From: Gammaproteobacteria bacterium
GTDB taxonomy: Bacteria > Pseudomonadota > Gammaproteobacteria > Steroidobacterales > Steroidobacteraceae
Assembly: GCA_027459765.1 (NCBI GenBank)
Contig: DAIDHD010000053.1
Coordinates: forward strand, 1-64,000
Length of the DNA: 64,000 bases
Direction: 5' to 3'
This document shows positions 1 to 64,000 of this stretch, piece by piece (the stretch's first letter is position 1; each line of letters begins with the position of its first letter). The position numbers and the translations under genes are program-made. The notes below the pieces were generated by a model, which made no database searches, had not been told where the DNA came from, and worked only from the letters and a program-made list of their open reading frames with translations.

Positions 1-990
1 GTGCAGATCGACGCGGCCCGTACATGCCAGGGACACCTGCAGCATGAAGAAGCCCACCCAGCCCATGAATGCGAGCGCGTGCAGGTGGACCGGCCACGGC
101 GCGGCGAACGTCGAGATGCCCCGTATGTAGAGTCGCGCGAAGCCTGCGATGATCACCGCGACCATGACGGCGGATGCCATCAGAAAGAATCGGTCGTCGG
201 TCCTGTGGCGATCCGGTGAACCACCTGTGGAGCCGAGGATTGCGCTCATGTTTTGCTTGGGGATATCAAGTCGGCTTGTCAGGACGAGATGCGAATCAGC
301 GGCGTCGGAGCAATGGTGGCTGATATAGGGGTCTTCGGCGCTGCGCCCGCAGGCCCAATCGACACCCGGGCGGAGGATGGCCGGCAACGCAAGTGGCCTA
401 TTGGGCTTGCCGAACGCCTCGCCAACATCGATCGTCCGCGAGGCGATTCCGCCGGCATGGTGTAGCTCACGCCTGGCCTGTGCGACGGCCTTTAGGAGGG
501 TATTGCGCTGCTCGTCATTGAGCGTCGTCAGTTCATCGTAGCCGACGATGATCTCATCGATCGACGACTCGACGGACAGGGAATGCTTTTGGTTCTCCAA
601 CTGGTCATAAAAGGTCGCAAGCGCAAGCCGTTCTTCCAGCGGCATGTGCGCGACCGCTCCTGCCTTGACCGTATTCCAAGTCTCGATGCGCAGCAGGGGG
701 CGGAAACTTCGGTACGGGGGCGGCTTGGGGCCGCCATGCGCCCACGCTGCGTAGGCGTCGAGCTGAGGCAGTGCACATTTGCCGGATTCTATTTCGAGCG
801 TGAGCCGTTCGACGTCTTGATAGATCTCGGCCTTGAGCGCTTCGCGGGCCTCACCGACTTCATGGTTGCGGTTGACGGCTTCGACCACCTGCTCGAGCAG
901 CAACGCGATGATGATGCCGACGACGATGACGCTGATTTCGGAGAGAAACTCGCGCAGACTGTGCGCCGCCTTCGGTTTGTGGATGTGCAT
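1..990 (-). CDS. open-ended ORF: one-TM helical protein read in frame into a multi-TM protein (partial)
   Basis: The frame starts at ATG 990 after AGGGAC and has no stop down to base 1 (330 codons), so the 3' end is missing. The first part begins MHIHKPK and has one membrane segment (residues 14-30, ISVIVVGIIIALLLEQ) followed by a helical domain. It looks like a widespread proteobacterial family with no known function. From residue 248 (Met codon at 249) a different-looking protein follows, with two hydrophobic segments and an HLHAL motif between them. I checked the joining codons one by one and found no stop. Either this is a true fusion, or a stop was lost and ATG 249, which lacks a clear ribosome-binding site, is a second gene. 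No function is proposed. Confidence 0.6.
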   Translation of the reverse strand, partial: MHIHKPKAAHSLREFLSEISVIVVGIIIALLLEQVVEAVNRNHEVGEAREALKAEIYQDVERLTLEIESGKCALPQLDAYAAWAHGGPKPPPYRSFRPLLRIETWNTVKAGAVAHMPLEERLALATFYDQLENQKHSLSVESSIDEIIVGYDELTTLNDEQRNTLLKAVAQARRELHHAGGIASRTIDVGEAFGKPNRPLALPAILRPGVDWACGRSAEDPYISHHCSDAADSHLVLTSRLDIPKQNMSAILGSTGGSPDRHRTDDRFFLMASAVMVAVIIAGFARLYIRGISTFAAPWPVHLHALAFMGWVGFFMLQVSLACTGRVDLH

Positions 991-1135
991 GCCGTCCCTG
1001 ATCTTTACGTCAGCGTGTCGCTCGGCGATTTGACGTTGGTATTCGCCGGGCGTGCCCGGCCAGCCGATGCCGTTCGAGGATAGCGATGGGGCATGGTTGG
1101 GTCAACGCAGCGGGGCAGGCGGTCTGGGATATGAG

Positions 1136-1750
1136 TCACATTCGCTTGCTTTGCGTGGTCGGCCAGTCGACCAGGAACTCGGCGATCGTCAGCGCAATCA
1201 CCGTCATGACGAGCAGCGCGTAGCTGCTCGCCTCGAGGCTCCAGTCGTCGTATCCGGGCAGTGGCAGCGGCAGGCGCGGCAGCACGAACGTGGTTGCCAG
1301 CGCGTAGCTGCGCGCCATCCAGCGGCGATGGCTGTCGATTCGGCGGCGGCGCGCAGCCAGGTACGCCGTGACCGTGAAGGCGATCCAAAGCAGCGCATTG
1401 ACCGCCACGCTGTAGGGAAAGAAAGCGGGGTAGTGCCAGGCGAGCAGCGGCGCGAAGCCCGCCGCTATCAGGCAAGAAACCACATATATTTTGCCCAGCA
1501 GCCGATGTCGTGCCGGATCGCGCAGCCGAAGTCGTCGCGAGAATTGCAGCGGCCCCAGCACGAGCGCCGCCGCTCCTGCGGCGATGTGCGGCAGGAGGAG
1601 CCATCGCTGTGCGGCGAGCACGGGATGCATGGGGTGATCGGTGCGCAGGATGGGCAGGGACGAGTGGGCGATCGCAAGGGCCGTGAGGCCGGCGAAGGCG
1701 ACCCACGCCGCCAGCCGCCACGGACCGAACTCGGGGCGGGCGCCAATCAT
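1136..1750 (-). CDS. DUF2306-type integral membrane protein
   Basis: A 204-residue protein with several hydrophobic segments. Residues 10-30 form the first helix, and further helices cover most of the chain. The stretch HRLLGKIYVVSC followed by AFFPYSVAVNALLW and a late HRRWMARSYAL is typical of the DUF2306 family, whose function is unknown. The start ATG at 1750 overlaps the TGA of the upstream dehydrogenase as ATGA, so the two are probably translationally coupled. A longer upstream reading in this frame would overlap the dehydrogenase extensively and was not chosen. Confidence 0.75.
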   Translation of the reverse strand: MIGARPEFGPWRLAAWVAFAGLTALAIAHSSLPILRTDHPMHPVLAAQRWLLLPHIAAGAAALVLGPLQFSRRLRLRDPARHRLLGKIYVVSCLIAAGFAPLLAWHYPAFFPYSVAVNALLWIAFTVTAYLAARRRRIDSHRRWMARSYALATTFVLPRLPLPLPGYDDWSLEASSYALLVMTVIALTIAEFLVDWPTTQSKRM

Positions 1751-2649
1751 GAACCGAAGCGCTCGGGCCACCCGAGGGATCTGAGCAATGCCTCGCTTGC
1801 CTCCCACAGACGCTCGGCCGTCGCGTCGTCCCGTGCGGCGGCACTCGGCGAGCGCTCCACGGTGCCGGCAAAGTAACGGCCGGTGAGATTCTCCACCGCA
1901 GGCGAGGCGGCGAGGTACTCGAGACCTTGGGCGCCTTCGCCGACCGGGATGGCGAAGAGTTTGGCGATGCGCGTCAGCGGGCCGATCGCGCCGCCGGCCT
2001 CGTCGGCGAAGCGAGTGGCGACGAAGCCGGGGTGCAGGCAGTTGGCCGTGACGCCCGCGCCTGCGAGGCGCCGTGCCAGCGCGCGGGTGAACAGGATGTT
2101 GCACAGCTTGGAGCGGGCGTAGACGTGGAAGGCGGGGCCGCCGTAACGAAGCAGCTGGCCCAGCTTTCTTTCCCGGTAGAGCCGTGCGGACTGCAGATCG
2201 TCGAAGTCCAGGCTCGCCACCCGGTGGGCAGCGGAGGCGGTGACGATGATGCGCGCGGGTCCGGACGCCCGCACCCGATCGAGCAATCTCAGGGTGAGCG
2301 CGAAAACGGCGAGGTGATTCAGGGCAAAGGTCTTCTCGAGTCCCTCGTTGGTCTCGATCCGCCGGCCGAACAGGGCTCCGGCGTTGTTCACGAGTACGTC
2401 GAGCTTGGGCTCGCTCGCGAGCACCTCGTCGGCGACGCGCCGTACCTCCGACATCGACGACAGATCGGCAACGAGCGCGCGGTGCTGCACGCGCGGCCCG
2501 GCGCCACGCAGCCGCTCGAGGGTGCGCTCACAACGCTCGCGGTCGCGGGCGACCAGCACGATTCGGGCCCCGTCACGCGCCAGGGATTCGGCGGCGACGG
2601 CGCCGATGCCGCTGGTCGCGCCGGTGATCAGTACGGTTTTGCCGTGCAC
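1747..2649 (-). CDS. short-chain dehydrogenase/reductase (retinol dehydrogenase-like)
   Basis: A 300-residue classical SDR. The N-terminal Rossmann motif TGATSGIG (residues 9-16) binds NAD(P)H, LVNNAG marks beta-strand 4, and the active site is the Ser of VTASA with Tyr/Lys in YARSKLCN. Length and the long C-terminal part fit the retinol-dehydrogenase/WW-oxidoreductase-like branch, cytoplasmic, acting on an alcohol or ketone that cannot be named from sequence. The stop overlaps the start of the DUF2306 gene by four bases. The barrel gene lies only 9 bases upstream, so the three probably share a transcript. Confidence 0.85.
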   Translation of the reverse strand: MHGKTVLITGATSGIGAVAAESLARDGARIVLVARDRERCERTLERLRGAGPRVQHRALVADLSSMSEVRRVADEVLASEPKLDVLVNNAGALFGRRIETNEGLEKTFALNHLAVFALTLRLLDRVRASGPARIIVTASAAHRVASLDFDDLQSARLYRERKLGQLLRYGGPAFHVYARSKLCNILFTRALARRLAGAGVTANCLHPGFVATRFADEAGGAIGPLTRIAKLFAIPVGEGAQGLEYLAASPAVENLTGRYFAGTVERSPSAAARDDATAERLWEASEALLRSLGWPERFGS

Positions 2650-2658
2650 GCTCCCGCT

Positions 2659-3276
2659 TCAGAAAGTCCAGGTGACGCCGAGGGATAAAAGATCCGGTGA
2701 GGCTCGGCTGGCCTCGATACGCTCGTACTCCATTCGCACGGCAAAGCCGTCGAGAGTCACCTGGGCGCCCGCGCCGAGCGCGACGCCGGTGGTGGTATAG
2801 CGAGACGCAAATGTCGGACATGACGGCGCCACTGACGATATCGGGCAAAGCACGCCGCGCAGGACGCCGTCCACGTCGGTTTGCACGTGTGCGACACCGA
2901 GCTTGCCGAATACGTCGAGGAGTGGCACCGGGATCGGCGCATAGAACGTCCCGAACACGGCTTCCGCCTTGCTGCGCGCAGTGCCCGAGACGCCCAGGCC
3001 CGGACTTCCGAACTGCGCCGAATAGTCGTGACTGCCGAAGTCCAGGTATTCGAATTCGGCGCCCACGATGTGCAGCGGCCGGACGCCGAGGATTGCCTTC
3101 CATCCCGTGGCGTTCTCGGACACGTCCGTCTGTGCGAGCGAGGCGTCCGCACGCACGGTCGAGCGGCCCGCGCCGGCACCGACATAGAAGCCCAGCGGAT
3201 TGAAGTCGGATGCGCCCGCGACCGGGGCGGCTCCGAGGGCGATGAGCGCGAAGGCGCCGAGGTGGATTCCCTTCAT
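2659..3276 (-). CDS. small outer-membrane beta-barrel protein (OmpA/porin-like)
   Basis: A 205-residue protein with a cleavable signal peptide (MKGIHLGAFALIALGAAPVAGA). Alternating amphipathic strands follow, and the chain ends in aromatic Phe (LGVTWTF), the usual barrel C-terminal signature. It matches the eight-stranded OmpA-like/outer-membrane beta-barrel domain type. The family covers adhesion, small porin or structural roles; nothing here tells which. It lies directly upstream of the SDR gene on the same strand. About 120 bases separate it from the GH81 gene, so it need not belong to the glucan operon. Confidence 0.75.
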   Translation of the reverse strand: MKGIHLGAFALIALGAAPVAGASDFNPLGFYVGAGAGRSTVRADASLAQTDVSENATGWKAILGVRPLHIVGAEFEYLDFGSHDYSAQFGSPGLGVSGTARSKAEAVFGTFYAPIPVPLLDVFGKLGVAHVQTDVDGVLRGVLCPISSVAPSCPTFASRYTTTGVALGAGAQVTLDGFAVRMEYERIEASRASPDLLSLGVTWTF

Positions 3277-3396
3277 GGCGACGGCTTACTCACTTTGATG
3301 GCCAACCGTACCACAACGCGGAGCAAGAGAGGCGGTTGACTCGTTTCTGGAGGGGGGGCTAGCCGCGCGGTCTGCCCGGGGAGCGTGCGGCCCGCG

Positions 3397-5751
3397 TCAA
3401 CGTCCCCCCGACTTCCCCTCGCCGAGCGAGTGCGGCGCGACGTCGAGTGTCGCGCCGTCGCTGAACGTCACGTGCAACGGTGTGTTGCGGGCGTTGTAGG
3501 CGAGGTGAGTCACGTTGCCGCCGGCGTCCTTGAACACCGCATAAAGCGGCGTATCGGCGCTGACTGCGAAGTCGGGCGTGCCCATCTCGACGAGGCTCGA
3601 CAGCCAGAACAGGGTGTGGGTGCGGGTCTCGCCGTTCTCGACGCTGCCCTGCTTGTTCCAGTGCGCGAGGGCCGCGGCGGGATCGGCGAGCGCCTGGCAC
3701 TCGGCGAGCGCGTCCTGCCAGATGTCGTCGGGCGGCGGATGCGAGGGAATGTTGCCGTGGCGGTGGTAGTGCTGCTCCTCCGCGGGCAGCGCCGCAAAGA
3801 TCGACTCGAGGTACTTCGGGTCGGTGCCGAGGTAGGTCGAGGCGGGCGTGAACGGCAGCATGTTGATGCCGTACATCTGATGCGGCTCCTCGGTCCACCA
3901 GGTGTTGTAGGAGAACTTGCCGCCGAACACCTGTACCGCGAACGGTTTGCCGTAGTCGCTACCGAGCACCTGGTGGTCCAAATCGAACCAGTACTGGTTC
4001 ACCGCCGCGATCTCGCTCGTGTACAGGTAGATGCCGAGATCACGCAGCCTGCGATTGCCGGTGGCCTCTCCCCACAGAATGAGGCCGGCCCAGGCGTTGA
4101 CGGCCTCGGAGGAGGATTCCTGGTTGTTGCCGAACATCATGACGGGTCCGCCGATCGCGGTGCCCGAGGCCCAGGAGTGTCCTTCGTAGGTGTCGAAGTT
4201 GCGCAGGTAGGGGAAATCCGCGCGGCCCCGCTCGTCGGTGGCGATGTCCGCGACCATTGCGTTCACCATGCCGCCCCAGTGATCGGCGGCGCCCCAGGCC
4301 GGGTCGCGCAGCGCCACGTTGGCGGCCGCATTGAGCCAATACCCATAGTGGAAGTGGTGGTCGTTCATCGACCGGTAGCTCTCGAATTCCTGCGGCAAGC
4401 CGACCAGGGTGCCGATGGTCTTGTCGTTCAGGAAGTAGTTGGCGTGGCGGCCGTCGAACCAGCTCTGCAGCCGGTGCTCGAGCGCGTGCAGGAGTTCGTC
4501 GCGCGCCCCGTTCTTGCCTTCGGCCTCGGCCACACCGAGCAGTTGTGCCTCGGCGCCGAGCGCCTTGCCGAACCAGTAGGTCCCGTGTCCCATCTGGTGC
4601 ATGAAGAGTTCGTCGGACTTGGCGACGTCGCCGGTGAGGAGGCTCTCGACCGGCGAGCGGTGACCGGGATCCTTGAGACCAGGCCAGCGCGGCAGCACGC
4701 CGTGGAAGATGCGCGTCGTGGTGAATTCGTTGCCCGCGACCAGCCGGATGGGGCCGCGCAGCGAATCGTAGCGGTAGCGCGTGGTGAGCGGCGCGGCGAG
4801 CGCCGACCACTGGTGCGGGTACAGACCCATGAGGGTGGCTACGGAATCACCCTCGCGGGCGACGGTCTGCACCCGATAGGTGGTGCGCACCGTGCTCTTG
4901 GCCTCGTCGTAGGCGAACTCGGCGCGGGTGTCCACCGGGAACGCGTAGGCCACGGCGAGGAAGTCGTGCACGGTCTTCGGGTCGGAGTCGGGCAGTCCGG
5001 CGATCGAGAAATACCCCTTGCCGACGGGGAGGTGCAACGTCGCCGCCTGCGAGCCATCGATGCGCCACTCGCCGCCCGCGGGTCCGAACAGGGCATAGCT
5101 GTGCCCGCCGACGGTCACCGCGAGCACGCGCGGGTCATTGCCGGCGGTGCGCGGGTCGACGAGGAGGCCCGCGGCCGACGCGAACGTGATGCGCACGTCG
5201 CCGCTCGTGCAATCGAAGTAGCTGAAGGGACTGCCGTGCAGGACGGTGACGTCGAGCGCCGGGTCGCCGCCCGGCGCGCCGAAGCGCAGTTTCACCATCC
5301 AGTCGGCGAAGTTGGCGATACGCGCATCCTCGGGCGTGAAGCCCGCGGGGGCCACGGTGAGGGCGGCGACGTGCGCGTACTCGATTTCGCGCTGGAACGC
5401 ATCCGGGGAGACGGCGTGCCGGTCGGGCAGGCCGATCTCGAAGCCCTTGTCGGTGGCCCGATAGGTCATGGGGTGCGCGTAGAGCGGATAGCCCCACTTC
5501 TGGAACACCACCGACGAATACCACTGGTTGGTCGGTACCGCGCGGGTGAGCGCCGCGGCCGTACGGTAGGTCGGCGGCGGCGGCCGTTCGTCTGCGGCAA
5601 GCGCACCGTGCGCCTGCGTGGCGTACGCGCCGAGGCCCACCGTCACGTTGCCGCCGTCGCCGGCGCGCACCGCCATCGGCGGCAGGCTCAGCCCGAGCAC
5701 GTACAGGGTCAGTGCCGCCGCCGCGACTACGCGGGTCGCGCCGGGCCGCAT
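3397..5751 (-). CDS. GH81 endo-beta-1,3-glucanase, exported
   Basis: A 784-residue glycoside hydrolase family 81 enzyme with an N-terminal signal peptide (ATG 5751, hydrophobic residues 8-24). GH81 enzymes invert while cutting internal beta-1,3 bonds of laminarin, curdlan or fungal glucan. Visible catalytic features are NDHHFHYGY (Asp464 and His468) and NQESSSEA (Glu545 and Glu549), with the spacing of the acid and base residues in characterised members. An N-terminal beta-sandwich precedes the helical catalytic part. It is the last gene of a minus-strand operon behind the GH17 lipoprotein and a barrel protein, 28 bases after the barrel stop. A longer start at 5862 would overlap that gene and was rejected. 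Confidence 0.93.
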   Translation of the reverse strand: MRPGATRVVAAAALTLYVLGLSLPPMAVRAGDGGNVTVGLGAYATQAHGALAADERPPPPTYRTAAALTRAVPTNQWYSSVVFQKWGYPLYAHPMTYRATDKGFEIGLPDRHAVSPDAFQREIEYAHVAALTVAPAGFTPEDARIANFADWMVKLRFGAPGGDPALDVTVLHGSPFSYFDCTSGDVRITFASAAGLLVDPRTAGNDPRVLAVTVGGHSYALFGPAGGEWRIDGSQAATLHLPVGKGYFSIAGLPDSDPKTVHDFLAVAYAFPVDTRAEFAYDEAKSTVRTTYRVQTVAREGDSVATLMGLYPHQWSALAAPLTTRYRYDSLRGPIRLVAGNEFTTTRIFHGVLPRWPGLKDPGHRSPVESLLTGDVAKSDELFMHQMGHGTYWFGKALGAEAQLLGVAEAEGKNGARDELLHALEHRLQSWFDGRHANYFLNDKTIGTLVGLPQEFESYRSMNDHHFHYGYWLNAAANVALRDPAWGAADHWGGMVNAMVADIATDERGRADFPYLRNFDTYEGHSWASGTAIGGPVMMFGNNQESSSEAVNAWAGLILWGEATGNRRLRDLGIYLYTSEIAAVNQYWFDLDHQVLGSDYGKPFAVQVFGGKFSYNTWWTEEPHQMYGINMLPFTPASTYLGTDPKYLESIFAALPAEEQHYHRHGNIPSHPPPDDIWQDALAECQALADPAAALAHWNKQGSVENGETRTHTLFWLSSLVEMGTPDFAVSADTPLYAVFKDAGGNVTHLAYNARNTPLHVTFSDGATLDVAPHSLGEGKSGGR

Positions 5752-5779
5752 CGTCCGCCGTCCGCCCCCGGCGGCCACG

Positions 5780-7147
5780 TCAGTGCGTCTCGCCGAATTG
5801 GAAGTTGACGCCGAGCGTGAGCGAGTTGCCGGCGTGGGTTGCGCGTGGATCCCAGCCGCCATCGGCGATGTTGCTCGGCATGCTGACCGGCGCCGGACCC
5901 TGGCGGCCGAAGAAGACCTGGCCGAAGCCGCCGTAGATTTCCAGGTGACGGTCGAGCTCCGGCAGCTTGCGGTAGAAGCCGAGGTTCGCGTAGGTCGCGG
6001 TATTCGACTGGCCCCACTCCGTGGGGGTGTAGACGTAGGCCTTGTTCATGCGCACGGCGCCCAGCGTGAAATCCCACAGCCCCATGGTATACGTGATGCC
6101 GCCCATCGCATCCCACTCGATCGCGTGGTGCACGCCGTTGTCGCTGGCGTAGTTGAAGCCCGCCTGGTCCCAGAAGCAGGCGCTCGTCACCAGCGCTCCA
6201 CCCACGACGGCGGGGGGAACGGGGCCGTAGTCGCACTGTTGCTGCTGGCCGGACCACTCGCTGCGCTTCAGGCCGAAGGTCAGTCGCCAGGTGGGATTGA
6301 ACCAGTGGTTGCCCTGGATGATGAACACGTCCTCGGTGGGCGTGTGGTAGCCGCTGCCGGGGCCGTTGGTGTCGCCCTGCGCGCCGTAGAAGGCGCCCTT
6401 GGCGAACGAACTCTGCAGACCGCCGGTGCTGTCCTGGTAGATCACTTCGACCAGATTCTTTTCGTCCGAGTACTGGACGAAGGCCTCGAGCGCCTGCGGC
6501 GAGGGCGGCGCCACGTCGCTCGATCCGGGATTGAGCGGGAAGCGCTTGGTCGCCTCGGCGGCGGTCACCTCGAAGAGAATCTTGCCGAGTTCCAGCTCAT
6601 AGGGCTTGGAGGCGATGCGGATCGCCCGCGGAAAGACGCCGTAACCGGCGCCGGATTCCGCCCACCAGGTCGACAGACCGAGCGGGTAGGCGAAGCTGTC
6701 GCTGCGGAACCAGGAGCGCGTGGCGAGCTTGCCGACCTGGATGGAGCCGTATTTCGGATGCGAGATTTCCCCGTAGAGCTCGATCAGATAGTTGCCGTAC
6801 ACGTCGGGAGCGTTGTTGCGCTCGCGTCCGGTGGCTCCTGCCTCGATCTTCACCGCATTGTCGAACTCATGGTGCAGGTCCAGCGTGAGCTGCACGAGTC
6901 CCAGGTTGCTGGAGCGCGTCTCGGCGGGACTCGGCTGGTTCAGCATGGGACCGTTCGCAATCGAGAGCACGCCGCGCGGATCGAATGGCGACGGGTTCAC
7001 GAAGCCGTGCGAGCAGTAGTCGCACACCGAGAATTCCTCTTTGGCGAACCCCAGCACATCGAGCGGTCCGAACGTTTCGGCCGCCGCGGGCAGGGTGATC
7101 AAGGCCATCGCGGCGGCGAGGGATCCGACAACGGTGCGCTGGGTCAC
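5780..7147 (-). CDS. outer-membrane beta-barrel protein of the glucan operon
   Basis: A 455-residue exported protein with signal VTQRTVVGSLAAAMALITLPAAA. I chose GTG 7147 because GGAGAG lies 7 bases before it; ATG 7171 is an in-frame alternative. The mature part contains a short CDYC pair, then many Gly/aromatic-rich amphipathic strands ending in LTLGVNFQFGETH, which looks like a porin-type barrel. I do not recognise a named family. Its place between a GH17 lipoprotein and a GH81 enzyme suggests passage or binding of beta-glucan oligosaccharides at the outer membrane. That role is inferred from context only. Confidence 0.75.
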   Translation of the reverse strand: MTQRTVVGSLAAAMALITLPAAAETFGPLDVLGFAKEEFSVCDYCSHGFVNPSPFDPRGVLSIANGPMLNQPSPAETRSSNLGLVQLTLDLHHEFDNAVKIEAGATGRERNNAPDVYGNYLIELYGEISHPKYGSIQVGKLATRSWFRSDSFAYPLGLSTWWAESGAGYGVFPRAIRIASKPYELELGKILFEVTAAEATKRFPLNPGSSDVAPPSPQALEAFVQYSDEKNLVEVIYQDSTGGLQSSFAKGAFYGAQGDTNGPGSGYHTPTEDVFIIQGNHWFNPTWRLTFGLKRSEWSGQQQQCDYGPVPPAVVGGALVTSACFWDQAGFNYASDNGVHHAIEWDAMGGITYTMGLWDFTLGAVRMNKAYVYTPTEWGQSNTATYANLGFYRKLPELDRHLEIYGGFGQVFFGRQGPAPVSMPSNIADGGWDPRATHAGNSLTLGVNFQFGETH

Positions 7148-7197
7148 GTGGGACTCTCCGGGGTGCTGCATGGGGCGATTCGACGGGCTGGGGCGCT

Positions 7198-9165
7198 TCA
7201 CTGGAAGTACCCCGCGCCCTGGTACACGGGCGACGTACAGGCCGGCGCACTCGGGGCGGTGGTGCCGCACAGCGCATAGCGCGGCTGGCGGTTCACGTCC
7301 CACAGGCCCCAGCCGTCGTCGACGCCCTTCCAGGTCTCGTCGAACGCCTCGAAGGTGAATACCGCGACGGGTCCGCCCGAGGATCCGCTCCACGCGGTCA
7401 TGAGATCGAGGTACCACTTGGAGTTCACCGGGGTCGCGCAGCAGTTCTCGATGGCCGAGGCCTTGTTGGTGGCAACCGCCTTCCAGCCGGTCTCGGTCAC
7501 CGCGATGGGCAGGCTCACGCTGTGGCTGGTCATGTAGCTCGACACCAGCCCGTAGGCCTGCTGGGCCACCGTGAACGAGGCGTTCATCATGGCGGCTGCG
7601 CGTTGCGGTCCGGCCGCGACCGAGGTCTGCTGCCAGTCCGCGGTCGGCCACACCGAGTCGGCCAGCAGGATCGGGTACTCGTGGATGGCCACGAAATCGA
7701 CCAGCGGGAAGATCGAGTCGGGCTTTTCGGGGCTCGCCACGTAGCTCGGATCGCCGAAATTGGTGGGTACGCCGCGTACACCCGCGTAGAAGGAATAGTC
7801 GTCGTCCACCGCCACCGGCTGGGTGACGAAGGTGCGCACGATCGAGGTGTAGTAGGCGAGGCACTTCACGTCCTGATTGCCGGCCAGCGCCGTCTCGTTG
7901 CCCACGCTCACGGCGGCGACGTTGGGAAAGGCATTCGCGAGCGCGATCGTGGCGTCGATCTGTTGCAGGTTCTGCACCTGCACCGGTGTGGTGGCATCGT
8001 TCATGCAGGCCGGTGCTTCGTTGGGCCCGGCGAGGTAAGAGCCCAGATAGATGGCGAGCTGCGGGTGGTTCTGCTGTGCGTCGGCGAGGATCTCGCTGCT
8101 GACCGCGGGCAAGCCGCCGAAGATGCGCAGCAGGTGGAACCCGGCCTTGTCGAGCAGCCCCAGGTCCTGTTCGACGTCGGCGACGCTCGGCAACTCGTTG
8201 CAGGGAGGTCCGCAGCTGCGCGACGGGCCGTAGTTGACGGCACGGGTGCTCGCGAAGATCGCCGGCAGGGGCCGAACGGCCGGCGCGACCGGCGCGGCAC
8301 AGGTGACCGCGACGTTGCTCACGTCGGCGGCGGCGGTTCCGGAGTCGTTGGCGATCCAGCACACCTCGCCCGCGGGCGGAGTGGCGACGGTGACCGAGTA
8401 CGCGCTGCCGGCGGCGACGCCGTTCGCGAACGCGAAGGCTCCGTTCGTGCCGACGGTGAGCTTCTCGCCGGTGCTGCTCAACAGGGTGAGCGTGGTGCCG
8501 GTCGCGAGACCGGTGACCGTGCCTTTCAGCGAGGGATTGGCGGCGCAGGTCACCGCGACCTGCGTGACCGCTCCGGTCGCGGTGCCGCTGCCGTTGGCGA
8601 CGCTGCAGGTCTGCCCGGTGGGCTGCGTGGTGACCGTCACCGCGTAGGTGGCGCCGTAGTCCACCGCGCTCGGGAAGGTGAAGGCGCCGTTGCTGGCGGT
8701 CGCGAGCACGCTCGCGCCGGAGGCACTGGTGTCGGTCAACACCACCGTGCCGACGAGTCCGGTGATGGTGCCGCCGATCGTGACGGCGGGGTGACAGGTG
8801 ACCGTCACCGAGGTGACGTTGCCGTTGGCCGTGCCGCTCGCATTGGCGAGCGTGCAGACCTCGTTCGCCGGCTGGGTCCGGATCGAGACGGCGTAGGCGG
8901 AGCCGTTGGCGATCTGCATCGCGAACGTGAACGGCCCGTTGCCGCTCACGGTGAGCGTGTCGCCGCCCGGCGGCGACGCCGTGCAGGCGGCTCCCTGGCA
9001 GAGCACGAGGCTACCGGTGAGGCCGGTGACGGTGCCGCCGACCGTGACGTATGCATTCGTCCCGGGTTGCCACTGCTTGCCGCAGGCGACGAGCGCGAGC
9101 AGGGCGATGCAGGACAAGCCGCGTCCGGAGATCCGGCTCCAGGCAAGGATTCTTTCACTGATCAC
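7198..9165 (-). CDS. surface lipoprotein with three beta-repeats and a GH17 glucanase domain
   Basis: A 655-residue protein. The signal ends in lipobox LVAC with Cys28. Three repeats of about 75-85 residues follow (near 38-122, 125-200, 203-275), each opening with GGT-type TVTGL and closing with a Cys-x20-Cys pair. A GH17 catalytic domain covers about 285-640. Glu424 in SVGNET is the likely acid/base and Glu558 in VTETGW the nucleophile; FEAFDETWK near the end is also found in the other two GH17 domains of this locus. GH17 enzymes cleave or rearrange beta-1,3-glucan. Start GTG 9165 has GGAAGG 7 bases upstream; ATG 9180 is possible. It is the first gene of the minus-strand operon under a LacI-type operator. 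Confidence 0.88.
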   Translation of the reverse strand: MISERILAWSRISGRGLSCIALLALVACGKQWQPGTNAYVTVGGTVTGLTGSLVLCQGAACTASPPGGDTLTVSGNGPFTFAMQIANGSAYAVSIRTQPANEVCTLANASGTANGNVTSVTVTCHPAVTIGGTITGLVGTVVLTDTSASGASVLATASNGAFTFPSAVDYGATYAVTVTTQPTGQTCSVANGSGTATGAVTQVAVTCAANPSLKGTVTGLATGTTLTLLSSTGEKLTVGTNGAFAFANGVAAGSAYSVTVATPPAGEVCWIANDSGTAAADVSNVAVTCAAPVAPAVRPLPAIFASTRAVNYGPSRSCGPPCNELPSVADVEQDLGLLDKAGFHLLRIFGGLPAVSSEILADAQQNHPQLAIYLGSYLAGPNEAPACMNDATTPVQVQNLQQIDATIALANAFPNVAAVSVGNETALAGNQDVKCLAYYTSIVRTFVTQPVAVDDDYSFYAGVRGVPTNFGDPSYVASPEKPDSIFPLVDFVAIHEYPILLADSVWPTADWQQTSVAAGPQRAAAMMNASFTVAQQAYGLVSSYMTSHSVSLPIAVTETGWKAVATNKASAIENCCATPVNSKWYLDLMTAWSGSSGGPVAVFTFEAFDETWKGVDDGWGLWDVNRQPRYALCGTTAPSAPACTSPVYQGAGYFQ

Positions 9166-9414
9166 GGGGATGCCTTCCATTGTGGGAGATGTCGAGTGTC
9201 GGGACGTCGGGGTGGGGCCGCGGGGCGCGGTCGGGCGGCGGCGCAACGGCCGGCGCCGCTGCGCGAAGGGCCGCGGTACGCCGTCGATTCGACCCGCCGT
9301 GAGAGGTATGCCCCTCTCGATTCATGCGCCTCTGCCTCCCCCTACTTCAGACGCGCCGTGCCGGCGGCCTGGCGTCGGTGTCCCGATGCCGGCGCCGTGA
9401 CCGGATGATTATTT

Positions 9415-9428
9415 TGAAAGCGCTTGCA
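9415..9428. promoter_or_regulatory. LacI-family operator 1
   Basis: TGAAAGCGCTTGCA is a near-perfect palindrome centred on AAGCGCTT. Two other copies at 11673 and 18566 share the core. It lies between the divergent GH17 lipoprotein operon and the lacI-type gene, immediately downstream of a minus-strand promoter-like pair. The local regulator probably represses the glucanase operon here and perhaps itself. Confidence 0.75.
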
Positions 9429-9429
9429 G

Positions 9430-9459
9430 AACCTACCGAAGCCGAACCGAGTTTGTCAA
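9430..9459 (-). promoter_or_regulatory. promoter of the GH17-barrel-GH81 operon
   Basis: On the minus strand TTGACA (9459-9454) is followed after 18 bases by TAGGTT (9435-9430), and operator 1 starts one base further down. The resulting leader to GTG 9165 would be about 240 bases. The rest of this gene-free stretch (9166-9528) shows nothing else I can name. Confidence 0.55.
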
Positions 9460-9528
9460 TCGCCATCGCGCCCTCGACGCGATACCATGGAGCGGATTGT
9501 GTTTCGTCAGGACGGTTTTCACGCGGAA

Positions 9529-10572
9529 ATGGCCAAGACAGAACCGCCGAGGCGGAGGACGCGCAGTCCAGGCGCCGCCGTGACCCTCGAAATGGTGGCC
9601 CGTGAGGCCGGCGTATCGCCGAGCACCGTGTCGCGCATCCTCAACGGCACGGCGCGCGTGCGCGACGCGAAGACCGTGGCGGTGCGCGCGGCGATCTCCC
9701 GGCTCAAGTTCACCCCGAACCCCGTGGCTCGCTCGCTCGCCCGCGGCAAGTCCGCCGAGGTGGGGGTGGTGATCCAGTCGATCGACAGTCCGTTCTACGG
9801 CGAGGCGCTCGCGGCCATCGAGAAGGCCCTGATACGCGCCGGTTATTCGGCGCTGTTCGTCAGCGGCCACTGGCGCGAGAGCGACGAGCGCAAGTCCATC
9901 GAGCACCTGATCTCGAGGCGGGTGGGCGGCATCATTCTGGTCACGAGCTGTCTGGCGGACGAGGAACTCCTGCGGCTCGCGCGTACGACGCCGCTGGTAC
10001 TGACCGGCCGGCGCCTGGCCGGTCCGAATCTGTACGCGGTCGACGTCGACAGCACCCCGGGGGCGCGCCTCGCCACCGATTACCTGTTGGACCAAGGGCA
10101 TCGGCGCATCGCCTTCATCGGCGGTTCCCGCGACCATCCCGATGCGCGGCAGCGGCTCGCCGGCTATCGGGCCGCTCTGGCGGCACGTCGCCTGCCCTTG
10201 CAGCCTCGCCTGATGACCGACGGCGACTACAGCGAGGCGGGCGGCTTCCAGGCGATGACCCGACTCCTGGAGCAGGGACAGAAGTTCACTGCGGTGTTCG
10301 CCGCCAACGATCAGATGGCGTATGGCGCGATGCTCGCCCTGCACCGACGGGGCCTGAAGGTTCCGCAGGACGTCTCGGTGGTGGGGTTCGACGATCTGCC
10401 CACGTCTTCGTACATCGTTCCACCGCTCACCACAGTGCACCGCTCGATCAACGAACTCGGCGACGCCGCCGCCGAGGCGATGATCGATCTGATCGAGCAA
10501 TTGCCGCCGGTCGCCAAGGTCTCGGCGCCGACGCTGGCGATACGCGACTCGACGCGGCCGCTGCGAGCCTGA
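9529..10572 (+). CDS. LacI-family transcriptional regulator of the glucan locus
   Basis: A 347-residue repressor from ATG 9529, a typical family length. The N-terminal helix-turn-helix reads VTLEMVAREAGVSPSTVSRILNG, with the hinge region around KFTPNPVARSLARG. It is followed by a periplasmic-binding-protein-like effector domain with EVGVVIQ, RIAFIGG, FAANDQMAYGAM and SVVGFDD. The protein should bind the GAAAGCGCTT palindromes and release them when a glucan-derived sugar binds; the sugar is unknown. Another in-frame ATG at 9487 exists, and neither has a convincing ribosome-binding site. It lies divergently from the glucanase operon across operator 1 and may regulate itself. Confidence 0.92.
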   Translation: MAKTEPPRRRTRSPGAAVTLEMVAREAGVSPSTVSRILNGTARVRDAKTVAVRAAISRLKFTPNPVARSLARGKSAEVGVVIQSIDSPFYGEALAAIEKALIRAGYSALFVSGHWRESDERKSIEHLISRRVGGIILVTSCLADEELLRLARTTPLVLTGRRLAGPNLYAVDVDSTPGARLATDYLLDQGHRRIAFIGGSRDHPDARQRLAGYRAALAARRLPLQPRLMTDGDYSEAGGFQAMTRLLEQGQKFTAVFAANDQMAYGAMLALHRRGLKVPQDVSVVGFDDLPTSSYIVPPLTTVHRSINELGDAAAEAMIDLIEQLPPVAKVSAPTLAIRDSTRPLRA

Positions 10573-10640
10573 AGCCGCGCACAGCCGCAGGCGTGCCCGC
10601 CCTGGCCAACGCGGCTCGCGTGGAATACTCGGACCGGGTT

Positions 10641-11564
10641 CTAGTCGCCCGTCGGGGAGGCCAGTCCGAGTGAAGCGGCGAAGCGCTCGAAGGCCGGGTG
10701 CCAGGCGGGCGGGTTGCGCACGAAGATGAAGTGGCCGTTGTTCTTGTCCGGCGGCAGTTCCTGGAATTCGCCCCGACCTCCCGCGGCATGGAAGGCGTTC
10801 CACCAGCGCCGCGGTGCGACCGGCCCCCACAGGCGGTCGTTGGCGCTGTAGAGCCAGAGCGAGGGAATGCGCGTCGCGGGGGCGCGGCCTGCGTACCACT
10901 TCTCGAGGAGGTCGGCCCCGCACGGTGCGTCGGGATGTCGCAAGGAGTCGCCGCCGTCGCCGCCGGCGACGTTGACGACGCCGCGCAGCCCGGGCAGGGG
11001 ATCGGCCGCGGCGGCGACCGCGATCATCCCGCCGAAGGACTCCCCGACGAGGAGTCCCGAGGACGGATCCACGTAGCGCTGCCGGCGCGCGAAAGCCGCA
11101 ACCTGGCGCACCTCGTCGAGTGCGGCCGAAATCGCCGGCTCGAAACGCTTGGCGGCGCAGGGGCCGGTGTTCTCGAGATCAGGGCCGCCGGTCGCGCCGT
11201 AGCCGATGCGGGTGGGAATGAACACCGCGAAACCAAGACCGGCGAGGTAGCGCGCGTTGGCGGGATAGTCCACCCGTCCCAGGCGGGCGCGCTCGCTTTG
11301 CTCGGCGGCGCGTCCGTGCAGCAGCACCAGCCAGGGTGCGCGTGCATCACCTTCGCGACGCACGACGGTGACCACCAGGTCGCGGCGCAGGCCCGCGGCG
11401 CCGAAGCGCACCGGCACCGTGGCCACGTCCTCGACCAGCGATCGTGCCGGCGGCATCGCGATGGCGGTCGCGGCGACCGTGACGCACAGCGACAGGACCG
11501 TGCCGGCGAGCAGCGCGTGCGCACAGCAGAGGAGGGGCGGGCTACGGCGTCTGGACGTCGACAT
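10641..11564 (-). CDS. exported alpha/beta hydrolase (dienelactone-hydrolase-like)
   Basis: A 307-residue protein with an N-terminal hydrophobic signal (about residues 12-36). The alpha/beta hydrolase triad can be read as Ser in GESFGG, Asp in YSANDRLWG and His in NNGHFIF, with an oxyanion-type LLHGRAA near residue 82. This indicates an esterase or similar serine hydrolase in the periplasm. The substrate is not evident; polysaccharide de-acylation is a guess from its place inside the glucan locus. It is convergent with the LacI gene and divergent from the next lipoprotein operon. No operator copy precedes its own start other than the one facing the plus strand. Confidence 0.8.
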   Translation of the reverse strand: MSTSRRRSPPLLCCAHALLAGTVLSLCVTVAATAIAMPPARSLVEDVATVPVRFGAAGLRRDLVVTVVRREGDARAPWLVLLHGRAAEQSERARLGRVDYPANARYLAGLGFAVFIPTRIGYGATGGPDLENTGPCAAKRFEPAISAALDEVRQVAAFARRQRYVDPSSGLLVGESFGGMIAVAAAADPLPGLRGVVNVAGGDGGDSLRHPDAPCGADLLEKWYAGRAPATRIPSLWLYSANDRLWGPVAPRRWWNAFHAAGGRGEFQELPPDKNNGHFIFVRNPPAWHPAFERFAASLGLASPTGD

Positions 11565-11636
11565 CGGCGCAATACGCTAACAGGCGACGCCGCCACCGGC
11601 CATTTGCGGCGTGCGGCGGTTCGCCGCACGGGGCGA

Positions 11637-11667
11637 TTGACAGGACCTCGCGAGCCTGTGCTAGTCT
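11637..11667 (+). promoter_or_regulatory. promoter of the GH1/GH16/transporter operon
   Basis: TTGACA (11637-11642) is followed after 19 bases by TAGTCT (11662-11667), preceded by TGTGC. The same arrangement, including the TGTGCTAG string, precedes the lipoprotein at 18663. The long spacer means the exact -10 box is uncertain. Confidence 0.6.
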
Positions 11668-11672
11668 CTTTC

Positions 11673-11686
11673 TGAAAGCGCTTTCT
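11673..11686. promoter_or_regulatory. LacI-family operator 2
   Basis: TGAAAGCGCTTTCT contains a perfect 12-base palindrome GAAAGCGCTTTC at 11674-11685. It starts five bases after the -10-like box, so it should cover the transcription start. It controls the lipoprotein-GH1-GH16-transporter-GH17 unit. Confidence 0.8.
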
Positions 11687-11779
11687 AAAAGGGCGCGGCC
11701 GGCCGGTGCGGCACGAGCGGACTGCAAATCGTTCGTGGCGCGAATCGGTCGATCATTCGCACGCACTGGGGGAGTAGTC

Positions 11780-12751
11780 ATGTCCGCGACCCATCGTCTT
11801 CGCCCGACCGTCCCGTCCCGATCGCACGGCACCGGTGCCCGCATTGGCGCGCTCGCCGCCGTGGCGGTCTGCGGCGCCATGCTGGCCGCCTGCAACGGGG
11901 GCGGCACCATCCCGGCATCCTCGGCGGGCGGCAGCAGCGGATCCAGCGGTGGCACGACCGGCGGATCGAGCGGCGGCAGCAGTGGAGGCAGCAGTGGAGG
12001 CAGCAGCGGTGGCGGCGGCACCACCGTGACGCCGACTCCCTACACGCTGTTTTCGTCGAATTACGCCGCCTATGCGCAGCAGGCGCCGAGCGGAGCCTTC
12101 GTCCACTCGATACAGAAGGGCGACGTGCACACGGTGTTCGGCGGCAACATCAACTACGGCTGCTTCTCCTTCAGCCAGGCGCAGATGGACGGCACCCAGT
12201 TCTATGCCTTCCAGGCACAGGCCGATTCGAACGGCGGCCCGCCGAACGGCACCAACTGTCAGCCGCTCAGCAGCGCTGCGCCCACCACGGCGAGCGATTT
12301 CGCGGCCATGGTGATCTTCGCGCCCGGGACGAGTGCCGACACCACGAGCATCGGCACGCTCGACATCAGCCAGGCGAGCACCCTGCTCGTGCAGATGGGC
12401 AACATCTACACCCAGGGCGACGTGCCCGGCGCGGTCGGCGGCAATGCCACCGTGTTCACGATCACCCTCAACAACGACACCTCGACGAAGCAGGACGGAT
12501 CGGGTCAGACGGCGTTGTGCCAGTACGACCAGACCCTGACGACCATCGGGCGCGGCGCCACGTCGCCGCTCGGCGTGCTCAACTACGCCATCCCGCTGAG
12601 TTCGTTCACCTGCAGCAAGGGATCCATGGGGACCTTGCAGGCGAGCGGCGTGTCGAGTGTCTCCGTGGGTTTCTCCGGCGACAAGAATCCGAAGCTCGTG
12701 GCCAACGAACTCGACGTGATCGCCGTCGGCTACGTGGGCTTCACCAAGTGA
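11780..12751 (+). CDS. lipoprotein with Gly/Ser linker and candidate glucan-binding domain
   Basis: A 323-residue protein started at ATG 11780 behind a strong GGGGGAG. The signal ends in lipobox MLAAC (Cys38). A flexible Gly/Ser/Thr linker of about 40 residues follows, encoded by short imperfect GGSSGG repeats near 11930-12020. The C-terminal 240 residues are a beta-rich domain of no family I know. Its last part (an IPLSSFTCSKG segment, then SVSVGF) resembles in layout the VPLTAFTNVVQNC and VSVDF segments of the duplicated domain in the lipoprotein at 18663. A surface tether with a polysaccharide-binding head is the simplest reading. It is the first gene after operator 2. Confidence 0.8.
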   Translation: MSATHRLRPTVPSRSHGTGARIGALAAVAVCGAMLAACNGGGTIPASSAGGSSGSSGGTTGGSSGGSSGGSSGGSSGGGGTTVTPTPYTLFSSNYAAYAQQAPSGAFVHSIQKGDVHTVFGGNINYGCFSFSQAQMDGTQFYAFQAQADSNGGPPNGTNCQPLSSAAPTTASDFAAMVIFAPGTSADTTSIGTLDISQASTLLVQMGNIYTQGDVPGAVGGNATVFTITLNNDTSTKQDGSGQTALCQYDQTLTTIGRGATSPLGVLNYAIPLSSFTCSKGSMGTLQASGVSSVSVGFSGDKNPKLVANELDVIAVGYVGFTK

Positions 12752-12782
12752 GGTCCGCGGCGTCGGGAGCGGCGTCCGCGCG

Positions 12783-14186
12783 ATGATTGCCGGGGACTCC
12801 GGGGAGAAAGCCCGGCGGCCGGGTGAGTTCGCGGACCTGGCGCGTCGTTTCGCGTCGCAGTTCACCTGGGGCGTCGCCACCAGCGCCTACCAGATCGAGG
12901 GCGCGGCGGCCATGGACGGGCGTGGCCCGTCCATCTGGGACGAATTCTGCGCGCGCCCCGGCGCCATCAAGGACGGCAGCAGCGGCGAACGGGCCTGCGA
13001 CCACTACCACCGAATGGCCGAGGATCTCGCGCTGATATCGGACCTCGGAATCGGCGCCTATCGGTTCTCGGTGTCCTGGCCGCGGGTGCAGCCGCTCGGC
13101 GCCGGCGCGTGGAACGAGCGCGGCTTCGATTTCTACGAGCGCCTCGTGGATGGTTTGCTCGAGCGTGACATCGCGCCGTACCTGACCCTGTATCACTGGG
13201 ATCTGCCGCTCGCGCTGCAGGCCGGCGGTGGCTGGGAGAATCGGGACACGGCGCTGCGATTCGTGGACTACGCCCGCGAAGTCTCACGACGGCTCGGCAA
13301 CCGCGTACGCTCCATCGCCACCCACAATGAGCCCTGGGTGGTCGCCGTTCTGGGTCACGAAGCCGGTATCTTCGCGCCCGGCCTCAAGAGCCGCAGGCTC
13401 GCCATGCAGGTGGCGCACAATCTGCTGCTCAGCCACGGTCTCGCGCTGCAGGCGCTGCGCGCGGACGGGGTCTCGACGCCGCTCGGGATCGTGCTCAACC
13501 AGGGACCGATCCACGCCGCCACCAACTCCCCCGAGGACCGGGCCAAGGCGCGCCTCGACGACGGTCTCACCATCCGCTGGTACATGGACGCCCTGCTGCT
13601 CGGTCGCTATCCTGCCGACGTGGTCGAGTTCCTGGGCGCGGACGCGCCGACCGTGACCGACGAGGACATGCGCACGATCAGCCAGCCCCTCGATTTCCTC
13701 GGCATCAACTACTACACCCGCAACGTCTCCGGAACGGGAGAGCCGCAGAAGCCGGCGGAGGATGGCCGCGAGCGGACCGACATGGGCTGGGAGGTATTCC
13801 CGGCGGGGCTCACCGAGCTGCTTCTGCGGCTGCACGATGACTATCCGCTGCCGCCCCTTTACATCATGGAAAATGGCGCCGCCTATCGCGACCAGCTGGA
13901 GGCCGGGCGCGTGCGCGACGAGGATCGCGTGCGCTACTTGCGCCGGCACGTGGCCGCGCTCGCCGATGCCATCGAGCGCGGCGTCGACGTTCGCGGTTAC
14001 TTCGTCTGGAGTCTGCTCGACAATTTCGAGTGGGCCGACGGTTATCGCAAGCGCTTTGGAATCGTCTACGTCGACTACGCGACGCAGCAGCGCATCCCCA
14101 AGGACAGCGCGCGCTGGTATCAGCAGTTGTGCGCGGCCCACCGCCACGGCGACACGCGACGAGTCGCGGGCGAGGCCGTGCTTTGA
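12783..14186 (+). CDS. GH1 beta-glucosidase, cytoplasmic
   Basis: A 467-residue family 1 glycoside hydrolase. The N-terminal FTWGVATSAYQIEGA motif, acid/base Glu183 in THNEPW and nucleophile Glu363 in IMENG are all intact, as is LLDNFEWADGY near the C-terminus. Length matches complete bacterial beta-glucosidases. There is no signal peptide, so it should split laminaribiose and short gluco-oligomers to glucose in the cytoplasm. It lies 31 bases after the lipoprotein, and its stop overlaps the TTG start of the GH16 gene, indicating one operon under operator 2. Confidence 0.95.
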   Translation: MIAGDSGEKARRPGEFADLARRFASQFTWGVATSAYQIEGAAAMDGRGPSIWDEFCARPGAIKDGSSGERACDHYHRMAEDLALISDLGIGAYRFSVSWPRVQPLGAGAWNERGFDFYERLVDGLLERDIAPYLTLYHWDLPLALQAGGGWENRDTALRFVDYAREVSRRLGNRVRSIATHNEPWVVAVLGHEAGIFAPGLKSRRLAMQVAHNLLLSHGLALQALRADGVSTPLGIVLNQGPIHAATNSPEDRAKARLDDGLTIRWYMDALLLGRYPADVVEFLGADAPTVTDEDMRTISQPLDFLGINYYTRNVSGTGEPQKPAEDGRERTDMGWEVFPAGLTELLLRLHDDYPLPPLYIMENGAAYRDQLEAGRVRDEDRVRYLRRHVAALADAIERGVDVRGYFVWSLLDNFEWADGYRKRFGIVYVDYATQQRIPKDSARWYQQLCAAHRHGDTRRVAGEAVL

Positions 14187-15127
14187 CGACGCGCGGCCCC
14201 CGGCGGACGAGGCGCGGCAGCGGAGCCGCCGCGCCGGCGTCCGCTGCCCGCTGGCGGCTCACCTGGAGCGACGAGTTCGAGGGCGACCGGGTCGATCCGG
14301 CGAAGTGGGACTTCGACATCGGCAACGGTTTCTTCGATTACCGCAGCCACACCTGGGTGCCCGGCTGGGGCAACGAGGAGCTGCAGTACTACACTGATCA
14401 ACCCCGCAACGTCGAAGTGCGCGACAGCCTGCTCACCATCCGCGCGCTGCGCGAGTCGCTGCACGGCTGCGGTTACACCTCCGCCCGCCTCAAGACTCGG
14501 CGCCGCGACGGCGGCGTGTTGTTCGCGCAGGCTTACGGGAAGTTCGAAGTCCGCGCCAAGGTGCCGCACGGCAAGGGACTGTGGCCCGCCCTGTGGATGC
14601 TGCCCGCCGAGGACGCGTACGGTGGCTGGGCCGCCTCCGGCGAGATCGACATCATGGAAATCGTCGGCGAGAAGCCCCACGAGTATCTCGGCTCGGTGCA
14701 CTTCGGCGGCACCTTTCCCAAGCGCGAACTCGTCACGCACGTGCACCCGTTCCGCGCCGGAGGCCACGTCGGGGAATTCCACGTCTACGCGGTGGAATGG
14801 GAGCCGGGCGAGATCCGCTGGCTGGTGGACGGGGAAGTCTGGGCGCGGCAGAACTTCTGGTGGTGCACCAGCCGGACCCGCGACGGCCGCGGCCTCGTGC
14901 CGCGGTCGGCCGCCGACTTGAATCCCTGGCCGGCACCCTTCGACCGGCCGTTCTATCTGCTGATGAACGTAGCCGTTGGCGGCAACTTCCCCGGCGAGCC
15001 CGATCCTTCGACCGAATTTCCCGCCGAGCTCGTGGTCGACTACGTGCGGGTCTATGAGCGTGTCGGCGGGTATCCGCCGCTCAAGCCCCGCGGCGATGGC
15101 GTCGTGCCCTTCCGCGGGCGGCGCTGA
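14183..15127 (+). CDS. GH16 beta-1,3-glucanase (laminarinase-like), no signal peptide
   Basis: A 314-residue family 16 enzyme. The catalytic signature GEIDIMEIVGE gives nucleophile Glu154, Asp156 and acid/base Glu159. LTWSDEFEG at the start of the domain, WPALWMLP and the closing VVDYVRVYE are classical. I start it at TTG 14183, which overlaps the GH1 stop as TTGA. The only ATG upstream in frame (14030) would lie inside GH1. The N-terminus is Arg/Ala-rich with no hydrophobic core, so the enzyme looks intracellular. That is unusual for GH16 and would mean it attacks imported oligosaccharides. The next gene begins 16 bases later. Confidence 0.9.
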   Translation: MTTRGPRRTRRGSGAAAPASAARWRLTWSDEFEGDRVDPAKWDFDIGNGFFDYRSHTWVPGWGNEELQYYTDQPRNVEVRDSLLTIRALRESLHGCGYTSARLKTRRRDGGVLFAQAYGKFEVRAKVPHGKGLWPALWMLPAEDAYGGWAASGEIDIMEIVGEKPHEYLGSVHFGGTFPKRELVTHVHPFRAGGHVGEFHVYAVEWEPGEIRWLVDGEVWARQNFWWCTSRTRDGRGLVPRSAADLNPWPAPFDRPFYLLMNVAVGGNFPGEPDPSTEFPAELVVDYVRVYERVGGYPPLKPRGDGVVPFRGRR

Positions 15128-15143
15128 ACGCGCAGGACGCACC

Positions 15144-17600
15144 GTGCAACGAGCGCCAGCAGCCACGTCCACACGCGATGCCGGCAAGCTCACGGTCGCC
15201 GAGAAGATCGGCTACGGATTCGGGGATCTGGCCTCGAACCTCTTCTGGCAGATGTTCTCGATCTTCATCGCCAAGTTCTACACCGACGTCTTCCTGCTGA
15301 GCGCTGCGACCATGGGGACCATGATGCTGGTGACCCGGGCCGGTGACGCGTTCATCGACCCGTTGATCGGTTCGCTCGCCGACCGCACCCGCAGCCGCTT
15401 CGGGCACTTCCGCCCTTATCTGCTGTGGGCCGCCGTACCGGTGGCGGTCACGGCGGTGCTCACGTTCTCGACCCCGAGTTTCGGCGGCACGGCGCGCGTC
15501 GTCTACGCGTACGTCACCTTGAGCCTGATGATGATCGCGTATTCCGCCATCAACATCCCGTACTCGGCGCTGCTCGGCGTGTTGACGCCCGATTCGAGGG
15601 AGCGAACGAGCGCGAGTTCCTATCGCTTCGTTATGGCGTTCCTGCCGGTGTTCCTCATCGTCAATGCGACCATGCCGCTCGCGACCTACTTCGGCGGCAG
15701 CGAGAACTCTCCCGAGGGCTGGCGCAGCACCATGATGCTGTACGCGGCTCTTGCGGTGCTCTTCTACTGGGCCACGTTCGCCATGACTCGCGAACGGGTG
15801 CAGCCGGAGCAGGGCCAGAAGACCCACTGGCGCGTCGATCTCGCGGACCTCGGCCGCAATCGACCGTGGCTGGTGCTGTGCGCGGTCGGCATCGCCGCGC
15901 TCACCTACAACAACATTCGCGGCACGGTGATCGTCTACTACTTCGATTACGTGGTGCCGGGAGGTAAACACTACTTCGGACCGGTCATGACCACCGCCGC
16001 CATCGCCTTCATCGCCGGCGTCATGGTGGCCTCGCCGCTCGCGAAGCGCTTCGGCAAGCGCAACTTCTACATGGTGTCGATGTCGCTGACGGCGGTGCTC
16101 ACGGCGGCCTTCTATTTCGTGCCTGCCGGCAACATCCCTCTGCTGTGGACGCTCAATGCGTTGATCACCCTGTGCGCGGCGCCGACCGCACCCCTGGTCT
16201 GGGCCATGTACGCGGACACCGCGGACTACTCGGAGTGGAAGTGCGGGCGGCGTGCGACGGGCCTGGTGTTCTCGGCGGCGTCCCTTTCGCAGAAGCTCGG
16301 CTGGGCGCTCGGCGGAGCCGGCACCGGCTGGCTGCTGGGTTACTTCGGGTACGTGCCGAACGTGGCGCAGAGTCCGCGCGCGCTCGAGGGCATGCGCCTG
16401 ATGATGAGCCTGATTCCCGCCGTCGGCGCGCTCGGTGCCGTCGCTGTGCTTTGGTTCTATCGGCTCGACGACCCGACGGTGGAGCGCATGGGGCGCGAGC
16501 TCGCCGAACGCCGCGCCCGCGAGCGCGATGGCGCCGCGGGCATCGACGCGGCCGGCACCGCTGCGGCGGTTGGCGAGCCGTCGAGGACGCAAGAGAAGGG
16601 GAGTGAGGCGATGTCGAAACCTGGGCACTCACCGCGGGCGGCAAGGCCGCAGCCGGCACGCACCGGCGCGGGCAGTCAGGAACTGACCGCCGGCCGCCAC
16701 TCGGGCGCCGACGCGGCGCGCGTCGTCAGCGCCACGGCGGCCGTACCGGCGCTGGCGCCGGACGAATACGCGAGTCTGCTCGCGGAGTATCGCTCGACCC
16801 TCGAGCACGGCGTGCCCGGACTGTGCTTCAGCCCGTACGTCGCCGGCCAGGCGCCCGGAACCCTGGTGACGCCGGAACAGATCCGCGCCCGGCTCGAGAT
16901 CATCCGCCCCTACACGGGCTGGATCCGCAGCTTCTCGTGCACCGAAGGGCACGAACGCACGGCGTCGATCGCACGCTCGCTCGGAATGCGTACCCTGGTG
17001 GGAGCCTGGCTCGGTGAGGACCGCGCGGCGAACGAGCGCGAGATCCTCGGTGCCATCGACGTGGCCCGCGGCGGCCACGCCGACCTGCTCGCCGTGGGCA
17101 ACGAGGTGTTGCTGCGCGAGGACCTCGGCGAGGACGAACTCATCGAACTCATCGAGCGGGTCAAGCGCGCCGTGCCCGGTGTCCCGGTGGGCTACGTCGA
17201 CGCCTACTATCTTTTCGAGCGCCATCCGCGCGTCGCCGCCGCATGCGACGTGATCTTCGCCAACTGCTATCCGTTCTGGGAGGGCTGCCCCCGGCCGGAG
17301 GCGCTGGCGTACATGCAATCGATGGTGCGGCGGGCGCAGCAAGCGGCGCCGGGCAAGCGGGTGATCCTGAGCGAGACCGGCTGGCCGCATCGCGGCAGCG
17401 CCTTTCACGGAGCACGGCCGTCGCCCGAGGACGCAATGCGCTACTTCGTCGACGTCGTGCGCTGGTGCCGAGAGTCCCAGGTCGAGTTGTTCTATTTCGC
17501 GGCGTTCGACGAGGCCTGGAAGGTGGGCGCGGAAGGCGACGTCGGCGCGTATTGGGGCCTGTGGGACGCGCAGGGACGGCTGAAATACCTGGAGAGATGA
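15144..17600 (+). CDS. GPH-type MFS sugar transporter fused in frame to a GH17 glucanase domain
   Basis: An 818-residue open frame begun at GTG 15144 with AGGA 7 bases before it. Residues about 17-470 form a twelve-helix sugar:cation symporter of the GPH family, with EKIGYGFGDLASN and DPLIGSLADRTRSRFGHFRPYLLW visible. A charged Ala/Arg/Ser-rich linker of about 70 residues follows. A GH17 domain covers about 535-818, with Glu654 in AVGNEV, Glu744 in LSETGW and FAAFDEAWK. The hydrolase would sit on the cytoplasmic face. No stop separates the parts, yet a good internal ribosome-binding site and ATG (16611) could yield the GH17 part alone. The GH17 gene at 17601 follows with no gap. Confidence 0.85.
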   Translation: MQRAPAATSTRDAGKLTVAEKIGYGFGDLASNLFWQMFSIFIAKFYTDVFLLSAATMGTMMLVTRAGDAFIDPLIGSLADRTRSRFGHFRPYLLWAAVPVAVTAVLTFSTPSFGGTARVVYAYVTLSLMMIAYSAINIPYSALLGVLTPDSRERTSASSYRFVMAFLPVFLIVNATMPLATYFGGSENSPEGWRSTMMLYAALAVLFYWATFAMTRERVQPEQGQKTHWRVDLADLGRNRPWLVLCAVGIAALTYNNIRGTVIVYYFDYVVPGGKHYFGPVMTTAAIAFIAGVMVASPLAKRFGKRNFYMVSMSLTAVLTAAFYFVPAGNIPLLWTLNALITLCAAPTAPLVWAMYADTADYSEWKCGRRATGLVFSAASLSQKLGWALGGAGTGWLLGYFGYVPNVAQSPRALEGMRLMMSLIPAVGALGAVAVLWFYRLDDPTVERMGRELAERRARERDGAAGIDAAGTAAAVGEPSRTQEKGSEAMSKPGHSPRAARPQPARTGAGSQELTAGRHSGADAARVVSATAAVPALAPDEYASLLAEYRSTLEHGVPGLCFSPYVAGQAPGTLVTPEQIRARLEIIRPYTGWIRSFSCTEGHERTASIARSLGMRTLVGAWLGEDRAANEREILGAIDVARGGHADLLAVGNEVLLREDLGEDELIELIERVKRAVPGVPVGYVDAYYLFERHPRVAAACDVIFANCYPFWEGCPRPEALAYMQSMVRRAQQAAPGKRVILSETGWPHRGSAFHGARPSPEDAMRYFVDVVRWCRESQVELFYFAAFDEAWKVGAEGDVGAYWGLWDAQGRLKYLER
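16596..16613 (+). promoter_or_regulatory. internal ribosome-binding site and start within the MFS-GH17 frame
   Basis: AAGGGGAG (16596-16603) lies 7 bases before ATG 16611, in the same frame as the transporter. Translation from here would give a free 329-residue GH17 protein, so fused and free forms may coexist. Confidence 0.5.
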
Positions 17601-18533
17601 ATGCGCGAGATAGGTCTGCCTTCCGGCAACGCCATCTGCTACTCGGGCTATCGGCACGGACAGAGTCCGGTCGAGCGCCGCTACCCGTCGCGCGAGGAAA
17701 TCGCCGAGGACCTGCGGATGATCGAACCGCATTGGCCGCTGATCCGCCTCTACGATTGCAGCCCGCACGCCGAACGGGTGCTCGAGGTGATTCGGCGCGA
17801 GAGGCTCGGCATCCGCGTCCTCCTGGGCGCAAATCTCGCCGCCGAACAGAGCAACGAGGCCTGTCCTTGGGGCGCGCATTACTCCGCCGCGGAACTCGAG
17901 GGCAACGTGCGGGACAACGACGCCGAGATCGAGCGGCTCGCCGGGCTTGCAGGCACCTACCCGGACATCGTATTCGCCGTCGCGGTGGGTAACGAGGCGA
18001 CCGTGGACTGGAGCGATCACATCGTGCCGGTGGCGCGTGTGCGCGAACTCGTGCGGCGAACGCGCGCGGCCGTCCGGCAGCCGATCACGGTGTGCGAGAA
18101 CTACGTCCCCTGGCAGGGGAAGCTGCGCGATCTGGTCGACGAGATCGACTTCATCTCGTTGCACACCTATCCGGTGTGGGAATCCAAGGGCATACACGAG
18201 GCGATCGGCTACACCGACGAGAATTTTCGCAGCGTCGCGCAGTTGTATCCCGGAGTGCCCGTGGTGATCAGCGAGGCGGGCTGGACCACGCGTTCCAACG
18301 GGCGCGGCATCCGCCCGGACAACGCCTCGGAGGAATTACAGGCGTCCTACTGCCGCGATCTCATCGGGTGGTCGCGAGAGCGGGGCGTGCTCACGTTCGT
18401 GTTCGAGGCCTTCGACGAACCCTGGAAGGGATCGCCGGATCCGTCGGAACCGGAGAAGCACTGGGGTCTTTTCACGGTCGATCGCAGGCCAAAGCGGGTC
18501 GTCCAGGAGCTGCTCGGCGCGGGATCCGTTTGA
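17601..18533 (+). CDS. GH17 beta-1,3-glucanase, cytoplasmic
   Basis: A 310-residue single-domain family 17 enzyme. Glu132 in AVGNEAT is the acid/base and Glu225 in VISEAGW the nucleophile; FVFEAFDEPWKG near the end matches the other GH17 domains here. There is no signal peptide. ATG 17601 follows the TGA of the fused gene directly and has GGAGAG just before that stop. It probably works with the fused GH17 and GH16 on imported beta-1,3-gluco-oligosaccharides. It is clearly diverged from the neighbouring fused GH17, so it is not a recent duplicate. Its stop codon lies inside the TTGACA box of the next promoter. Confidence 0.92.
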   Translation: MREIGLPSGNAICYSGYRHGQSPVERRYPSREEIAEDLRMIEPHWPLIRLYDCSPHAERVLEVIRRERLGIRVLLGANLAAEQSNEACPWGAHYSAAELEGNVRDNDAEIERLAGLAGTYPDIVFAVAVGNEATVDWSDHIVPVARVRELVRRTRAAVRQPITVCENYVPWQGKLRDLVDEIDFISLHTYPVWESKGIHEAIGYTDENFRSVAQLYPGVPVVISEAGWTTRSNGRGIRPDNASEELQASYCRDLIGWSRERGVLTFVFEAFDEPWKGSPDPSEPEKHWGLFTVDRRPKRVVQELLGAGSV

Positions 18534-18560
18534 CACGGTCCGATCCAGCTGTGCTAGATT
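18530..18560 (+). promoter_or_regulatory. promoter of the BIG2 lipoprotein
   Basis: TTGACA (18530-18535), overlapping the GH17 stop, is followed after 19 bases by TAGATT (18555-18560) with TGTGC before it. This copies the layout at 11637. Confidence 0.6.
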
Positions 18561-18565
18561 ATTTT

Positions 18566-18579
18566 TGAAAGCGCTTTCT
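18566..18579. promoter_or_regulatory. LacI-family operator 3
   Basis: TGAAAGCGCTTTCT is identical over 14 bases to operator 2 and sits at the same five-base distance from the -10-like box. It should place the lipoprotein gene under the local LacI regulator. Confidence 0.8.
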
Positions 18580-18662
18580 TGGAGAGGGGGGAGTTATCCA
18601 TGCAAGCCGCGCAGACGGGGACGCCTCGCCCATTATTCGAAGGACATCACGGGAGGCCATTC

Positions 18663-21296
18663 ATGAAGTTCGCCAGATTTTTCACCGTGTTCGCGCTGGT
18701 CGCGGGCGCCGCGACCGTGCTGCAGGGCTGTCAGCCGAAGGCGGCCACGGCACCGGGGCAACCCACGCTCGAATCGGTCGCCGTTGCGCCCAAGACGGTC
18801 ACGCTGAGCCCATCCGGCACGCAGGCGCTGAAGGTGACGGGGACGTTCAGCGACAATTCGACGCTGGATCTGACGTCGGCGGCCGCGTTTTCGAGCGACA
18901 ACGTCGCGGTGGCGACCGTGAGCGGGGCGGGAGTGATCACCGCCGTCGCCGCGGGTAGTCTGACGGCCCCGGGCACCGCGCATATTCTCGCGACCGTGAA
19001 CGGCAAGTCCGACACGGCGACCGTGACCGTGACGCCGCCGGGGCTGGTGTCGATCGCCGTGCAACCTGCGCAGCTGTCGCTCGCGGTCGGCGCCACCCAG
19101 GACTTGTCGGTGATCGGCACCTACAACCAGGGGGCGACGGCGGCGCTGACCACCGGCGAGACCTTTGCATCGGACCACACCAACGTGGCCACCGTCGATG
19201 CGAGCGGCAAAGTCACCGCCGTTGGGGCGGGAACGGCAACCATCACCGTCACCGACACAGCCTCGGGGCTGACGGCTACCGCATCGGTCACCGTGGCCGC
19301 GCCGCCGCCTGCGGCGAAGTTGGTATCGATCGCGGTGACGCCGACGAGCATTGCCCTCGCTGCGGGCGGCACACAGCAGCTCACCGTGACCGGCAAGTAC
19401 AGCGACGGCACCCAACTGCAATTGGCCGCCAGCGCCGAGAGCTTCGTCTCCTCGGCACCGGCCGTTGCCACGGTCAGTGCGGCCGGATTGGTGACCGCGG
19501 TTGCGACCGGAACGGCGACGATCACCGTGGTCGACACCGCCTCCGGGCTGGTGGCGGCGACCTCGCCGACGGTGACCGTGTCGACGACCACCGTGGCACC
19601 GACGCTGGTGTCGATCGCGTTGTCGCCGCTGACGGCGACGCTGGCCCCCGGCGCCACGCAGCAGCTGACGGTGATCGGCACCTACAGTGATAAATCGACC
19701 AAGACCCTGCCGGCGTCGGGTGAGACCTTCACGTCGCTCGCCACCGGCGTGGCCACGGTGAGCGCGACCGGACTCGTCACAGTCGCTGCCGGCGCCGCCA
19801 ACGGCGCCACCGCGACCATCACTGCGAAGGACGTCGCTTCGGGCGTCGCGACCACCACGGCCACCTCGACCGTCATCACGGTCTCCGCGCCGGCGACGAC
19901 CAACGTGCTGTCGACGGGTTTCAACTCCAATGGCACGACGACGACCTCCGTGTCCGGCCAGACCGGCACCTGGGCGGCGTATTTCGGCGGCAAGAACAAT
20001 CCCGCCGGCGGCAGCGGCGGTGGCTACGCGGACGCCAATCCGCCGGCGAATCCGAGCTACGAGTACGTGTATGTCCAGGACACGGCGGCGAACCTGGCTG
20101 GCTACACCTATCAGGGCATCACGATCACCGCTGCGACCGGTCAGACGGTGAGCGCTTCGGGCTACAACGCGTTGAGCTTCACGATGGGTGTTAATCCCGA
20201 GTGGTTCTCCTCGGGACCGGCCAACTTCGTGGTGATCCTCACGTCGAATGTGCCGGGCGTGTCGACCGGCGCGAGCGGCAATCCCGCCAACTGCAACCCG
20301 AAGGTGGCGGCGGTGGTGACTGCGAAGGCGAGCGCCTCGACCGCGTACAGCGTGCCGCTGACCGCGTTCACCAACGTGGTGCAGAACTGCGGCAACGCCA
20401 GCGTTACGCCGACGCAGATCCTCGCGGCGCCGATCGTATCGGTCGACTTCCAGGCCGACGGTGGCACCGCGGCCATCACCGCGAGCGGCCTGACCTCCAC
20501 CACCAACACCACGGTGCCGTTGTCGAGCAACGCGACGCTCTATCCGACCACCATCAGCGTGGCGGGTGGCGTGAGCTTTGCCAGCACCAGCACTGCGCCG
20601 GCGACGACCAACGTGCTGTCTACTGGGTTCAATGCCGCCGGCACGACGACGACCTCCGTGTCCGGCCAGACCGGTACCTGGGCGGCGTATTTCGGCGGCA
20701 AGAACAATCCCGCCGGCGGCAGCGGCGGTGGCTACGCGGACGCTAATCCGCCCGCGAATCCGAGCTACGAGTACGTGTATGTCCAGGATACGGCGGCGAA
20801 CCTGGCCGGCTACACCTATCAGGGCATCACGATCACCGCCGCGACGGGTCAGACGGTGGCAGCGGGCAGCAACCAGCATCTGAACTTCACGATGGGTGTT
20901 AATCCCGAGTGGTTCTCCTCGGGACCGGCCAACTTCGTGGTGATCCTCACGTCGAACGTGCCGGGCGTGTCGACCGGCGCGAGCGGCAATCCCGCCAACT
21001 GCAACCCGAAGGTGGCGGCGGTGGTGACGGCGACGGCGAGCGCCTCGACCGCGTACAGCGTGCCGCTGACCGCGTTCACCAACGTGGTGCAGAACTGCGG
21101 CAACGCCAGCGTTACGCCGACGCAGATCCTCGCGGCGCCCATCGTATCGGTCGACTTCCAGGCCGACGGCGGCACCGCGGCCATCACCGCGAGCGGCCTG
21201 ACCTCCACCACCAACACCACGGTGCCGTTGTCGAGCAACGCGACGCTCTATCCGACCACCATCAGCGTGGCGAGCGGGGTGAGCTTCGCGCCCTGA
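18663..21296 (+). CDS. large lipoprotein: four BIG2-like domains plus a duplicated C-terminal domain
   Basis: An 877-residue protein. Start ATG 18663 has GGGAGG 6 bases upstream and gives a clean lipoprotein signal with LQGC (Cys23). An in-frame ATG at 18600 also has GGGGGAG, but it would bury the signal behind 21 residues. Four bacterial Ig-like (BIG2) domains cover about 34-405, each with a VSIAVTPTSIALAAG-like opening and a VATVSAAGLVTAVA-like middle. Two nearly identical domains of about 235 residues follow (409-644 and 645-877), rich in Gly, Asn, Tyr and Trp, of no family I recognise. BIG2 stalks usually carry binding heads away from the cell. With operator 3 upstream, glucan capture is the likely role. 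Confidence 0.85.
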   Translation: MKFARFFTVFALVAGAATVLQGCQPKAATAPGQPTLESVAVAPKTVTLSPSGTQALKVTGTFSDNSTLDLTSAAAFSSDNVAVATVSGAGVITAVAAGSLTAPGTAHILATVNGKSDTATVTVTPPGLVSIAVQPAQLSLAVGATQDLSVIGTYNQGATAALTTGETFASDHTNVATVDASGKVTAVGAGTATITVTDTASGLTATASVTVAAPPPAAKLVSIAVTPTSIALAAGGTQQLTVTGKYSDGTQLQLAASAESFVSSAPAVATVSAAGLVTAVATGTATITVVDTASGLVAATSPTVTVSTTTVAPTLVSIALSPLTATLAPGATQQLTVIGTYSDKSTKTLPASGETFTSLATGVATVSATGLVTVAAGAANGATATITAKDVASGVATTTATSTVITVSAPATTNVLSTGFNSNGTTTTSVSGQTGTWAAYFGGKNNPAGGSGGGYADANPPANPSYEYVYVQDTAANLAGYTYQGITITAATGQTVSASGYNALSFTMGVNPEWFSSGPANFVVILTSNVPGVSTGASGNPANCNPKVAAVVTAKASASTAYSVPLTAFTNVVQNCGNASVTPTQILAAPIVSVDFQADGGTAAITASGLTSTTNTTVPLSSNATLYPTTISVAGGVSFASTSTAPATTNVLSTGFNAAGTTTTSVSGQTGTWAAYFGGKNNPAGGSGGGYADANPPANPSYEYVYVQDTAANLAGYTYQGITITAATGQTVAAGSNQHLNFTMGVNPEWFSSGPANFVVILTSNVPGVSTGASGNPANCNPKVAAVVTATASASTAYSVPLTAFTNVVQNCGNASVTPTQILAAPIVSVDFQADGGTAAITASGLTSTTNTTVPLSSNATLYPTTISVASGVSFAP
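19887..20594 (+). repeat. 708-bp tandem repeat, copy A
   Basis: Copy A begins GCGCCGGCGACGACC and encodes one full C-terminal domain. Copy B starts exactly 708 bases (236 codons) later. By eye the products differ at about a dozen positions, seven of them clustered after the GQTV motif. Confidence 0.9.
20595..21290 (+). repeat. 708-bp tandem repeat, copy B
   Basis: Copy B matches copy A almost base for base over long blocks, with the reading frame kept, and ends at the gene's last codons. The high DNA identity points to a recent or gene-converted duplication. Confidence 0.9.
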
Positions 21297-21341
21297 GGCG
21301 CCCGCGGCCGACCAACCCAACGTCCCTCCGTGGGACTTTGA

Positions 21342-21368
21342 CGGGCCCCTTCGGGGCCCGTTTTTTTT
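21342..21368 (+). terminator. rho-independent terminator after the BIG2 lipoprotein
   Basis: CGGGCCCC-TTC-GGGGCCCG forms a strong hairpin, directly followed by eight T residues. It closes the lipoprotein transcript and separates it from the TonB receptor gene. Confidence 0.9.
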
Positions 21369-21710
21369 CGCGCCCTCAAAGGCCACCAGAGCAAATGTGG
21401 CGTGGCCGCAACAGTGAATTCGAGCGCGGCGCGAGCGCCGCCGGACGGGTCGGGGGAGACCGGCCGTGCACCGCCTGTCGGTTGCAAATGGGATCGATTG
21501 CAATGCCGCAAGTGGCTGAATTCGCGGCTCGAGCGCTGTAGGGATCGCTTGTGCCGGGTTCGGCGCCCACCTGGTGAACTGGGTTAACCCACGCCATCGG
21601 ATAAAAATTCACGTCCGGCCGTTGTAAACGGGACACAACTCGTTCAACATCGCGCCCCGGCGAGATATATGAACGAGCGGTATCGCCGCCGCCTTTTTTG
21701 AGGGATGTCC
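21369..21710. other. intergenic region before the TonB receptor
   Basis: There is no gene here. The only structured element I see is a perfect 12-base palindrome, TGGGTTAACCCA, at 21580-21591. It could be an operator for a regulator other than the LacI protein, because no GAAAGCGCTT copy occurs here. An AT-richer stretch (ATAAAAATTC) begins at 21601. Confidence 0.5.
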
Positions 21711-24521
21711 ATGAGCAAACATGCATTCGACCTGCGAGCCGCAGGGCTTGCGGTCGCAGCGTCCATTTTCGGCTTCACGACCGCCTCGGCGGCCGTCGCC
21801 GATGCCGCCAAGGGCGGCAGCGACGCCGCGACCGGCGATACCAACGCCACCCAGCTCGAGGAGGTGGTCGTCACCGGTACTTCGATCAAGGGCCTGAACG
21901 CCGAGACCGCCCTGCCGGTGCAGGTGCTCAAGGCCGACGACATCGCGCGCACCGGCGCGGACAACGTCGAACAGCTGTTCCGTCAGCTCACGGCGGCGTC
22001 GAGCGCCGGCACCACGGTGGCCGCGCAGGCTACCGGGTTCGGGACTGGCTCCATCTCGACCGTCTCGCTGCGCGGCCTCGGCAGCGGCCGCACCCTGATC
22101 CTGATCAACGGCCGCCGCTCGGCGGTGTACGGCGGTGGCTCGATCGGCGTCGCCGGCGACTCGGTGGACATCAGCGCGATTCCGATCGCGGCGATCGAGC
22201 GCGTCGAAATCCTGAAAGACGGCGCCTCGGCCATCTACGGCAGCGACGCCATCGCGGGCGTCGTGAACTTCATCCTCAAGAAGGACTTCCGCGGCCTGCA
22301 GGTGGACGCGGGCGCCGGCACCCCGACGCGCGCGGGCGGTGGCCAGGAGCAGCACGCCTCCGTCTTCGGCGGCATGGGTGACCTCAAGACCGACGGCTTC
22401 AACATCGACGGCGGCATCAACTTCGAGCACATGACGGCGCTCGCCGGCAAGGACCGGAGTTTCGCCAGTCGCTACGCCCCGCAGTACGGCAACGACGTGA
22501 CCTCGACGTTCGCCTTCCCGGGCAACGTGACCGTTCCGGGCCACGGCTTCCTGAGCCCGGCCTTTCCGAATTGCGGACCGGCGTCGTTCGTCAGCCAGTA
22601 CTTCCCGGGCCGTTGCCGCCTCGACAACTCGCCCTACGATTCGCTGGAACCCGAGCAGCAGAAGCTGTCCGGCATGGTGAATGCGAGCCTGCGCGTGGGC
22701 GACAACGCCACGCTGTACGGCGAGGCGAGCTACTCGCAGGTGAAGACGCAGACGACGGTGCAGCCGGTGCTGCTCGGCCAGTTCGCCGCCAACCTGGCGC
22801 CGACCAACCCGTACGTGGCCTACCTCAACAACCTGCTGGCGACGCAGTATCCGACCTACAACTCCAAGGGTCTGCGCGGAACGAGCGCGTTCCTCCTGCC
22901 GCCCTCGAGCCCGTACTATCCCGCGGGATTCGCCGCCCAGTACGGCCTCACCGGGCAGCCGTTGAACGTGTCGTTCTTCCGGGACTTCCCCAACGGCCAG
23001 CGCCAAGAGGGTGACACCGCGGACACCTCGCGCGTGGTCGCCGGCATCAAGGGCACGGCCGGGGGCTGGGACTACGACACCGCGCTGCTGTTCAGCGGCG
23101 TCACGGTGAGCGACAACCTGTTCTCGGGCTTTGCGCAGTATTCCAAGATCCTGCCGCTGCTCGACCAGGGCAACATCAACCCGTTCGGTCCGACGACGGA
23201 TCCGACCCAGATCGCGGCGGCGAAGGCCACCGAGTTCGTCGGCACGGATTACTCGACCCGCACCTCGATCGCCAGCGCGAGCGGCACCGCGAGCCGTACG
23301 CTGTTCGACCTGCCGGCCGGTCCGCTGAAGGCGGCCGTCGGCGCCGAGTTCCGGCACGAGACCTTCAAGTTCGACCCGTCGGCGGCGGTGCAGGGAGGCG
23401 ACATCGCCGGCCTGGGCGGCAATCAGCTGCCTGAGTCCGCGGCCCGCAACGTCGAGTCGGCGTTCGTGGAGTTCAACGCGCCCATCGTGCAGCACCTCGA
23501 CGGTGACGTCGCGGTTCGCTACGACAACTATCAGCGCGTCGGCAGCACGGTGAACCCGAAGGCCTCGCTGCGGTGGCAGCCGGAGTCCTGGCTGTTGCTG
23601 CGTACCTCCGCGGGAACGGGCTTCCGGGCGCCCTCGCTCACCGACCTCTACGCGGCGCAGGCGACGAGCGTGACCTCCAACGGCACGCGCGACCCGATCC
23701 AGTGTCCGACCTTCAACGCCAACAACCCGGCCTGCAGCTTCCAGTTCAACACCATCACCGGTGGCAACCCGAACCTGCAGCCCGAGAAGTCGACCACGTT
23801 GACCTTCGGCACGGTGCTGCAGCCGATCGACAATCTGTCCATCGACCTCGACTCCTTCTGGATCTACCTGAAGGACTCGATCGTGGTCGGCGGCCTGCCG
23901 TACTCGTACTTCCTGCAGAACGCGCAGACCGCGACCCAGTACGCGTACCTGATTAACCGTGATGCCAACGGCAACATCGTCTCGATCGCGCAGACCAACC
24001 AGAACCTGTTCAAGACCAACGTGAGCGGCCTGGATTTCGACATCAAGTACGCCTTCAACCTGGGCAACGCCGGGCGGCTGAACCTGATGCTCGACGGCAC
24101 CTACTTCTACAAGTACGCCAGCCAGAACCCGGACGGAAGCTGGACCGGTCAGCTCGACCAGGGTCTCGGCTCGGGTGGCCTGATCTCGCGTGCTCGCTAC
24201 GTGGGCGTCGTCGACTACCAGGTCGGTTCCTGGGATGCGTCGCTCACCCAGAACTGGCAGAAGAAGTACCACGACTCGTTGTCCAACGTGACGCAGGTGG
24301 GTCGCGAAGTGTCGGCGTACGACACGGTCGACGGCCAGCTGTCCTATCTGGGCTTGGAGTCCTTCAAGTTCACGGTCGGCGCCCGCAACCTGTTCGACAA
24401 GAATCCGCCGTACGCCAACTACGCGGCCGCGGCGAACAACTTCATCGGCGGCTACGACCTGTCCTACGGCGATCCGCTGGGCCGGTTCGTGTACTTCAAC
24501 GTCACCTACAAGATGCACTGA
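21711..24521 (+). CDS. TonB-dependent outer-membrane receptor, probably for beta-glucan oligosaccharides
   Basis: A 936-residue receptor. ATG 21711 is placed 6 bases after AGGG; ATG 21705 is too close to it. A signal peptide is followed by a TonB-box-like LEEVVVTGTSI. The plug domain contains VSLRGLGSGRTLILINGRR and IYGSDAIAGVVNFILK. The barrel ends in GRFVYFNVTYKMH. No SusD partner is present, as usual in Proteobacteria. It is separated from the lipoprotein gene by a terminator and lacks the LacI operator. Assignment to glucan uptake rests on position only. A terminator follows the stop. Confidence 0.9.
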   Translation: MSKHAFDLRAAGLAVAASIFGFTTASAAVADAAKGGSDAATGDTNATQLEEVVVTGTSIKGLNAETALPVQVLKADDIARTGADNVEQLFRQLTAASSAGTTVAAQATGFGTGSISTVSLRGLGSGRTLILINGRRSAVYGGGSIGVAGDSVDISAIPIAAIERVEILKDGASAIYGSDAIAGVVNFILKKDFRGLQVDAGAGTPTRAGGGQEQHASVFGGMGDLKTDGFNIDGGINFEHMTALAGKDRSFASRYAPQYGNDVTSTFAFPGNVTVPGHGFLSPAFPNCGPASFVSQYFPGRCRLDNSPYDSLEPEQQKLSGMVNASLRVGDNATLYGEASYSQVKTQTTVQPVLLGQFAANLAPTNPYVAYLNNLLATQYPTYNSKGLRGTSAFLLPPSSPYYPAGFAAQYGLTGQPLNVSFFRDFPNGQRQEGDTADTSRVVAGIKGTAGGWDYDTALLFSGVTVSDNLFSGFAQYSKILPLLDQGNINPFGPTTDPTQIAAAKATEFVGTDYSTRTSIASASGTASRTLFDLPAGPLKAAVGAEFRHETFKFDPSAAVQGGDIAGLGGNQLPESAARNVESAFVEFNAPIVQHLDGDVAVRYDNYQRVGSTVNPKASLRWQPESWLLLRTSAGTGFRAPSLTDLYAAQATSVTSNGTRDPIQCPTFNANNPACSFQFNTITGGNPNLQPEKSTTLTFGTVLQPIDNLSIDLDSFWIYLKDSIVVGGLPYSYFLQNAQTATQYAYLINRDANGNIVSIAQTNQNLFKTNVSGLDFDIKYAFNLGNAGRLNLMLDGTYFYKYASQNPDGSWTGQLDQGLGSGGLISRARYVGVVDYQVGSWDASLTQNWQKKYHDSLSNVTQVGREVSAYDTVDGQLSYLGLESFKFTVGARNLFDKNPPYANYAAAANNFIGGYDLSYGDPLGRFVYFNVTYKMH

Positions 24522-24550
24522 TCCGCGCCCGCGGCGGATGGCGTTCGGGA

Positions 24551-24583
24551 GGGCCGGGCGGCAACGTCCGGCCCTTCTTTTTT
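24551..24583 (+). terminator. rho-independent terminator after the TonB receptor
   Basis: GGGCCGG and CCGGCCC pair around a ten-base loop, followed by TTCTTTTTT. Confidence 0.85.
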
Positions 24584-24644
24584 GGCGACCTGCGGGCGCG
24601 CAGCGGCTATCATTCGGCGAGGCTTCAAGCGAGGTCGTGCCGAG

Positions 24645-25007
24645 ATGGGATTCGACTGTTCGAAGTGTCCGGGATACTGCTGCAGCCACGGCCGCATCGC
24701 CGTGAGCGAGCACGACATCGCTCGGCTCGCCGGGCACTTCGGCGTCTCGGTGCGCACCGCGCGGCGGCGCTTCACCTACGCCTACAAGACCCGCGAAGCC
24801 GACGAACAGATCCTCCGGCACCGTCGTGACGACGTGTACAAGTCGGTGTGCCGGTTCCTCGACCCGAAGACGCGCCGCTGCACGGTGTACGAGGCGCGAC
24901 CCAACGTGTGCCGCAAGTACCCGTACGGCAATCGCTGTGGCTACTATGATTTCCTGAAGTTCGAGCGCGAGTTCCACGACGAGCCCGACTTCGTTCCCTC
25001 CGCCTGA
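24645..25007 (+). CDS. YkgJ-type cysteine-cluster protein
   Basis: A 120-residue soluble protein that opens with the MGFDCSKCPGYCC cluster and has further Cys residues in VCRFLDPKTRRCTVYEARPNVC and NRC. This pattern is the zinc- or iron-chelating domain of the YkgJ family, whose role is not established. ATG 24645 is chosen because the Cys cluster starts right after it in relatives. A longer frame from 24582 would run into the preceding terminator. The next gene starts 22 bases downstream, so they may be co-transcribed. Confidence 0.85.
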   Translation: MGFDCSKCPGYCCSHGRIAVSEHDIARLAGHFGVSVRTARRRFTYAYKTREADEQILRHRRDDVYKSVCRFLDPKTRRCTVYEARPNVCRKYPYGNRCGYYDFLKFEREFHDEPDFVPSA

Positions 25008-25029
25008 CCTGCTCCGCGAGGACCCTTCG

Positions 25030-26172
25030 ATGCACACCGTCCACCGTTTCGGCGCTCTGCTACTCGGTCTTGCCGCCGCGCTGCCCGCCGCGGCCGGCGA
25101 CCGGGTCGAGTCGCTGCTGCAATCCCTGGCCGACGCACCGGGGCCGTCCGGCTACGAGGAGGCGGTGCGGGCGCTGATGGTGAAGGAGATGAAACCCCTG
25201 GCGGCCGAAATCCGCTACGACGGCATGGGTTCGGTGATCGCTCGGCACGGCGACTCCGGCCCGCGGGTGATGCTGGATGCGCACATGGACGAACTCGGCG
25301 GCATCGTGCGTCGGGTGACCCCGGACGGCTTCCTGTCGATGCAGATGGTGGGCGGATGGCTCGACCAGGCGCTGGTCGACCAGCGCTGGGTGATCGTGGG
25401 TTCGAAGGGTACCGTGCACGCGGTGACCGGCATACGCGACATTCACGTGCTGCCGAGCGACGAGCGCAACCGTGTGTTCCGCCGCGACGAGTTGTTCCTC
25501 GACGTCGGCGCGAAGAACGCTGCGGAGGTGGCCGCGCTCGGGATCGAGCCGGGCGACCCGGTAGCGCCGGACGCGCCGTTCCGGGTGCTGAACGGCACCG
25601 GCCGGTATCTCGGCAAGGCCTGGGACGATCGGGTGGGGTGCGCCGTGGTGATCGAGGCGCTACGACGCCTGGCCGCCGCCGGGCATCCGAATGCGCTCTA
25701 CGTGGCGGCCACGACGCAGGAGGAGGTGGGCCTGCGCGGCGCGCATTCGGCGGCCGACGTGGTCAAGCCCGACGTGGGCATCTCCATCGAGGGCGGCGTC
25801 GCCGGCGACGTGCCGGGCGCACGGCCCGAGGAGACCCAGGCGAAGCTCGGTGCGGGTCCGGGTGTGTTCCTCTACGATTTCGACGAACAGCCCAATCGCC
25901 GCTTCGTGGCTCTCGTCAAGGAGGTCGCCAAGGCCGAACACATTCCCTTGCAGTTCGACCTGGTGAATGGCTACGGCGACGATTCCTCCGAGATCCAGAA
26001 ATCCAACGGTGGCGTGCCCACCGTGAACATCGTGGTGCCGGTGCGCTACACCCACGCCCACAACGGCATCCTCGAACGCGCCGACTTCGATCGCACCGTC
26101 GATCTGGTGGTGGCGCTGATCAAGCGCCTGGACGCCGCCGAGGTGCGGCACCTGCGCGACTTCGCGCCCTGA
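25030..26172 (+). CDS. M42-family metallopeptidase with signal peptide
   Basis: A 380-residue M42 aminopeptidase-like protein. Metal and catalytic motifs are DAHMDELG, KAWDDRVG, TTQEEVGLRG, SIEGG and the late YTHAHNG histidine. Family members are di-zinc aminopeptidases, sometimes mislabelled endoglucanase M. Here a clear signal peptide (HTVHRFGALLLGLAAALPAAA) sends it to the periplasm, whereas most M42 enzymes are cytosolic. The start ATG 25030 follows GCGAGGACCC at a good distance. The stop is 7 bases from that of the convergent lipoprotein gene. Confidence 0.88.
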   Translation: MHTVHRFGALLLGLAAALPAAAGDRVESLLQSLADAPGPSGYEEAVRALMVKEMKPLAAEIRYDGMGSVIARHGDSGPRVMLDAHMDELGGIVRRVTPDGFLSMQMVGGWLDQALVDQRWVIVGSKGTVHAVTGIRDIHVLPSDERNRVFRRDELFLDVGAKNAAEVAALGIEPGDPVAPDAPFRVLNGTGRYLGKAWDDRVGCAVVIEALRRLAAAGHPNALYVAATTQEEVGLRGAHSAADVVKPDVGISIEGGVAGDVPGARPEETQAKLGAGPGVFLYDFDEQPNRRFVALVKEVAKAEHIPLQFDLVNGYGDDSSEIQKSNGGVPTVNIVVPVRYTHAHNGILERADFDRTVDLVVALIKRLDAAEVRHLRDFAP

Positions 26173-26179
26173 TGCGCCG

Positions 26180-26866
26180 TCAGGCGAAGGCGAGCAGTTC
26201 CCAGCGGTGTCCGGGCTCGTTGAACTCCTCGGCCACGTCCTGGTAGAAGGTCCCGCGGCTCTCGCGCGCCACGAAGCGGCCGACTTCGGGCGCGAACCAC
26301 AGCGTCTCCATGCGCCGCGCGGCGACCTTCTCGGAGACTTCCGTGTAGCGGAAGTTGACGAGGTTGGTGTAGCGGAGGGCTTGGAAACGTCCGGCCGGTA
26401 CGGTGACGGATTCCCAGCCGTGCGTCCTCATGGTCAATTGCCAGGGCAACGATTCGTTGTCCTCGGCGGTTCGGTATTCGGTGTCGAAGGTGTGCGTCCA
26501 GCCGGGCCGCAGGGCAGGGGGCCACAGCGGCAGCGGATCGCGATACACCTGCGCATCGCCCCAGTGAGGATCGGCGCGTAGCCACCCCCACGGCTCGTGG
26601 ATCTCGCCGGGCAGCGCACTGCCCGTGCGAACCGATCGCATGGCGATTTCGGTGATGTGGCCGGTGCGCACGATTCTCGCCTCCTCCTCGTCGAGGAATG
26701 CACCGGTCACGAGGTCGCGCTTGGCGAACGTCCACCACTGCCCGATGCTCGGCGCGCGCACCCCTGCGTTCGCCGTGTTCCCCGGGGGGGCCTCGGGAAC
26801 CGTCGCGCACCCGGCAAGCCAGGCCGCAGCCGCCGTCAGGAATCCGCGTCGAGTCAGGTTCGTCAT
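26180..26866 (-). CDS. Tat-type lipoprotein of unknown function
   Basis: A 228-residue protein whose N-terminus combines a twin-arginine motif (LTRRGFLTAAA) with a lipobox LAGC (Cys20). The mature part has many Trp and Tyr residues and beta-rich blocks such as VTVPAGRFQALRYTNLVNFRY. That block resembles the VPAGTF-type segments of proteins that bind or assay extracellular material. No family is recognised. It faces the DUF2891 gene divergently and the M42 gene convergently, without operon partners. Confidence 0.7.
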   Translation of the reverse strand: MTNLTRRGFLTAAAAWLAGCATVPEAPPGNTANAGVRAPSIGQWWTFAKRDLVTGAFLDEEEARIVRTGHITEIAMRSVRTGSALPGEIHEPWGWLRADPHWGDAQVYRDPLPLWPPALRPGWTHTFDTEYRTAEDNESLPWQLTMRTHGWESVTVPAGRFQALRYTNLVNFRYTEVSEKVAARRMETLWFAPEVGRFVARESRGTFYQDVAEEFNEPGHRWELLAFA

Positions 26867-26932
26867 TGTGCCCCCCTGCGGTACCGATGCATCATGCGGC
26901 TCCGTACGCGGTCATCACACGCAAGCTATCGC

Positions 26933-28051
26933 ATGATCTTCATTAAGACCACAAGTAGAGCCGTGTGCCTGGCCGTCCTGGCGGCGGCCGCGGCGCACGG
27001 CGCACCTGCACAAGAACCCGCGCTTGAGCCCGAGGCGGCGGCGCGATTCGTGCACCTCGCGTTGGCGTGCGTTCATCGCGAGTACCCCAATCACCTCTCG
27101 CACACGCTGGCGAGCGACGCCGACGCCCGGCCGCCGCGCGAGCTCACCCCGGCCTTCTACGGCTGCTACGACTGGCACTCGTCGGTACACGGACACTGGT
27201 TGCTCGCGCGTCTCGCGCGCACCCATTCCGCGGCCCCGTGGGTTCCCGAGGCGCGTGCCGCGCTTGCAGAATCGCTGACGCCCGAGCGGCTGGCCGGCGA
27301 GACCGCCTATTTCCGCGCTGCCGGCCGGGCGTCCTTCGAGCGTCCTTATGGGCTCGCTTGGCTGCTCACCCTGAGCGCGGAACTTCGTGCCTGGGACGAC
27401 CCGGACGCGCGGCGCTGGGCCGACGCACTCGAACCGCTGGTCGCCGAGGTCCGCGGGCGCGTCTTCACCTGGCTCGGCTCACTCGCGTACCCCATCCGCA
27501 GCGGCGAACACGATCAGACGGCGTTCTCCTTCGGCTTGTTCATCGATGCCGCGCGGGTGCGCGGCGACACGGATCTCGCGGCGCTGATTGCGGCCAAGTC
27601 GCGGGTGTTCTACGGCGGCGATCGGAATTGTCCGCTGGCGTACGAGCCGTCCGGCGAGGATTTTCTCTCGCCCTGCCTCGCCGAGGCCGACCTCATGCGC
27701 CGGGTGCTCGACGGACCGGCATTCGCGCGCTGGCTGAGTGCCTTCCTGCCCCCCGGACGCGGCGCCGGCCGGCTCGACGATCTCGCGCCGGCACGGGTCA
27801 CCGACCGTAGCGATCCGAAGCTCGCGCACCTCGACGGTCTGAACCTGAGCCGAGCGTGGATGCTCGCGGGTATCGCCGCCGCATTGCCGCACGGAGACCC
27901 GCGCGCGCGACTGCTCGAGGCGCTGTCGCGGCGGCACGCCGATGCCGCGCTGCCGGAGGTCACGGGCGCCCACTACGAGGGCGGTCACTGGCTCGGGACC
28001 TTCGCGACCTACCTGGTCACGGGGGGCGGCGCGGCGACGTCCGCGAGGTAG
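26933..28051 (+). CDS. DUF2891 family protein, exported
   Basis: A 372-residue protein with an N-terminal signal (VCLAVLAAAAAHGAPA). Family hallmarks are GCYDWHSSVHGHW, SGEHDQTAFSFGL and EPSGEDFLSPCL, with a helical alpha/alpha-barrel look. DUF2891 has no firmly known function; the His/Asp/Glu-rich motifs suggest a hydrolase-like or sugar-processing barrel. ATG 26933 has no good ribosome-binding site, and GTG 26963 is an in-frame alternative that keeps the signal. A strong hairpin follows the stop. Confidence 0.8.
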   Translation: MIFIKTTSRAVCLAVLAAAAAHGAPAQEPALEPEAAARFVHLALACVHREYPNHLSHTLASDADARPPRELTPAFYGCYDWHSSVHGHWLLARLARTHSAAPWVPEARAALAESLTPERLAGETAYFRAAGRASFERPYGLAWLLTLSAELRAWDDPDARRWADALEPLVAEVRGRVFTWLGSLAYPIRSGEHDQTAFSFGLFIDAARVRGDTDLAALIAAKSRVFYGGDRNCPLAYEPSGEDFLSPCLAEADLMRRVLDGPAFARWLSAFLPPGRGAGRLDDLAPARVTDRSDPKLAHLDGLNLSRAWMLAGIAAALPHGDPRARLLEALSRRHADAALPEVTGAHYEGGHWLGTFATYLVTGGGAATSAR

Positions 28052-28055
28052 CGGC

Positions 28056-28091
28056 GCGGCGTGGTCGTCGGTTGCTCGACGACCACGCCGC
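28056..28091. terminator. bidirectional hairpin between convergent genes
   Basis: A perfect 15-base inverted repeat (arm GCGGCGTGGTCGTCG) with a six-base loop lies between the convergent stops at 28051 and 28112. There is no T tract, so it is either a GC-type terminator or an RNA-stabilising stem. Confidence 0.55.
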
Positions 28092-28111
28092 CCCGCTTGT
28101 GGCCGCCGCAG

Positions 28112-29209
28112 TTACGGTTTGGCCGCCGCCTTGGCGGCGCCGCCCGCGCGGTGCTTGCCATAGTCGACGAAGATCGATTTCGGGATCAGGCAGTGCACGC
28201 CCTTGCGGATGTCCACCACCTGCGAGACACGGCAGTCGCCCACCATCGCCGTCAGCGCGTACGCCTCCTCGCGGCTCATCGGCACGATGGTCTGGGTAGA
28301 CAGCCAGTGCACGGTCTGTTCGACCGCGATCTTCATCGCCTGGTTGAGGTCCTCGTCGAAGCCCATGAATACCCAGTCGGTCTTGGTCTCCGCCCACGGC
28401 CACTCGGTCTTCAGGTCCTTGCGCACGATGGGCTGTATCTCGATCTCCTTGTAGGAGCACTCGAGCGCGGTCAGGTTCACCTCACCGTTGCCCTGGCGGC
28501 AGTGCGAGTCGCCCGTCCAGATCAGGCCACCTTTCTGGAACACCGGGAAGTACAGCGTCGAGCCTGCCTGCAGCTCGTTCACGTCCATGTTGGAACCGTT
28601 CTTCCACGGCCGCAGCGTGCTGGTGCGGCCCTTGTCGTCGTGGATGGCGGGACCTGCCTTGGCGGGCGGTTCGTTCGGGTCCACGCCCACGGCGAAGGTG
28701 CCGGGGAAGGGCTTCAAGTCGATGACGATGCCGGGCTTGAACTGCGTGCGCATGTGCTTCAGGTCGAGGTCGTAGTAGCGCACGAAGCCTTCGGGAAAGT
28801 CCTTGGCGAGCAGACCCACCGTCGGAAAGTCCTTGCCGGGCAGATTGAAATTGAAGCCGAAGCTCTTGGGCACGATCTTCAGGATGCGCACCTCGAGCGT
28901 ATCACCCGGCTCGGCGCCCTCGACGTAGATCGGGCCGGTGATGGAGTGCGGACCGCCGCCACCGTTTTCCTTGCGAAGCTTGACGATCTCGTCCATGTCG
29001 ACGCCCGGCTTGATCTGCCCGAGCGAGTGCGACAGCGTCTCGATGGAGACCGTGTCGCCGGAGTGGACCGTGAGCTTCGGCTTCTCGTTGATGTCGTACC
29101 AGCCCCACTGGACGTTGTCCGGGGTGGCGGGCAGGACGTAGTGGGTAGATGCGAAGGCCGCGCCGGCGATGAGCGTCGCCGCCGTGGTCAGGATGACGGG
29201 CGTCTTCAT
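28112..29209 (-). CDS. acetamidase/formamidase family protein with signal peptide
   Basis: A 365-residue member of the FmdA/AmdA family, which hydrolyses formamide or acetamide to ammonia and acid. Visible family segments are the early PATPDNVQWGWYD, HSLTG-like GGGGPHSITGPIYVEGAEPGD, GDSHCRQGNGEVNLTALEC and a late AYALTAMVGDCRVSQVVD. ATG 29209 has GAGGT 5 bases upstream and gives the cleavable signal KTPVILTTAATLIAGAAFA, so the enzyme is exported, unlike the best-known cytosolic enzymes. The true substrate may differ. It is monocistronic as far as visible. Confidence 0.88.
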   Translation of the reverse strand: MKTPVILTTAATLIAGAAFASTHYVLPATPDNVQWGWYDINEKPKLTVHSGDTVSIETLSHSLGQIKPGVDMDEIVKLRKENGGGGPHSITGPIYVEGAEPGDTLEVRILKIVPKSFGFNFNLPGKDFPTVGLLAKDFPEGFVRYYDLDLKHMRTQFKPGIVIDLKPFPGTFAVGVDPNEPPAKAGPAIHDDKGRTSTLRPWKNGSNMDVNELQAGSTLYFPVFQKGGLIWTGDSHCRQGNGEVNLTALECSYKEIEIQPIVRKDLKTEWPWAETKTDWVFMGFDEDLNQAMKIAVEQTVHWLSTQTIVPMSREEAYALTAMVGDCRVSQVVDIRKGVHCLIPKSIFVDYGKHRAGGAAKAAAKP

Positions 29210-29315
29210 TCGAACCTCGTGGTGGTGATGGCAATCCCACCCCGAATCTAGCACCGCCGGGCGGCATTCCGCGAGCGCGCCGGGCCCCCAAACCCCGGAC
29301 CCGGTGGCTATGGCG

Positions 29316-30371
29316 CTACGGCACGACGTGCGAGCTGCCGAAGTCCTTGAAACTGTAGTGGGGCACCTGGATCCACTGGCCGTCCTTGCGTTCCGGAACC
29401 TTATGGACCAGCGTCTTCTCGACCACCATCTTGCCGTCCTTCTCCGTCAGCCAGAAATCGATGTCGTAGATCTGGTCCGAGGTGCCCACGGCGCGAAAGT
29501 CCGTACAGGCGAAATAATGGCCGTTCGCGTCGAGCTGCCGCACCGGCTGGTGGGTGTCGACGAATTTCAGCGCCAGGTCCTTGCCGGTGACCTGATCGCG
29601 GAGCTTGAAGACTCCGTTGTTGCGCAGGCTCTGCCGCAGCGCCTCGTCCTCGACCGCCGACATCACCTCCCAGCTGCGCTTCTGGGCGACGTGTCCGGGA
29701 TGCTCCGAGGCCGGGATCCACCACCACGGCACCGGCTGGCGCGTGACCGCCTCCCATCGGCCGTCGACCTGCTGCGGAGCCTTGTAGATGCGCGTTTCGC
29801 GAATGCCGAGCGATCCCTTCTCCGGCACCACCCAGTAATCGATCAGGTATTTCTTGTCGGCCGAACCCGGATCATGGAATTTCACGTCGGGGAAGAAGCC
29901 GTAGCCGTCGATGGTGCGCGTGAAGTCGACGCCGTCGAAGGCGAGCTTGAGCGACTCTCCCGTGAGAGGGTCCTCGAGCGGATACAGGCCGCCGTTGGCG
30001 GCAAGCGTGCTCTCGATCTGCTTCTTGACCACCGTTTCCGCGTCCGAACTGTCGAAATTCTGCATGGCCTGCTCGGTGGACTCGATGTTCTCGGCGGCAA
30101 AGAAGGTGCGGGCGCGTTCCAGGTTCGCGGCGGGGTCCTTGAGGAACATCGCCTTGGAATCGGCGTTCTTGAAGCAGTAGCGCTTGCCGTCGCTGGCCGT
30201 CCAGGAAACGCTGCAATCCGTCATGACGTGCTGGCCTTCGGCCAGGCCCTCGGCGCACTGGCCGCCGAACTGTGTATCGTCCCCGCCGGCCCAGGCAGCG
30301 AGCGAGGGCGCCATCAGCACGGCCAGACCGAGGTGAAGCCGCATCGAGCGGGTGATCGCAGCGTTCGACAT
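29316..30371 (-). CDS. secreted protein with internal duplication and YHS-like N-terminal segment
   Basis: A 351-residue protein starting at ATG 30371 behind GGAGG, with a signal peptide ending near LAAWAGG. Residues about 30-80 (DCSVSWTASDGKRYCFKNADSKAMFLKDP) resemble the small YHS metal-associated motif. Two related units of about 90 residues follow. Each contains NGG/NNG, then TG[ED]xLxLxF, then a YxIDYW or YDIDFW block, then a positively charged tail ending DGRW or DGQW. The family is unknown to me and no catalytic residues stand out. It is divergent from the M28 peptidase gene. Confidence 0.75.
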   Translation of the reverse strand: MSNAAITRSMRLHLGLAVLMAPSLAAWAGGDDTQFGGQCAEGLAEGQHVMTDCSVSWTASDGKRYCFKNADSKAMFLKDPAANLERARTFFAAENIESTEQAMQNFDSSDAETVVKKQIESTLAANGGLYPLEDPLTGESLKLAFDGVDFTRTIDGYGFFPDVKFHDPGSADKKYLIDYWVVPEKGSLGIRETRIYKAPQQVDGRWEAVTRQPVPWWWIPASEHPGHVAQKRSWEVMSAVEDEALRQSLRNNGVFKLRDQVTGKDLALKFVDTHQPVRQLDANGHYFACTDFRAVGTSDQIYDIDFWLTEKDGKMVVEKTLVHKVPERKDGQWIQVPHYSFKDFGSSHVVP

Positions 30372-30537
30372 GCTCACTCCCTCCGTTCCATCGAGAATCT
30401 CGCACGTACGCTTTTGGATTGTAGACCCATCGGCGCCGGCCGGGGGTGGCGGCCCGCCGGACGCCACGCCGATTCGGTACACTGCGCGACACAACGACTC
30501 ATCCACCTCATCCTCACGCCGGAGCTCGAACAAGCCT

Positions 30538-31938
30538 ATGCCCGAGGTCAGCCGTCTCGTCCGCACCCCCGTCTTCGCCAGCCTGTACGCGAGCGTCGCG
30601 TTCGCGGCCTGCGGCGCTTACGCCATGCAGCAAAGCGACCCCCCCGAGCCGCCGCGCACCCTGCCGGCCGTGAAGCTGCCGCTGCGGCCGGGCGCTGGCA
30701 TCGATCGGCGCGCCGTGGACGAGGACGGCATGCGGGCGCTCATCGAGTCGCTGGTGCGCTGTGGAACGCGCCTGACCCTGTCGTCCTGGGACGATCCCGC
30801 GCGCGGCGTCGGCTGTGGCCGCGACCGCATCGTCGAACGGCTCAAGGCCATCTCGGCGGCCACCGGCGGCAAGCTGGAAGTCGTGGTCGACCGCTTCGAC
30901 GCCACCTCGGCCCGCACCGACGGCAAGCCGGCGCACCTGGAGAACGTCTACGCCATCCTGCACGGCCAGGATCCGCAACTCGCCAAGACCGTCTACATCG
31001 TCTCCGGTCACTTCGATTCCCGTCCCAGCGACGTGATGGATCCGGCGGCCGACGCGCCCGGGGCGGACGACGACGCGTCCGGCGTGGCGGTGAGCGTCGA
31101 GTCGGCGCGTCTGCTCGCGCGCGCGGCGAGTGCGACCGGCGGCCAGCGGGCCACCCTGCTGTTCGCCGCCGTGTCCGGCGAGGAACAGGGGCTCCTCGGC
31201 AGCACGCACCTCGTGGAGTGGGTCCGCGAGCAGGGCTATCGCGTCGGCGGCATGCTCGACGACGACATCGTCGGCAGTGATCCCGCCCCGGGCGCGCCGC
31301 ACCGTGTGCGCCTGTTCTCCGGCAATGGCGAGATCGACGACGCCGACTCCTCCTCGCGCGAGCTCGCGCGGCTGATCGAAGAGATCGACGGCCGCGACGC
31401 CGTGCGCCTGGTGTTTCGCCTCGACCGGTTCGGCCGCGGCGGCGATCACTATCCGTTCTGGAAGGCCGGCCTGCCGGCGGTGCGCTTCACCGAGCCGCTC
31501 GAGATCTACGACCACCAACACCAGACGCCGCGGGTCGAGCACGGCGTCGAGTACGGCGATTACCTGAAGTTCCTCGATTACCGCTTCATGGGCAACGTGG
31601 CGCGCGACAACGCCGAGGCGTTGCGCCAGCTCGCGCTCGCGCCGGCGCCGCCGGAGGACGCCGTGCTCACCGGGGCCGTCACGCCGGACGCGAAGATCGC
31701 CTGGCAGGCGGCGGCCGATCCCGAGCGGGCGGGCTTCGAGATCCTGTGGCGCGAGACCACGGAGCCGCGCTGGCAGGTGCTCACCACCGTCGGCGAGCCC
31801 GGCCAGGTCGTGCTCACCGGCGTCTCGACCGACAACCACTTCTTCGCGGTGCGCGCGGTCGGCCGCAACGGTGCGCGCTCGATCGCCGTGCCGGCGGTGG
31901 CCGAGCGACGTCCGATCCCGGGCAGCACCTCGAAGTGA
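30538..31938 (+). CDS. M28-family zinc metallopeptidase, exported lipoprotein-like
   Basis: A 466-residue M28 peptidase. Zinc ligands and catalytic acids can be read in VSGHFDSR, GADDDASGVA, SGEEQGLLGS, MLDDDIVG and the late IYDHQHQTPR. The N-terminal hydrophobic stretch ends AFAACG, a plausible lipobox, so it may be anchored in the periplasm. The C-terminal 90 residues look like a fibronectin-type domain (ILWRETTEPRWQVLTTVG). The family removes N-terminal residues from peptides. The stop overlaps the start of the next membrane-protein gene by four bases. Confidence 0.88.
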   Translation: MPEVSRLVRTPVFASLYASVAFAACGAYAMQQSDPPEPPRTLPAVKLPLRPGAGIDRRAVDEDGMRALIESLVRCGTRLTLSSWDDPARGVGCGRDRIVERLKAISAATGGKLEVVVDRFDATSARTDGKPAHLENVYAILHGQDPQLAKTVYIVSGHFDSRPSDVMDPAADAPGADDDASGVAVSVESARLLARAASATGGQRATLLFAAVSGEEQGLLGSTHLVEWVREQGYRVGGMLDDDIVGSDPAPGAPHRVRLFSGNGEIDDADSSSRELARLIEEIDGRDAVRLVFRLDRFGRGGDHYPFWKAGLPAVRFTEPLEIYDHQHQTPRVEHGVEYGDYLKFLDYRFMGNVARDNAEALRQLALAPAPPEDAVLTGAVTPDAKIAWQAAADPERAGFEILWRETTEPRWQVLTTVGEPGQVVLTGVSTDNHFFAVRAVGRNGARSIAVPAVAERRPIPGSTSK

Positions 31939-32486
31939 TCCGCGCCGCCACGCGCATCGACGCGCGGCGGCATGCGGTGGCGCTGAGCGCGGCGGCGTTG
32001 CTGCTCGCGTTGCTCGTGGGTGCGGGCGTGCGCGGTCGCTGGGCCCTCGCCGCGGCGAGCGGCGCCCTGCATGCGGCTGCGCTGGTGGTGTCGTTGCGGG
32101 GCCCCGCGCCATGGTCGCGTCGCGTCGCCCTGGTGCCCCTGGCCGCAGCGATCGATGTCGCGGCGGTCGCGTTTGGCTGGCGGCTCCTCGCGATGGGCCA
32201 CGGCGCCACCACGGCGCTCGCCGGCACCGCCGCCGCCGGCGCGGCCGCGTACCTGCTTGCGCTGCGCGCGCTCTGCGCACCGCCGCTGCGGCCGTGGGCG
32301 TCGCTCGCGGTCCCGGCTGCTTGCCTGCTCGCGGCGCTGCTGTCCGCGCGACTGGTGGTACCCGTCGGTCCGATGGGACAGCTCACGCTGATCGGCGCGT
32401 GGTGGGCGACGTTCTCGGCGCTGATCCTGGTCGCGGCGCGTGGTGACGGCGCAACCGGCCGCGCCGCTCGCGCGTCGGACGGCTAG
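31935..32486 (+). CDS. small Ala/Leu-rich membrane protein
   Basis: A 183-residue protein from GTG 31935, which overlaps the M28 stop as GTGA. About five hydrophobic helices fill the sequence (first AVALSAAALLLALLVGAGV). No family is recognised and there are no polar catalytic motifs. It is probably translated by coupling with the peptidase. Its stop TAG and the TAG of the convergent ABC-F gene share the palindrome CTAG. Confidence 0.6.
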   Translation: MIRAATRIDARRHAVALSAAALLLALLVGAGVRGRWALAAASGALHAAALVVSLRGPAPWSRRVALVPLAAAIDVAAVAFGWRLLAMGHGATTALAGTAAAGAAAYLLALRALCAPPLRPWASLAVPAACLLAALLSARLVVPVGPMGQLTLIGAWWATFSALILVAARGDGATGRAARASDG

Positions 32487-34087
32487 GCCGCGATGCCCTG
32501 CGACGCCAGGTACTCGTCGTAGGTGCCGCGGAAGTCGACGAGCCGGCCGCCCGGCTGCAACTCGAAGATGCGCGTCGCGAGACCCGATACGAACTCTCGG
32601 TCGTGCGACACGAACACGAGCGTGCCCGGATATTTTTCCAGGCCGATCTGCAGCGACTCGATGGTCTCCATGTCCATGTGGTTGGTCGGCTCGTCGAGCA
32701 GCAGTACGTTCGGCCTGGTCAGCATCAGCTTGCCGTAGATCATGCGGCCCTTCTCGCCGCCCGAGAGCACCTTCACGGACTTCTTGGTCTCCTCGCCGGA
32801 GAAGAGCAGCCGGCCCAGCGTGGCGCGCACGATCTGATCGTCGTCCGCCTTGCCGGTGTAGGTGCTCATCCAGCCGAACAGGTCGATCTTTTGCGCGAAT
32901 TCCGCCTGCGGATCCTGCGGCATGTAGCCGCGCTCGGCGTTCTCCACCCACAGGATCTGGCCGCCGGTCGGTGCGAGGTCGCCCGCCAGGCAGCGCATCA
33001 GCGTGGTCTTGCCGATGCCGTTGGGGCCGATGATGGCGATGCGGTCGCCGGCCTCCACGGTGAACGAGAGCCCGCCGAGCACGTCCGCACCCGTCCCGGG
33101 ATAGCGAAAGCGCAGGTCCTGCACCGTCACCGCCGAGCGATACAGCTTCTTGGCCTGCTCGAAACGGATGTACGGATTCTGCCGCGAGGACGGCTTCAGG
33201 TCCTCCAGCTTGATCTTCTCCAGCTGGCGGCGCCGCGAGGTCGCCTGGCGCGCCTTGGAGGCGTTCGCCGAAAAGCGCCGGATGAACTCCTGCAGGTCCG
33301 AGATCCGCTCCTTCGCCTTGGCGTTCGCCGCCTCGGCGCGCTCCCGCGCCTGTACCGAGGCGAGCATGAAGTCGTCGTAGTTGCCCGGATAGATCTTGAC
33401 CTGGCCGTAGTCGAGATCCGCGACGTGCGTGCACACCTGATTCAAGAAGTGCCGGTCGTGGCTCACGATGATCATCGTAGCGTTGTAGTCGTTGAGCACG
33501 CCCTCGAGCCAGCGGATCGAGTGGATATCAAGGTTGTTGGTCGGCTCGTCGAGGAGCAGCACGTCCGGCTGCGAGAACAGGGCCTGTACCAGCAACACGC
33601 GCAGCTTGAGGCCCGGCGGCACCTCGCGCATCGGCCCGAAGTGCATCGCCGGCTCGATGCCCGCCTCCGACAGCAGGCTCGCGGCGCGCGACTCCGCGGT
33701 GTAGCCCCCGTACTCGGCGAACTTCGCCTCGAGTTCGGCGGCGCGCATGTAATCGGCGTCACTGGCGTTCGGATCGGCGTAGATCCGGTCCCGGTCGCAC
33801 ATCGCCCGCCACATCTCCGCGTGGCCCTGCATGACCACGTCGATGACGCGTTCGTCCTCGTACCCGAACTGGTTCTGGCGCAGCTTGCCGAGCCGCAGCC
33901 CGGCGGCCAGCACCACTTCCCCCGCGCTCGGCTCGAGGTCGCCGCCGAGGATCTTCATGAGCGTGGACTTTCCGCAGCCGTTGGCGCCGATCAGTCCGTA
34001 GCGATTGCCCTCGCCGAACTTGACCGACACGTGTTCGAACAGCGGCTTTGCGCCGAATTGGATCGCCAGATTGGTGGTCGAGAGCAT
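32483..34087 (-). CDS. ybiT: ABC-F ATPase YbiT
   Basis: A 534-residue soluble protein with two ABC domains and no membrane part. Domain 1 has GANGCGKST and LLLDEPTNNLD; its signature is the degenerate VPPGLKLRVLL characteristic of YbiT. Domain 2 has GPNGIGKTT, LSGGEKGRM and LLLDEPTNHMD. The charged linker between them (near residues 240-300) is the ABC-F interdomain linker. ABC-F proteins act on ribosomes, gating or rescuing translation. ATG 34087 is chosen because TTNLAIQFG directly follows; a longer frame to 34225 adds a low-complexity tail. Confidence 0.93.
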   Translation of the reverse strand: MLSTTNLAIQFGAKPLFEHVSVKFGEGNRYGLIGANGCGKSTLMKILGGDLEPSAGEVVLAAGLRLGKLRQNQFGYEDERVIDVVMQGHAEMWRAMCDRDRIYADPNASDADYMRAAELEAKFAEYGGYTAESRAASLLSEAGIEPAMHFGPMREVPPGLKLRVLLVQALFSQPDVLLLDEPTNNLDIHSIRWLEGVLNDYNATMIIVSHDRHFLNQVCTHVADLDYGQVKIYPGNYDDFMLASVQARERAEAANAKAKERISDLQEFIRRFSANASKARQATSRRRQLEKIKLEDLKPSSRQNPYIRFEQAKKLYRSAVTVQDLRFRYPGTGADVLGGLSFTVEAGDRIAIIGPNGIGKTTLMRCLAGDLAPTGGQILWVENAERGYMPQDPQAEFAQKIDLFGWMSTYTGKADDDQIVRATLGRLLFSGEETKKSVKVLSGGEKGRMIYGKLMLTRPNVLLLDEPTNHMDMETIESLQIGLEKYPGTLVFVSHDREFVSGLATRIFELQPGGRLVDFRGTYDEYLASQGIAA

Positions 34088-34221
34088 GAACGTACCGCGG
34101 GCGCCGGCCGCATCGAACGCCGGCACCGAGTTGAAATGGATCGGAGATGGCCGCCATCGGAGAGCGGGCCTGCGCGCCGGCCGGGGAGGGCACTCCCGCG
34201 GTTTCCGCCGCGATCCCGGCC

Positions 34222-35646
34222 TCAACGGCCGTCGTGGGGCGCGAGGATAGCACGAGCGGCGCTCGCCGCCGCGTCCGGTCGCTCAGCGCGCGCCGTCGCG
34301 GCCGCCGGCGGGAATCTCAGCGCCGCCTCGAGCCCGGGGCGGCGGTCACGCAGTTCGAAGCCGCAGCCGTGCAGTTTGGCGATGGCCTGCACCAGGCTCA
34401 AGCCCAAGCCGGCGCCGGGGGTGCCGCGGCTCGCGTCGCCGCGGTAGAAGCGCTCCAGGACGCGTGCCTTCTCCCCGCCGGCAATGCCCGGTCCGTTGTC
34501 GCTCACCGTGATCTCGACCCCGTCGCCGCGCCGTTCGGCCACGACCTCGACCACGCCGCCGCCCGCGGGCGCGTATTTGATGGCATTGTCGATCAGATTG
34601 GCGAGCGCCTGGGACAGCAGCACCGGATCGCCCACCACCGGAAGAGGTCCGCCCACGCGGCACTCCAGGCGCACGTCGCGCAGCTCGGCGGCCGGCGCGT
34701 AGAACTCGGCGGCGGTGGCCGCGAGGTCGGAGACGTCCACGCGGACGAAGCCCGCGCGTCGCACGCCGGCGTCGATCTCGGCCAGGCGCAGCAAGGCGTC
34801 GAAGATGCGTATCACCCGGTCGATGTCCGCCACCGCGCCGTCCACCTCGGTGAAGGTCTCCGCGGGCGAGGGCCTGATCAGCGCCAATTGTTCCAGACGC
34901 GAGCGCAACTCCGCGAGCGGCGTGCGCAGATCGTGGGCGATGGAGTTGGAGACGTTGCGTACGCCGTTCACCAGCACCTCGATCTGGTCGAGCATGCCGT
35001 TGATGGTGTGCGCCAGGATGGCGAGTTCGTCCTCGCGTCGGCCCGTCGGCAGGCGTTGCTTCAGATCGCCTTGCATGATCGCCGAGATGGTCTGCCGGAT
35101 GCCGTGCACCCGCCACATCAGCCGGCGCCGCGTGATCAGGCCCACGAGCGTGCCGCAGATCAGCAGCGCGGCGAACGCGGCGGCGAGTCCGTACCAGAAT
35201 CGGTGCACGAGCGGACCGAAGAGCCTGTTGTCGCGCGCCACCAGGAGATAGTCGTCACCCAGCCGCTCGACGTGCGCGAGCGCGCTCTGTGTTCCGGCCG
35301 CGCCCGACTGCAGCGTGACTCGATAATTGCCCGGCGCCGTCGGCACCGTCGCCGGCCAGGAGGCGAGGTTGCCGGCGAGCGGGCGCAAGCGTCCGTCCGT
35401 GAGCAGCAGGATGCGCTCGCCGACGATCTGCATCCTCACGCGCGCGCCGATCGTGGCGGCGAGGCCGGCCTCGCCATCGCGCCGGTACACCTCGGCGAGG
35501 CGCTGCGCGTCGGCCTGGAGGATCTCGGTGCGGCTCTCCTGGATGGTGACCTGCCAGGCGTACCAGAGCGGCGCCGCGAACAGCACCAGGGCCACCACAC
35601 CCAGCGCCACGGACGCGGCGGCGAGCGAAACCGCGGATGAACGCAT
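34222..35646 (-). CDS. sensor histidine kinase of the efflux operon
   Basis: A 474-residue membrane kinase. It has two transmembrane helices (about 8-32 and 157-178) enclosing a periplasmic sensor of about 125 residues. HAMP follows, then the phosphoacceptor His238 in SIAHDLRTPL and an ATPase domain with NLIDNAIKYAP, DNGPGI and GAGLGLSL. It should phosphorylate the response regulator whose stop lies just before ATG 35646. It is the last gene of the five-gene efflux operon. The signal sensed is not evident; cations or drugs are usual for such pairs. Confidence 0.92.
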   Translation of the reverse strand: MRSSAVSLAAASVALGVVALVLFAAPLWYAWQVTIQESRTEILQADAQRLAEVYRRDGEAGLAATIGARVRMQIVGERILLLTDGRLRPLAGNLASWPATVPTAPGNYRVTLQSGAAGTQSALAHVERLGDDYLLVARDNRLFGPLVHRFWYGLAAAFAALLICGTLVGLITRRRLMWRVHGIRQTISAIMQGDLKQRLPTGRREDELAILAHTINGMLDQIEVLVNGVRNVSNSIAHDLRTPLAELRSRLEQLALIRPSPAETFTEVDGAVADIDRVIRIFDALLRLAEIDAGVRRAGFVRVDVSDLAATAAEFYAPAAELRDVRLECRVGGPLPVVGDPVLLSQALANLIDNAIKYAPAGGGVVEVVAERRGDGVEITVSDNGPGIAGGEKARVLERFYRGDASRGTPGAGLGLSLVQAIAKLHGCGFELRDRRPGLEAALRFPPAAATARAERPDAAASAARAILAPHDGR

Positions 35647-35650
35647 GCCG

Positions 35651-36331
35651 CTACTCACCGCTGGTCACCATGTAGCCGGCGTTGCGCACCGTGCGCAGCA
35701 GCGGCCGCTCGAATTCGGCGTCGATCTTCTGGCGCAGCTTGCTGATGTGCACGTCCACCACGTTGGTCTGGGGGTCGAAGTGGTAGTCCCAGACGTTCTC
35801 CAGCAGCATGGTGCGGGTCACCACCTGCCCGGCGTGGCGCATCAGATACTCCAGCAGCTTGAATTCGCGCGGCTGCAGGGCGATCGGCCGGTCACCGCGA
35901 CTGACCTTGCGGGTCAGCGGATCGAGGTGCAGGTCGCCGACCGTGAGCGGCACGTCCGGACGCACGCCGTGCGCGCGCCGGTGCAGCGCGTCGATGCGCG
36001 CCAGCAGTTCGCCGAATGCAAATGGCTTGGTCAGATAGTCGTCGCCGCCGGCCCGCAGGCCGCGGATGCGATCGTCGACCTCCGTGAGCGCGCTCAAGAT
36101 CAAAATGGGCGTGCGCTTGCCGGTCCTGCGCAGCACCTCGATGATCGCGAGCCCGTCGACGTCGCCGGGCAGCATGCGGTCCATGACGATGACGTCGTAC
36201 GGCTCGCTCGCGGCGAGGAACATGCCGTCGCGGCCGTTGGCGGCGTGGTCGGTGGTGTGCCCGGCCTCCTGCAGGCCCTTGAGCACGAACTGCGACACGC
36301 GCTCGTTGTCCTCGACCAGCAGCACCTTCAC
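35651..36331 (-). CDS. OmpR-family response regulator
   Basis: A 226-residue two-domain regulator. The receiver has the acidic pair Glu7/Asp8, phosphorylation site Asp51 in VIVMDRMLP and Lys in LTKPFAF. The winged helix contains LQPREFKLLEYLMRHAGQVVTR and TVRNAGYMV. The start is GTG 36331, overlapping the RND pump stop as GTGA, so its translation is coupled to the pump. It probably controls this operon together with the downstream kinase. Confidence 0.93.
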   Translation of the reverse strand: MKVLLVEDNERVSQFVLKGLQEAGHTTDHAANGRDGMFLAASEPYDVIVMDRMLPGDVDGLAIIEVLRRTGKRTPILILSALTEVDDRIRGLRAGGDDYLTKPFAFGELLARIDALHRRAHGVRPDVPLTVGDLHLDPLTRKVSRGDRPIALQPREFKLLEYLMRHAGQVVTRTMLLENVWDYHFDPQTNVVDVHISKLRQKIDAEFERPLLRTVRNAGYMVTSGE

Positions 36332-39300
36332 CGACGGGCCTCCGCAGCATGCAGTCCGCGCCGGCGGCCGAGGACGCGCAGCCGCAGTTCGTCGAGGTAC
36401 AGATAGATGACCGGCGTCGTGAACAGCGTCAGCGCCTGGCTCACCAGCAGCCCGCCGACCATGGTGTAGCCCAGGGGTCGGCGCAGCTCGGAGCCCGTGC
36501 CGTGGCCGAGCGCGAGCGGCAGCGCGCCCAGCAGCGCCGCCATGGTGGTCATCATGATGGGACGGAAGCGCAGCAGACAGGCCTGGCGGATCGCCTCCTG
36601 CGGGCTCAGCCCCTGGTCGCGTTCGGCCTGGATCGCGAAGTCCACCATCATGATACCGTTCTTCTTGACGATGCCGATCAGCAGGATGATGCCGATCAGG
36701 CCCATGACCGACAAGTCGATGCGGCAGAGCATCAGGATGAGCAGCGCCCCCAGACCGGCCGAGGGCAGCGTGGAGAGAATCGTGAGCGGGTGCACGTAGC
36801 TCTCGTACAGCATTCCGAGAATGATGTACACGGCGATCAGCGAGGCGAGGATCAGGTAGGGCTGGGTGCGCAAGGAGTCCTGGAAGGCCTGCGCCGTGCC
36901 CTGGAAGGTGCCGTTGACCGTGGCCGGCATCCGCATGTCCGCGGACGCCTTCTGGATCGCGTCGACGGCGTCGCCGAGAGCCGCACCCGGCGCGAGATTG
37001 AAGGACAGCGTCACCGCCGGGAACTGCCCCTGGTGATTGATCGACAGGTAGGTGACGTGGTGGGTGTCGTAGCGGGTCATCGCCGACAGCGGCACCATCT
37101 GTCCGGTGAGCGGGGATTTGAGGAACAGCTTCGCGAGCGACGAGGGGTCGCGCTGCAACGCCGGCGTGATCTCCAGCACCACCCGATAGCTGTTCGCCTG
37201 CGTGAAGAACTGCGCGGCCTGGCGCTGGCCGAAGGCATCGTAGAGCGTCGCGTCGATCGCCTGAGGCTGAATGCCGAAGCGCGCCGCCTGGTCGCGATCG
37301 ATGGTGATCGCGAGCATGCCGCTCGCGGTCTGCTGATCCGAGGCGACGTCGCGCAGCATCGGCAGTTTCTTCAGCCGCTCGAGCAGCCGCGGCGCCCACG
37401 CGTTGAGTTCGCCGATGTCCGAATCCTGCAGCGTGTACTGGTACTGGGTGCGGCTCAAGCGCCCGCCGACGTTCAGGTCCTGGGAGGCCTGCAGGAAGAG
37501 CGTGGCGCCCGGCACCTGCGCGAGCTTGGGCCGCAGGCGGTCGATGATCTCGTCGGCGCTCGCCGAGCGCTGGTCGCGCGGCTTCAGGCCGATCACCACG
37601 AAACCGTTGTTGAGCGGCCGGCTTCCGCCGATGCCGGTGGCGTAGCCCTCCACGTCGGGATCCTTGGCGACCACGTCGAGCAGCGCGTGCTGGCGCCGGA
37701 CCATCTCCTCGAAGGAGATGTCCTGCGGCCCGTCGGACAGCCCGGCGATGATGCCGGTGTCCTGCTGCGGGAAGAAGCCCTTCGGAATCACGACGTACAG
37801 CGCCACCGTGACGGCGACCGTCGCGAGGAACACGGCGAGCGTGGTCCGCTTGGCGCGCAGCACCACGTCCAGGGCGCGGGTGTAGTGCGCCACCAGCCAG
37901 TCGAACGCCCGCTCGATCGCCATGTACGCCTTGCCGTGGGTGGCGTGACGCTCGTCGCGCAGGAACAGGGCGCACATGGTCGGCGACAGCGTCAGCGCCA
38001 CGAATGCGGACACCGCGATCGTGATGGTCAGGGTGATCGCGAACTCGCGGAACAGGCGTCCGATGATGCCGCCCATCAGCAGCAGCGGAATGAACACGGC
38101 GACCAGCGAGATGCTGATCGAGAGGATGGTGAAGCCGATCTCGGACGCTCCCTTGAGGGTCGCCTGCAGCGGACTCATGCCCGCCTCGATGTGCCGGTAG
38201 ACGTTCTCCAGCATCACGATGGCGTCGTCGACCACGAAGCCGACCGCGATCGTGAGGGCCATCAGCGACAGGTTGTCGAGGCTGTAACCGAGCACGTACA
38301 TCGCCGCCGCGGTGCCGAACAGCGCGAGCGGCACGGTGACGCCGGGAATCACGGTGGCCCATGCGTTGCGCAGGAAGAGGAATATGACCATGACGACGAG
38401 CGCCACGGTCAGCATCAGGGTGAATTCGACGTCCTTGACCGCCGCCTTGATGGTGGTGGTGCGATTGGCGACCTTGTCGACCTTGATGGAGGCGGGCACC
38501 GCGGTCAGGGCGCGCGGCAGCAGCGCCTCGACGCGCTCCTCGGCATCGATGACGTTGGCGCCCGGTTGCTTGTAGATGAGCAGCAGGATGCCGCGCCGGC
38601 CGTTCTGCCAGGCCGTCAGCAGCGCGTTCTCCGGACCGTCGACCGCGACGCCGATGTCGCGGATGCGCACCGGCGCGCCGTTGCGGTAGGCGACGATGAC
38701 GTCGTTCCACGGCGCAGCCTTGAGCAACTGGTCGTTGTCGTAGATGGTGAGGCTTCGCGTCGGACCGTTGAGCGAGCCCTTGGGCGCGTCCACGGTGGCG
38801 ACGGAGATGACGTTCGCGACGTCTTCCATCTGCAGGCCCAGGGCCGCGAGCTTCGCCGGGTCGATCTGCACGCGCACGGCGGGCTTTTGTTGACCGCCGA
38901 TCGCGACCTGGGCGATGCCCGGGATCTGCGAGATCTGCTGGGCGAGTATGTTCTCGGCGTAGTCGTCCACCGTCGTTACGGGCAGCACGTCCGAGTGCAC
39001 CGAGAGGATGAGGACGGGCGAGTCGGCCGGATTGACCTTGCGATAGGTCGGCGGCGTCGGCAGGTTTCTCGGCAACTGGCCGGCGGCGGCGGCGATGCCG
39101 GTCTGGACGTCCTGGGCCGCCGCGTCGATGTTGCGGTTCAGGTCGAATTGCAGCGTGATCTGCGTGCTGCCGAGCACGTTGGTCGAGGTCATCTGCGTGA
39201 GCCCCGAGATCTGCGCGAACTGGTATTCGAGCGGCGTCGCGACCGACGACGCCATGGTCTCCGGGCTCGCGCCGGGCAGGGACGCGTAAACCAGGATGGT

Positions 39301-39429
39301 CGGAAAGTCCACCTGCGGCAGGGGCGCGACCGGCAGCAGCGGGTAGACGACGAGTCCGACGAGCAGCAACCCGCTCATGAGCAGAGAGGTGGCGACCGGC
39401 CGGCGGACGAAGGGTTCGGAGATGTTCAT
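36328..39429 (-). CDS. RND efflux pump inner-membrane subunit (MdtB/MdtC-like)
   Basis: A 1033-residue hydrophobe/amphiphile RND transporter with twelve helices and two large periplasmic loops. Motifs are NISEPFVRRPVATSLL at the N-terminus, the proton-relay pair in AVGFVVDDAIVMLENVYRHIE, and the late GIILLIGIVKKNGIMMVDFA block. The LSMNHEG-like text in the loop supports the Mdt branch (multidrug, bile-salt or novobiocin export in E. coli). ATG 39429 is selected; the frame extends upstream but lacks conserved sequence. The adaptor gene ends 19 bases before it. Only one RND gene is present, where E. coli has mdtB and mdtC. Confidence 0.93.
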   Translation of the reverse strand: MNISEPFVRRPVATSLLMSGLLLVGLVVYPLLPVAPLPQVDFPTILVYASLPGASPETMASSVATPLEYQFAQISGLTQMTSTNVLGSTQITLQFDLNRNIDAAAQDVQTGIAAAAGQLPRNLPTPPTYRKVNPADSPVLILSVHSDVLPVTTVDDYAENILAQQISQIPGIAQVAIGGQQKPAVRVQIDPAKLAALGLQMEDVANVISVATVDAPKGSLNGPTRSLTIYDNDQLLKAAPWNDVIVAYRNGAPVRIRDIGVAVDGPENALLTAWQNGRRGILLLIYKQPGANVIDAEERVEALLPRALTAVPASIKVDKVANRTTTIKAAVKDVEFTLMLTVALVVMVIFLFLRNAWATVIPGVTVPLALFGTAAAMYVLGYSLDNLSLMALTIAVGFVVDDAIVMLENVYRHIEAGMSPLQATLKGASEIGFTILSISISLVAVFIPLLLMGGIIGRLFREFAITLTITIAVSAFVALTLSPTMCALFLRDERHATHGKAYMAIERAFDWLVAHYTRALDVVLRAKRTTLAVFLATVAVTVALYVVIPKGFFPQQDTGIIAGLSDGPQDISFEEMVRRQHALLDVVAKDPDVEGYATGIGGSRPLNNGFVVIGLKPRDQRSASADEIIDRLRPKLAQVPGATLFLQASQDLNVGGRLSRTQYQYTLQDSDIGELNAWAPRLLERLKKLPMLRDVASDQQTASGMLAITIDRDQAARFGIQPQAIDATLYDAFGQRQAAQFFTQANSYRVVLEITPALQRDPSSLAKLFLKSPLTGQMVPLSAMTRYDTHHVTYLSINHQGQFPAVTLSFNLAPGAALGDAVDAIQKASADMRMPATVNGTFQGTAQAFQDSLRTQPYLILASLIAVYIILGMLYESYVHPLTILSTLPSAGLGALLILMLCRIDLSVMGLIGIILLIGIVKKNGIMMVDFAIQAERDQGLSPQEAIRQACLLRFRPIMMTTMAALLGALPLALGHGTGSELRRPLGYTMVGGLLVSQALTLFTTPVIYLYLDELRLRVLGRRRGLHAAEARR

Positions 39430-39448
39430 GAGGGCTCGGCGACGTTCG

Positions 39449-40588
39449 TCAGGCGCCGCTGGCGGCGACCACGACCCGCGCACCGGGTTGCAGACGGTAG
39501 TGGTTGCTGGTGACGACCCGGTCCCCGGGCGCAAGGCCGCTCTTGATCACGCTGACGGCGTCGTTCTGCGTGCCGATCTCGAGCCGCCGCGCCTCCACCG
39601 TGGAATCCGGCCTGACCACGTAGGCGAACGCGCCGTCCGGGCCGGTCTGCACGGCCGTGGTCGGCACCACCAGCGCCGCGCGGTCGGTGCCCACCCGCAC
39701 CCGGGCGTTCACGAATTGTCCGGGCCACAGGAGCTCGCGTTCGTTGGGGAAGGTCGCCTTGAGTCTGATCGTGCCGCTGGCAGGGTCGATCTGGTTGTCG
39801 ATCAGCGCCAGCGTGCCGGCGCCGAGCACCTGGCCGCCCTCCCGGGCAAGGGTGGTCACGGCCACCGGTCCGGCGGCGAGCGCCGCCTTCACCACCGGCA
39901 GCTCGCTCTCCGGCAGCGTGAACACCACCGCGATCGGCTGGGTCTGCGTCACCACGACGATGCCGGCCGTGCTGTTCGCGTGCACGATGTTGCCCGGGTC
40001 GATCAGCCGAATGCCGGTGCGGCCGTCGATCGGCGACGTGATGCGCGTGTAGTCGAGCTGGGTGCGCGCATTGTCGATCACGGCGTTGTCGATCTTGAGC
40101 TGGGCTTCCAGTTGATCCACGGTGGCGCGCTGGGTGTCCACGGTCTGCTTGCTGGCCAGATCCTGCGGCATCAACTGCGTGTAGCGCGTGAGGTCGCGGC
40201 GCGCGTTGGCGAGCTGGGCGGCATCGCGGGCCCGGGTGGCGAGCGCCTGTTCGAGCGCGGCGCGGTTCGGACGCGGGTCGATCTGCGCCAGCAAGTCGCC
40301 GCGGCGCACGTGCTGGCCTTCCGTGAACGCCACCCGCTCGATCTCGCCGTCGATCCGCGAGCTCACCGTCACGGTGTAGAAGGCCTGTACGTTGCCGATC
40401 CCCTCGAGGAACACGGGCACGTCCGCGCGCGTCGCGGCGGCGACGTCGACCTTGACGGGCTGGGTCATGGCGCGGCCGGCCGCGTCGGCCGGCTTGCGCG
40501 AGGCGAGCAGGGCGGCGCCCGCCAGTGCCGCCGCCGAGGCGGCGAGGACGGCCAGCCAGCGCGCGCGTAAGCGATTCGATGCACTCAT
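39449..40588 (-). CDS. RND periplasmic adaptor (MdtA-like)
   Basis: A 379-residue membrane-fusion protein. An N-terminal anchor (about 12-30) is followed by a lipoyl-type half (VSSRIDGEIERVAFTEGQHVRRGDLLAQIDPR), a coiled-coil hairpin (TRARDAAQLANARRDL), the second lipoyl half (DYTRITSPIDGRTGIRLIDPGN) and beta-barrel domains. It joins the RND pump to the outer-membrane channel encoded just upstream (gap 7 bases). ATG 40588 is preferred over 40618, which would overlap the channel gene. Confidence 0.9.
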   Translation of the reverse strand: MSASNRLRARWLAVLAASAAALAGAALLASRKPADAAGRAMTQPVKVDVAAATRADVPVFLEGIGNVQAFYTVTVSSRIDGEIERVAFTEGQHVRRGDLLAQIDPRPNRAALEQALATRARDAAQLANARRDLTRYTQLMPQDLASKQTVDTQRATVDQLEAQLKIDNAVIDNARTQLDYTRITSPIDGRTGIRLIDPGNIVHANSTAGIVVVTQTQPIAVVFTLPESELPVVKAALAAGPVAVTTLAREGGQVLGAGTLALIDNQIDPASGTIRLKATFPNERELLWPGQFVNARVRVGTDRAALVVPTTAVQTGPDGAFAYVVRPDSTVEARRLEIGTQNDAVSVIKSGLAPGDRVVTSNHYRLQPGARVVVAASGA

Positions 40589-40595
40589 GGACGAT

Positions 40596-41993
40596 TCAAC
40601 CTCGTTGCCAGCCGCCACCGAGGGCGGTGAACAAATTGACCAGCGACTGCAGGTGCGCGTACTGGACCTGCACCAGCGAGTCCTCGGCGCCGAACAGGGT
40701 GTTCTCGGTGTTGAGCACCGTGAGCACGTTGACCGTTCCCGCGGCGAGCTGTGCCTGTGAGTACTCGTACGCGCGCCGCGCCTTCTCGACCGCCTCGCGC
40801 TGGCGCGCGAGCTGTTCCTCGGTGCGGCTCACCGCGACCAGAGCGTCCTCGGTGTTCTGCAGTGCAATCAGTACGGTCTTGTGGTAACCGGCCAGCAACT
40901 CCTGGTAACGCGCGCGCCGGTAACCGACCTCGGCGCGCAGCGCGCCGCCGCGGAAGATGGGCTGCACCAGCCCGGCGCTGACGGCGTAGATGCGCGCATC
41001 CGGCGCCACCAGCGTCGCGAGGGCATCGCTGGCGTAACCGCCGCTCGCGGTCAGTGCGATGCTCGGGAACAGCGCGGCGCGTGCGACCGCGATGTCCGCG
41101 TGGGCCGCGGCAAGCTGCGCCTCGGCGGCCGCGACGTCGGGCCGGCGTGCGAGCAGTTCCGAGGGCAGGCCGGCAGCCGGGCGCGGCGTGGCGAGGTCCG
41201 CGAGACTCCCCGAGTCGATATCCAGCGCCTCGGGGGCGCAACCCACCAGCACGGCGAGCGCATCGAGCGCCTGGCGCAGCTGCTGCTCGAGCGGGGGCAG
41301 GGCAGCGCGCAGCTCGGCGACCACCGTCTCCTGCTGGGCGACGTCGAGCGCCGTCGCGGTGCCGACTCGCTGCTCGAGTGCCAGTCCGGCCAACACCTTC
41401 TCGCCGTTGGCGAGATTGCGCTTGGCCACCTCGATGCGGTCGCGCAGGGCGAGCGCCTGGAAATAGGTGCTCGCAACCCCGCCCACGACGGTGAGCGCCA
41501 CCGTCTCGCGGTCGAAGCGACTCGCGGCTGCCGCCGCCCGCGCCGAGTCGCGCGTGGCGCGATTCTTGCCCCAGAAGTCGAGTTCGTAGCTCGCGACCAG
41601 GGTGGGACTGAAGGTGTCGTAAAGAACCGGCCGCGAGCCGGCGAAGCTCGTCTGCTGGCGGGCGGCCGTCGCATCCAGGTCGAGGCTCGGCAGCAGCGGC
41701 GCGCCCGCTATTCGCGCCTGCGCATCGGCCTCCTCCACCCGGGCGACCGCAGCCGCCAGGTCGTCGTTGTGTTGCCGTGCCGCCTCGATCAGTCGATCGA
41801 GCGGCGCCGAGCCGAATCCGTGCCACCAATCCGCGGCCGGCCATGGGTTTGCGCTCGCCTGCGCCGGGGGCGGATCGCGCCAGGCGGCGGGCAGCGGCGC
41901 GTCCGGCTGTCGAAAGGCGCCGCCCAGGGTGCAGCCTGCCGCAAGGCAGCAGCACACCGCGACGGCGACTGTACGATCTGCCGGCCGACTCAT
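40596..41993 (-). CDS. outer-membrane efflux lipoprotein (NodT/OprM family)
   Basis: A 465-residue TolC-like channel with lipobox AAGC (Cys21). Two tandem OEP repeats are visible. The first is marked by LPSLDLDATAARQQ and YELDFWGKNRA, the second by LLARRPDVAAAEAQLAAAHADIAVARAALFPSI. It is the first gene of the efflux operon that continues through adaptor, pump, response regulator and kinase on the minus strand. No obvious promoter box was found in the 57-base gap to the preceding gene. Confidence 0.92.
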   Translation of the reverse strand: MSRPADRTVAVAVCCCLAAGCTLGGAFRQPDAPLPAAWRDPPPAQASANPWPAADWWHGFGSAPLDRLIEAARQHNDDLAAAVARVEEADAQARIAGAPLLPSLDLDATAARQQTSFAGSRPVLYDTFSPTLVASYELDFWGKNRATRDSARAAAAASRFDRETVALTVVGGVASTYFQALALRDRIEVAKRNLANGEKVLAGLALEQRVGTATALDVAQQETVVAELRAALPPLEQQLRQALDALAVLVGCAPEALDIDSGSLADLATPRPAAGLPSELLARRPDVAAAEAQLAAAHADIAVARAALFPSIALTASGGYASDALATLVAPDARIYAVSAGLVQPIFRGGALRAEVGYRRARYQELLAGYHKTVLIALQNTEDALVAVSRTEEQLARQREAVEKARRAYEYSQAQLAAGTVNVLTVLNTENTLFGAEDSLVQVQYAHLQSLVNLFTALGGGWQRG

Positions 41994-42050
41994 CCCGGCA
42001 CCTTAGACTCGCAGGCGGTTAACCCGTGGTGATCCCGGGATTACACGCCG

Positions 42051-44147
42051 TTAATGCGCGCGGCCGTGCCCGTGGTCGGTCGTGGCGCGGCCCTCGTCGG
42101 CACGGGCGTGCCGCGCGTCCGGGGGCGTGCGCCGGTCGTCGTCGCGTGCCAGTTGCGGCAGCAGCGTCGCGAGGCGCGGCGGGGGGGCGCCACGCACGTA
42201 GGCGAAGGCGACGATGTGCTCGAGGATGTGCTCGACGTAGGCGCGGGTCTCGTTGTAGGGGATGTTCTCGATCCACACGTCCGCGTCCAACGGCTGCGCC
42301 GGCAACCAGCGCGCGACCGCGTTCGGGCCCGCATTGTAGGCCGCGAGCGCGAGCGCGAGCCGACCGTCGTAGCGGTCGAGCAGATCGCGCACGTAGGCGG
42401 CGCCGAGCCGCAGCGCCACCGCCGGTTCGAACAGCACGTCGCGCGACGGCCGCGCGAAGCGCCAGCGCCGCGCGACGGCGGCCGCCGTGCCCGGCTGCAG
42501 CTGCATCAGGCCGATGGCGTCCGCGCGCGACACCGCGCTGCGATTGAACAAGCTCTCCTGTCGCATGACCGCGTACAGCCAGTCCTCGGGTACGGCCGTG
42601 AGGCGCGCGGCCGCCTCGACCTCCGGCGCGTAGGGACGCGGATAGCGCAGCGCGAGGTCGTCCCACGCCCCGGCCTGAGCCAGGGTGACGATCGCCTGCG
42701 AGTACCAGCCCCAGCCGAACGCGATGCGCGCGGCCTGGACCTTCACCGCCGGCTTTGCCGCCGCCAAGCGCACGACCCATTCGGCCACGGCATCCTCAGT
42801 CTCGTGCACGTTCAACAGCGCGTGGGCACGCAGCAGCGCCGGATCCGCGAGCAGGCTCGACTGCTCGGCCGCGTCGTCCGCGAGCGCGTGATCGTTCAAC
42901 TCGTACGGCTTGTCGAGCCGATCGGCGGCGAGGTAACCGTAATAGTCGCGCAGCGGTGCAAGCGCGGCGTACAGGGGCGCCGCCGCCTCCGCGCCGCTGG
43001 TTGCCTCGACCGCACGCGCACGCCAGTAGCGCCAGCGGGGTTGTGTGGCGAGCTCCGGCCGCATGTGCTCCAGCCACTCGCGCGCTCGGGTGAAGTCGCC
43101 CTGCCAGAGGGCGGCGCGCACCCGCCATTCCTCGCAGACCGCGTCCAGGAAGGCGGGCGGCAGCGCTTGGAACTCGGCCACCGCCTGCGGTTGTCGCGAT
43201 ACCGCCGCCCCGAGCGCGGCGGCCCGCCGCAGGCGCCCGACGAGTTCTCCCGTCGCGTCGGCGCGCGACTCGAGCGCCGGCAGCAACTGACTCGCCTGTT
43301 CCGGGTCGGCGTAGGCGAGGCGGGTGAATCCCGCCACCAAGGCATCGGCCTCCACCGCGCGTCCGGGATCGACTGCGAGCGCGGCGAGTTCCACGCGCGG
43401 GTTCTCGAGCAAGCGCGCCCACGTCAGCAACGGCGCGGCGAGGTCCGCCGGCAAATCGAGCGCGAATTCTCGGCCGAGACGCACATCACCGGCCGCGAGT
43501 GCGGCGCGGGTACGTTGCTCGGCGAGCGCCGGGGTGAGCACCGCACGTTCGCGCAGCCAGGCGAACGGCGGCCCGCAGGACGCGGGCGCGCGCTGCGGCA
43601 GCAGCCAGCGCGCGAGTACCGCCGCCTCGAGGCCCGTGCGATCGCCCGTGGCCAGACGGCCGGCGAGACGATAACAGACGAGTTCCGGCTCGGTTACCTC
43701 GGCCGATCGGGGCAGGAACCAGTCCCAGCGCGCGCGCTCGGCGAGATTCGTGAGCCACTCGCGCCGCAGGATGCGCGTGACCGGAGCATTGCCGCGGGCC
43801 TTCAGGAAGGTGTCGATTTGCGCATCCAGGGACTCGCCGGCGCGTGCGCCGAGATCACGCCGCAGCCGTGCCGCCACCAGGTAGTCATAGATGACGAAGT
43901 GCCGCAGCTCCGGCGTGTCGGGCGGCTCGGCCTCGCCGCGGCGGATGCGGCGCATGGCCGCGATGAACTCGGCCTCGACCTCGCGCTCGCCGCCGGGCGT
44001 GGCGGCCTGCGGCGCCGACGCGGCAGCGCTTGCGGTGGCACTCGCGGCGGCACTGGCGGCGGCACTCGCGGCCGGGGGGGGCGCCGTCGAGGCGGCGCCG
44101 CCCGCGAGCATCGGCAGGCAGAAGATCCAGGCCAGGTGCCGCTTCAC
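42051..44147 (-). CDS. slt: soluble lytic murein transglycosylase
   Basis: A 698-residue Slt70-type enzyme. After a signal peptide and an Ala/Ser/Thr-rich spacer (residues 22-50) comes a long helical superhelix, then the GH23 goose-lysozyme-like domain. It shows catalytic Glu531 in VMRQESLFN, then SRADAIGLMQLQPGTA and LALAAYNAGPNAVARW. It cuts glycan strands of peptidoglycan to 1,6-anhydro products in the periplasm. ATG 44147 overlaps the pqiC stop by four bases, tying it to the Pqi operon. The C-terminus carries an unusual His/Asp/Arg-rich tail. Confidence 0.92.
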   Translation of the reverse strand: MKRHLAWIFCLPMLAGGAASTAPPPAASAAASAAASATASAAASAPQAATPGGEREVEAEFIAAMRRIRRGEAEPPDTPELRHFVIYDYLVAARLRRDLGARAGESLDAQIDTFLKARGNAPVTRILRREWLTNLAERARWDWFLPRSAEVTEPELVCYRLAGRLATGDRTGLEAAVLARWLLPQRAPASCGPPFAWLRERAVLTPALAEQRTRAALAAGDVRLGREFALDLPADLAAPLLTWARLLENPRVELAALAVDPGRAVEADALVAGFTRLAYADPEQASQLLPALESRADATGELVGRLRRAAALGAAVSRQPQAVAEFQALPPAFLDAVCEEWRVRAALWQGDFTRAREWLEHMRPELATQPRWRYWRARAVEATSGAEAAAPLYAALAPLRDYYGYLAADRLDKPYELNDHALADDAAEQSSLLADPALLRAHALLNVHETEDAVAEWVVRLAAAKPAVKVQAARIAFGWGWYSQAIVTLAQAGAWDDLALRYPRPYAPEVEAAARLTAVPEDWLYAVMRQESLFNRSAVSRADAIGLMQLQPGTAAAVARRWRFARPSRDVLFEPAVALRLGAAYVRDLLDRYDGRLALALAAYNAGPNAVARWLPAQPLDADVWIENIPYNETRAYVEHILEHIVAFAYVRGAPPPRLATLLPQLARDDDRRTPPDARHARADEGRATTDHGHGRAH

Positions 44148-44719
44148 GGACGCGGAACCTCCGCCGCCAATTCGCCCGCGAGCGTGCCCAGTGCGTCGGC
44201 GAGGGCGCGCGCCAGCGCGTCGCCTCCGTCGCCGCCGAGGGGCACTTCGAGCACCCGCTGCCGCTGGCTGGCGTCGCCGCCATGGTCGATTCGCCAGCGC
44301 GCCTCGAGCCGCAACTCACCGCCGGTGCGTGCGGTGACGTCGAGCAATTCCACGTGGATGGTGACCCCGCCCGGCGCCACCGCGCGCGCACCGTCGAAGA
44401 CGGCCACCTCCGGTCGGCGCCGCTCGATGTCACGGGCGAGTGCGGCGGCGACCAGGTCGGCGAACGGAGCCGCCCAGCGCTCGTGCTCCAGAACCACGAC
44501 CCGGCCATCCGCCCGCTGCAGGATCATCTCCGGGCGGTCGACGATGGCGGGCACCGCGACCGTCAGGCGCACCGGCTGGGACCGCTGGGCGATCGCGTCC
44601 GCCGGCGTCGGCGGCCGTGGGTCGATGGTGTAGAAGCGATCGGGCGCCGTTGCGCAGGACCAGGAGCCCGCGGCGAGCACCACGAGCACGGCTGCACGCA
44701 TCGGTCTCGCAAGCGTCAC
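44144..44719 (-). CDS. pqiC: PqiC-type lipoprotein of the MCE lipid transport complex
   Basis: A 191-residue lipoprotein with lipobox SWSC and a DUF330/ABC-type-transport-auxiliary fold (DRFYTIDP start, VRLTVAVPAIVDRPEMILQ). GTG 44719 overlaps the pqiB stop as GTGA and is preceded by AAGGAGG, so it is preferred over ATG 44701. PqiC forms an outer-membrane ring that docks the PqiB needle for lipid movement between membranes. Its stop overlaps the slt start. Confidence 0.85.
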   Translation of the reverse strand: MTLARPMRAAVLVVLAAGSWSCATAPDRFYTIDPRPPTPADAIAQRSQPVRLTVAVPAIVDRPEMILQRADGRVVVLEHERWAAPFADLVAAALARDIERRRPEVAVFDGARAVAPGGVTIHVELLDVTARTGGELRLEARWRIDHGGDASQRQRVLEVPLGGDGGDALARALADALGTLAGELAAEVPRP

Positions 44720-46368
44720 GGCGCCTCCTTGGGTTTGCCGCGCAGCAGCGACTCGGGGTGACGGTCCAGATAGTCCATCAACACGCGCACCGACCGGGCT
44801 GCGTGCGCCAGCTGCACCAGCGCCGCGTCCAGATCACTCTGCAGCGGAGCGTCGGCGGCCAGCGCCGACTTGGCGTTCTGCATGGCGCCGCGCGCCTCCG
44901 TGAGGGTGGCCTCGACCTGCGGTGCGATGTCGGTGTCCACCCGGCGCAGCAGCCGATCGAGATCCGCGAGTGAATGGTCGAGTCCGTCCATGGTGGTCAG
45001 CAGTCGGGCAGAGATGCGGTCGAAGGGTACCTGGTCCAGCTTCTTGGCGATGCTGCCGATCGACTCCTGGATCTCGTCTAGCGGACCGCGCGTGGTCGGG
45101 AACAGGGCCGGCCGCTGTTCCCAGCGCACGTGATCGCGCGGCGCGCGGGGGTGCTCGTCGAGAGCGACGTACTTCTGTCCGGTCAGCAGATTGCCGGTAC
45201 GGATTTCGGCGCGCAATCCGTGCGCCACCATCTCGTCGATGAAGGCTCGGCCGGCGGCGGAGGAACTGCCGTCCGCCGGAACCGACTCGGCGCCGTCCCG
45301 GGTGCGGCTGCGAATACGCTGCGGGAAGACGTCGACTTCGACCGGAAAGCGCAGCTTGCCCGCACGCCGGTCGTATTCGACTGAAATCCGCTTCACCTCG
45401 CCCACCGTGATGCCGCCGAGGTCGATCGGAGCACCCACCGCCAGCCCGCGCAGCGATCCGTCGAACACCATCACGAACGTGTCGACCAATGTCTCAGGCT
45501 GGCGCATGGCGCGTTCGCGGTCCGAGTAGAGCCTGAATGGCGTGTCGGCCGGCACGCTCGCGGCGCGTTCGACGCCCGGAAGGTTCTGGAACGCGATTCC
45601 GCCCTCGAGCAGCGAGGTCAGCGACTCGGTGTGCAGCTTCACGCCCTCGGAATCCACCGACACGTCGATGCCGCTCGCCTGCCAGAAGCGGGTCGCGTCC
45701 GTCACGTACTGGTCGAAGGGCGCGTACACGAACACCTTCATGGTGACGCTGTTGCCCCCCGGATCGAGCGCGTAGGCGATCACCTGGCCGGCAGCGATGT
45801 GGCGGTAGTACACCGAAGAGCCCACGCTCACCGAACCGATGTCATCGGCGTGCAGCACGAATTCCCGTCCCGGCACGTCGAAGGTGACCACCGGCGGCGC
45901 TTCCAGGCCGGCGAAGCGCCGCCGTTCGACGCCCGACCGGCCGACGTCCACGCCGATGTACGCACCCGAGACCAGGGTGCCGAGGCCCGACACGTTGCCG
46001 CCGACGACGCGCGGGCGGACCACCCAGAAGCGTGTGTCCTCGACCAGATAGTCGCGCGCGTCGCGGTGGATGCGCGCGGTGACGACGACCTGCTTGCGGT
46101 CGGGTGCCACGTGTATCTCGGTCACCTCGCCGATGTCGACGTCGCGATAGCGGATCTTGGTCTTGTTGGGCTCGAGCCCCTCGGCCGTCCGAAAGCCGAT
46201 CTCGATGGTGGGACCCTGCGAGAGCTTCTGCTGCACCACCACGATCGCGGTGGCGAGCGCAACCAGCGCCGGCAGCAGCCAGACGTATGCCACCGAGCGG
46301 CCGCGCGCGGGTTCCGCGAGCGCCTCGGGCAGTTCCTGCAAGGGCGGATCCTCCTCAGGCGGCGGCAT
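44716..46368 (-). CDS. pqiB: PqiB MCE-domain protein
   Basis: A 550-residue protein with one N-terminal transmembrane helix (about 27-47). Three MCE domains follow (starting near residues 50, 165 and 290), recognisable by IEIGFRTAEGLEPNKTKIRYRDVDIGEV and similar blocks. A C-terminal coiled-coil (about 430-530) forms the needle in known homologues. It bridges the periplasm for phospholipid transport. It overlaps the upstream pqiA2 by 14 bases and pqiC by four. Confidence 0.92.
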   Translation of the reverse strand: MPPPEEDPPLQELPEALAEPARGRSVAYVWLLPALVALATAIVVVQQKLSQGPTIEIGFRTAEGLEPNKTKIRYRDVDIGEVTEIHVAPDRKQVVVTARIHRDARDYLVEDTRFWVVRPRVVGGNVSGLGTLVSGAYIGVDVGRSGVERRRFAGLEAPPVVTFDVPGREFVLHADDIGSVSVGSSVYYRHIAAGQVIAYALDPGGNSVTMKVFVYAPFDQYVTDATRFWQASGIDVSVDSEGVKLHTESLTSLLEGGIAFQNLPGVERAASVPADTPFRLYSDRERAMRQPETLVDTFVMVFDGSLRGLAVGAPIDLGGITVGEVKRISVEYDRRAGKLRFPVEVDVFPQRIRSRTRDGAESVPADGSSSAAGRAFIDEMVAHGLRAEIRTGNLLTGQKYVALDEHPRAPRDHVRWEQRPALFPTTRGPLDEIQESIGSIAKKLDQVPFDRISARLLTTMDGLDHSLADLDRLLRRVDTDIAPQVEATLTEARGAMQNAKSALAADAPLQSDLDAALVQLAHAARSVRVLMDYLDRHPESLLRGKPKEAP

Positions 46369-47008
46369 CGGAGTCCCAGAGCAGGCGTTCGTCGAATGTC
46401 TGCGCGGCGAGCATGGTCAGGACCACGACCGCGCAGAACGCCAGCGCCCCCGTGCCGACGCGCACGTTGGCCAGCGTGCGAAACTGCACCAGGCAGGCGA
46501 GCACGGTCACCGCGAACACGTCGAGCATCGACCAGCGGCCGACGAACTCGACCATGCGATAGAGGCGGCTGCGTGGCGCCGCCGGCGCGGGCGCTCCCAG
46601 GGTGGACAGCAGCAGCCATCCCAGGCTGACGAGCTTCAGGAGCGGGACCACGATGCTCGCGAAGAAAACCAGCAGCGCGAGCGGCCAGGAACCGGCGTGC
46701 AGCAGGGCGATCACGCCGCTGAGGATCGTGTCGTCGTCCTCGCCGAACAGCGTGCGGGTATGCATCACCGGCAGCAGGTTGGCCGGCACGTAGAGGATGG
46801 CCGCCGTGAGCAGGAGCGCCGCGCAGACCGAGCGGCTGCCCGGGCGGCGCTCGTGCAGCGGCGCGTGGCAGCGCGGACAGAGGAGCCGCGCCGCGGCGGC
46901 CGCGGCGGCCGGCACGCGCGTTGCCGCGCGGCAGCGCAGGCAAAGACGCACGCCGAGCCGACGCCCCGTCGCCGGTTGCGCACCCGTCTTTGGCCGCGCA
47001 CCCGTCAT
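46355..47008 (-). CDS. pqiA: PqiA-type membrane protein, second half-unit
   Basis: A 217-residue protein with a zinc-ribbon-like CLRC...CPRC pair at the N-terminus and four hydrophobic helices. Segments LLTAAILYVPANLLPVM and FVGRWSMLDVFAV are the PqiA-domain hallmarks. E. coli PqiA carries two such units in one chain; here they are two genes, as in pseudomonads. It sits in the inner membrane, and its start overlaps the first unit by four bases (ATGA). Confidence 0.88.
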   Translation of the reverse strand: MTGARPKTGAQPATGRRLGVRLCLRCRAATRVPAAAAAAARLLCPRCHAPLHERRPGSRSVCAALLLTAAILYVPANLLPVMHTRTLFGEDDDTILSGVIALLHAGSWPLALLVFFASIVVPLLKLVSLGWLLLSTLGAPAPAAPRSRLYRMVEFVGRWSMLDVFAVTVLACLVQFRTLANVRVGTGALAFCAVVVLTMLAAQTFDERLLWDSDAAA

Positions 47009-47604
47009 CGGCCGTGCTCCAGCCAGCGCCAGAGCTGGTCCGGCGGGGCCAGAACGCCGAGCGCCGTGACGATCACCATGAATGCCGAATACGCATAGAC
47101 CGATATGCCGGGCACGACGTCCGCCACGCCGGCGAGTTTCACCGCCGCTACCAGCACGCCGAGCACGAACACCTCACTCATGGCCCAGGGGCGAACGGCC
47201 GACAACACGGCTACCCAGCGCGCACCGCGCGCCGCAGGTCCGCCGCGGGGCGCGAGCAGCAGAGCGGCCAAGGCGGCGACCTGTGCGAGCGGCAGCAACA
47301 CCGTGGTGAGCAGCACCACGGCGGCCAACGCGCCGTAGCCTTGCTGGAACAAGACCACCGCGGCACCGGTGAGCGTCGCGGCACGGGTCGTGTCCTCCAC
47401 CCGAAGCGCGATCAGCGGGTACGCCAAGCCGAGCGCGAGGAGCACGACCGCGCTCGCGCACAAGGCGAGCACCACGTCCCCGTGGACGTCGTGCGTGCGG
47501 TAAAGTTCCGCCCGGCAGCGCGTGCAACGGAAGCGCGCGGCGCCCGCCGGCCGTCGCACGCGGTGTGCGAGATCGCAGGCCGGACACACGATCACCGAAG
47601 TCAC
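47005..47604 (-). CDS. pqiA: PqiA-type membrane protein, first half-unit
   Basis: A 199-residue protein with its own CPAC...CTRC ribbon followed by four helices and the WAMSEVFVLGVLVAAVKL block that defines the PqiA domain. GTG 47604 is used; GTG 47595 is equally possible. It is the first gene of pqiA1-pqiA2-pqiB-pqiC-slt, with all five overlapping. The promoter should lie in the 95-base gap to tamA, but no box stands out. Confidence 0.88.
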   Translation of the reverse strand: MTSVIVCPACDLAHRVRRPAGAARFRCTRCRAELYRTHDVHGDVVLALCASAVVLLALGLAYPLIALRVEDTTRAATLTGAAVVLFQQGYGALAAVVLLTTVLLPLAQVAALAALLLAPRGGPAARGARWVAVLSAVRPWAMSEVFVLGVLVAAVKLAGVADVVPGISVYAYSAFMVIVTALGVLAPPDQLWRWLEHGR

Positions 47605-47699
47605 GCCGACGTCGTCCGCTGCGGGGAATGCTTACTGCGCATGGCGCCGGGTAATGTAACACTGGAACTACGACGCCGCGTCCGGATGGCCTGAAACGA

Positions 47700-49658
47700 A
47701 TGTCCTTGCACAGCACGCGCCGTGGGCCGCCGCGCGGCGCCCGTCCCTGGCTCGCGTCGCTCGCGCTCTGCGCCGCCGCGACCGTGCACGGCGCCGACTC
47801 CGTGCCTTATCGAGTCGAACTCGCCACCACCGGCGACGCGGCGCTCGACACGACGCTCGCCGCGTCGTCGGAGCTCGAGTCGTTGCGGCAATCGGCGCCG
47901 GTGAGTCCGTTCGGGCTGATCGCGCGAGCGCGCGGCGACGGCGCGCGCTTCAAGACCGTTCTGGAGAGCTTCGGGTACTACCAGTCGACCGTGAGCGTGC
48001 AGATCGATGGCCGTGCGCTCTCGGATCTCGACCTGCCGCAGGCGCTGGCGGAGCTGCCCCGCGGCCGGGAGGCGAAAATCCAGGCGCGCTTCACGCTCGG
48101 GCCGCTCTACCGGCTGGGCAAGATCGAGGTCAGCGGCGACCTGCCGCCGCAGGCGAGCGCCGCGCTCGGTCTCGCCACCGGCGACCCGGCGGTAGCGTCG
48201 GCCGTGCTCGCCGCCGGAAGGAGACTCGAGGACCACCTGCAGGCCGAAGGCTACGCTTTCGCCCGGGTGGACCCGCCGGTGGCCTACGAGGACGCCACCC
48301 AGCCCCTGCTCGACCTGTCCTTCCACGCCGTCACCGGCGCGAAGGTGCCCATCGGCAGCGTCGCCATCGTCGGATTGAAGCGCGTCCGGGAGGACGTCGC
48401 GCGGCGCAGCCTGCGGTTGCGCACCGGGCAGCCCTTCAGTCCGGCGGCGGTCGAGAACGCGCGCCGCGATCTGCTCGCGCTCGGGCCATTCGGCGCGGTG
48501 AGCGTACGCCTCGGCGAGCGCGTCGACGACACCGGCGGCGTGCCCGTGACCTTCCGGGTGCGCGAGCGTCCCAGGCACGCCGTCAGCCTGAACGCCGCCT
48601 ATTCGTCCGACCTCGGCGGCAGCGGCGGCGTGACCTGGACCGATCGCACCGTCTTCGGCGGCGCCGGGCAGTTGAGCGTGGCGGCGTCGGTGCTCAATTA
48701 CGGTGGCAATGCGAGCACTGCGGTGGGTTACGATGACAGCGTCAAGTTGTTGTTGCCGGATTTCCTCGCTCACGACCAGTCCCTGCAGGTCGCGGTCGGC
48801 GCGATCAAGCAGTCGTTGCAGGCCTACGATCAGACCGCCCGCTCGGCCGGGCTCACCCTGACGCGCAAGCTGTCGAACGTGTGGAGCGCGAGTGCCGGCG
48901 CCTCGATCACCGACGAGCAGATCCGCCAGGCGGCCGTCGACTCGGGCGGCAACACGCCGTCACCGGGCGGCACCACGAGCGCGCAACCGCAGTACGCGGT
49001 GCGCAATTACACGCTGCTCGCGGCGCCATTGAGCGTGAGCTACGATTCGACCAACCTCGGCTCGCCGCTCGACGATCCCACCCACGGCATGCGCGACTCC
49101 TTGAGCGTGGCGCCGACGCGCGCGCTGGGCCACCCGAACTCCACCTTCATCGTGAGTCAGCTGAAGCTCGCCGACTACCTCGACGTGGGACGTTGGTTCG
49201 ACCAGCCCGGGCGCACGGTGCTCGCGAGCCGTCTGCTCGCCGGGCGCGCCGAGGGCGCCGGTGAACTGAGCCTGCCGCCCGATCAGCGCTTCTACGGCGG
49301 TGGTAGCGGCACGATTCGCGGCTTTCGCTATCAGTCGGTCGGACCGGTGTTCGTCAGCCCGCCCGCGCCCGCATCCCTGGCCGGCCTGCCGATCGGCGGC
49401 ACTGCCATCGTGGCGGCCTCGCTGGAACTGCGTCAGCGCATCCTCGGCAACTGGGGCGCCGCCGCGTTCGTCGACGCCGGCGAGGTCAGTGCGAGCTTGA
49501 GGCCGCTACCCAGCACGCTGCGCATCGGCGCCGGCGCGGGGGTGCGCTACTACACGCCCATCGGTCCCGTGCGCCTTGACGTCGCGGTGCCGACGCGGCG
49601 TTTCGGTCCCAACCAGGACAACTTCGAGATCTACATCGGTCTCGGGCAGGCGTTTTGA
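47700..49658 (+). CDS. tamA: TamA outer-membrane translocation component
   Basis: A 652-residue Omp85-family protein with a signal peptide (ending near AATVHGA), about three POTRA domains (about 35-290) and a C-terminal 16-strand barrel. The RFYGGGSGTIRGFRYQSVGP motif is the conserved barrel lid signature, and LRIGAGAGVRYYTPIGPVRLDVA is the final strands. With TamB it inserts or moves lipids and autotransporter-like proteins. It lies divergently from pqiA, and its stop overlaps the tamB start by one base. Confidence 0.93.
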   Translation: MSLHSTRRGPPRGARPWLASLALCAAATVHGADSVPYRVELATTGDAALDTTLAASSELESLRQSAPVSPFGLIARARGDGARFKTVLESFGYYQSTVSVQIDGRALSDLDLPQALAELPRGREAKIQARFTLGPLYRLGKIEVSGDLPPQASAALGLATGDPAVASAVLAAGRRLEDHLQAEGYAFARVDPPVAYEDATQPLLDLSFHAVTGAKVPIGSVAIVGLKRVREDVARRSLRLRTGQPFSPAAVENARRDLLALGPFGAVSVRLGERVDDTGGVPVTFRVRERPRHAVSLNAAYSSDLGGSGGVTWTDRTVFGGAGQLSVAASVLNYGGNASTAVGYDDSVKLLLPDFLAHDQSLQVAVGAIKQSLQAYDQTARSAGLTLTRKLSNVWSASAGASITDEQIRQAAVDSGGNTPSPGGTTSAQPQYAVRNYTLLAAPLSVSYDSTNLGSPLDDPTHGMRDSLSVAPTRALGHPNSTFIVSQLKLADYLDVGRWFDQPGRTVLASRLLAGRAEGAGELSLPPDQRFYGGGSGTIRGFRYQSVGPVFVSPPAPASLAGLPIGGTAIVAASLELRQRILGNWGAAAFVDAGEVSASLRPLPSTLRIGAGAGVRYYTPIGPVRLDVAVPTRRFGPNQDNFEIYIGLGQAF

Positions 49659-52600
49659 TGCGCCGGTTCGCGCGCCTCACGGCATGGGTTGCGGTTGCCA
49701 CGGCGACACTCGCGGCGCTGCTGCTCGCGGCCGCCTGGCTGCTGCTGGGCACCGACACCGGGCGGACGGCGCTCGAGCGCGCGGTCGACCGTGGCAGTGG
49801 CGGGTACGTGCGGCTCGCGGGACTCGGCGGGCGATTCCCGCGACACCTGACGCTCGAGAGGTTGATGATCAGCGATGCACGCGGTGTCTGGCTGACCGCC
49901 GAGCGAATCGATCTGACCTGGTCGCCGTGGGGACTGGTCTCGCGCCGCATCGAGATCGACCGGCTGCGTGTGCAACGCCTGCGGATCGAGCGTGCACCCG
50001 CGTCCGGCACCACCGCCGGTGGGGGCGTCTCGCCTCACGTCGAGGTGGCCGATGCCGAGATCCGGTCGCTCGAACTTGGCGCCGCGCTGGTCGGGCGGCA
50101 GGCGCTGTTGCGGGTCGCCGGCGCGGCGCGGCTGCGCTCGCTCGAGGACGGGGACGCGCGACTCGAGGCGACGCGCCTCGACGCACCCGGCGATTACCGG
50201 TTGACGCTGCGGGTGGATCCGACCCGCCTGGACGCAGCGTTGCGGGTCGCCGAGCCCGCGGCGGGACCGCTGCAGACCCTGCTCGGAATGCCCGGTCTCG
50301 GCGCGCTGCACGCCGCCGCGGGCGTGGCCGGACCGCGCACCGCGGCCCGCGTCGTGGCGGATCTGGATGCCGGCAGCGCGCGTGCGCATGCCGGCGGTAC
50401 GGTGGATCTCGCTGCACGGCGCATGGATCTCGACGTGAAGGTCGACTCCGGTGCGCAGCGACCGAATGCGTCCTTCGCCTGGCGTTTCTTAAGCGCCCGC
50501 CTGCGACTGCACGGCCGCTGGCGCGCGCCGGATGCCGACGGGGTGGTCGAGTTGCGCGGACTCGAGCTCGCCGGCGGCACCGCCGCCGACACCGTGCATG
50601 CCGACCTGCGGGGCGGCGGCGGCACCCTGGCCGCGCAGGCACGGATCGAGGGCCTGCGCGTTGCCGGTCCGCAGCCGCTGTTATTCGCGCGTGCTCCGCT
50701 CACCGTGCGGCTCGACTGGCAGCTCGACGCCGTCGGCCGCCCGCTGCGAGCCGAGCTGAGCCACCCCCTGGTGGCGGCCACGCTGCGTGCGGTGACGGCG
50801 GCACCTCGAAGCGTGGAAGTCGATGCCTCCTTGCCGGACCTCGCGCCGCTTGGCGCATTCCTGGCGCAGGACGCGCGCGGCTCGGCCTCGCTGCATGCCC
50901 ACATCGATGAGTCCGCGCGCGGCTGGCGCTTCGCGGCCAATGCGCAAGCGCGGTTGAGCGGCACCGCGGCCTGGGTCGCGCCGCTCGGGGGTCGCGTCCG
51001 CGTGCAGGTGGAGGGCGAGAGCGAGTCCGACGTGGTGCGCCTCGACCGCGCGCAGTTGCTCGTACCCGCCGGCTCGCTCAGCATCGCCGGTGCGCTCATG
51101 CCGCGGGAACGCAGGGTCGACGCGAGCTGGCAGCTGACGCTCGCGGATCTCGCGCGATTCACGCCTGCGCTCGCCGGCACCGCCGAGGCGAGCGGTCGAC
51201 TGCGCGGCGCCTTCGATGCACTGCAGATCGATGCGCGCCTCGCCGCCACCGCATCCGTGCACGGCTCGCCGCCGGGAAAATTGACCGCGACCGCAGGTCT
51301 GCGCGGCTGGCCGCGCGACCCGAGCGCGCAGGTCACGGTGGGTGGCGTGCTCGACGAGGCGCCTTTCGACCTCGACCTCGCGCTGCAGCGCTCCGGCGGC
51401 CGGACGCTGCGTCTGGCCGTTCGCCGTGCGCAGTGGAAGAGCGCCGAGGTCGCGGGCGACCTCGATCTGGATTCCAGCCTCGAGCATCCGCGTGGCCGGT
51501 TGCACCTGCAGATCGGCCGCCTCGCCGATCTGCGCCAGGTCACCGGCGCCGAACTCGAGGGCGTCGTCGACGGCGACCTCGCGTTCACACCGGGCGCCGG
51601 CGGCACCGACGTCGCGCTACGCGTGGCGGCCCGCGACGTCGCCGCTGGCGGATTGCACGGCGCCGCGCAGGTCACCGCCGCCGGCAGGCTGCCGCGCCTC
51701 GCCGTCGGCTTCGCGGCGCAGTCACCGGCGCTGTTCGGTGCCGCGGCGGCGCTCACCGGCCACGGCACGGTGGACGTGGCGAGTCGCGAACTGCGCCTCG
51801 CGCAAGCCGAATTCGACCTGCGCAAAGAGTCGGTGCGCCTGGAGCGGCCCGTGAACGTATCGGTCGCGCAGGGCGTGCAGATCGATTCGCTGGTATTGCG
51901 CGCGGGGACGGCGCGCTTGTCGATCGCCGGACGGCTGACACCGAGCCTCGATGCAAGCGTCGCGCTCGACGGCGTGCACGCCGATTTGATCGACGCCTTT
52001 CTGCCGGGCGTGGTGAGGACCGTCACGGTGAGCGGGGATGCGCGCCTGACCGGTACCGCGAGCGCGCCTACCGGCGCGGTCCACCTCGACGCCGCGGGCC
52101 TGCGGTTCGCGGGCGAGGCGGGGGAGGGGCTGCCGCCGGCGCAACTCGCGTTGCACGCCGAATTGGCCGGCGACGCGACCGCGCTCGACGCGCGTCTGCG
52201 CACCGCCGACGGCTCGGAACTCGCGCTCGACGGGCATCTGCCCTGGCGCAGCGGCGCCGACCTCGACCTCAAGTTGCACGGCGCCGCGGACCTGAAGCTC
52301 GCCAACGCCTGGCTGGAGGCCGGCGGCCTGCGGGTCGACGGGCGGCTCGGCGTCGACGCGACGCTGACGGGCCAGTGGCAGGCGCCGGTTCTCGGCGGGA
52401 ATTTCACCCTGACCGACGGCGATTTTCGCGATTACGGGCGAGGCGTCGAGTTCTCGCACGTCAGCGCCGTGCTCACCGCGGCCGACAGGACGCTCACCAT
52501 CCGGCAGTGTTCGGCCAATGCCGCGGCCGGCACCGTCACGCTCGCCGGCAGTCTCGGCGTGCTCGAACCCGGCATGCCGCTCGACGTGGTGATCAAGGCG

Positions 52601-53593
52601 CGCAAGGCTCAACCGGTGGCGAGCGCGATCGTCACCAGCACGCTGGATGCGGATCTGACCGTGCGCGGCCGATTGCGCGAACGCATCGACGTCGCCGGCA
52701 CGATCACGCTCGACCGCACGCTGATCGGCATTCCCAATTCCCTGCCGCCCAACGTCGCGGTGCTGGACGTGCGCCGGCGCGGCACGGCGACCGCGCACGC
52801 CGTCAATCCGCTCGTCATCGGCTTGGATCTGCGGGTGTCGGCGCCGCGGGAAGTCCTGGTGCAGGGCCGCGGCCTCGACGCCGAGCTCAGTGGCCAGCTA
52901 CGCATTCGCGGCACCGCCGATGAGCCTGCGGTCGGCGGAGGTTTCGACCTGCAGCGCGGCAGCTTCACGCTCGCCGGGCGACGGCTCGACATCACGTCGG
53001 GTCGCGTCGGCTTCGACGGCGCCGGACTGCGCCGGCGGATCGATCCGACGCTCGACTTCACCGCGCAGGTGGCCCTCAGCGACACCACCGCCAAGCTGGT
53101 GATCACCGGGCACGCGGACTCGCCCCAATTCTCGCTCACCAGCGCGCCCACCGTGCTGCCGCCCGACGAGATCATGTGCCGCCTGCTGTTCGGACAGTGC
53201 GCGGCCCAGCCGACCGCGTTGCAGGCGGCGCAGATCGGCGCGGCCCTCGCCACCATGAGCGGAATCGGCGACGGCTCGCTCAATCCGCTGGTGCGGCTGC
53301 AGCGCAGTCTCGGCCTGGATCGGCTGTCGGTCGGTTCCGCGAGTCCGGTCACCGGATCGCCCGGCGAGTCGAGCGGCGCCGCCATCCAGGCGGGACGCTA
53401 TGTGACCCGCCGCATCTACGTGCAGGGCACCCAGAGCACCACGGGCAACTCGCAGGTGGAGGTCGACGTCGACCTGACCAAGCACCTGCAACTCAAGACG
53501 CGGCTCGGCAACGGCACCGCGGTCACTCAGGGGACCACGCCGGAGAACGACCCGGGCAGCAGCATCGGACTCTCATACACCTTCGAGTATTGA
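49658..53593 (+). CDS. tamB: TamB (AsmA-like bridging protein)
   Basis: A 1311-residue periplasm-spanning protein. One N-terminal helix (about 8-28) anchors it in the inner membrane; long beta-taco repeats follow. The C-terminal DUF490/TamB domain has FDLQRGSFTLAGRRLDITSGRVGFDG and VDVDLTKHLQLKTRLGNGTAV, ending GLSYTFEY. It works with TamA; recent work on homologues points to phospholipid transport. ATG 49658 shares one base with the tamA TGA. Confidence 0.93.
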   Translation: MRRFARLTAWVAVATATLAALLLAAAWLLLGTDTGRTALERAVDRGSGGYVRLAGLGGRFPRHLTLERLMISDARGVWLTAERIDLTWSPWGLVSRRIEIDRLRVQRLRIERAPASGTTAGGGVSPHVEVADAEIRSLELGAALVGRQALLRVAGAARLRSLEDGDARLEATRLDAPGDYRLTLRVDPTRLDAALRVAEPAAGPLQTLLGMPGLGALHAAAGVAGPRTAARVVADLDAGSARAHAGGTVDLAARRMDLDVKVDSGAQRPNASFAWRFLSARLRLHGRWRAPDADGVVELRGLELAGGTAADTVHADLRGGGGTLAAQARIEGLRVAGPQPLLFARAPLTVRLDWQLDAVGRPLRAELSHPLVAATLRAVTAAPRSVEVDASLPDLAPLGAFLAQDARGSASLHAHIDESARGWRFAANAQARLSGTAAWVAPLGGRVRVQVEGESESDVVRLDRAQLLVPAGSLSIAGALMPRERRVDASWQLTLADLARFTPALAGTAEASGRLRGAFDALQIDARLAATASVHGSPPGKLTATAGLRGWPRDPSAQVTVGGVLDEAPFDLDLALQRSGGRTLRLAVRRAQWKSAEVAGDLDLDSSLEHPRGRLHLQIGRLADLRQVTGAELEGVVDGDLAFTPGAGGTDVALRVAARDVAAGGLHGAAQVTAAGRLPRLAVGFAAQSPALFGAAAALTGHGTVDVASRELRLAQAEFDLRKESVRLERPVNVSVAQGVQIDSLVLRAGTARLSIAGRLTPSLDASVALDGVHADLIDAFLPGVVRTVTVSGDARLTGTASAPTGAVHLDAAGLRFAGEAGEGLPPAQLALHAELAGDATALDARLRTADGSELALDGHLPWRSGADLDLKLHGAADLKLANAWLEAGGLRVDGRLGVDATLTGQWQAPVLGGNFTLTDGDFRDYGRGVEFSHVSAVLTAADRTLTIRQCSANAAAGTVTLAGSLGVLEPGMPLDVVIKARKAQPVASAIVTSTLDADLTVRGRLRERIDVAGTITLDRTLIGIPNSLPPNVAVLDVRRRGTATAHAVNPLVIGLDLRVSAPREVLVQGRGLDAELSGQLRIRGTADEPAVGGGFDLQRGSFTLAGRRLDITSGRVGFDGAGLRRRIDPTLDFTAQVALSDTTAKLVITGHADSPQFSLTSAPTVLPPDEIMCRLLFGQCAAQPTALQAAQIGAALATMSGIGDGSLNPLVRLQRSLGLDRLSVGSASPVTGSPGESSGAAIQAGRYVTRRIYVQGTQSTTGNSQVEVDVDLTKHLQLKTRLGNGTAVTQGTTPENDPGSSIGLSYTFEY

Positions 53594-53606
53594 TGCGCGC
53601 CTCGAG

Positions 53607-54872
53607 TCACTGACGGTAACGATCCGCCAGGCTCTGATAGAGCGGCGGGGTGAGCAGCTTCGAGAGCGCCGTGGCGACCGCCGCGGTGATCATCAGCGGC
53701 AGCACCATCGCGTGTTGCGCGGTCATTTCCATGACGATCACGAGCGAGGTGAGCGGCGCCTGCGTGACGCCAGCGAGGAAGCCGCACATCCCGAGGATGG
53801 CGAAGGGCACGGCCGAGGTCTGGCCGAGCAGATCGGCGAGCCACTGGCCGAGACCCGCGCCCACCGACAGCGACGGCGCCAGCAGCCCGGCCGGAATGCC
53901 GCTCAAATAGGACAGCCAGGTGGCGGCGGCCCGCGCGGGCGCGTAGATGCCGGGCAGATGCGCGTGCCCCTCGAGCACGGAGCGCGCCTCGGCATAACCC
54001 GTGCCGTAGGTCAGTCCGCCGCTGACGGCGCCGAGGGCGGCGACCGCCAGACCGCACAGACCGGCGAACATCGCCGGTCGCTCGCGGCGCAGTCGTCCGA
54101 GCGCGCCGGGCAGGCTTACGACGGTTGCCAGGGTCAGGCGGCTGAATGCGCCGCCCGCGAGCCCGCAGACGAGCACGAGCACGATCAGCGCCGGGGTCAG
54201 CCCGTGGTTCGTCAGGGTCACCGACGGCTGGCCGAAGTAGGTGTAGTCGCCGATGAGCGCGATGGCCACCACGCCGGAGAGGATGACCGCGGCGAGCATG
54301 GTGCCGCTGGCGCGCTCCTCGAACGATCGCGCCAGCTCCTCGATGGCGAACACGATGCCCGCGAGCGGCGTGTTGAAGGCGGCTGCGACCCCGGCGGCGC
54401 CGCCGGCGAGCACCAGCGCGCGCCGGTGGGCGTCGGTGCGCCGATGTTGCATGAAGCGCCAAGCGCCGTTGACGATCACGGCGCCGACGTGAACCGTCGG
54501 GCCTTCGCGTCCGATCGAACCACCGCAGAGCAGCCCCGCGGCGGCGAGCGCCACCCTTCCGACCACCACCAGGGGCCGGAGGATGCGCAGTCCCTCGGCG
54601 CCCGAGTCCGAACGCAACGCGAAGATCGTCTGCGGGATGCCGCTGCCCTCGGCGCCGCGGAAGAACCGCTGCGTCAGCCAGGCTATGCAGAAAAAGCCCA
54701 GCGGCGCGGTGAGCCACGGCCACAACGACGAATGCGTCACCAGCCGGCGCAGCAGACCCTGGGAGAGATCGGCGAGCTCGGCGAAACCGACCGCCGCGAT
54801 TCCGACCACCGCCGCGCCGCCCCACAGCAGGACGCGATCGCGCCAGCGCGCGAGAGAAAGCAGCTTACTCAT
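53607..54872 (-). CDS. ClC-type chloride channel/antiporter
   Basis: A 421-residue ClC protein. Selectivity motifs GSGIPQ, GGSIGREGP (gating Glu near residue 125) and the late GIPAGLLAPSLSVGAGLG are intact. The inner proton Glu is kept in AFNTPLAGIVFAIEEL, which favours an H+/Cl- exchanger over a passive channel. There are no CBS domains. ATG 54872 or 54878 may be used, as no ribosome-binding site decides. It is convergent with tamB. Confidence 0.9.
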   Translation of the reverse strand: MSKLLSLARWRDRVLLWGGAAVVGIAAVGFAELADLSQGLLRRLVTHSSLWPWLTAPLGFFCIAWLTQRFFRGAEGSGIPQTIFALRSDSGAEGLRILRPLVVVGRVALAAAGLLCGGSIGREGPTVHVGAVIVNGAWRFMQHRRTDAHRRALVLAGGAAGVAAAFNTPLAGIVFAIEELARSFEERASGTMLAAVILSGVVAIALIGDYTYFGQPSVTLTNHGLTPALIVLVLVCGLAGGAFSRLTLATVVSLPGALGRLRRERPAMFAGLCGLAVAALGAVSGGLTYGTGYAEARSVLEGHAHLPGIYAPARAAATWLSYLSGIPAGLLAPSLSVGAGLGQWLADLLGQTSAVPFAILGMCGFLAGVTQAPLTSLVIVMEMTAQHAMVLPLMITAAVATALSKLLTPPLYQSLADRYRQ

Positions 54873-54949
54873 CACCATGGGCACAAGGATAAAGGAGTCG
54901 GTGCGGCGGACGCCTCGATCGGGACCTAAAAATCGCGTAACGTGCGCCC

Positions 54950-56374
54950 ATGCGAGTCGGCACGCGGCGCGAATTCGTCGAACGACGTTCCATCGACTAC
55001 GTGCCCATCGCGGAGCGGCGCGGCAAGGTGTGGCACCTCTGGCCGGTGTGGTTCGCGGGCGGGGCCCACCTCGCCACCGTCGCGACCGGCGTGGTCGGCC
55101 CCGCCCTCGGCGGCTCGCTCGGCTGGATGGCGGTCGCGGTCGTGCTCGGCACGGCCTTCGGCACCTTCTTCATGGCCTTTCACGCCACCCAGGGGCCGCA
55201 GCTCGGCCTGCCGCAGATGATCCAGTCCCGGCCGCAGTTCGGGCACCGCGGTGCGCTGCTGGTTTGGGCGGTGGCGCTGATCGCCTACGTCGGTTTCAAT
55301 GCCTTCAACCAGATCCTCGCCGCCCAGACCCTCGCCACCGTGTTCGCCGCGCCGGCGACGATCACCATGCTGCCGTTCGCGCTGCTCGCCGCCGCGCTCG
55401 CGATCGCTGGCTACGATCTCATCCACGTGACCCAGCGCGGCGTGGCGTACGCGACGATCGCGGGATTTCTGCTGTTCTCCGGCGCCGTGCTGGCGCACCC
55501 GCCCTGGCGTGGCGGTGCTGCGGTGTTCGGTCCCTTTCTGCCGGTGCCGTTCCTGGCGCAGTGCTTCGCGGCGGCCTCCTATCAGCTCGCCTGGTCCATC
55601 TACGTCTCGGACTACTCTCGCTATCTGCCGCCGAACGTCGGCGTGGGCGCGTCCTTCTGGTTCACCTACGTCGGCGCCTTCCTCGGCGGCGCATGGACCA
55701 TGCTCATCGGCACGCTGACGGCCGCCTTGCACCCGACGCTCGACGTGGCGGCTGCGCTGCGTGCCACGGCCGACACGGTGCTGCCGCACTCCGGCGTGCC
55801 GCTGCTGCTGTGCGCGATGCTCGGCCTGGTCACGATCACCAGCCTGAACGCCTACGGCGCGTCGCTCACGACGCTGAGCATCGCCGATTCGTTCCGGCCG
55901 CTGCGCCCGACCTTCGCCAAGCGCGCGGCGACGCTGCTGGCGTGGACGCTGGTCTCGACGCTGGTGGCGCTCGCGTCGAGCAAGCGCTTCATCGACGCCT
56001 TCGGCGAGTTCCTCTCGCTGCTGCTGTACCTGCTGACGCCCTGGACGGCGATCAACCTCGTGGACTTCTACCTGGTGCGGCGCGGTCACTACTCGGTGCG
56101 CGAGATATTCAATCCGCGCGGGATGTACGGCCGCTGGAGCTGGCGGGGCATACTGGCCTACGCGGCAGGTTTCGTCGCGATGATCCCGTTCTTCAGCACC
56201 GAGTCCTACAAGGGATACGTCGCGCGCGCACTCGGCGGCGCCGATCTCGCCATGCTCGTCGGCCTGCCGGTCGCGGCCATCGTCTACCTCGCGGCCTGCC
56301 GGTCACTGGACCTCGAGCGCGAGCGCGCACTCGCCCGCGCTGCCGACGTAGACCTCGATCCAGACCAACCGTAG
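54950..56374 (+). CDS. NCS1-family nucleobase/hydantoin permease
   Basis: A 474-residue permease with about twelve helices. The pattern PVWFAGGAHLATVATGVVGPALGG at the first helix, MIQSRPQFGHRGALL, and YVSDYSRYLPPNVG are features of the NCS1 (CodB/allantoin/thiamine) transporters, which use sodium or protons to import purines, pyrimidines or related rings. The exact substrate is unclear. The next gene is a TonB receptor on the same strand 330 bases downstream, possibly the outer-membrane step for the same compound. Confidence 0.88.
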   Translation: MRVGTRREFVERRSIDYVPIAERRGKVWHLWPVWFAGGAHLATVATGVVGPALGGSLGWMAVAVVLGTAFGTFFMAFHATQGPQLGLPQMIQSRPQFGHRGALLVWAVALIAYVGFNAFNQILAAQTLATVFAAPATITMLPFALLAAALAIAGYDLIHVTQRGVAYATIAGFLLFSGAVLAHPPWRGGAAVFGPFLPVPFLAQCFAAASYQLAWSIYVSDYSRYLPPNVGVGASFWFTYVGAFLGGAWTMLIGTLTAALHPTLDVAAALRATADTVLPHSGVPLLLCAMLGLVTITSLNAYGASLTTLSIADSFRPLRPTFAKRAATLLAWTLVSTLVALASSKRFIDAFGEFLSLLLYLLTPWTAINLVDFYLVRRGHYSVREIFNPRGMYGRWSWRGILAYAAGFVAMIPFFSTESYKGYVARALGGADLAMLVGLPVAAIVYLAACRSLDLERERALARAADVDLDPDQP

Positions 56375-56706
56375 TCGGATACGGACGTCGAGCGCGCAGG
56401 CGCTGATACCGCCATGGTGCGCAACGCGCACCATGGCGGTGCGGGCCGCGTGCGTCATCGCGGATCGTGACCCATCGCACGCGCACCATGCGGTGGCGCC
56501 GACGCGCCAAGACCACCCGATATGGCGTTCGCGCTACATCGCGTCCCGTCTGGCGCAAGACTTGCGCCGATGCGTCCAAATGGCGGAATTACTTGAAAAA
56601 TGCCCGTGCCGTGCGCGGCGCGCCGGACTTCGAGCGCGTGGCGGCAGCGCGGCTGGCCCGCGAGTTGCAATGCCTGCGAGGTGCATCACAGGGAGGAACG
56701 CAACTC
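56375..56706. other. intergenic region before the second TonB receptor
   Basis: There is no convincing gene here. It holds the inverted repeat at 56408-56440 and a related string, GCGCACCATGCGG, at about 56478, a near copy of one arm. The GGGAGG ribosome-binding site of the receptor lies close to the right end. Nothing else is recognised. Confidence 0.5.
56408..56440. promoter_or_regulatory. perfect 15-bp inverted repeat
   Basis: ACCGCCATGGTGCGC and its exact complement flank an AAC loop, 33 bases after the permease stop. There is no T tract. It may be a GC-rich terminator, an mRNA-end stem or a regulator site. Confidence 0.55.
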
Positions 56707-59295
56707 ATGACGACGAGCCGCAGAATCCGTTCGAGCAAACTTCAATGGGCCATCACGGCGATCTGCGCCGCAGCCGCGACGCAAACCGTGGGCATGGGTC
56801 GGGCGACGGGCGCGGAAGCTGTTGCAGCCGGCGGCGAAGCGAGCATCGCCGGAGAGGCGAGTCCCGCCTCGACCGGCGGCGCCGGGCTCGACGAGATCAT
56901 CGTGACCGGCTCCCGCGAGACCGGTTTGAAGGCGGCGGACAGCGCGGCGCCCGTGCAGATCGTCGGCGCCGGCGAACTGAAGAACGCCGGGGCGCCGGAT
57001 TTGATGTCGGCGCTCGCGACCCTGGTGCCGTCTCTGCAAATGCAGGCGTTCGGGTTCGACATGGCGGGCCAGACCCTGCTCGCCCGCCTGCGCGGCGTGA
57101 GCCCCAACGACGTGCTGGTGCTGGTGAACGGCAAGCGTCGGCACACCACCGCCAATCTGGCGGTGGATGCCGGGTCGCCCTTCCAAGGCGGCGCCGGAGT
57201 CGATCTGAATTTCATCCCGCTGGACGCCATCGACCACGTGGAGGTGCTCACCGAAGGCGCGGCCGCGCAATACGGCAGCGATGCCATCGCCGGGGTGGTG
57301 AACATCATCCTCAAGAAGAACACCAGCGGTGGCGATGTCGTCGGCACCTATGGCCAGTACGGCAACGGCGGCGGCGGCAAGACCGAGGACGTGAGCGGTA
57401 GCGGCGGCTTCGCGCTCGACAGTGAGGGCTATTTCGACGTCACGGCCAACTTCCGCAACCATGGCCACAGCAACGTCGGGGAGATCGATCCGCGTCTTCT
57501 CAACCCCACGTCCTATCCCAACAGCAACGAGCTCAACGCGCCGGGATATCCGTACCTCAACCGCATCGCCGGCGACGCGGCCGCACAGTACAAGCTGCTC
57601 GCGGTCAATGCCGGTCGCGGCTTCGGCGGCGTGGAGGCGTATTTCACCGGAACTTACGGCCACAAGGACGCGACCAGCTACGAGAACTATCGCGTGCCCT
57701 CGAAGGTGAAATACCTCGACCCGACCACGGGGGTGACCACCTACCCGTATCCGTACGGATTCAACCCCCAGGAATCGAGCAGCGAGGACGACTACGAACT
57801 GACCGCCGGAATCCGCGGCGCCGTCGCCGGCTGGGCGTGGGATCTGTCCTCCAGCTACGGCATGGACAAGGTCGGCATCTCCACCCTGTCGAGCGCGAAC
57901 GCGGGCTATTACGCGCTCACCGGCATCCCGACGCCGGTCAATTACTACGACGGCTTCCTGCAGGCGACCCAGTGGACCACGAACCTCGACGTCAAGCGCG
58001 ACTTCGAGGTCGGCATGGCCACTCCGCTCGACGTCGCCTTCGGCGTCGAGTACCGCCGCGACGGCTACGCCATCGGCGCGGGCGTGCCGTTGTCTTATAT
58101 CGACGGCGGCGCACAGTCATATCCGGGATTCACGCCCCTGGACGCGGGTTCGCACGGCCGTCGCGACTACGCCGGTTACCTGGATTTTGCCGGCAAGCCC
58201 ATCGATCCGCTGCGCGTCGATGCGGCGGTTCGATTCGAACACTACAGCGACTTCGGCAATGCGACCGTCGGCAAGCTCACCGCGCGCTACGATTTCTCGC
58301 CGCAGTTCGCCCTGCGCGGTACCGTCAACAACGGCTTCCGTGCGCCGACGCTCGCCGAGGAGTACTACTCGTCGACCAACGTCGGTCCCACCACCGCCTA
58401 CATCCAACTGCCGCCAAATTCGCCGGCCGCCGCGCCGCTCGGTCTCGGCGGAGGCTTGCAGCCCGAGAAATCGGTCGATTTCAGCGTCGGCGCGGTGTGG
58501 CGTCCGTTGCCGAGAATGACCGCGACCCTGGACCTGTACCAGATCACCATCACCAACCGCATCGTGGGCAGCGGCAATATCGCGGGCGCGATCAACGGCG
58601 TGCCGCAACCCGGCGGCGCGGCCATCAACGCGGCGATCGGGGCGTATTCGAACGGATCGAGCGTCATCGACCCGCAGGTGCTGCAGTCCGGATCCTACGG
58701 CGTCAATATCTTCGCCAACGGCATCGACACCCGCACCCGGGGCGCGGATCTCGTGTTCGACTTCCCGGTGGATTACCAGTTCGGCAAGATCGACTGGTCG
58801 GTCGGCGGCACCTACAACAATACGGTCATCACCAAGTACGGCGTCACGCCGGCGCCCCTCGTGCCCAACGTGCTCTACGACCAACAGGCCTATTCGGAGC
58901 TGACGACCGCGACGCCGCGCTACGTCGTCAACTTGGGCGCGCTGCTGACGATGGACCGATTGTCGGTGAATCTGGTGGAGAAGATCTTCGGTCCGTCCTC
59001 GGACTATGGCAACGATGACGGCGACAATCCCAGCGGCAACTTTCAGTACTTCCAGGACAAGATCAACACCACGCTGATCACCAACATGGACGTGGGTTAC
59101 CTCTTGACCGAGCAGCTCAAGGTATCGGTCGGGGCCCTGAACCTCTTCAACCGCTTCCCGAACAAGATCAACGGCACCATCCGCGCGCGTGAAATCGCCG
59201 CGGGCGACAACGCCGCCGTGTCGCAGTATCCGTTGTTCTCGCCATTCGGCATCAACGGCGGCTTCTATTACGTCAAGGCGGCCTACCGCTTCTGA
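56707..59295 (+). CDS. TonB-dependent receptor
   Basis: An 862-residue receptor from ATG 56707 (GGGAGG 10 bases upstream), with a signal peptide. The plug has LDEIIVTGSRE as a TonB-box-like start, ARLRGVSPNDVLVLVNGKRRH and YGSDAIAGVVNIILK. The barrel ends GINGGFYYVKAAYRF. Its cargo is unknown. Location after an NCS1 permease hints at a nucleobase, hydantoin or related small molecule, but no enzyme confirms it. A longer frame from 56467 crosses the intergenic repeats and was rejected. Confidence 0.9.
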   Translation: MTTSRRIRSSKLQWAITAICAAAATQTVGMGRATGAEAVAAGGEASIAGEASPASTGGAGLDEIIVTGSRETGLKAADSAAPVQIVGAGELKNAGAPDLMSALATLVPSLQMQAFGFDMAGQTLLARLRGVSPNDVLVLVNGKRRHTTANLAVDAGSPFQGGAGVDLNFIPLDAIDHVEVLTEGAAAQYGSDAIAGVVNIILKKNTSGGDVVGTYGQYGNGGGGKTEDVSGSGGFALDSEGYFDVTANFRNHGHSNVGEIDPRLLNPTSYPNSNELNAPGYPYLNRIAGDAAAQYKLLAVNAGRGFGGVEAYFTGTYGHKDATSYENYRVPSKVKYLDPTTGVTTYPYPYGFNPQESSSEDDYELTAGIRGAVAGWAWDLSSSYGMDKVGISTLSSANAGYYALTGIPTPVNYYDGFLQATQWTTNLDVKRDFEVGMATPLDVAFGVEYRRDGYAIGAGVPLSYIDGGAQSYPGFTPLDAGSHGRRDYAGYLDFAGKPIDPLRVDAAVRFEHYSDFGNATVGKLTARYDFSPQFALRGTVNNGFRAPTLAEEYYSSTNVGPTTAYIQLPPNSPAAAPLGLGGGLQPEKSVDFSVGAVWRPLPRMTATLDLYQITITNRIVGSGNIAGAINGVPQPGGAAINAAIGAYSNGSSVIDPQVLQSGSYGVNIFANGIDTRTRGADLVFDFPVDYQFGKIDWSVGGTYNNTVITKYGVTPAPLVPNVLYDQQAYSELTTATPRYVVNLGALLTMDRLSVNLVEKIFGPSSDYGNDDGDNPSGNFQYFQDKINTTLITNMDVGYLLTEQLKVSVGALNLFNRFPNKINGTIRAREIAAGDNAAVSQYPLFSPFGINGGFYYVKAAYRF

Positions 59296-59329
59296 CGATG
59301 AACGCCAGGCCGCCCGCGGGTGTCGTGCG

Positions 59330-59364
59330 CCGGGTGCCGGCTCAGTTCTTGAGCCGGTACCCGG
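59330..59364. terminator. imperfect inverted repeat across the yadH stop
   Basis: CCGGGTGCCGGCTC and GAGCCGGTACCCGG pair at 13 of 14 positions around a seven-base loop. The stem includes the yadH stop codon and follows the TonB receptor stop on the other strand. It could end both convergent transcripts, but no long T tract follows. Confidence 0.45.
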
Positions 59365-60144
59365 TCTTGAATATCAGCGCCACCACGCCGAGGCAGGCGG
59401 CGAAGAATCCCAACGTGAACGCGAGGCTCAAGCCCACGCGCACGTCGGCGGTCCCATAGAAGCTCCAGCGAAAACCGCTGATCAGATACACGATCGGGTT
59501 GAACAGGCTGACCGTCTGCCAGGCGGGCGGCAGCATGCTGATCGAGTAGAACGCGCCGCCGAGGAAGGTGAGCGGCGTGACCACCAGCATGGGGATGAGC
59601 TGAAGCTGTTCCCAGCCCGTGGCCCACAGTCCGAGGATGAAGCCGAACAGGCTGAACGTCACCGCGTTGACGAGAAGAAAGGCGATCATCCATCCCGGGT
59701 GCAGTATGTGCACCGGCACGAACAGCGATGCCGTGGCGAGAATGGTCAGGCCGAGCACGATGGACTTGGTCGCGGCGGCGCCGACGTACGCGATCACGAT
59801 CTCCACGTAGGAGATCGGCGCCGATAGCACCTCGTAGATGGTGCCGGTGAACTTCGGGAAGAATATGCCGAACGATGCGTTCGACATGCTCTCGCTGAAG
59901 ATGGCGAGCATCATCAGTCCCGGCACGATGAACGCGCCGTAGCCGACGCCGCCGAGGCTGTCGAGGCGCGAGCCGATGGCGGCGCCGAACACCACGAAGT
60001 ACAGCGACGTCGTGATCGCCGGCGTGACCAGCGTCTGCACCAGGGTGCGCAGCGCGCGCGCGATCTCGAAGCGGTAGATGGCCCAGACGCCGTGGTGGTT
60101 GAAGTCCAAGCGCTTGCCGGAGCCGGCGCGGGGAGACGGAAAGC

Positions 60145-60148
<4 letters not shown>
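59342..60148 (-). CDS. yadH: ABC-2 type permease YadH
   Basis: A 268-residue six-helix permease. [37 protein letters not shown] and [20 protein letters not shown] closely follow the YadH pattern. With YadG it forms an exporter of unknown natural substrate. ATG 60148 overlaps the yadG stop as ATGA, so the pair is coupled. Confidence 0.9.
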
Positions 60149-61080
<932 letters not shown>

Positions 61081-61095
61081 GTTCGGCCCGAAAGT

Positions 61096-61626
61096 CTACA
61101 GGTCCTTGTGCATCGGTACGAATTCGATGCCGAGGCCGCCGCCCACATCGTGGCACACCCGCTGCGAACCGACGTAACCCCGTGCCGCGTAAAGGCGTAC
61201 GCCCGGGAGCGTCGCCATCAGTTGCACGCGCCGAAATCCGCCGGCTCTGGCCTCGGCCTCGCACCGCTGCAGCAGCAGCGACCCGATACCGCGCCGGGCG
61301 TGGGTGGGCGCGACGAAGAACGCGCGTATTCGCGCCGCGTCCCGCAGCGGATCCAGCGTGGTGCCGTCCCGGCCGCCATGGGCGTCACCGCCGAACAGCG
61401 TCGCCCGCCGGCTCCAGCCACCGGCACCGACGAGGGTTCCGTGCTCGACCGCGACGAAGTAGGAGCCGTCGTCGATGAGTTGGGTGTCGACCCCGAATGC
61501 TCCGCGCAGCGCCCCCTCGATTTGCGCGCTCGTGTAGTCCTGCGCGCCCAGTTCCCGGGCCGAGCGCTCGATGAGCGCGGCGATCGCCGCCACGTCGGCG
61601 CGCACTGCGACGCGAATTTCGATCAT
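61096..61626 (-). CDS. GNAT-family N-acetyltransferase
   Basis: A 176-residue acetyltransferase. Conserved motif A for acetyl-CoA binding reads [23 protein letters not shown], followed by a [10 protein letters not shown] motif-B end. The acceptor is unknown. ATG 61626 overlaps the TauE gene stop by four bases, so the two are translated together. This gives no clear functional link by itself. Confidence 0.88.
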
Positions 61627-62522
61627 TCTGGCGATGCCGCGGACGCTGCGGTCGGCTGCTCGGCCTCGGCGCGCAGCGCCGAGGCCAGCATGGCGTACGC
61701 CGCGTAGGCGATCACCACGATCACCAGCCAGCGCAGCGCCACCAGCGGCAGCGACTTGACGACGTAGGTCGCCACGAGCACGCCCGCCACGCCGCCGGTC
61801 ATGAGCCCCAGCGCGGGCCCCCAGGAGAATGCGCCGTTGCGGAAGAAGCGCAGGCTCGCCACCGGCTGCAGCAGCGCGCAGGCGCCCATCATGATCGGAA
61901 AGGCGGCGATGGGGTGCATGCCGAGCAGGGCGAGCGTGATCATGCACGGCGCATAGAGGCCGATGCCTACGCTCATCAGCGCCCCGTAGACGAAGTTGAC
62001 GCCGACCGCGAAGGCGAATTTCCAGCCGTGCAACGCCATGGCCGTACCGCCTCCGGGCAGTGCCCCGAGGTTCACGGCCGCGAACACCGCCCCGGCCATG
62101 AGCAGCGCGATGCCCATGAAGATCTGGATCGCTCGTCGCGGCAGGCGCCCGACGACCCCCGCACCCAGCCAGGCGCCGGCCGCCGCGCTTGCCACCACGG
62201 TGACCAGCAACAACGGGTCGACCAGGATGCTGGTCACGAATATCAGCGTCTCGGCGAGCGCGGCCGGCGTGTGCCCGACGTTGAGCGTGCCCGGAATTCG
62301 CTCGTCTGGGACGATGCGGCGCAATTTGTACAGCGCCGTGGTCGGCGCGAACGAACCGATGCCGAGCGCGTCGAGGAAGTCGGTGACGAATCCGATCAGC
62401 ACCTCGACCGCCGTCGGGCGGCGCAGGTCGCGTGCGGCGCGTGCGGCGCGCACCGCGCCGATCGCGAAGGCGACGCCCGCGGCGCTCACGGCAGCGAAGA
62501 AGACCGCGCGCGCAGCGTTCAT
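61623..62522 (-). CDS. TauE/SafE-family anion permease
   Basis: A 299-residue membrane protein of the TauE/SafE (sulfite/organosulfur exporter) type, with about eight helices in two halves. Motifs GFVTDFLDALGIGSFAPTT and VGVNFVYGALMSVGIGLYAPCM are the two repeat signatures. The family exports sulfite, sulfonate-derived or other small anions. ATG 62522 is the only good start. It lies divergently from the amine dehydrogenase gene. Confidence 0.85.
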   Translation of the reverse strand: MNAARAVFFAAVSAAGVAFAIGAVRAARAARDLRRPTAVEVLIGFVTDFLDALGIGSFAPTTALYKLRRIVPDERIPGTLNVGHTPAALAETLIFVTSILVDPLLLVTVVASAAAGAWLGAGVVGRLPRRAIQIFMGIALLMAGAVFAAVNLGALPGGGTAMALHGWKFAFAVGVNFVYGALMSVGIGLYAPCMITLALLGMHPIAAFPIMMGACALLQPVASLRFFRNGAFSWGPALGLMTGGVAGVLVATYVVKSLPLVALRWLVIVVIAYAAYAMLASALRAEAEQPTAASAASPE

Positions 62523-62648
62523 CCCCCAAATATACCGCGCGCGTGGCGTGGAGTGTTCAAGGCGCGGCGCTTTGACGTACACTCGGTGCGGGGATGCAGC
62601 CGATCGCGACGATCGACGCTCGATTGCGAAGCGAGGAGCCGGAACATC

Positions 62649-63803
62649 ATGACGGGGAGAACGCGAGTTTGGACGGTCGCAGCGGTGGCCGCCGTGGTGT
62701 CGCCGTTGATCGCAGCGGCGGCAGATTTTCCGACGCCGCTGCCCAGCGAGCCGCTGATGCAGGTGCAGCGTTTGCCGGCGCGGTACCCGACCGGATGGGC
62801 CTTCCTCAACTACGCCGGTGACCGGATCGAGCTGCGCGACGTCGGCGCGGATTCCCGTGAGGTAAAGGCGGAGCTGCAGGCGCACGACTCGGCGACGCTG
62901 CTGGTTTCCGACGTACGGCCCGAAATCTACGTGGCCGACACCGTGTGGTCGCGCGGCACCCGCGGCGAACGCACCGACTTCATCACCGTCTACGACAAGC
63001 AGACCCTGAACGTGAAGGGCGAGATCGTGCTGCCGGGCGGCAAGCGCGCGCTCATCACGGCCATGGAGGGGTTGATGACATTCACGGGCGATCAGCGTTT
63101 CGCCGTGGTGTTCAACTTCACGCCTGCCTCGTCGGTCGCGGTGGTCGATCTTACGGAGCGCAAGGTCGCGAACGAGATCGACATTCCCGGCTGCTCGCTG
63201 GTCTACCCGACCGGCGCCCGCGGATTCTCCACGCTGTGCTCGAGCGGCACGCTGTTGTCCATCCGTCTCGGCGAGGACGGCAAGGTCGTGGGACGGAAGG
63301 AGTCGCGGGCGTTCAATCCGCTGGACACGGATCCGTTGTTCACGGCATCGGCCACGGTCGGCGGGGTACGCTATTTCCCCAGCCTGCACGGCCGCGTACA
63401 GCCCATCGACATGCGCGGCGACGAGGTCAAGGTGCTGCCTGACTGGCGGCTCGTCGGCGACGCCGACGCCGCCGCCAACTGGCGGCCGAGCGGCTGGCAG
63501 ATCGTCGCCGGCGACGACAAGAAACTGCTCTACGTCGTGATGCAGCCGGATGCCCACGAGGGCACGCACAAGGATCCGGGCACGGAGGTGTGGGTGTTCG
63601 ACGTCGCGAGCAAGACCCGCGTCAAGCGGCTGCGGCTCGCGCGGCCGGGGTCCTCGATCGCGCTCACCCACGGCGAGCAGCCGCTGTTGCTGGTGCAGGC
63701 GGGCGAACGTCTCGACGTGTACGACCCGGCGGGTGGCGCTCTGGTGAGGAGCATGGACCTGCCCGGATTCCACACGCGTCTGCAGATCGAGCCGATGCGC
63801 TGA
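62649..63803 (+). CDS. mauB: methylamine/aromatic amine dehydrogenase heavy (beta-propeller) chain
   Basis: A 384-residue periplasmic protein with a signal peptide (VWTVAAVAAVVSPLIAAAA). It has the repeated blade pattern of the amine dehydrogenase heavy chain: RIELRDVGADSREVKAELQAHDSATLLVSDVRPEIYVADTVWSRG-type blocks, FSTLCSSGTLLSIRL, and a late SSIALTHGEQPLLLVQAGERLDVYDP. The heavy chain frames the small TTQ-containing subunit that oxidises primary amines. That subunit would lie beyond the right edge. The order heavy chain then MauE-type protein matches mau and aau operons; which amine is used is unknown. Confidence 0.85.
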   Translation: MTGRTRVWTVAAVAAVVSPLIAAAADFPTPLPSEPLMQVQRLPARYPTGWAFLNYAGDRIELRDVGADSREVKAELQAHDSATLLVSDVRPEIYVADTVWSRGTRGERTDFITVYDKQTLNVKGEIVLPGGKRALITAMEGLMTFTGDQRFAVVFNFTPASSVAVVDLTERKVANEIDIPGCSLVYPTGARGFSTLCSSGTLLSIRLGEDGKVVGRKESRAFNPLDTDPLFTASATVGGVRYFPSLHGRVQPIDMRGDEVKVLPDWRLVGDADAAANWRPSGWQIVAGDDKKLLYVVMQPDAHEGTHKDPGTEVWVFDVASKTRVKRLRLARPGSSIALTHGEQPLLLVQAGERLDVYDPAGGALVRSMDLPGFHTRLQIEPMR

Positions 63804-64000
63804 TGGGCGACGTGGTGAGCATCTCCGCGGTCGGCGCGGAATTGCTGCGCGGGGTGAGTGCCTTCCTCGCGGTGCTGTTGCTCGCTTCCGGCCTGCACAA
63901 GGCCGCGAATCCGCGCCGCGCGTGCGCCGCCGCCGCCGCGCTCGCCGGCGTGCCGCCTGCGGCGGCCGCGCTGCTGGTCGCGCTCGCCGCCTGCGCGGAG
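63803..64000 (+). CDS. mauE: MauE-like membrane protein (partial)
   Basis: The first 66 residues of a membrane protein start at ATG 63803, sharing one base with the mauB stop. ELLRGVSAFLAVLLLASGLHKAANPRR followed by a second Ala-rich helix is like the start of MauE/DoxX-type proteins. These are needed with MauD for disulfides and stability of the small TTQ subunit. The gene leaves the window at base 64000. Confidence 0.65.
   Translation, partial: MGDVVSISAVGAELLRGVSAFLAVLLLASGLHKAANPRRACAAAAALAGVPPAAAALLVALAACAE

Follow-up and report, generated by a model that had tools for sequence, protein, structure and literature searches.

A GPH-type transporter fused in frame to a GH17 domain in a proteobacterial beta-1,3-glucan locus: a probable tethered-hydrolase importer

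In the window, the whole 64,000-nucleotide stretch of Steroidobacteraceae DNA that was analyzed, one gene encodes a GPH-type symporter joined through a disordered linker to a GH17 domain in which the two catalytic glutamates are present. The product is probably a tethered-hydrolase importer of a beta-1,3-glucan locus. The fusion appears to have originated separately from the Bacteroidota fusions examined, and an internal start in the gene is possibly used.

One open frame joins a GPH transporter to a GH17 domain

The fused gene was read from GTG 15144, with AGGA upstream at 15135-15138, as a single open frame without a stop; the widest reading spans 14976-17600. This 818-codon frame bears out the initial annotation, in which a GPH/MFS transporter ran via a linker into GH17. 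The features of the gene are as follows.

15144..17600, + strand: fused gene, GPH symporter, linker, and GH17, 818 aa (GTG start chosen from sequence)
15174..16526, + strand: GPH (MFS_2) transporter domain, aa 11-461 (profile matches; acidic pair D68/D72)
16527..16763, + strand: linker, aa 462-540, rich in Ala, Gly, Pro, and Ser (sequence and model; pLDDT < 50 at aa 475-531)
16764..17597, + strand: GH17 domain ("GH17a"), aa 541-818 (profile, fold, and residue comparison)

A Pfam profile search assigned aa 23-443 to MFS_2 (PF13347, 350 bits against a cutoff of 27) and aa 739-815 to GH17 (PF00332, 38.3 bits against a cutoff of 28.2), and the transporter part scored 409.8 bits with the GPH profile TIGR00792 (curated cutoff, 231). 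The AF2 model (pTM 0.60) contained confident helical transporter and TIM-barrel domains and a disordered linker, with 57 of the ~80 linker residues predicted to be disordered. The predicted GH17 domain had a (beta/alpha)8 fold, with a TM score of 0.87 by target to 4WTR. Both catalytic glutamates, which had also been claimed at the outset, were found: E654 in GNE (codon 17103-17105) and E744 in SETGWP (codon 17373-17375). They were invariant in a 7-member alignment.

The closest PDB relative of the transporter part was MelB, both by sequence (7e-43) and by fold (TM 0.83 by target). D68 and D72, invariant in the 7-member alignment, aligned without a gap, at an offset of 13, to D55 and D59 of MelB, the acidic pair of the cation site. 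In predicted inner loops and tails, 27 of 126 residues were lysine or arginine, versus 2 of 59 in outer loops. Together with the GPH fold, this distribution supports the earlier proposal of a cytosolic GH17 domain, as modeled here. The symporter would import laminari-oligosaccharides with cation coupling.

The fusion recurs in other genomes

A total of 84,980 species genomes were scanned with two peptide patterns taken from the transporter part. The scan confirmed 110 relatives, of which the best 80, corresponding to 79 loci, were kept; with patterns from the transporter part only and 80 of the 110 hits kept, GH17-only genes were not findable and fusions may have been missed. An in-frame fusion was present in 25 of these 79 best loci. 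They include six fused relatives from the family of the window, namely single-frame, full-length genes with 65-68% identity in five other genomes (217 searched) and a sixth in the window's own genus (G002). One fused locus (L098) is a RefSeq contig of Paucibacter sp. KBW04; in the family of that organism, 13 of 299 genomes gave a strong match (E <= 1e-150), and three of these were seen to be fused (G442, G443, and G607). Although genuine, the fusion is uncommon. A sequencing error masking a stop, which the initial annotation had named as grounds for refutation, and mis-assembly were both ruled out because 25 other genes carry the same in-frame fusion.

Across the linkers of 26 fused genes, no stop was found in 1,804 in-frame codons, versus 35 and 28 stops in the other two frames. 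Between the MFS end and the internal ATG in nine genes, the corresponding counts were 0 in 301 codons versus 4 and 14. The linker dN/dS was below 1 (0.24-0.78) in all seven pairs in which it was computable, and the eighth pair was saturated.

Unfused arrangements were also observed. In G012, of the same genus, MFS and GH17a are separate genes. GH17a was not seen at the transporter locus of G034, G147, G148, G150, G143, G140, and G138, where some contigs end nearby, and in G167 the transporter runs off the contig end. The GH17a of G549 (755-codon frame) had no MFS match, and 17 further genomes with an unfused transporter yielded no clear new fusion. At the MFS-GH17a pair of G1168, to which L142 belongs, a 778-codon frame is listed; two stop codons nevertheless lie between MFS and GH17a in L142.

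The fused gene lies in a beta-1,3-glucan locus

Judged from the profile matches of its neighbors, the fused gene sits in a beta-1,3-glucan (laminarin-type) locus, composed as follows.

3397..5862, - strand: GH81 (endo-beta-1,3-glucanase family) with a hydrophobic N-terminal stretch (profile and N-terminus)
7198..9246, - strand: lipoprotein-like protein with a C-terminal GH17 (profile and N-terminus inspection)
9424..10572, + strand: LacI-family regulator (profile matches)
10641..11564, - strand: alpha/beta-hydrolase-like protein (below Pfam cutoffs; present in several relatives' loci)
11735..12751, + strand: protein with no Pfam match, secreted or lipoprotein-like (present in several relatives' loci)
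12783..14186, + strand: GH1 beta-glucosidase (TIGR03356, 612 bits; no hydrophobic N-terminus seen)
14030..15127, + strand: GH16 (profile; true start inside the ORF; no hydrophobic N-terminus seen)
17601..18533, + strand: GH17b, a second, separate GH17, 310 aa (profile; no hydrophobic N-terminus seen)
18579..21296, + strand: lipoprotein-like protein with four Big_2 matches (profile and N-terminus)
21705..24521, + strand: TonB-dependent receptor (profile match)

In the pathway that we propose, the TonB receptor, GH81, and the GH17 lipoprotein would work at the outer membrane or in the periplasm, and the GPH-type cation symporter in the inner membrane would take in laminari-oligosaccharides. The GH17 domain, on a flexible cytosolic C-terminal tether, would trim these oligosaccharides as they emerge, and cytosolic GH16, GH17b, and GH1 could complete the breakdown to glucose. 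The benefit might be that little free oligosaccharide remains at the inner gate, which would make uptake one-way. Coupling of import to cleavage, as initially suggested, is retained as the natural reading of a transporter that carries a presumably cytosolic GH17.

Alternatively, the fusion could be a neutral joining of neighboring genes, in which the domains alone matter and a functionless tether is tolerated. Such an origin would suit the linkers, which differ in sequence and in length (34-99 aa) and whose dN/dS reaches 0.78; it would also suit the MFS and GH17 trees, on which fused members are scattered among unfused ones. By contrast, the frame is still open in 26 genes with 56-69% identity to that of the window, a GPH transporter has been fused to this GH17 subgroup at least twice, and in G002 the fused pair is intact at a different place, adjoining GH81. 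We therefore regard neutral joining as unlikely and prefer a functional tether.

The fused GH17 domain is predicted to be a hydrolase

By sequence and by fold, the closest solved structure to the GH17 domain was that of RmBgt. The residues E654, E744, W712, and E713 were retained in every one of the 78 GH17a domains in the comparison, and the catalytic residues were kept in 26/26 proteobacterial fusions and in 10 Bacteroidota fusions. This conservation bears on a regulatory role. The IIA domain regulates LacS, and GH17 likewise forms the cytosolic C-terminal domain of a GPH symporter; it might accordingly regulate the transporter, or act as its sensor, and not be a catalyst. With the catalytic residues retained throughout both sets of fusions, we consider such a role very improbable.

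The kinship with RmBgt, together with the conserved equivalents of W157 and E158, would also fit a glucanosyltransferase resembling RmBgt17A or MlGH17B, which would remodel imported oligosaccharides. However, a Tyr (Y102 of RmBgt17A) is reported in PMC11005184 to be essential for transglycosylation, and this position was Leu in 26/26 proteobacterial fused domains, so that the acceptor platform Tyr-Trp-Glu (Rm Y102, W157, and E158) reads Leu-Trp-Glu here. In Bacteroidota, the position was not Tyr in any of 10 fused domains and was Tyr in 9 of 10 free ones. Leu was also found in 29 of 32 free non-Bacteroidota domains and thus is not special to the fusion; the transferase reading is nevertheless lowered by it, although free proteobacterial GH17a mostly has Leu. 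In addition, a fused Formosa relative is described in PMC6246565 as yielding glucose. A transferase is thus quite improbable, and because Leu replaces the transglycosylation Tyr, the fused GH17 is predicted to be a hydrolase.

An internal start in the linker

Within the linker, ATG 16611 is preceded by AAGGGGAG, and a Shine-Dalgarno-like GGGGAG is located at 16598..16603 on the + strand (-8.3 kcal/mol). The corresponding reading frame is as follows.

16611..17600, + strand: possible second product, free GH17, MSKPGHS..., 329 aa (internal ATG; free GH17a-like start)

The internal start has the same MS beginning as free GH17a genes of relatives; the comparison covered 22 free GH17a genes in which an MS start was assignable. 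A strong Shine-Dalgarno sequence (-6.2 or better, with thresholds chosen after the linkers had been seen) accompanied 10 of 45 in-frame ATGs in or around the linker, 18 of 648 ATGs in gene bodies, and none of 23 out-of-frame linker ATGs. Two of the 10 are neighbors in one gene (L087), and that of L094 lies in the transporter end and not in the linker.

Among fused genes without a separate free GH17a copy, 11 of 17 had an internal start, and 6 (L095, L096, L098, L100, L101, and L102) had none, so the start is not a universal feature. In proteobacterial fused genes having a free copy, no internal start was found in the linker (0/9). The difference between 0/9 and 11/17 gave a Fisher value of 0.0024. 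A test restricted to independent pairs had 1 to 2 of them available, and with so few independent contrasts the exclusion pattern is only suggestive and cannot reach significance. Free copies in family genomes were checked with four candidates scored per genome, and in the window's genome no separate free GH17a was found.

There is some support for the view that the internal start is the surviving translation start of an ancestral free GH17 gene in many members, including the gene of the window. From the Shine-Dalgarno sequence and ATG 16611, a certain amount of GH17a might also be made in free, soluble form, a prospect that we place just short of even. We rate about equally the reading that they are remnants of the former free gene, unused or unselected, with the fusion as the sole product: 6 of the 17 genes lack the start, and with amino acids held fixed, the Shine-Dalgarno sequence reached P < 0.05 in only 2 of 23 genes under a synonymous-codon null. 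Against a mere relic, the Shine-Dalgarno-ATG-Ser/Asp/Thr block survives in nine genes in which the remaining linker differs, and strong sequences are found at 10/45 linker-region versus 18/648 body ATGs. Of the initial annotation of an internal ribosome-binding site with ATG 16611, the site itself is thus present and recurs in some relatives, and the second product is putative.

More tentatively, the proteobacterial fusion could be a two-product gene that supplies membrane-tethered and soluble GH17, both forms being needed and provided either by two starts or by two genes. A free GH17a adjoined the fusion in 10/10 Bacteroidota loci fetched. If this were true, bacteria would have arrived at tethered plus soluble cleavage convergently, at least twice, and if the internal start is used, the gene would clearly exemplify how one gene can supply an enzyme in both a tethered and a free form.

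The proteobacterial fusion appears to have a separate origin

The initial annotation knew of no described example of this architecture, a claim refuted by PMC6246565 and PMC10108472. Unfried et al. (2018; PMC6246565) describe a Formosa protein with an N-terminal MFS and a C-terminal GH17, regard such fusions as common in marine Flavobacteriia, and propose the same coupling of import and cleavage; exo-beta-1,3-glucosidase activity was measured for the fused relative. GH17-MFS fusions are also reported from SAR92, Luminiphilus, and SAR86 MAGs, all marine Gammaproteobacteria (PMC10108472, 2023). The idea of a transporter-GH17 fusion is not new; what differs is the proteobacterial version, apparently assembled separately.

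The MFS and GH17 trees of fused and unfused relatives were built without MFS sequences of < 375 bits or < 380 aa and GH17a sequences of < 220 bits or < 220 aa, and near-copies were recognized by shared identical stretches and dropped. For the MFS tree with Bacteroidota, the type I set was thinned to every other row. A search that scored two candidates per genome listed 11 Bacteroidota GH17 frames of > 770 codons, of which 10 were fetched (G1142 was left out). The transporter of the Bacteroidota fusions fell on another, deep GPH branch (support, 100; branches, 1.56 + 1.93), and a single origin shared by every fused GH17 domain, the ten Bacteroidota fusions included, was rejected (p-AU 9.3e-5). 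On the basis of the distinct MFS branch and the GH17 AU test, the proteobacterial fusion appears to have arisen separately from the Bacteroidota fusions examined. It would have formed when a GPH gene was joined ahead of a free GH17a gene that kept its translation start.

Within Proteobacteria, the fusions may have one origin or more: the 26 fused rows as one clade gave a p-AU of 0.039, and without the L103-L107/L132 group, 0.052. The fused domains of that group clustered with the free GH17a of their own loci (support, 100) on a branch of 1.0, a length at which long-branch error is possible.

Joining of importer and enzyme would accordingly not be peculiar to marine Flavobacteriia: in Steroidobacteraceae and Betaproteobacteria-labeled genomes, a different GPH transporter and the same GH17 subgroup appear to have been joined separately. 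That such a fusion was invented repeatedly speaks for a real advantage in coupling uptake to cleavage, and the fused, split, and unfused natural variants make this idea testable.

Comparison with known systems

MelB (PDB 4M64 and 9OLI) resembles the window transporter in its GPH fold and in the acidic cation-site pair in register; unlike the window protein, it has no enzyme domain, and the two share 26% identity (Foldseek alignment). On the enzyme side, RmBgt17A (PDB 4WTP/4WTR) and MlGH17B of Muricauda lutaonensis, which is predicted to be cytosolic, are the same kind of GH17. MlGH17B is described in PMC11005184 and PMC13188888 as a beta-1,3-glucanosyltransglycosylase with an MFS gene in its locus. 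Both are free enzymes that keep the transfer Tyr, whereas the GH17 of the window is fused and has Leu.

The nearest described layout is that of FbGH17b (FORMB_24740) from Formosa sp. Hel1_33_131, which, like the window gene, has an N-terminal MFS (12 TM in the paper, PMC6246565) and a C-terminal GH17 and belongs to a laminarin locus; the comparison was made via ten Bacteroidota-class fusions of the same layout (L269-L278). These share with the window protein a GPH/MFS_2-type transporter, in those tested, and the absence of Tyr at the transfer position. TIGR00792 scores, however, were 182 and 195 bits in two Bacteroidota fusions, below the cutoff of 231, versus 410 in that of the window. In addition, the Bacteroidota loci fetched have their free GH17a next door, whereas in the window's genome none was found and the fused gene retains its candidate internal start. 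The SAR92, Luminiphilus, and SAR86 fusions, compared by their description in PMC10108472, resemble that of the window as MFS-GH17 proteins of Gammaproteobacteria in laminarin loci.

Structure of the fused gene

The initial annotation described a sugar transporter running in frame into a GH17 domain without a stop, and this reading was confirmed: the frame is uninterrupted, and the same fusion was found in 25 other loci.

15144-17600, + strand: fused gene (GPH symporter, linker, GH17 domain), start codon GTG at 15144, last base of the stop codon at 17600; 818 residues

Profile searches with Pfam and NCBIfam detected a GPH-type sugar symporter part (MFS_2, aa 23-443; TIGR00792 at 409.8 bits, cutoff 231), followed by a GH17 domain. 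AlphaFold2, with a 69-row alignment, predicted two confident domains separated by a region of pLDDT <50 (aa 475-531); because the pTM of the model was 0.60, the placement of the domains relative to each other is not fixed. Foldseek matched the first domain to MelB (TM 0.83 by target); for the second, the match was a Rhizomucor miehei GH17 glucanosyltransferase (TM 0.87 by target). Sequence searches concurred. D68/D72 aligned to the cation-site pair of MelB, D55/D59. In the transporter loops, as delimited by the helices of the model, Lys plus Arg amounted to 27/126 inside versus 2/59 outside. This inside-heavy charge fits an arrangement in which both transporter ends, and hence the GH17 domain, would lie in the cytosol.

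Conservation and descent of the fusion

The whole one-frame fusion was present in five further genomes among 217 of the same family (65-68% identity). A genome_contigs scan of 84,980 species confirmed 110 relatives, and 25 of the best 79 loci, which were kept, were fused, including the five family genomes and G002, a genome of the same genus. Titles of the fused loci include Steroidobacteraceae, Rubrivivax, other Betaproteobacteria-labelled MAGs, and a RefSeq contig of Paucibacter sp. KBW04; in the family of KBW04, 13 of 299 genomes matched at E <= 1e-150, three of which were seen as fused. The fusion is not common. Linker length was 34-99 aa in the 25 fused loci. The 26 linkers pooled contained 21% Ala and 16% Pro, were strongly divergent in sequence, and had no in-frame stop in 1804 codons, with 35 and 28 stops in the other frames. 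Of eight pairs, one was saturated; in the other seven, linker dN/dS was 0.24-0.78, higher than in the domains (0.03-0.31) yet below 1. We conclude that the fusion is real, conserved, and functional-looking.

In G002, the fused gene (L032:12246-14573) stands at another place, adjoining GH81 and not between GH16 and GH17b; the fused pair was thus moved or kept as a unit. In G012, also of the same genus, the MFS gene adjoins GH81, and GH17a (the GH17 type of the fused domain) stands alone between GH16 and GH17b. GH17a is likewise alone in G167, where the MFS gene runs past the contig end, and no GH17a was seen at the locus of seven transporter-bearing relatives (G034, G147, G148, G150, G143, G140, and G138). 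At locus L109, transporter and GH17a are unfused neighbors in the opposite order. In Opitutales (L142:5989-8292), GH17a immediately follows a type I GPH transporter and is in frame with it; the transporter's stop is 39 bases ahead of the GH17a ATG, with one more in-frame stop and a GGAG in the gap. This arrangement likely resembles the state before fusion.

In a set of 395 Bacteroidota-class genomes around a MAG labelled Bacteroidales, 11 GH17 frames of >770 codons were listed, and 10 of these were fetched. All 10 (L269-L278) were MFS-GH17 fusions of 777-855 aa directly adjoined by a free GH17a; GH30 lay beside the fusion in the single locus tested. Their MFS part fell on another GPH branch than the proteobacterial one (support 100, branches 1.56 and 1.93), and the two tested scored 182 and 195 bits for TIGR00792, under the cutoff. 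In the GH17 tree (78 rows), grouping of all 36 fused domains was rejected (p-AU 9.3e-5). The separate MFS branch and the rejected joint GH17 grouping show that the fusion in Proteobacteria arose independently of these ten Bacteroidota fusions. For the 26 proteobacterial fused domains as one group, p was 0.039, and 0.052 without the L103-L107/L132 group. The fused GH17 domains of that group have a branch of ~1.0 changes/site, beside the free GH17a of their own loci, and retain the catalytic residues despite it. The group may reflect a further fusion event in Proteobacteria or rapid divergence following duplication.

Hydrolase or transferase

The catalytic Glu and the acceptor-site Trp and Glu were identical in all 78 GH17a domains compared, in agreement with the earlier assignment of both GH17 catalytic Glu residues. 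As told in PMC11005184, a Tyr-to-Ala change abolished transfer in RmBgt17A, and FbGH17B has Met at this position. All 26 proteobacterial fused domains have Leu there. Since Leu replaces the transfer Tyr, the fused GH17 domain is predicted to be a hydrolase. The residues in the other free domains (n = 32) were Leu 29, Tyr 2, and His 1, so Leu does not separate fused from free in Proteobacteria. In the Bacteroidota loci, the free neighbor keeps the transferase Tyr in 9/10 cases and the fused copy in 0/10 (Leu 6, His 3, Phe 1); a division of roles between the two copies is possible.

Internal start in the linker

An internal ribosome-binding site and start at ATG 16611 had also been proposed. This ATG is preceded by AAGGGGAG (about -8.3 kcal/mol with the anti-SD). 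Across the 26 fused genes, an SD of -6.2 or better preceded 10/45 in-frame ATGs in or around the linker versus 18/648 domain ATGs (Fisher 2.7e-6), and 0/23 out-of-frame linker ATGs. Two of the 10 are neighbors within L087, and one (L094) lies inside the transporter's end. Nine genes (that of the window, L087, L088, L089, L091, L092, L093, L097, and L108) have the site 37-61 codons ahead of the GH17 domain. In these, Ser, Asp, or Thr is encoded right after the ATG. The block is similar to the starts of the 22 free GH17a genes shown, beginning MS[K/R/N/Q]. From the MFS end to the internal ATG, no in-frame stop occurred in 301 codons; thus, both products are open.

With linker codons shuffled, P < 0.05 for the SD was obtained in 6/23 genes. 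With amino acids held fixed, this was so in 2/23, which counts against selection, as does the lack of an internal SD-ATG in 6/17 fused genes without a free copy. At a threshold of -5.5 or better for the SD, 0/9 fused genes with free GH17a in the genome had such an ATG in the linker, versus 11/17 without free GH17a (Fisher 0.0024), an association resting on one or two independent contrasts, with absence judged by genome checks of MAGs that may be incomplete. The nine are L090, L094, L103-L107, and L132 (in the locus) and L114 (by a genome check); in the L087 genome, a GH17a piece of 116 aa at the edge of a contig was counted as the same gene. The proposed SD is present, with similarly placed counterparts in eight other fused genes, but is not general, and a second translation start is possible.

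Gene neighborhood

On one side, the locus contains genes for a LacI regulator, an alpha/beta hydrolase, a secreted protein, GH1, GH16, the fusion, GH17b, a Big_2 lipoprotein, and a TonB receptor; on the other are a GH17 lipoprotein and GH81. Judged by simple hydropathy rather than with a signal-peptide program, hydrophobic N-terminal stretches were found in GH81, the GH17 lipoprotein, the secreted protein, the Big_2 protein, and the TonB receptor, and none in GH1, GH16, and GH17b. This gene set points to a beta-1,3-glucan of the laminarin kind as the substrate. The gene order between the GH17 lipoprotein and the Big_2 protein, both included, is repeated in two other genomes (G135 and G139). 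The Big_2 lipoprotein (18579-21296) ends C-terminally in two near-identical modules of 229-236 aa (217/229 residues identical), for which Pfam gave no match at E <= 0.001; they are perhaps a glucan-binding domain. The secreted, lipoprotein-like protein (11735-12751), also without a Pfam match, is the neighbor of GH1 in several related loci.

Discussion

Judging from domains and neighbors, the most likely scheme is that laminarin oligosaccharides would reach the periplasm via the TonB system and GH81/GH17 action and be taken in by the symporter. The tethered GH17 domain would cleave them at the inner face, and GH16, GH17b, and GH1 would finish the breakdown. By holding oligosaccharide low at the inner gate, the tether may favor one-way uptake.

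The initial annotation knew of no described example, but such fusions had been reported. In the relevant passages of Unfried et al. (2018; PMC6246565), FbGH17b has an N-terminal MFS and a C-terminal GH17, is exo-acting on debranched laminarin oligosaccharides, and is proposed to couple hydrolysis to uptake. The fusion is said there to be common among marine Flavobacteriia and, to those authors' knowledge in 2018, a transporter-CAZyme fusion was undescribed in other bacteria. FbGH17B also comes up in PMC13188888 and PMC11005184, and PMC10108472 reports GH17-MFS fusions in MAGs of SAR92, Luminiphilus, and SAR86. The words "fusion" and "fused" are absent from the main text of PMC8371827, and among the matches listed in the open-licence literature, no paper named the fusion in Steroidobacteraceae or Burkholderiales. 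The ten Bacteroidota loci, with a fusion and an adjoining free GH17a, resemble the Formosa and Muricauda loci as published. The transporter-CAZyme fusion as a kind is thus already known; what is new here is its apparently separate ancestry, together with a possible second start of translation.
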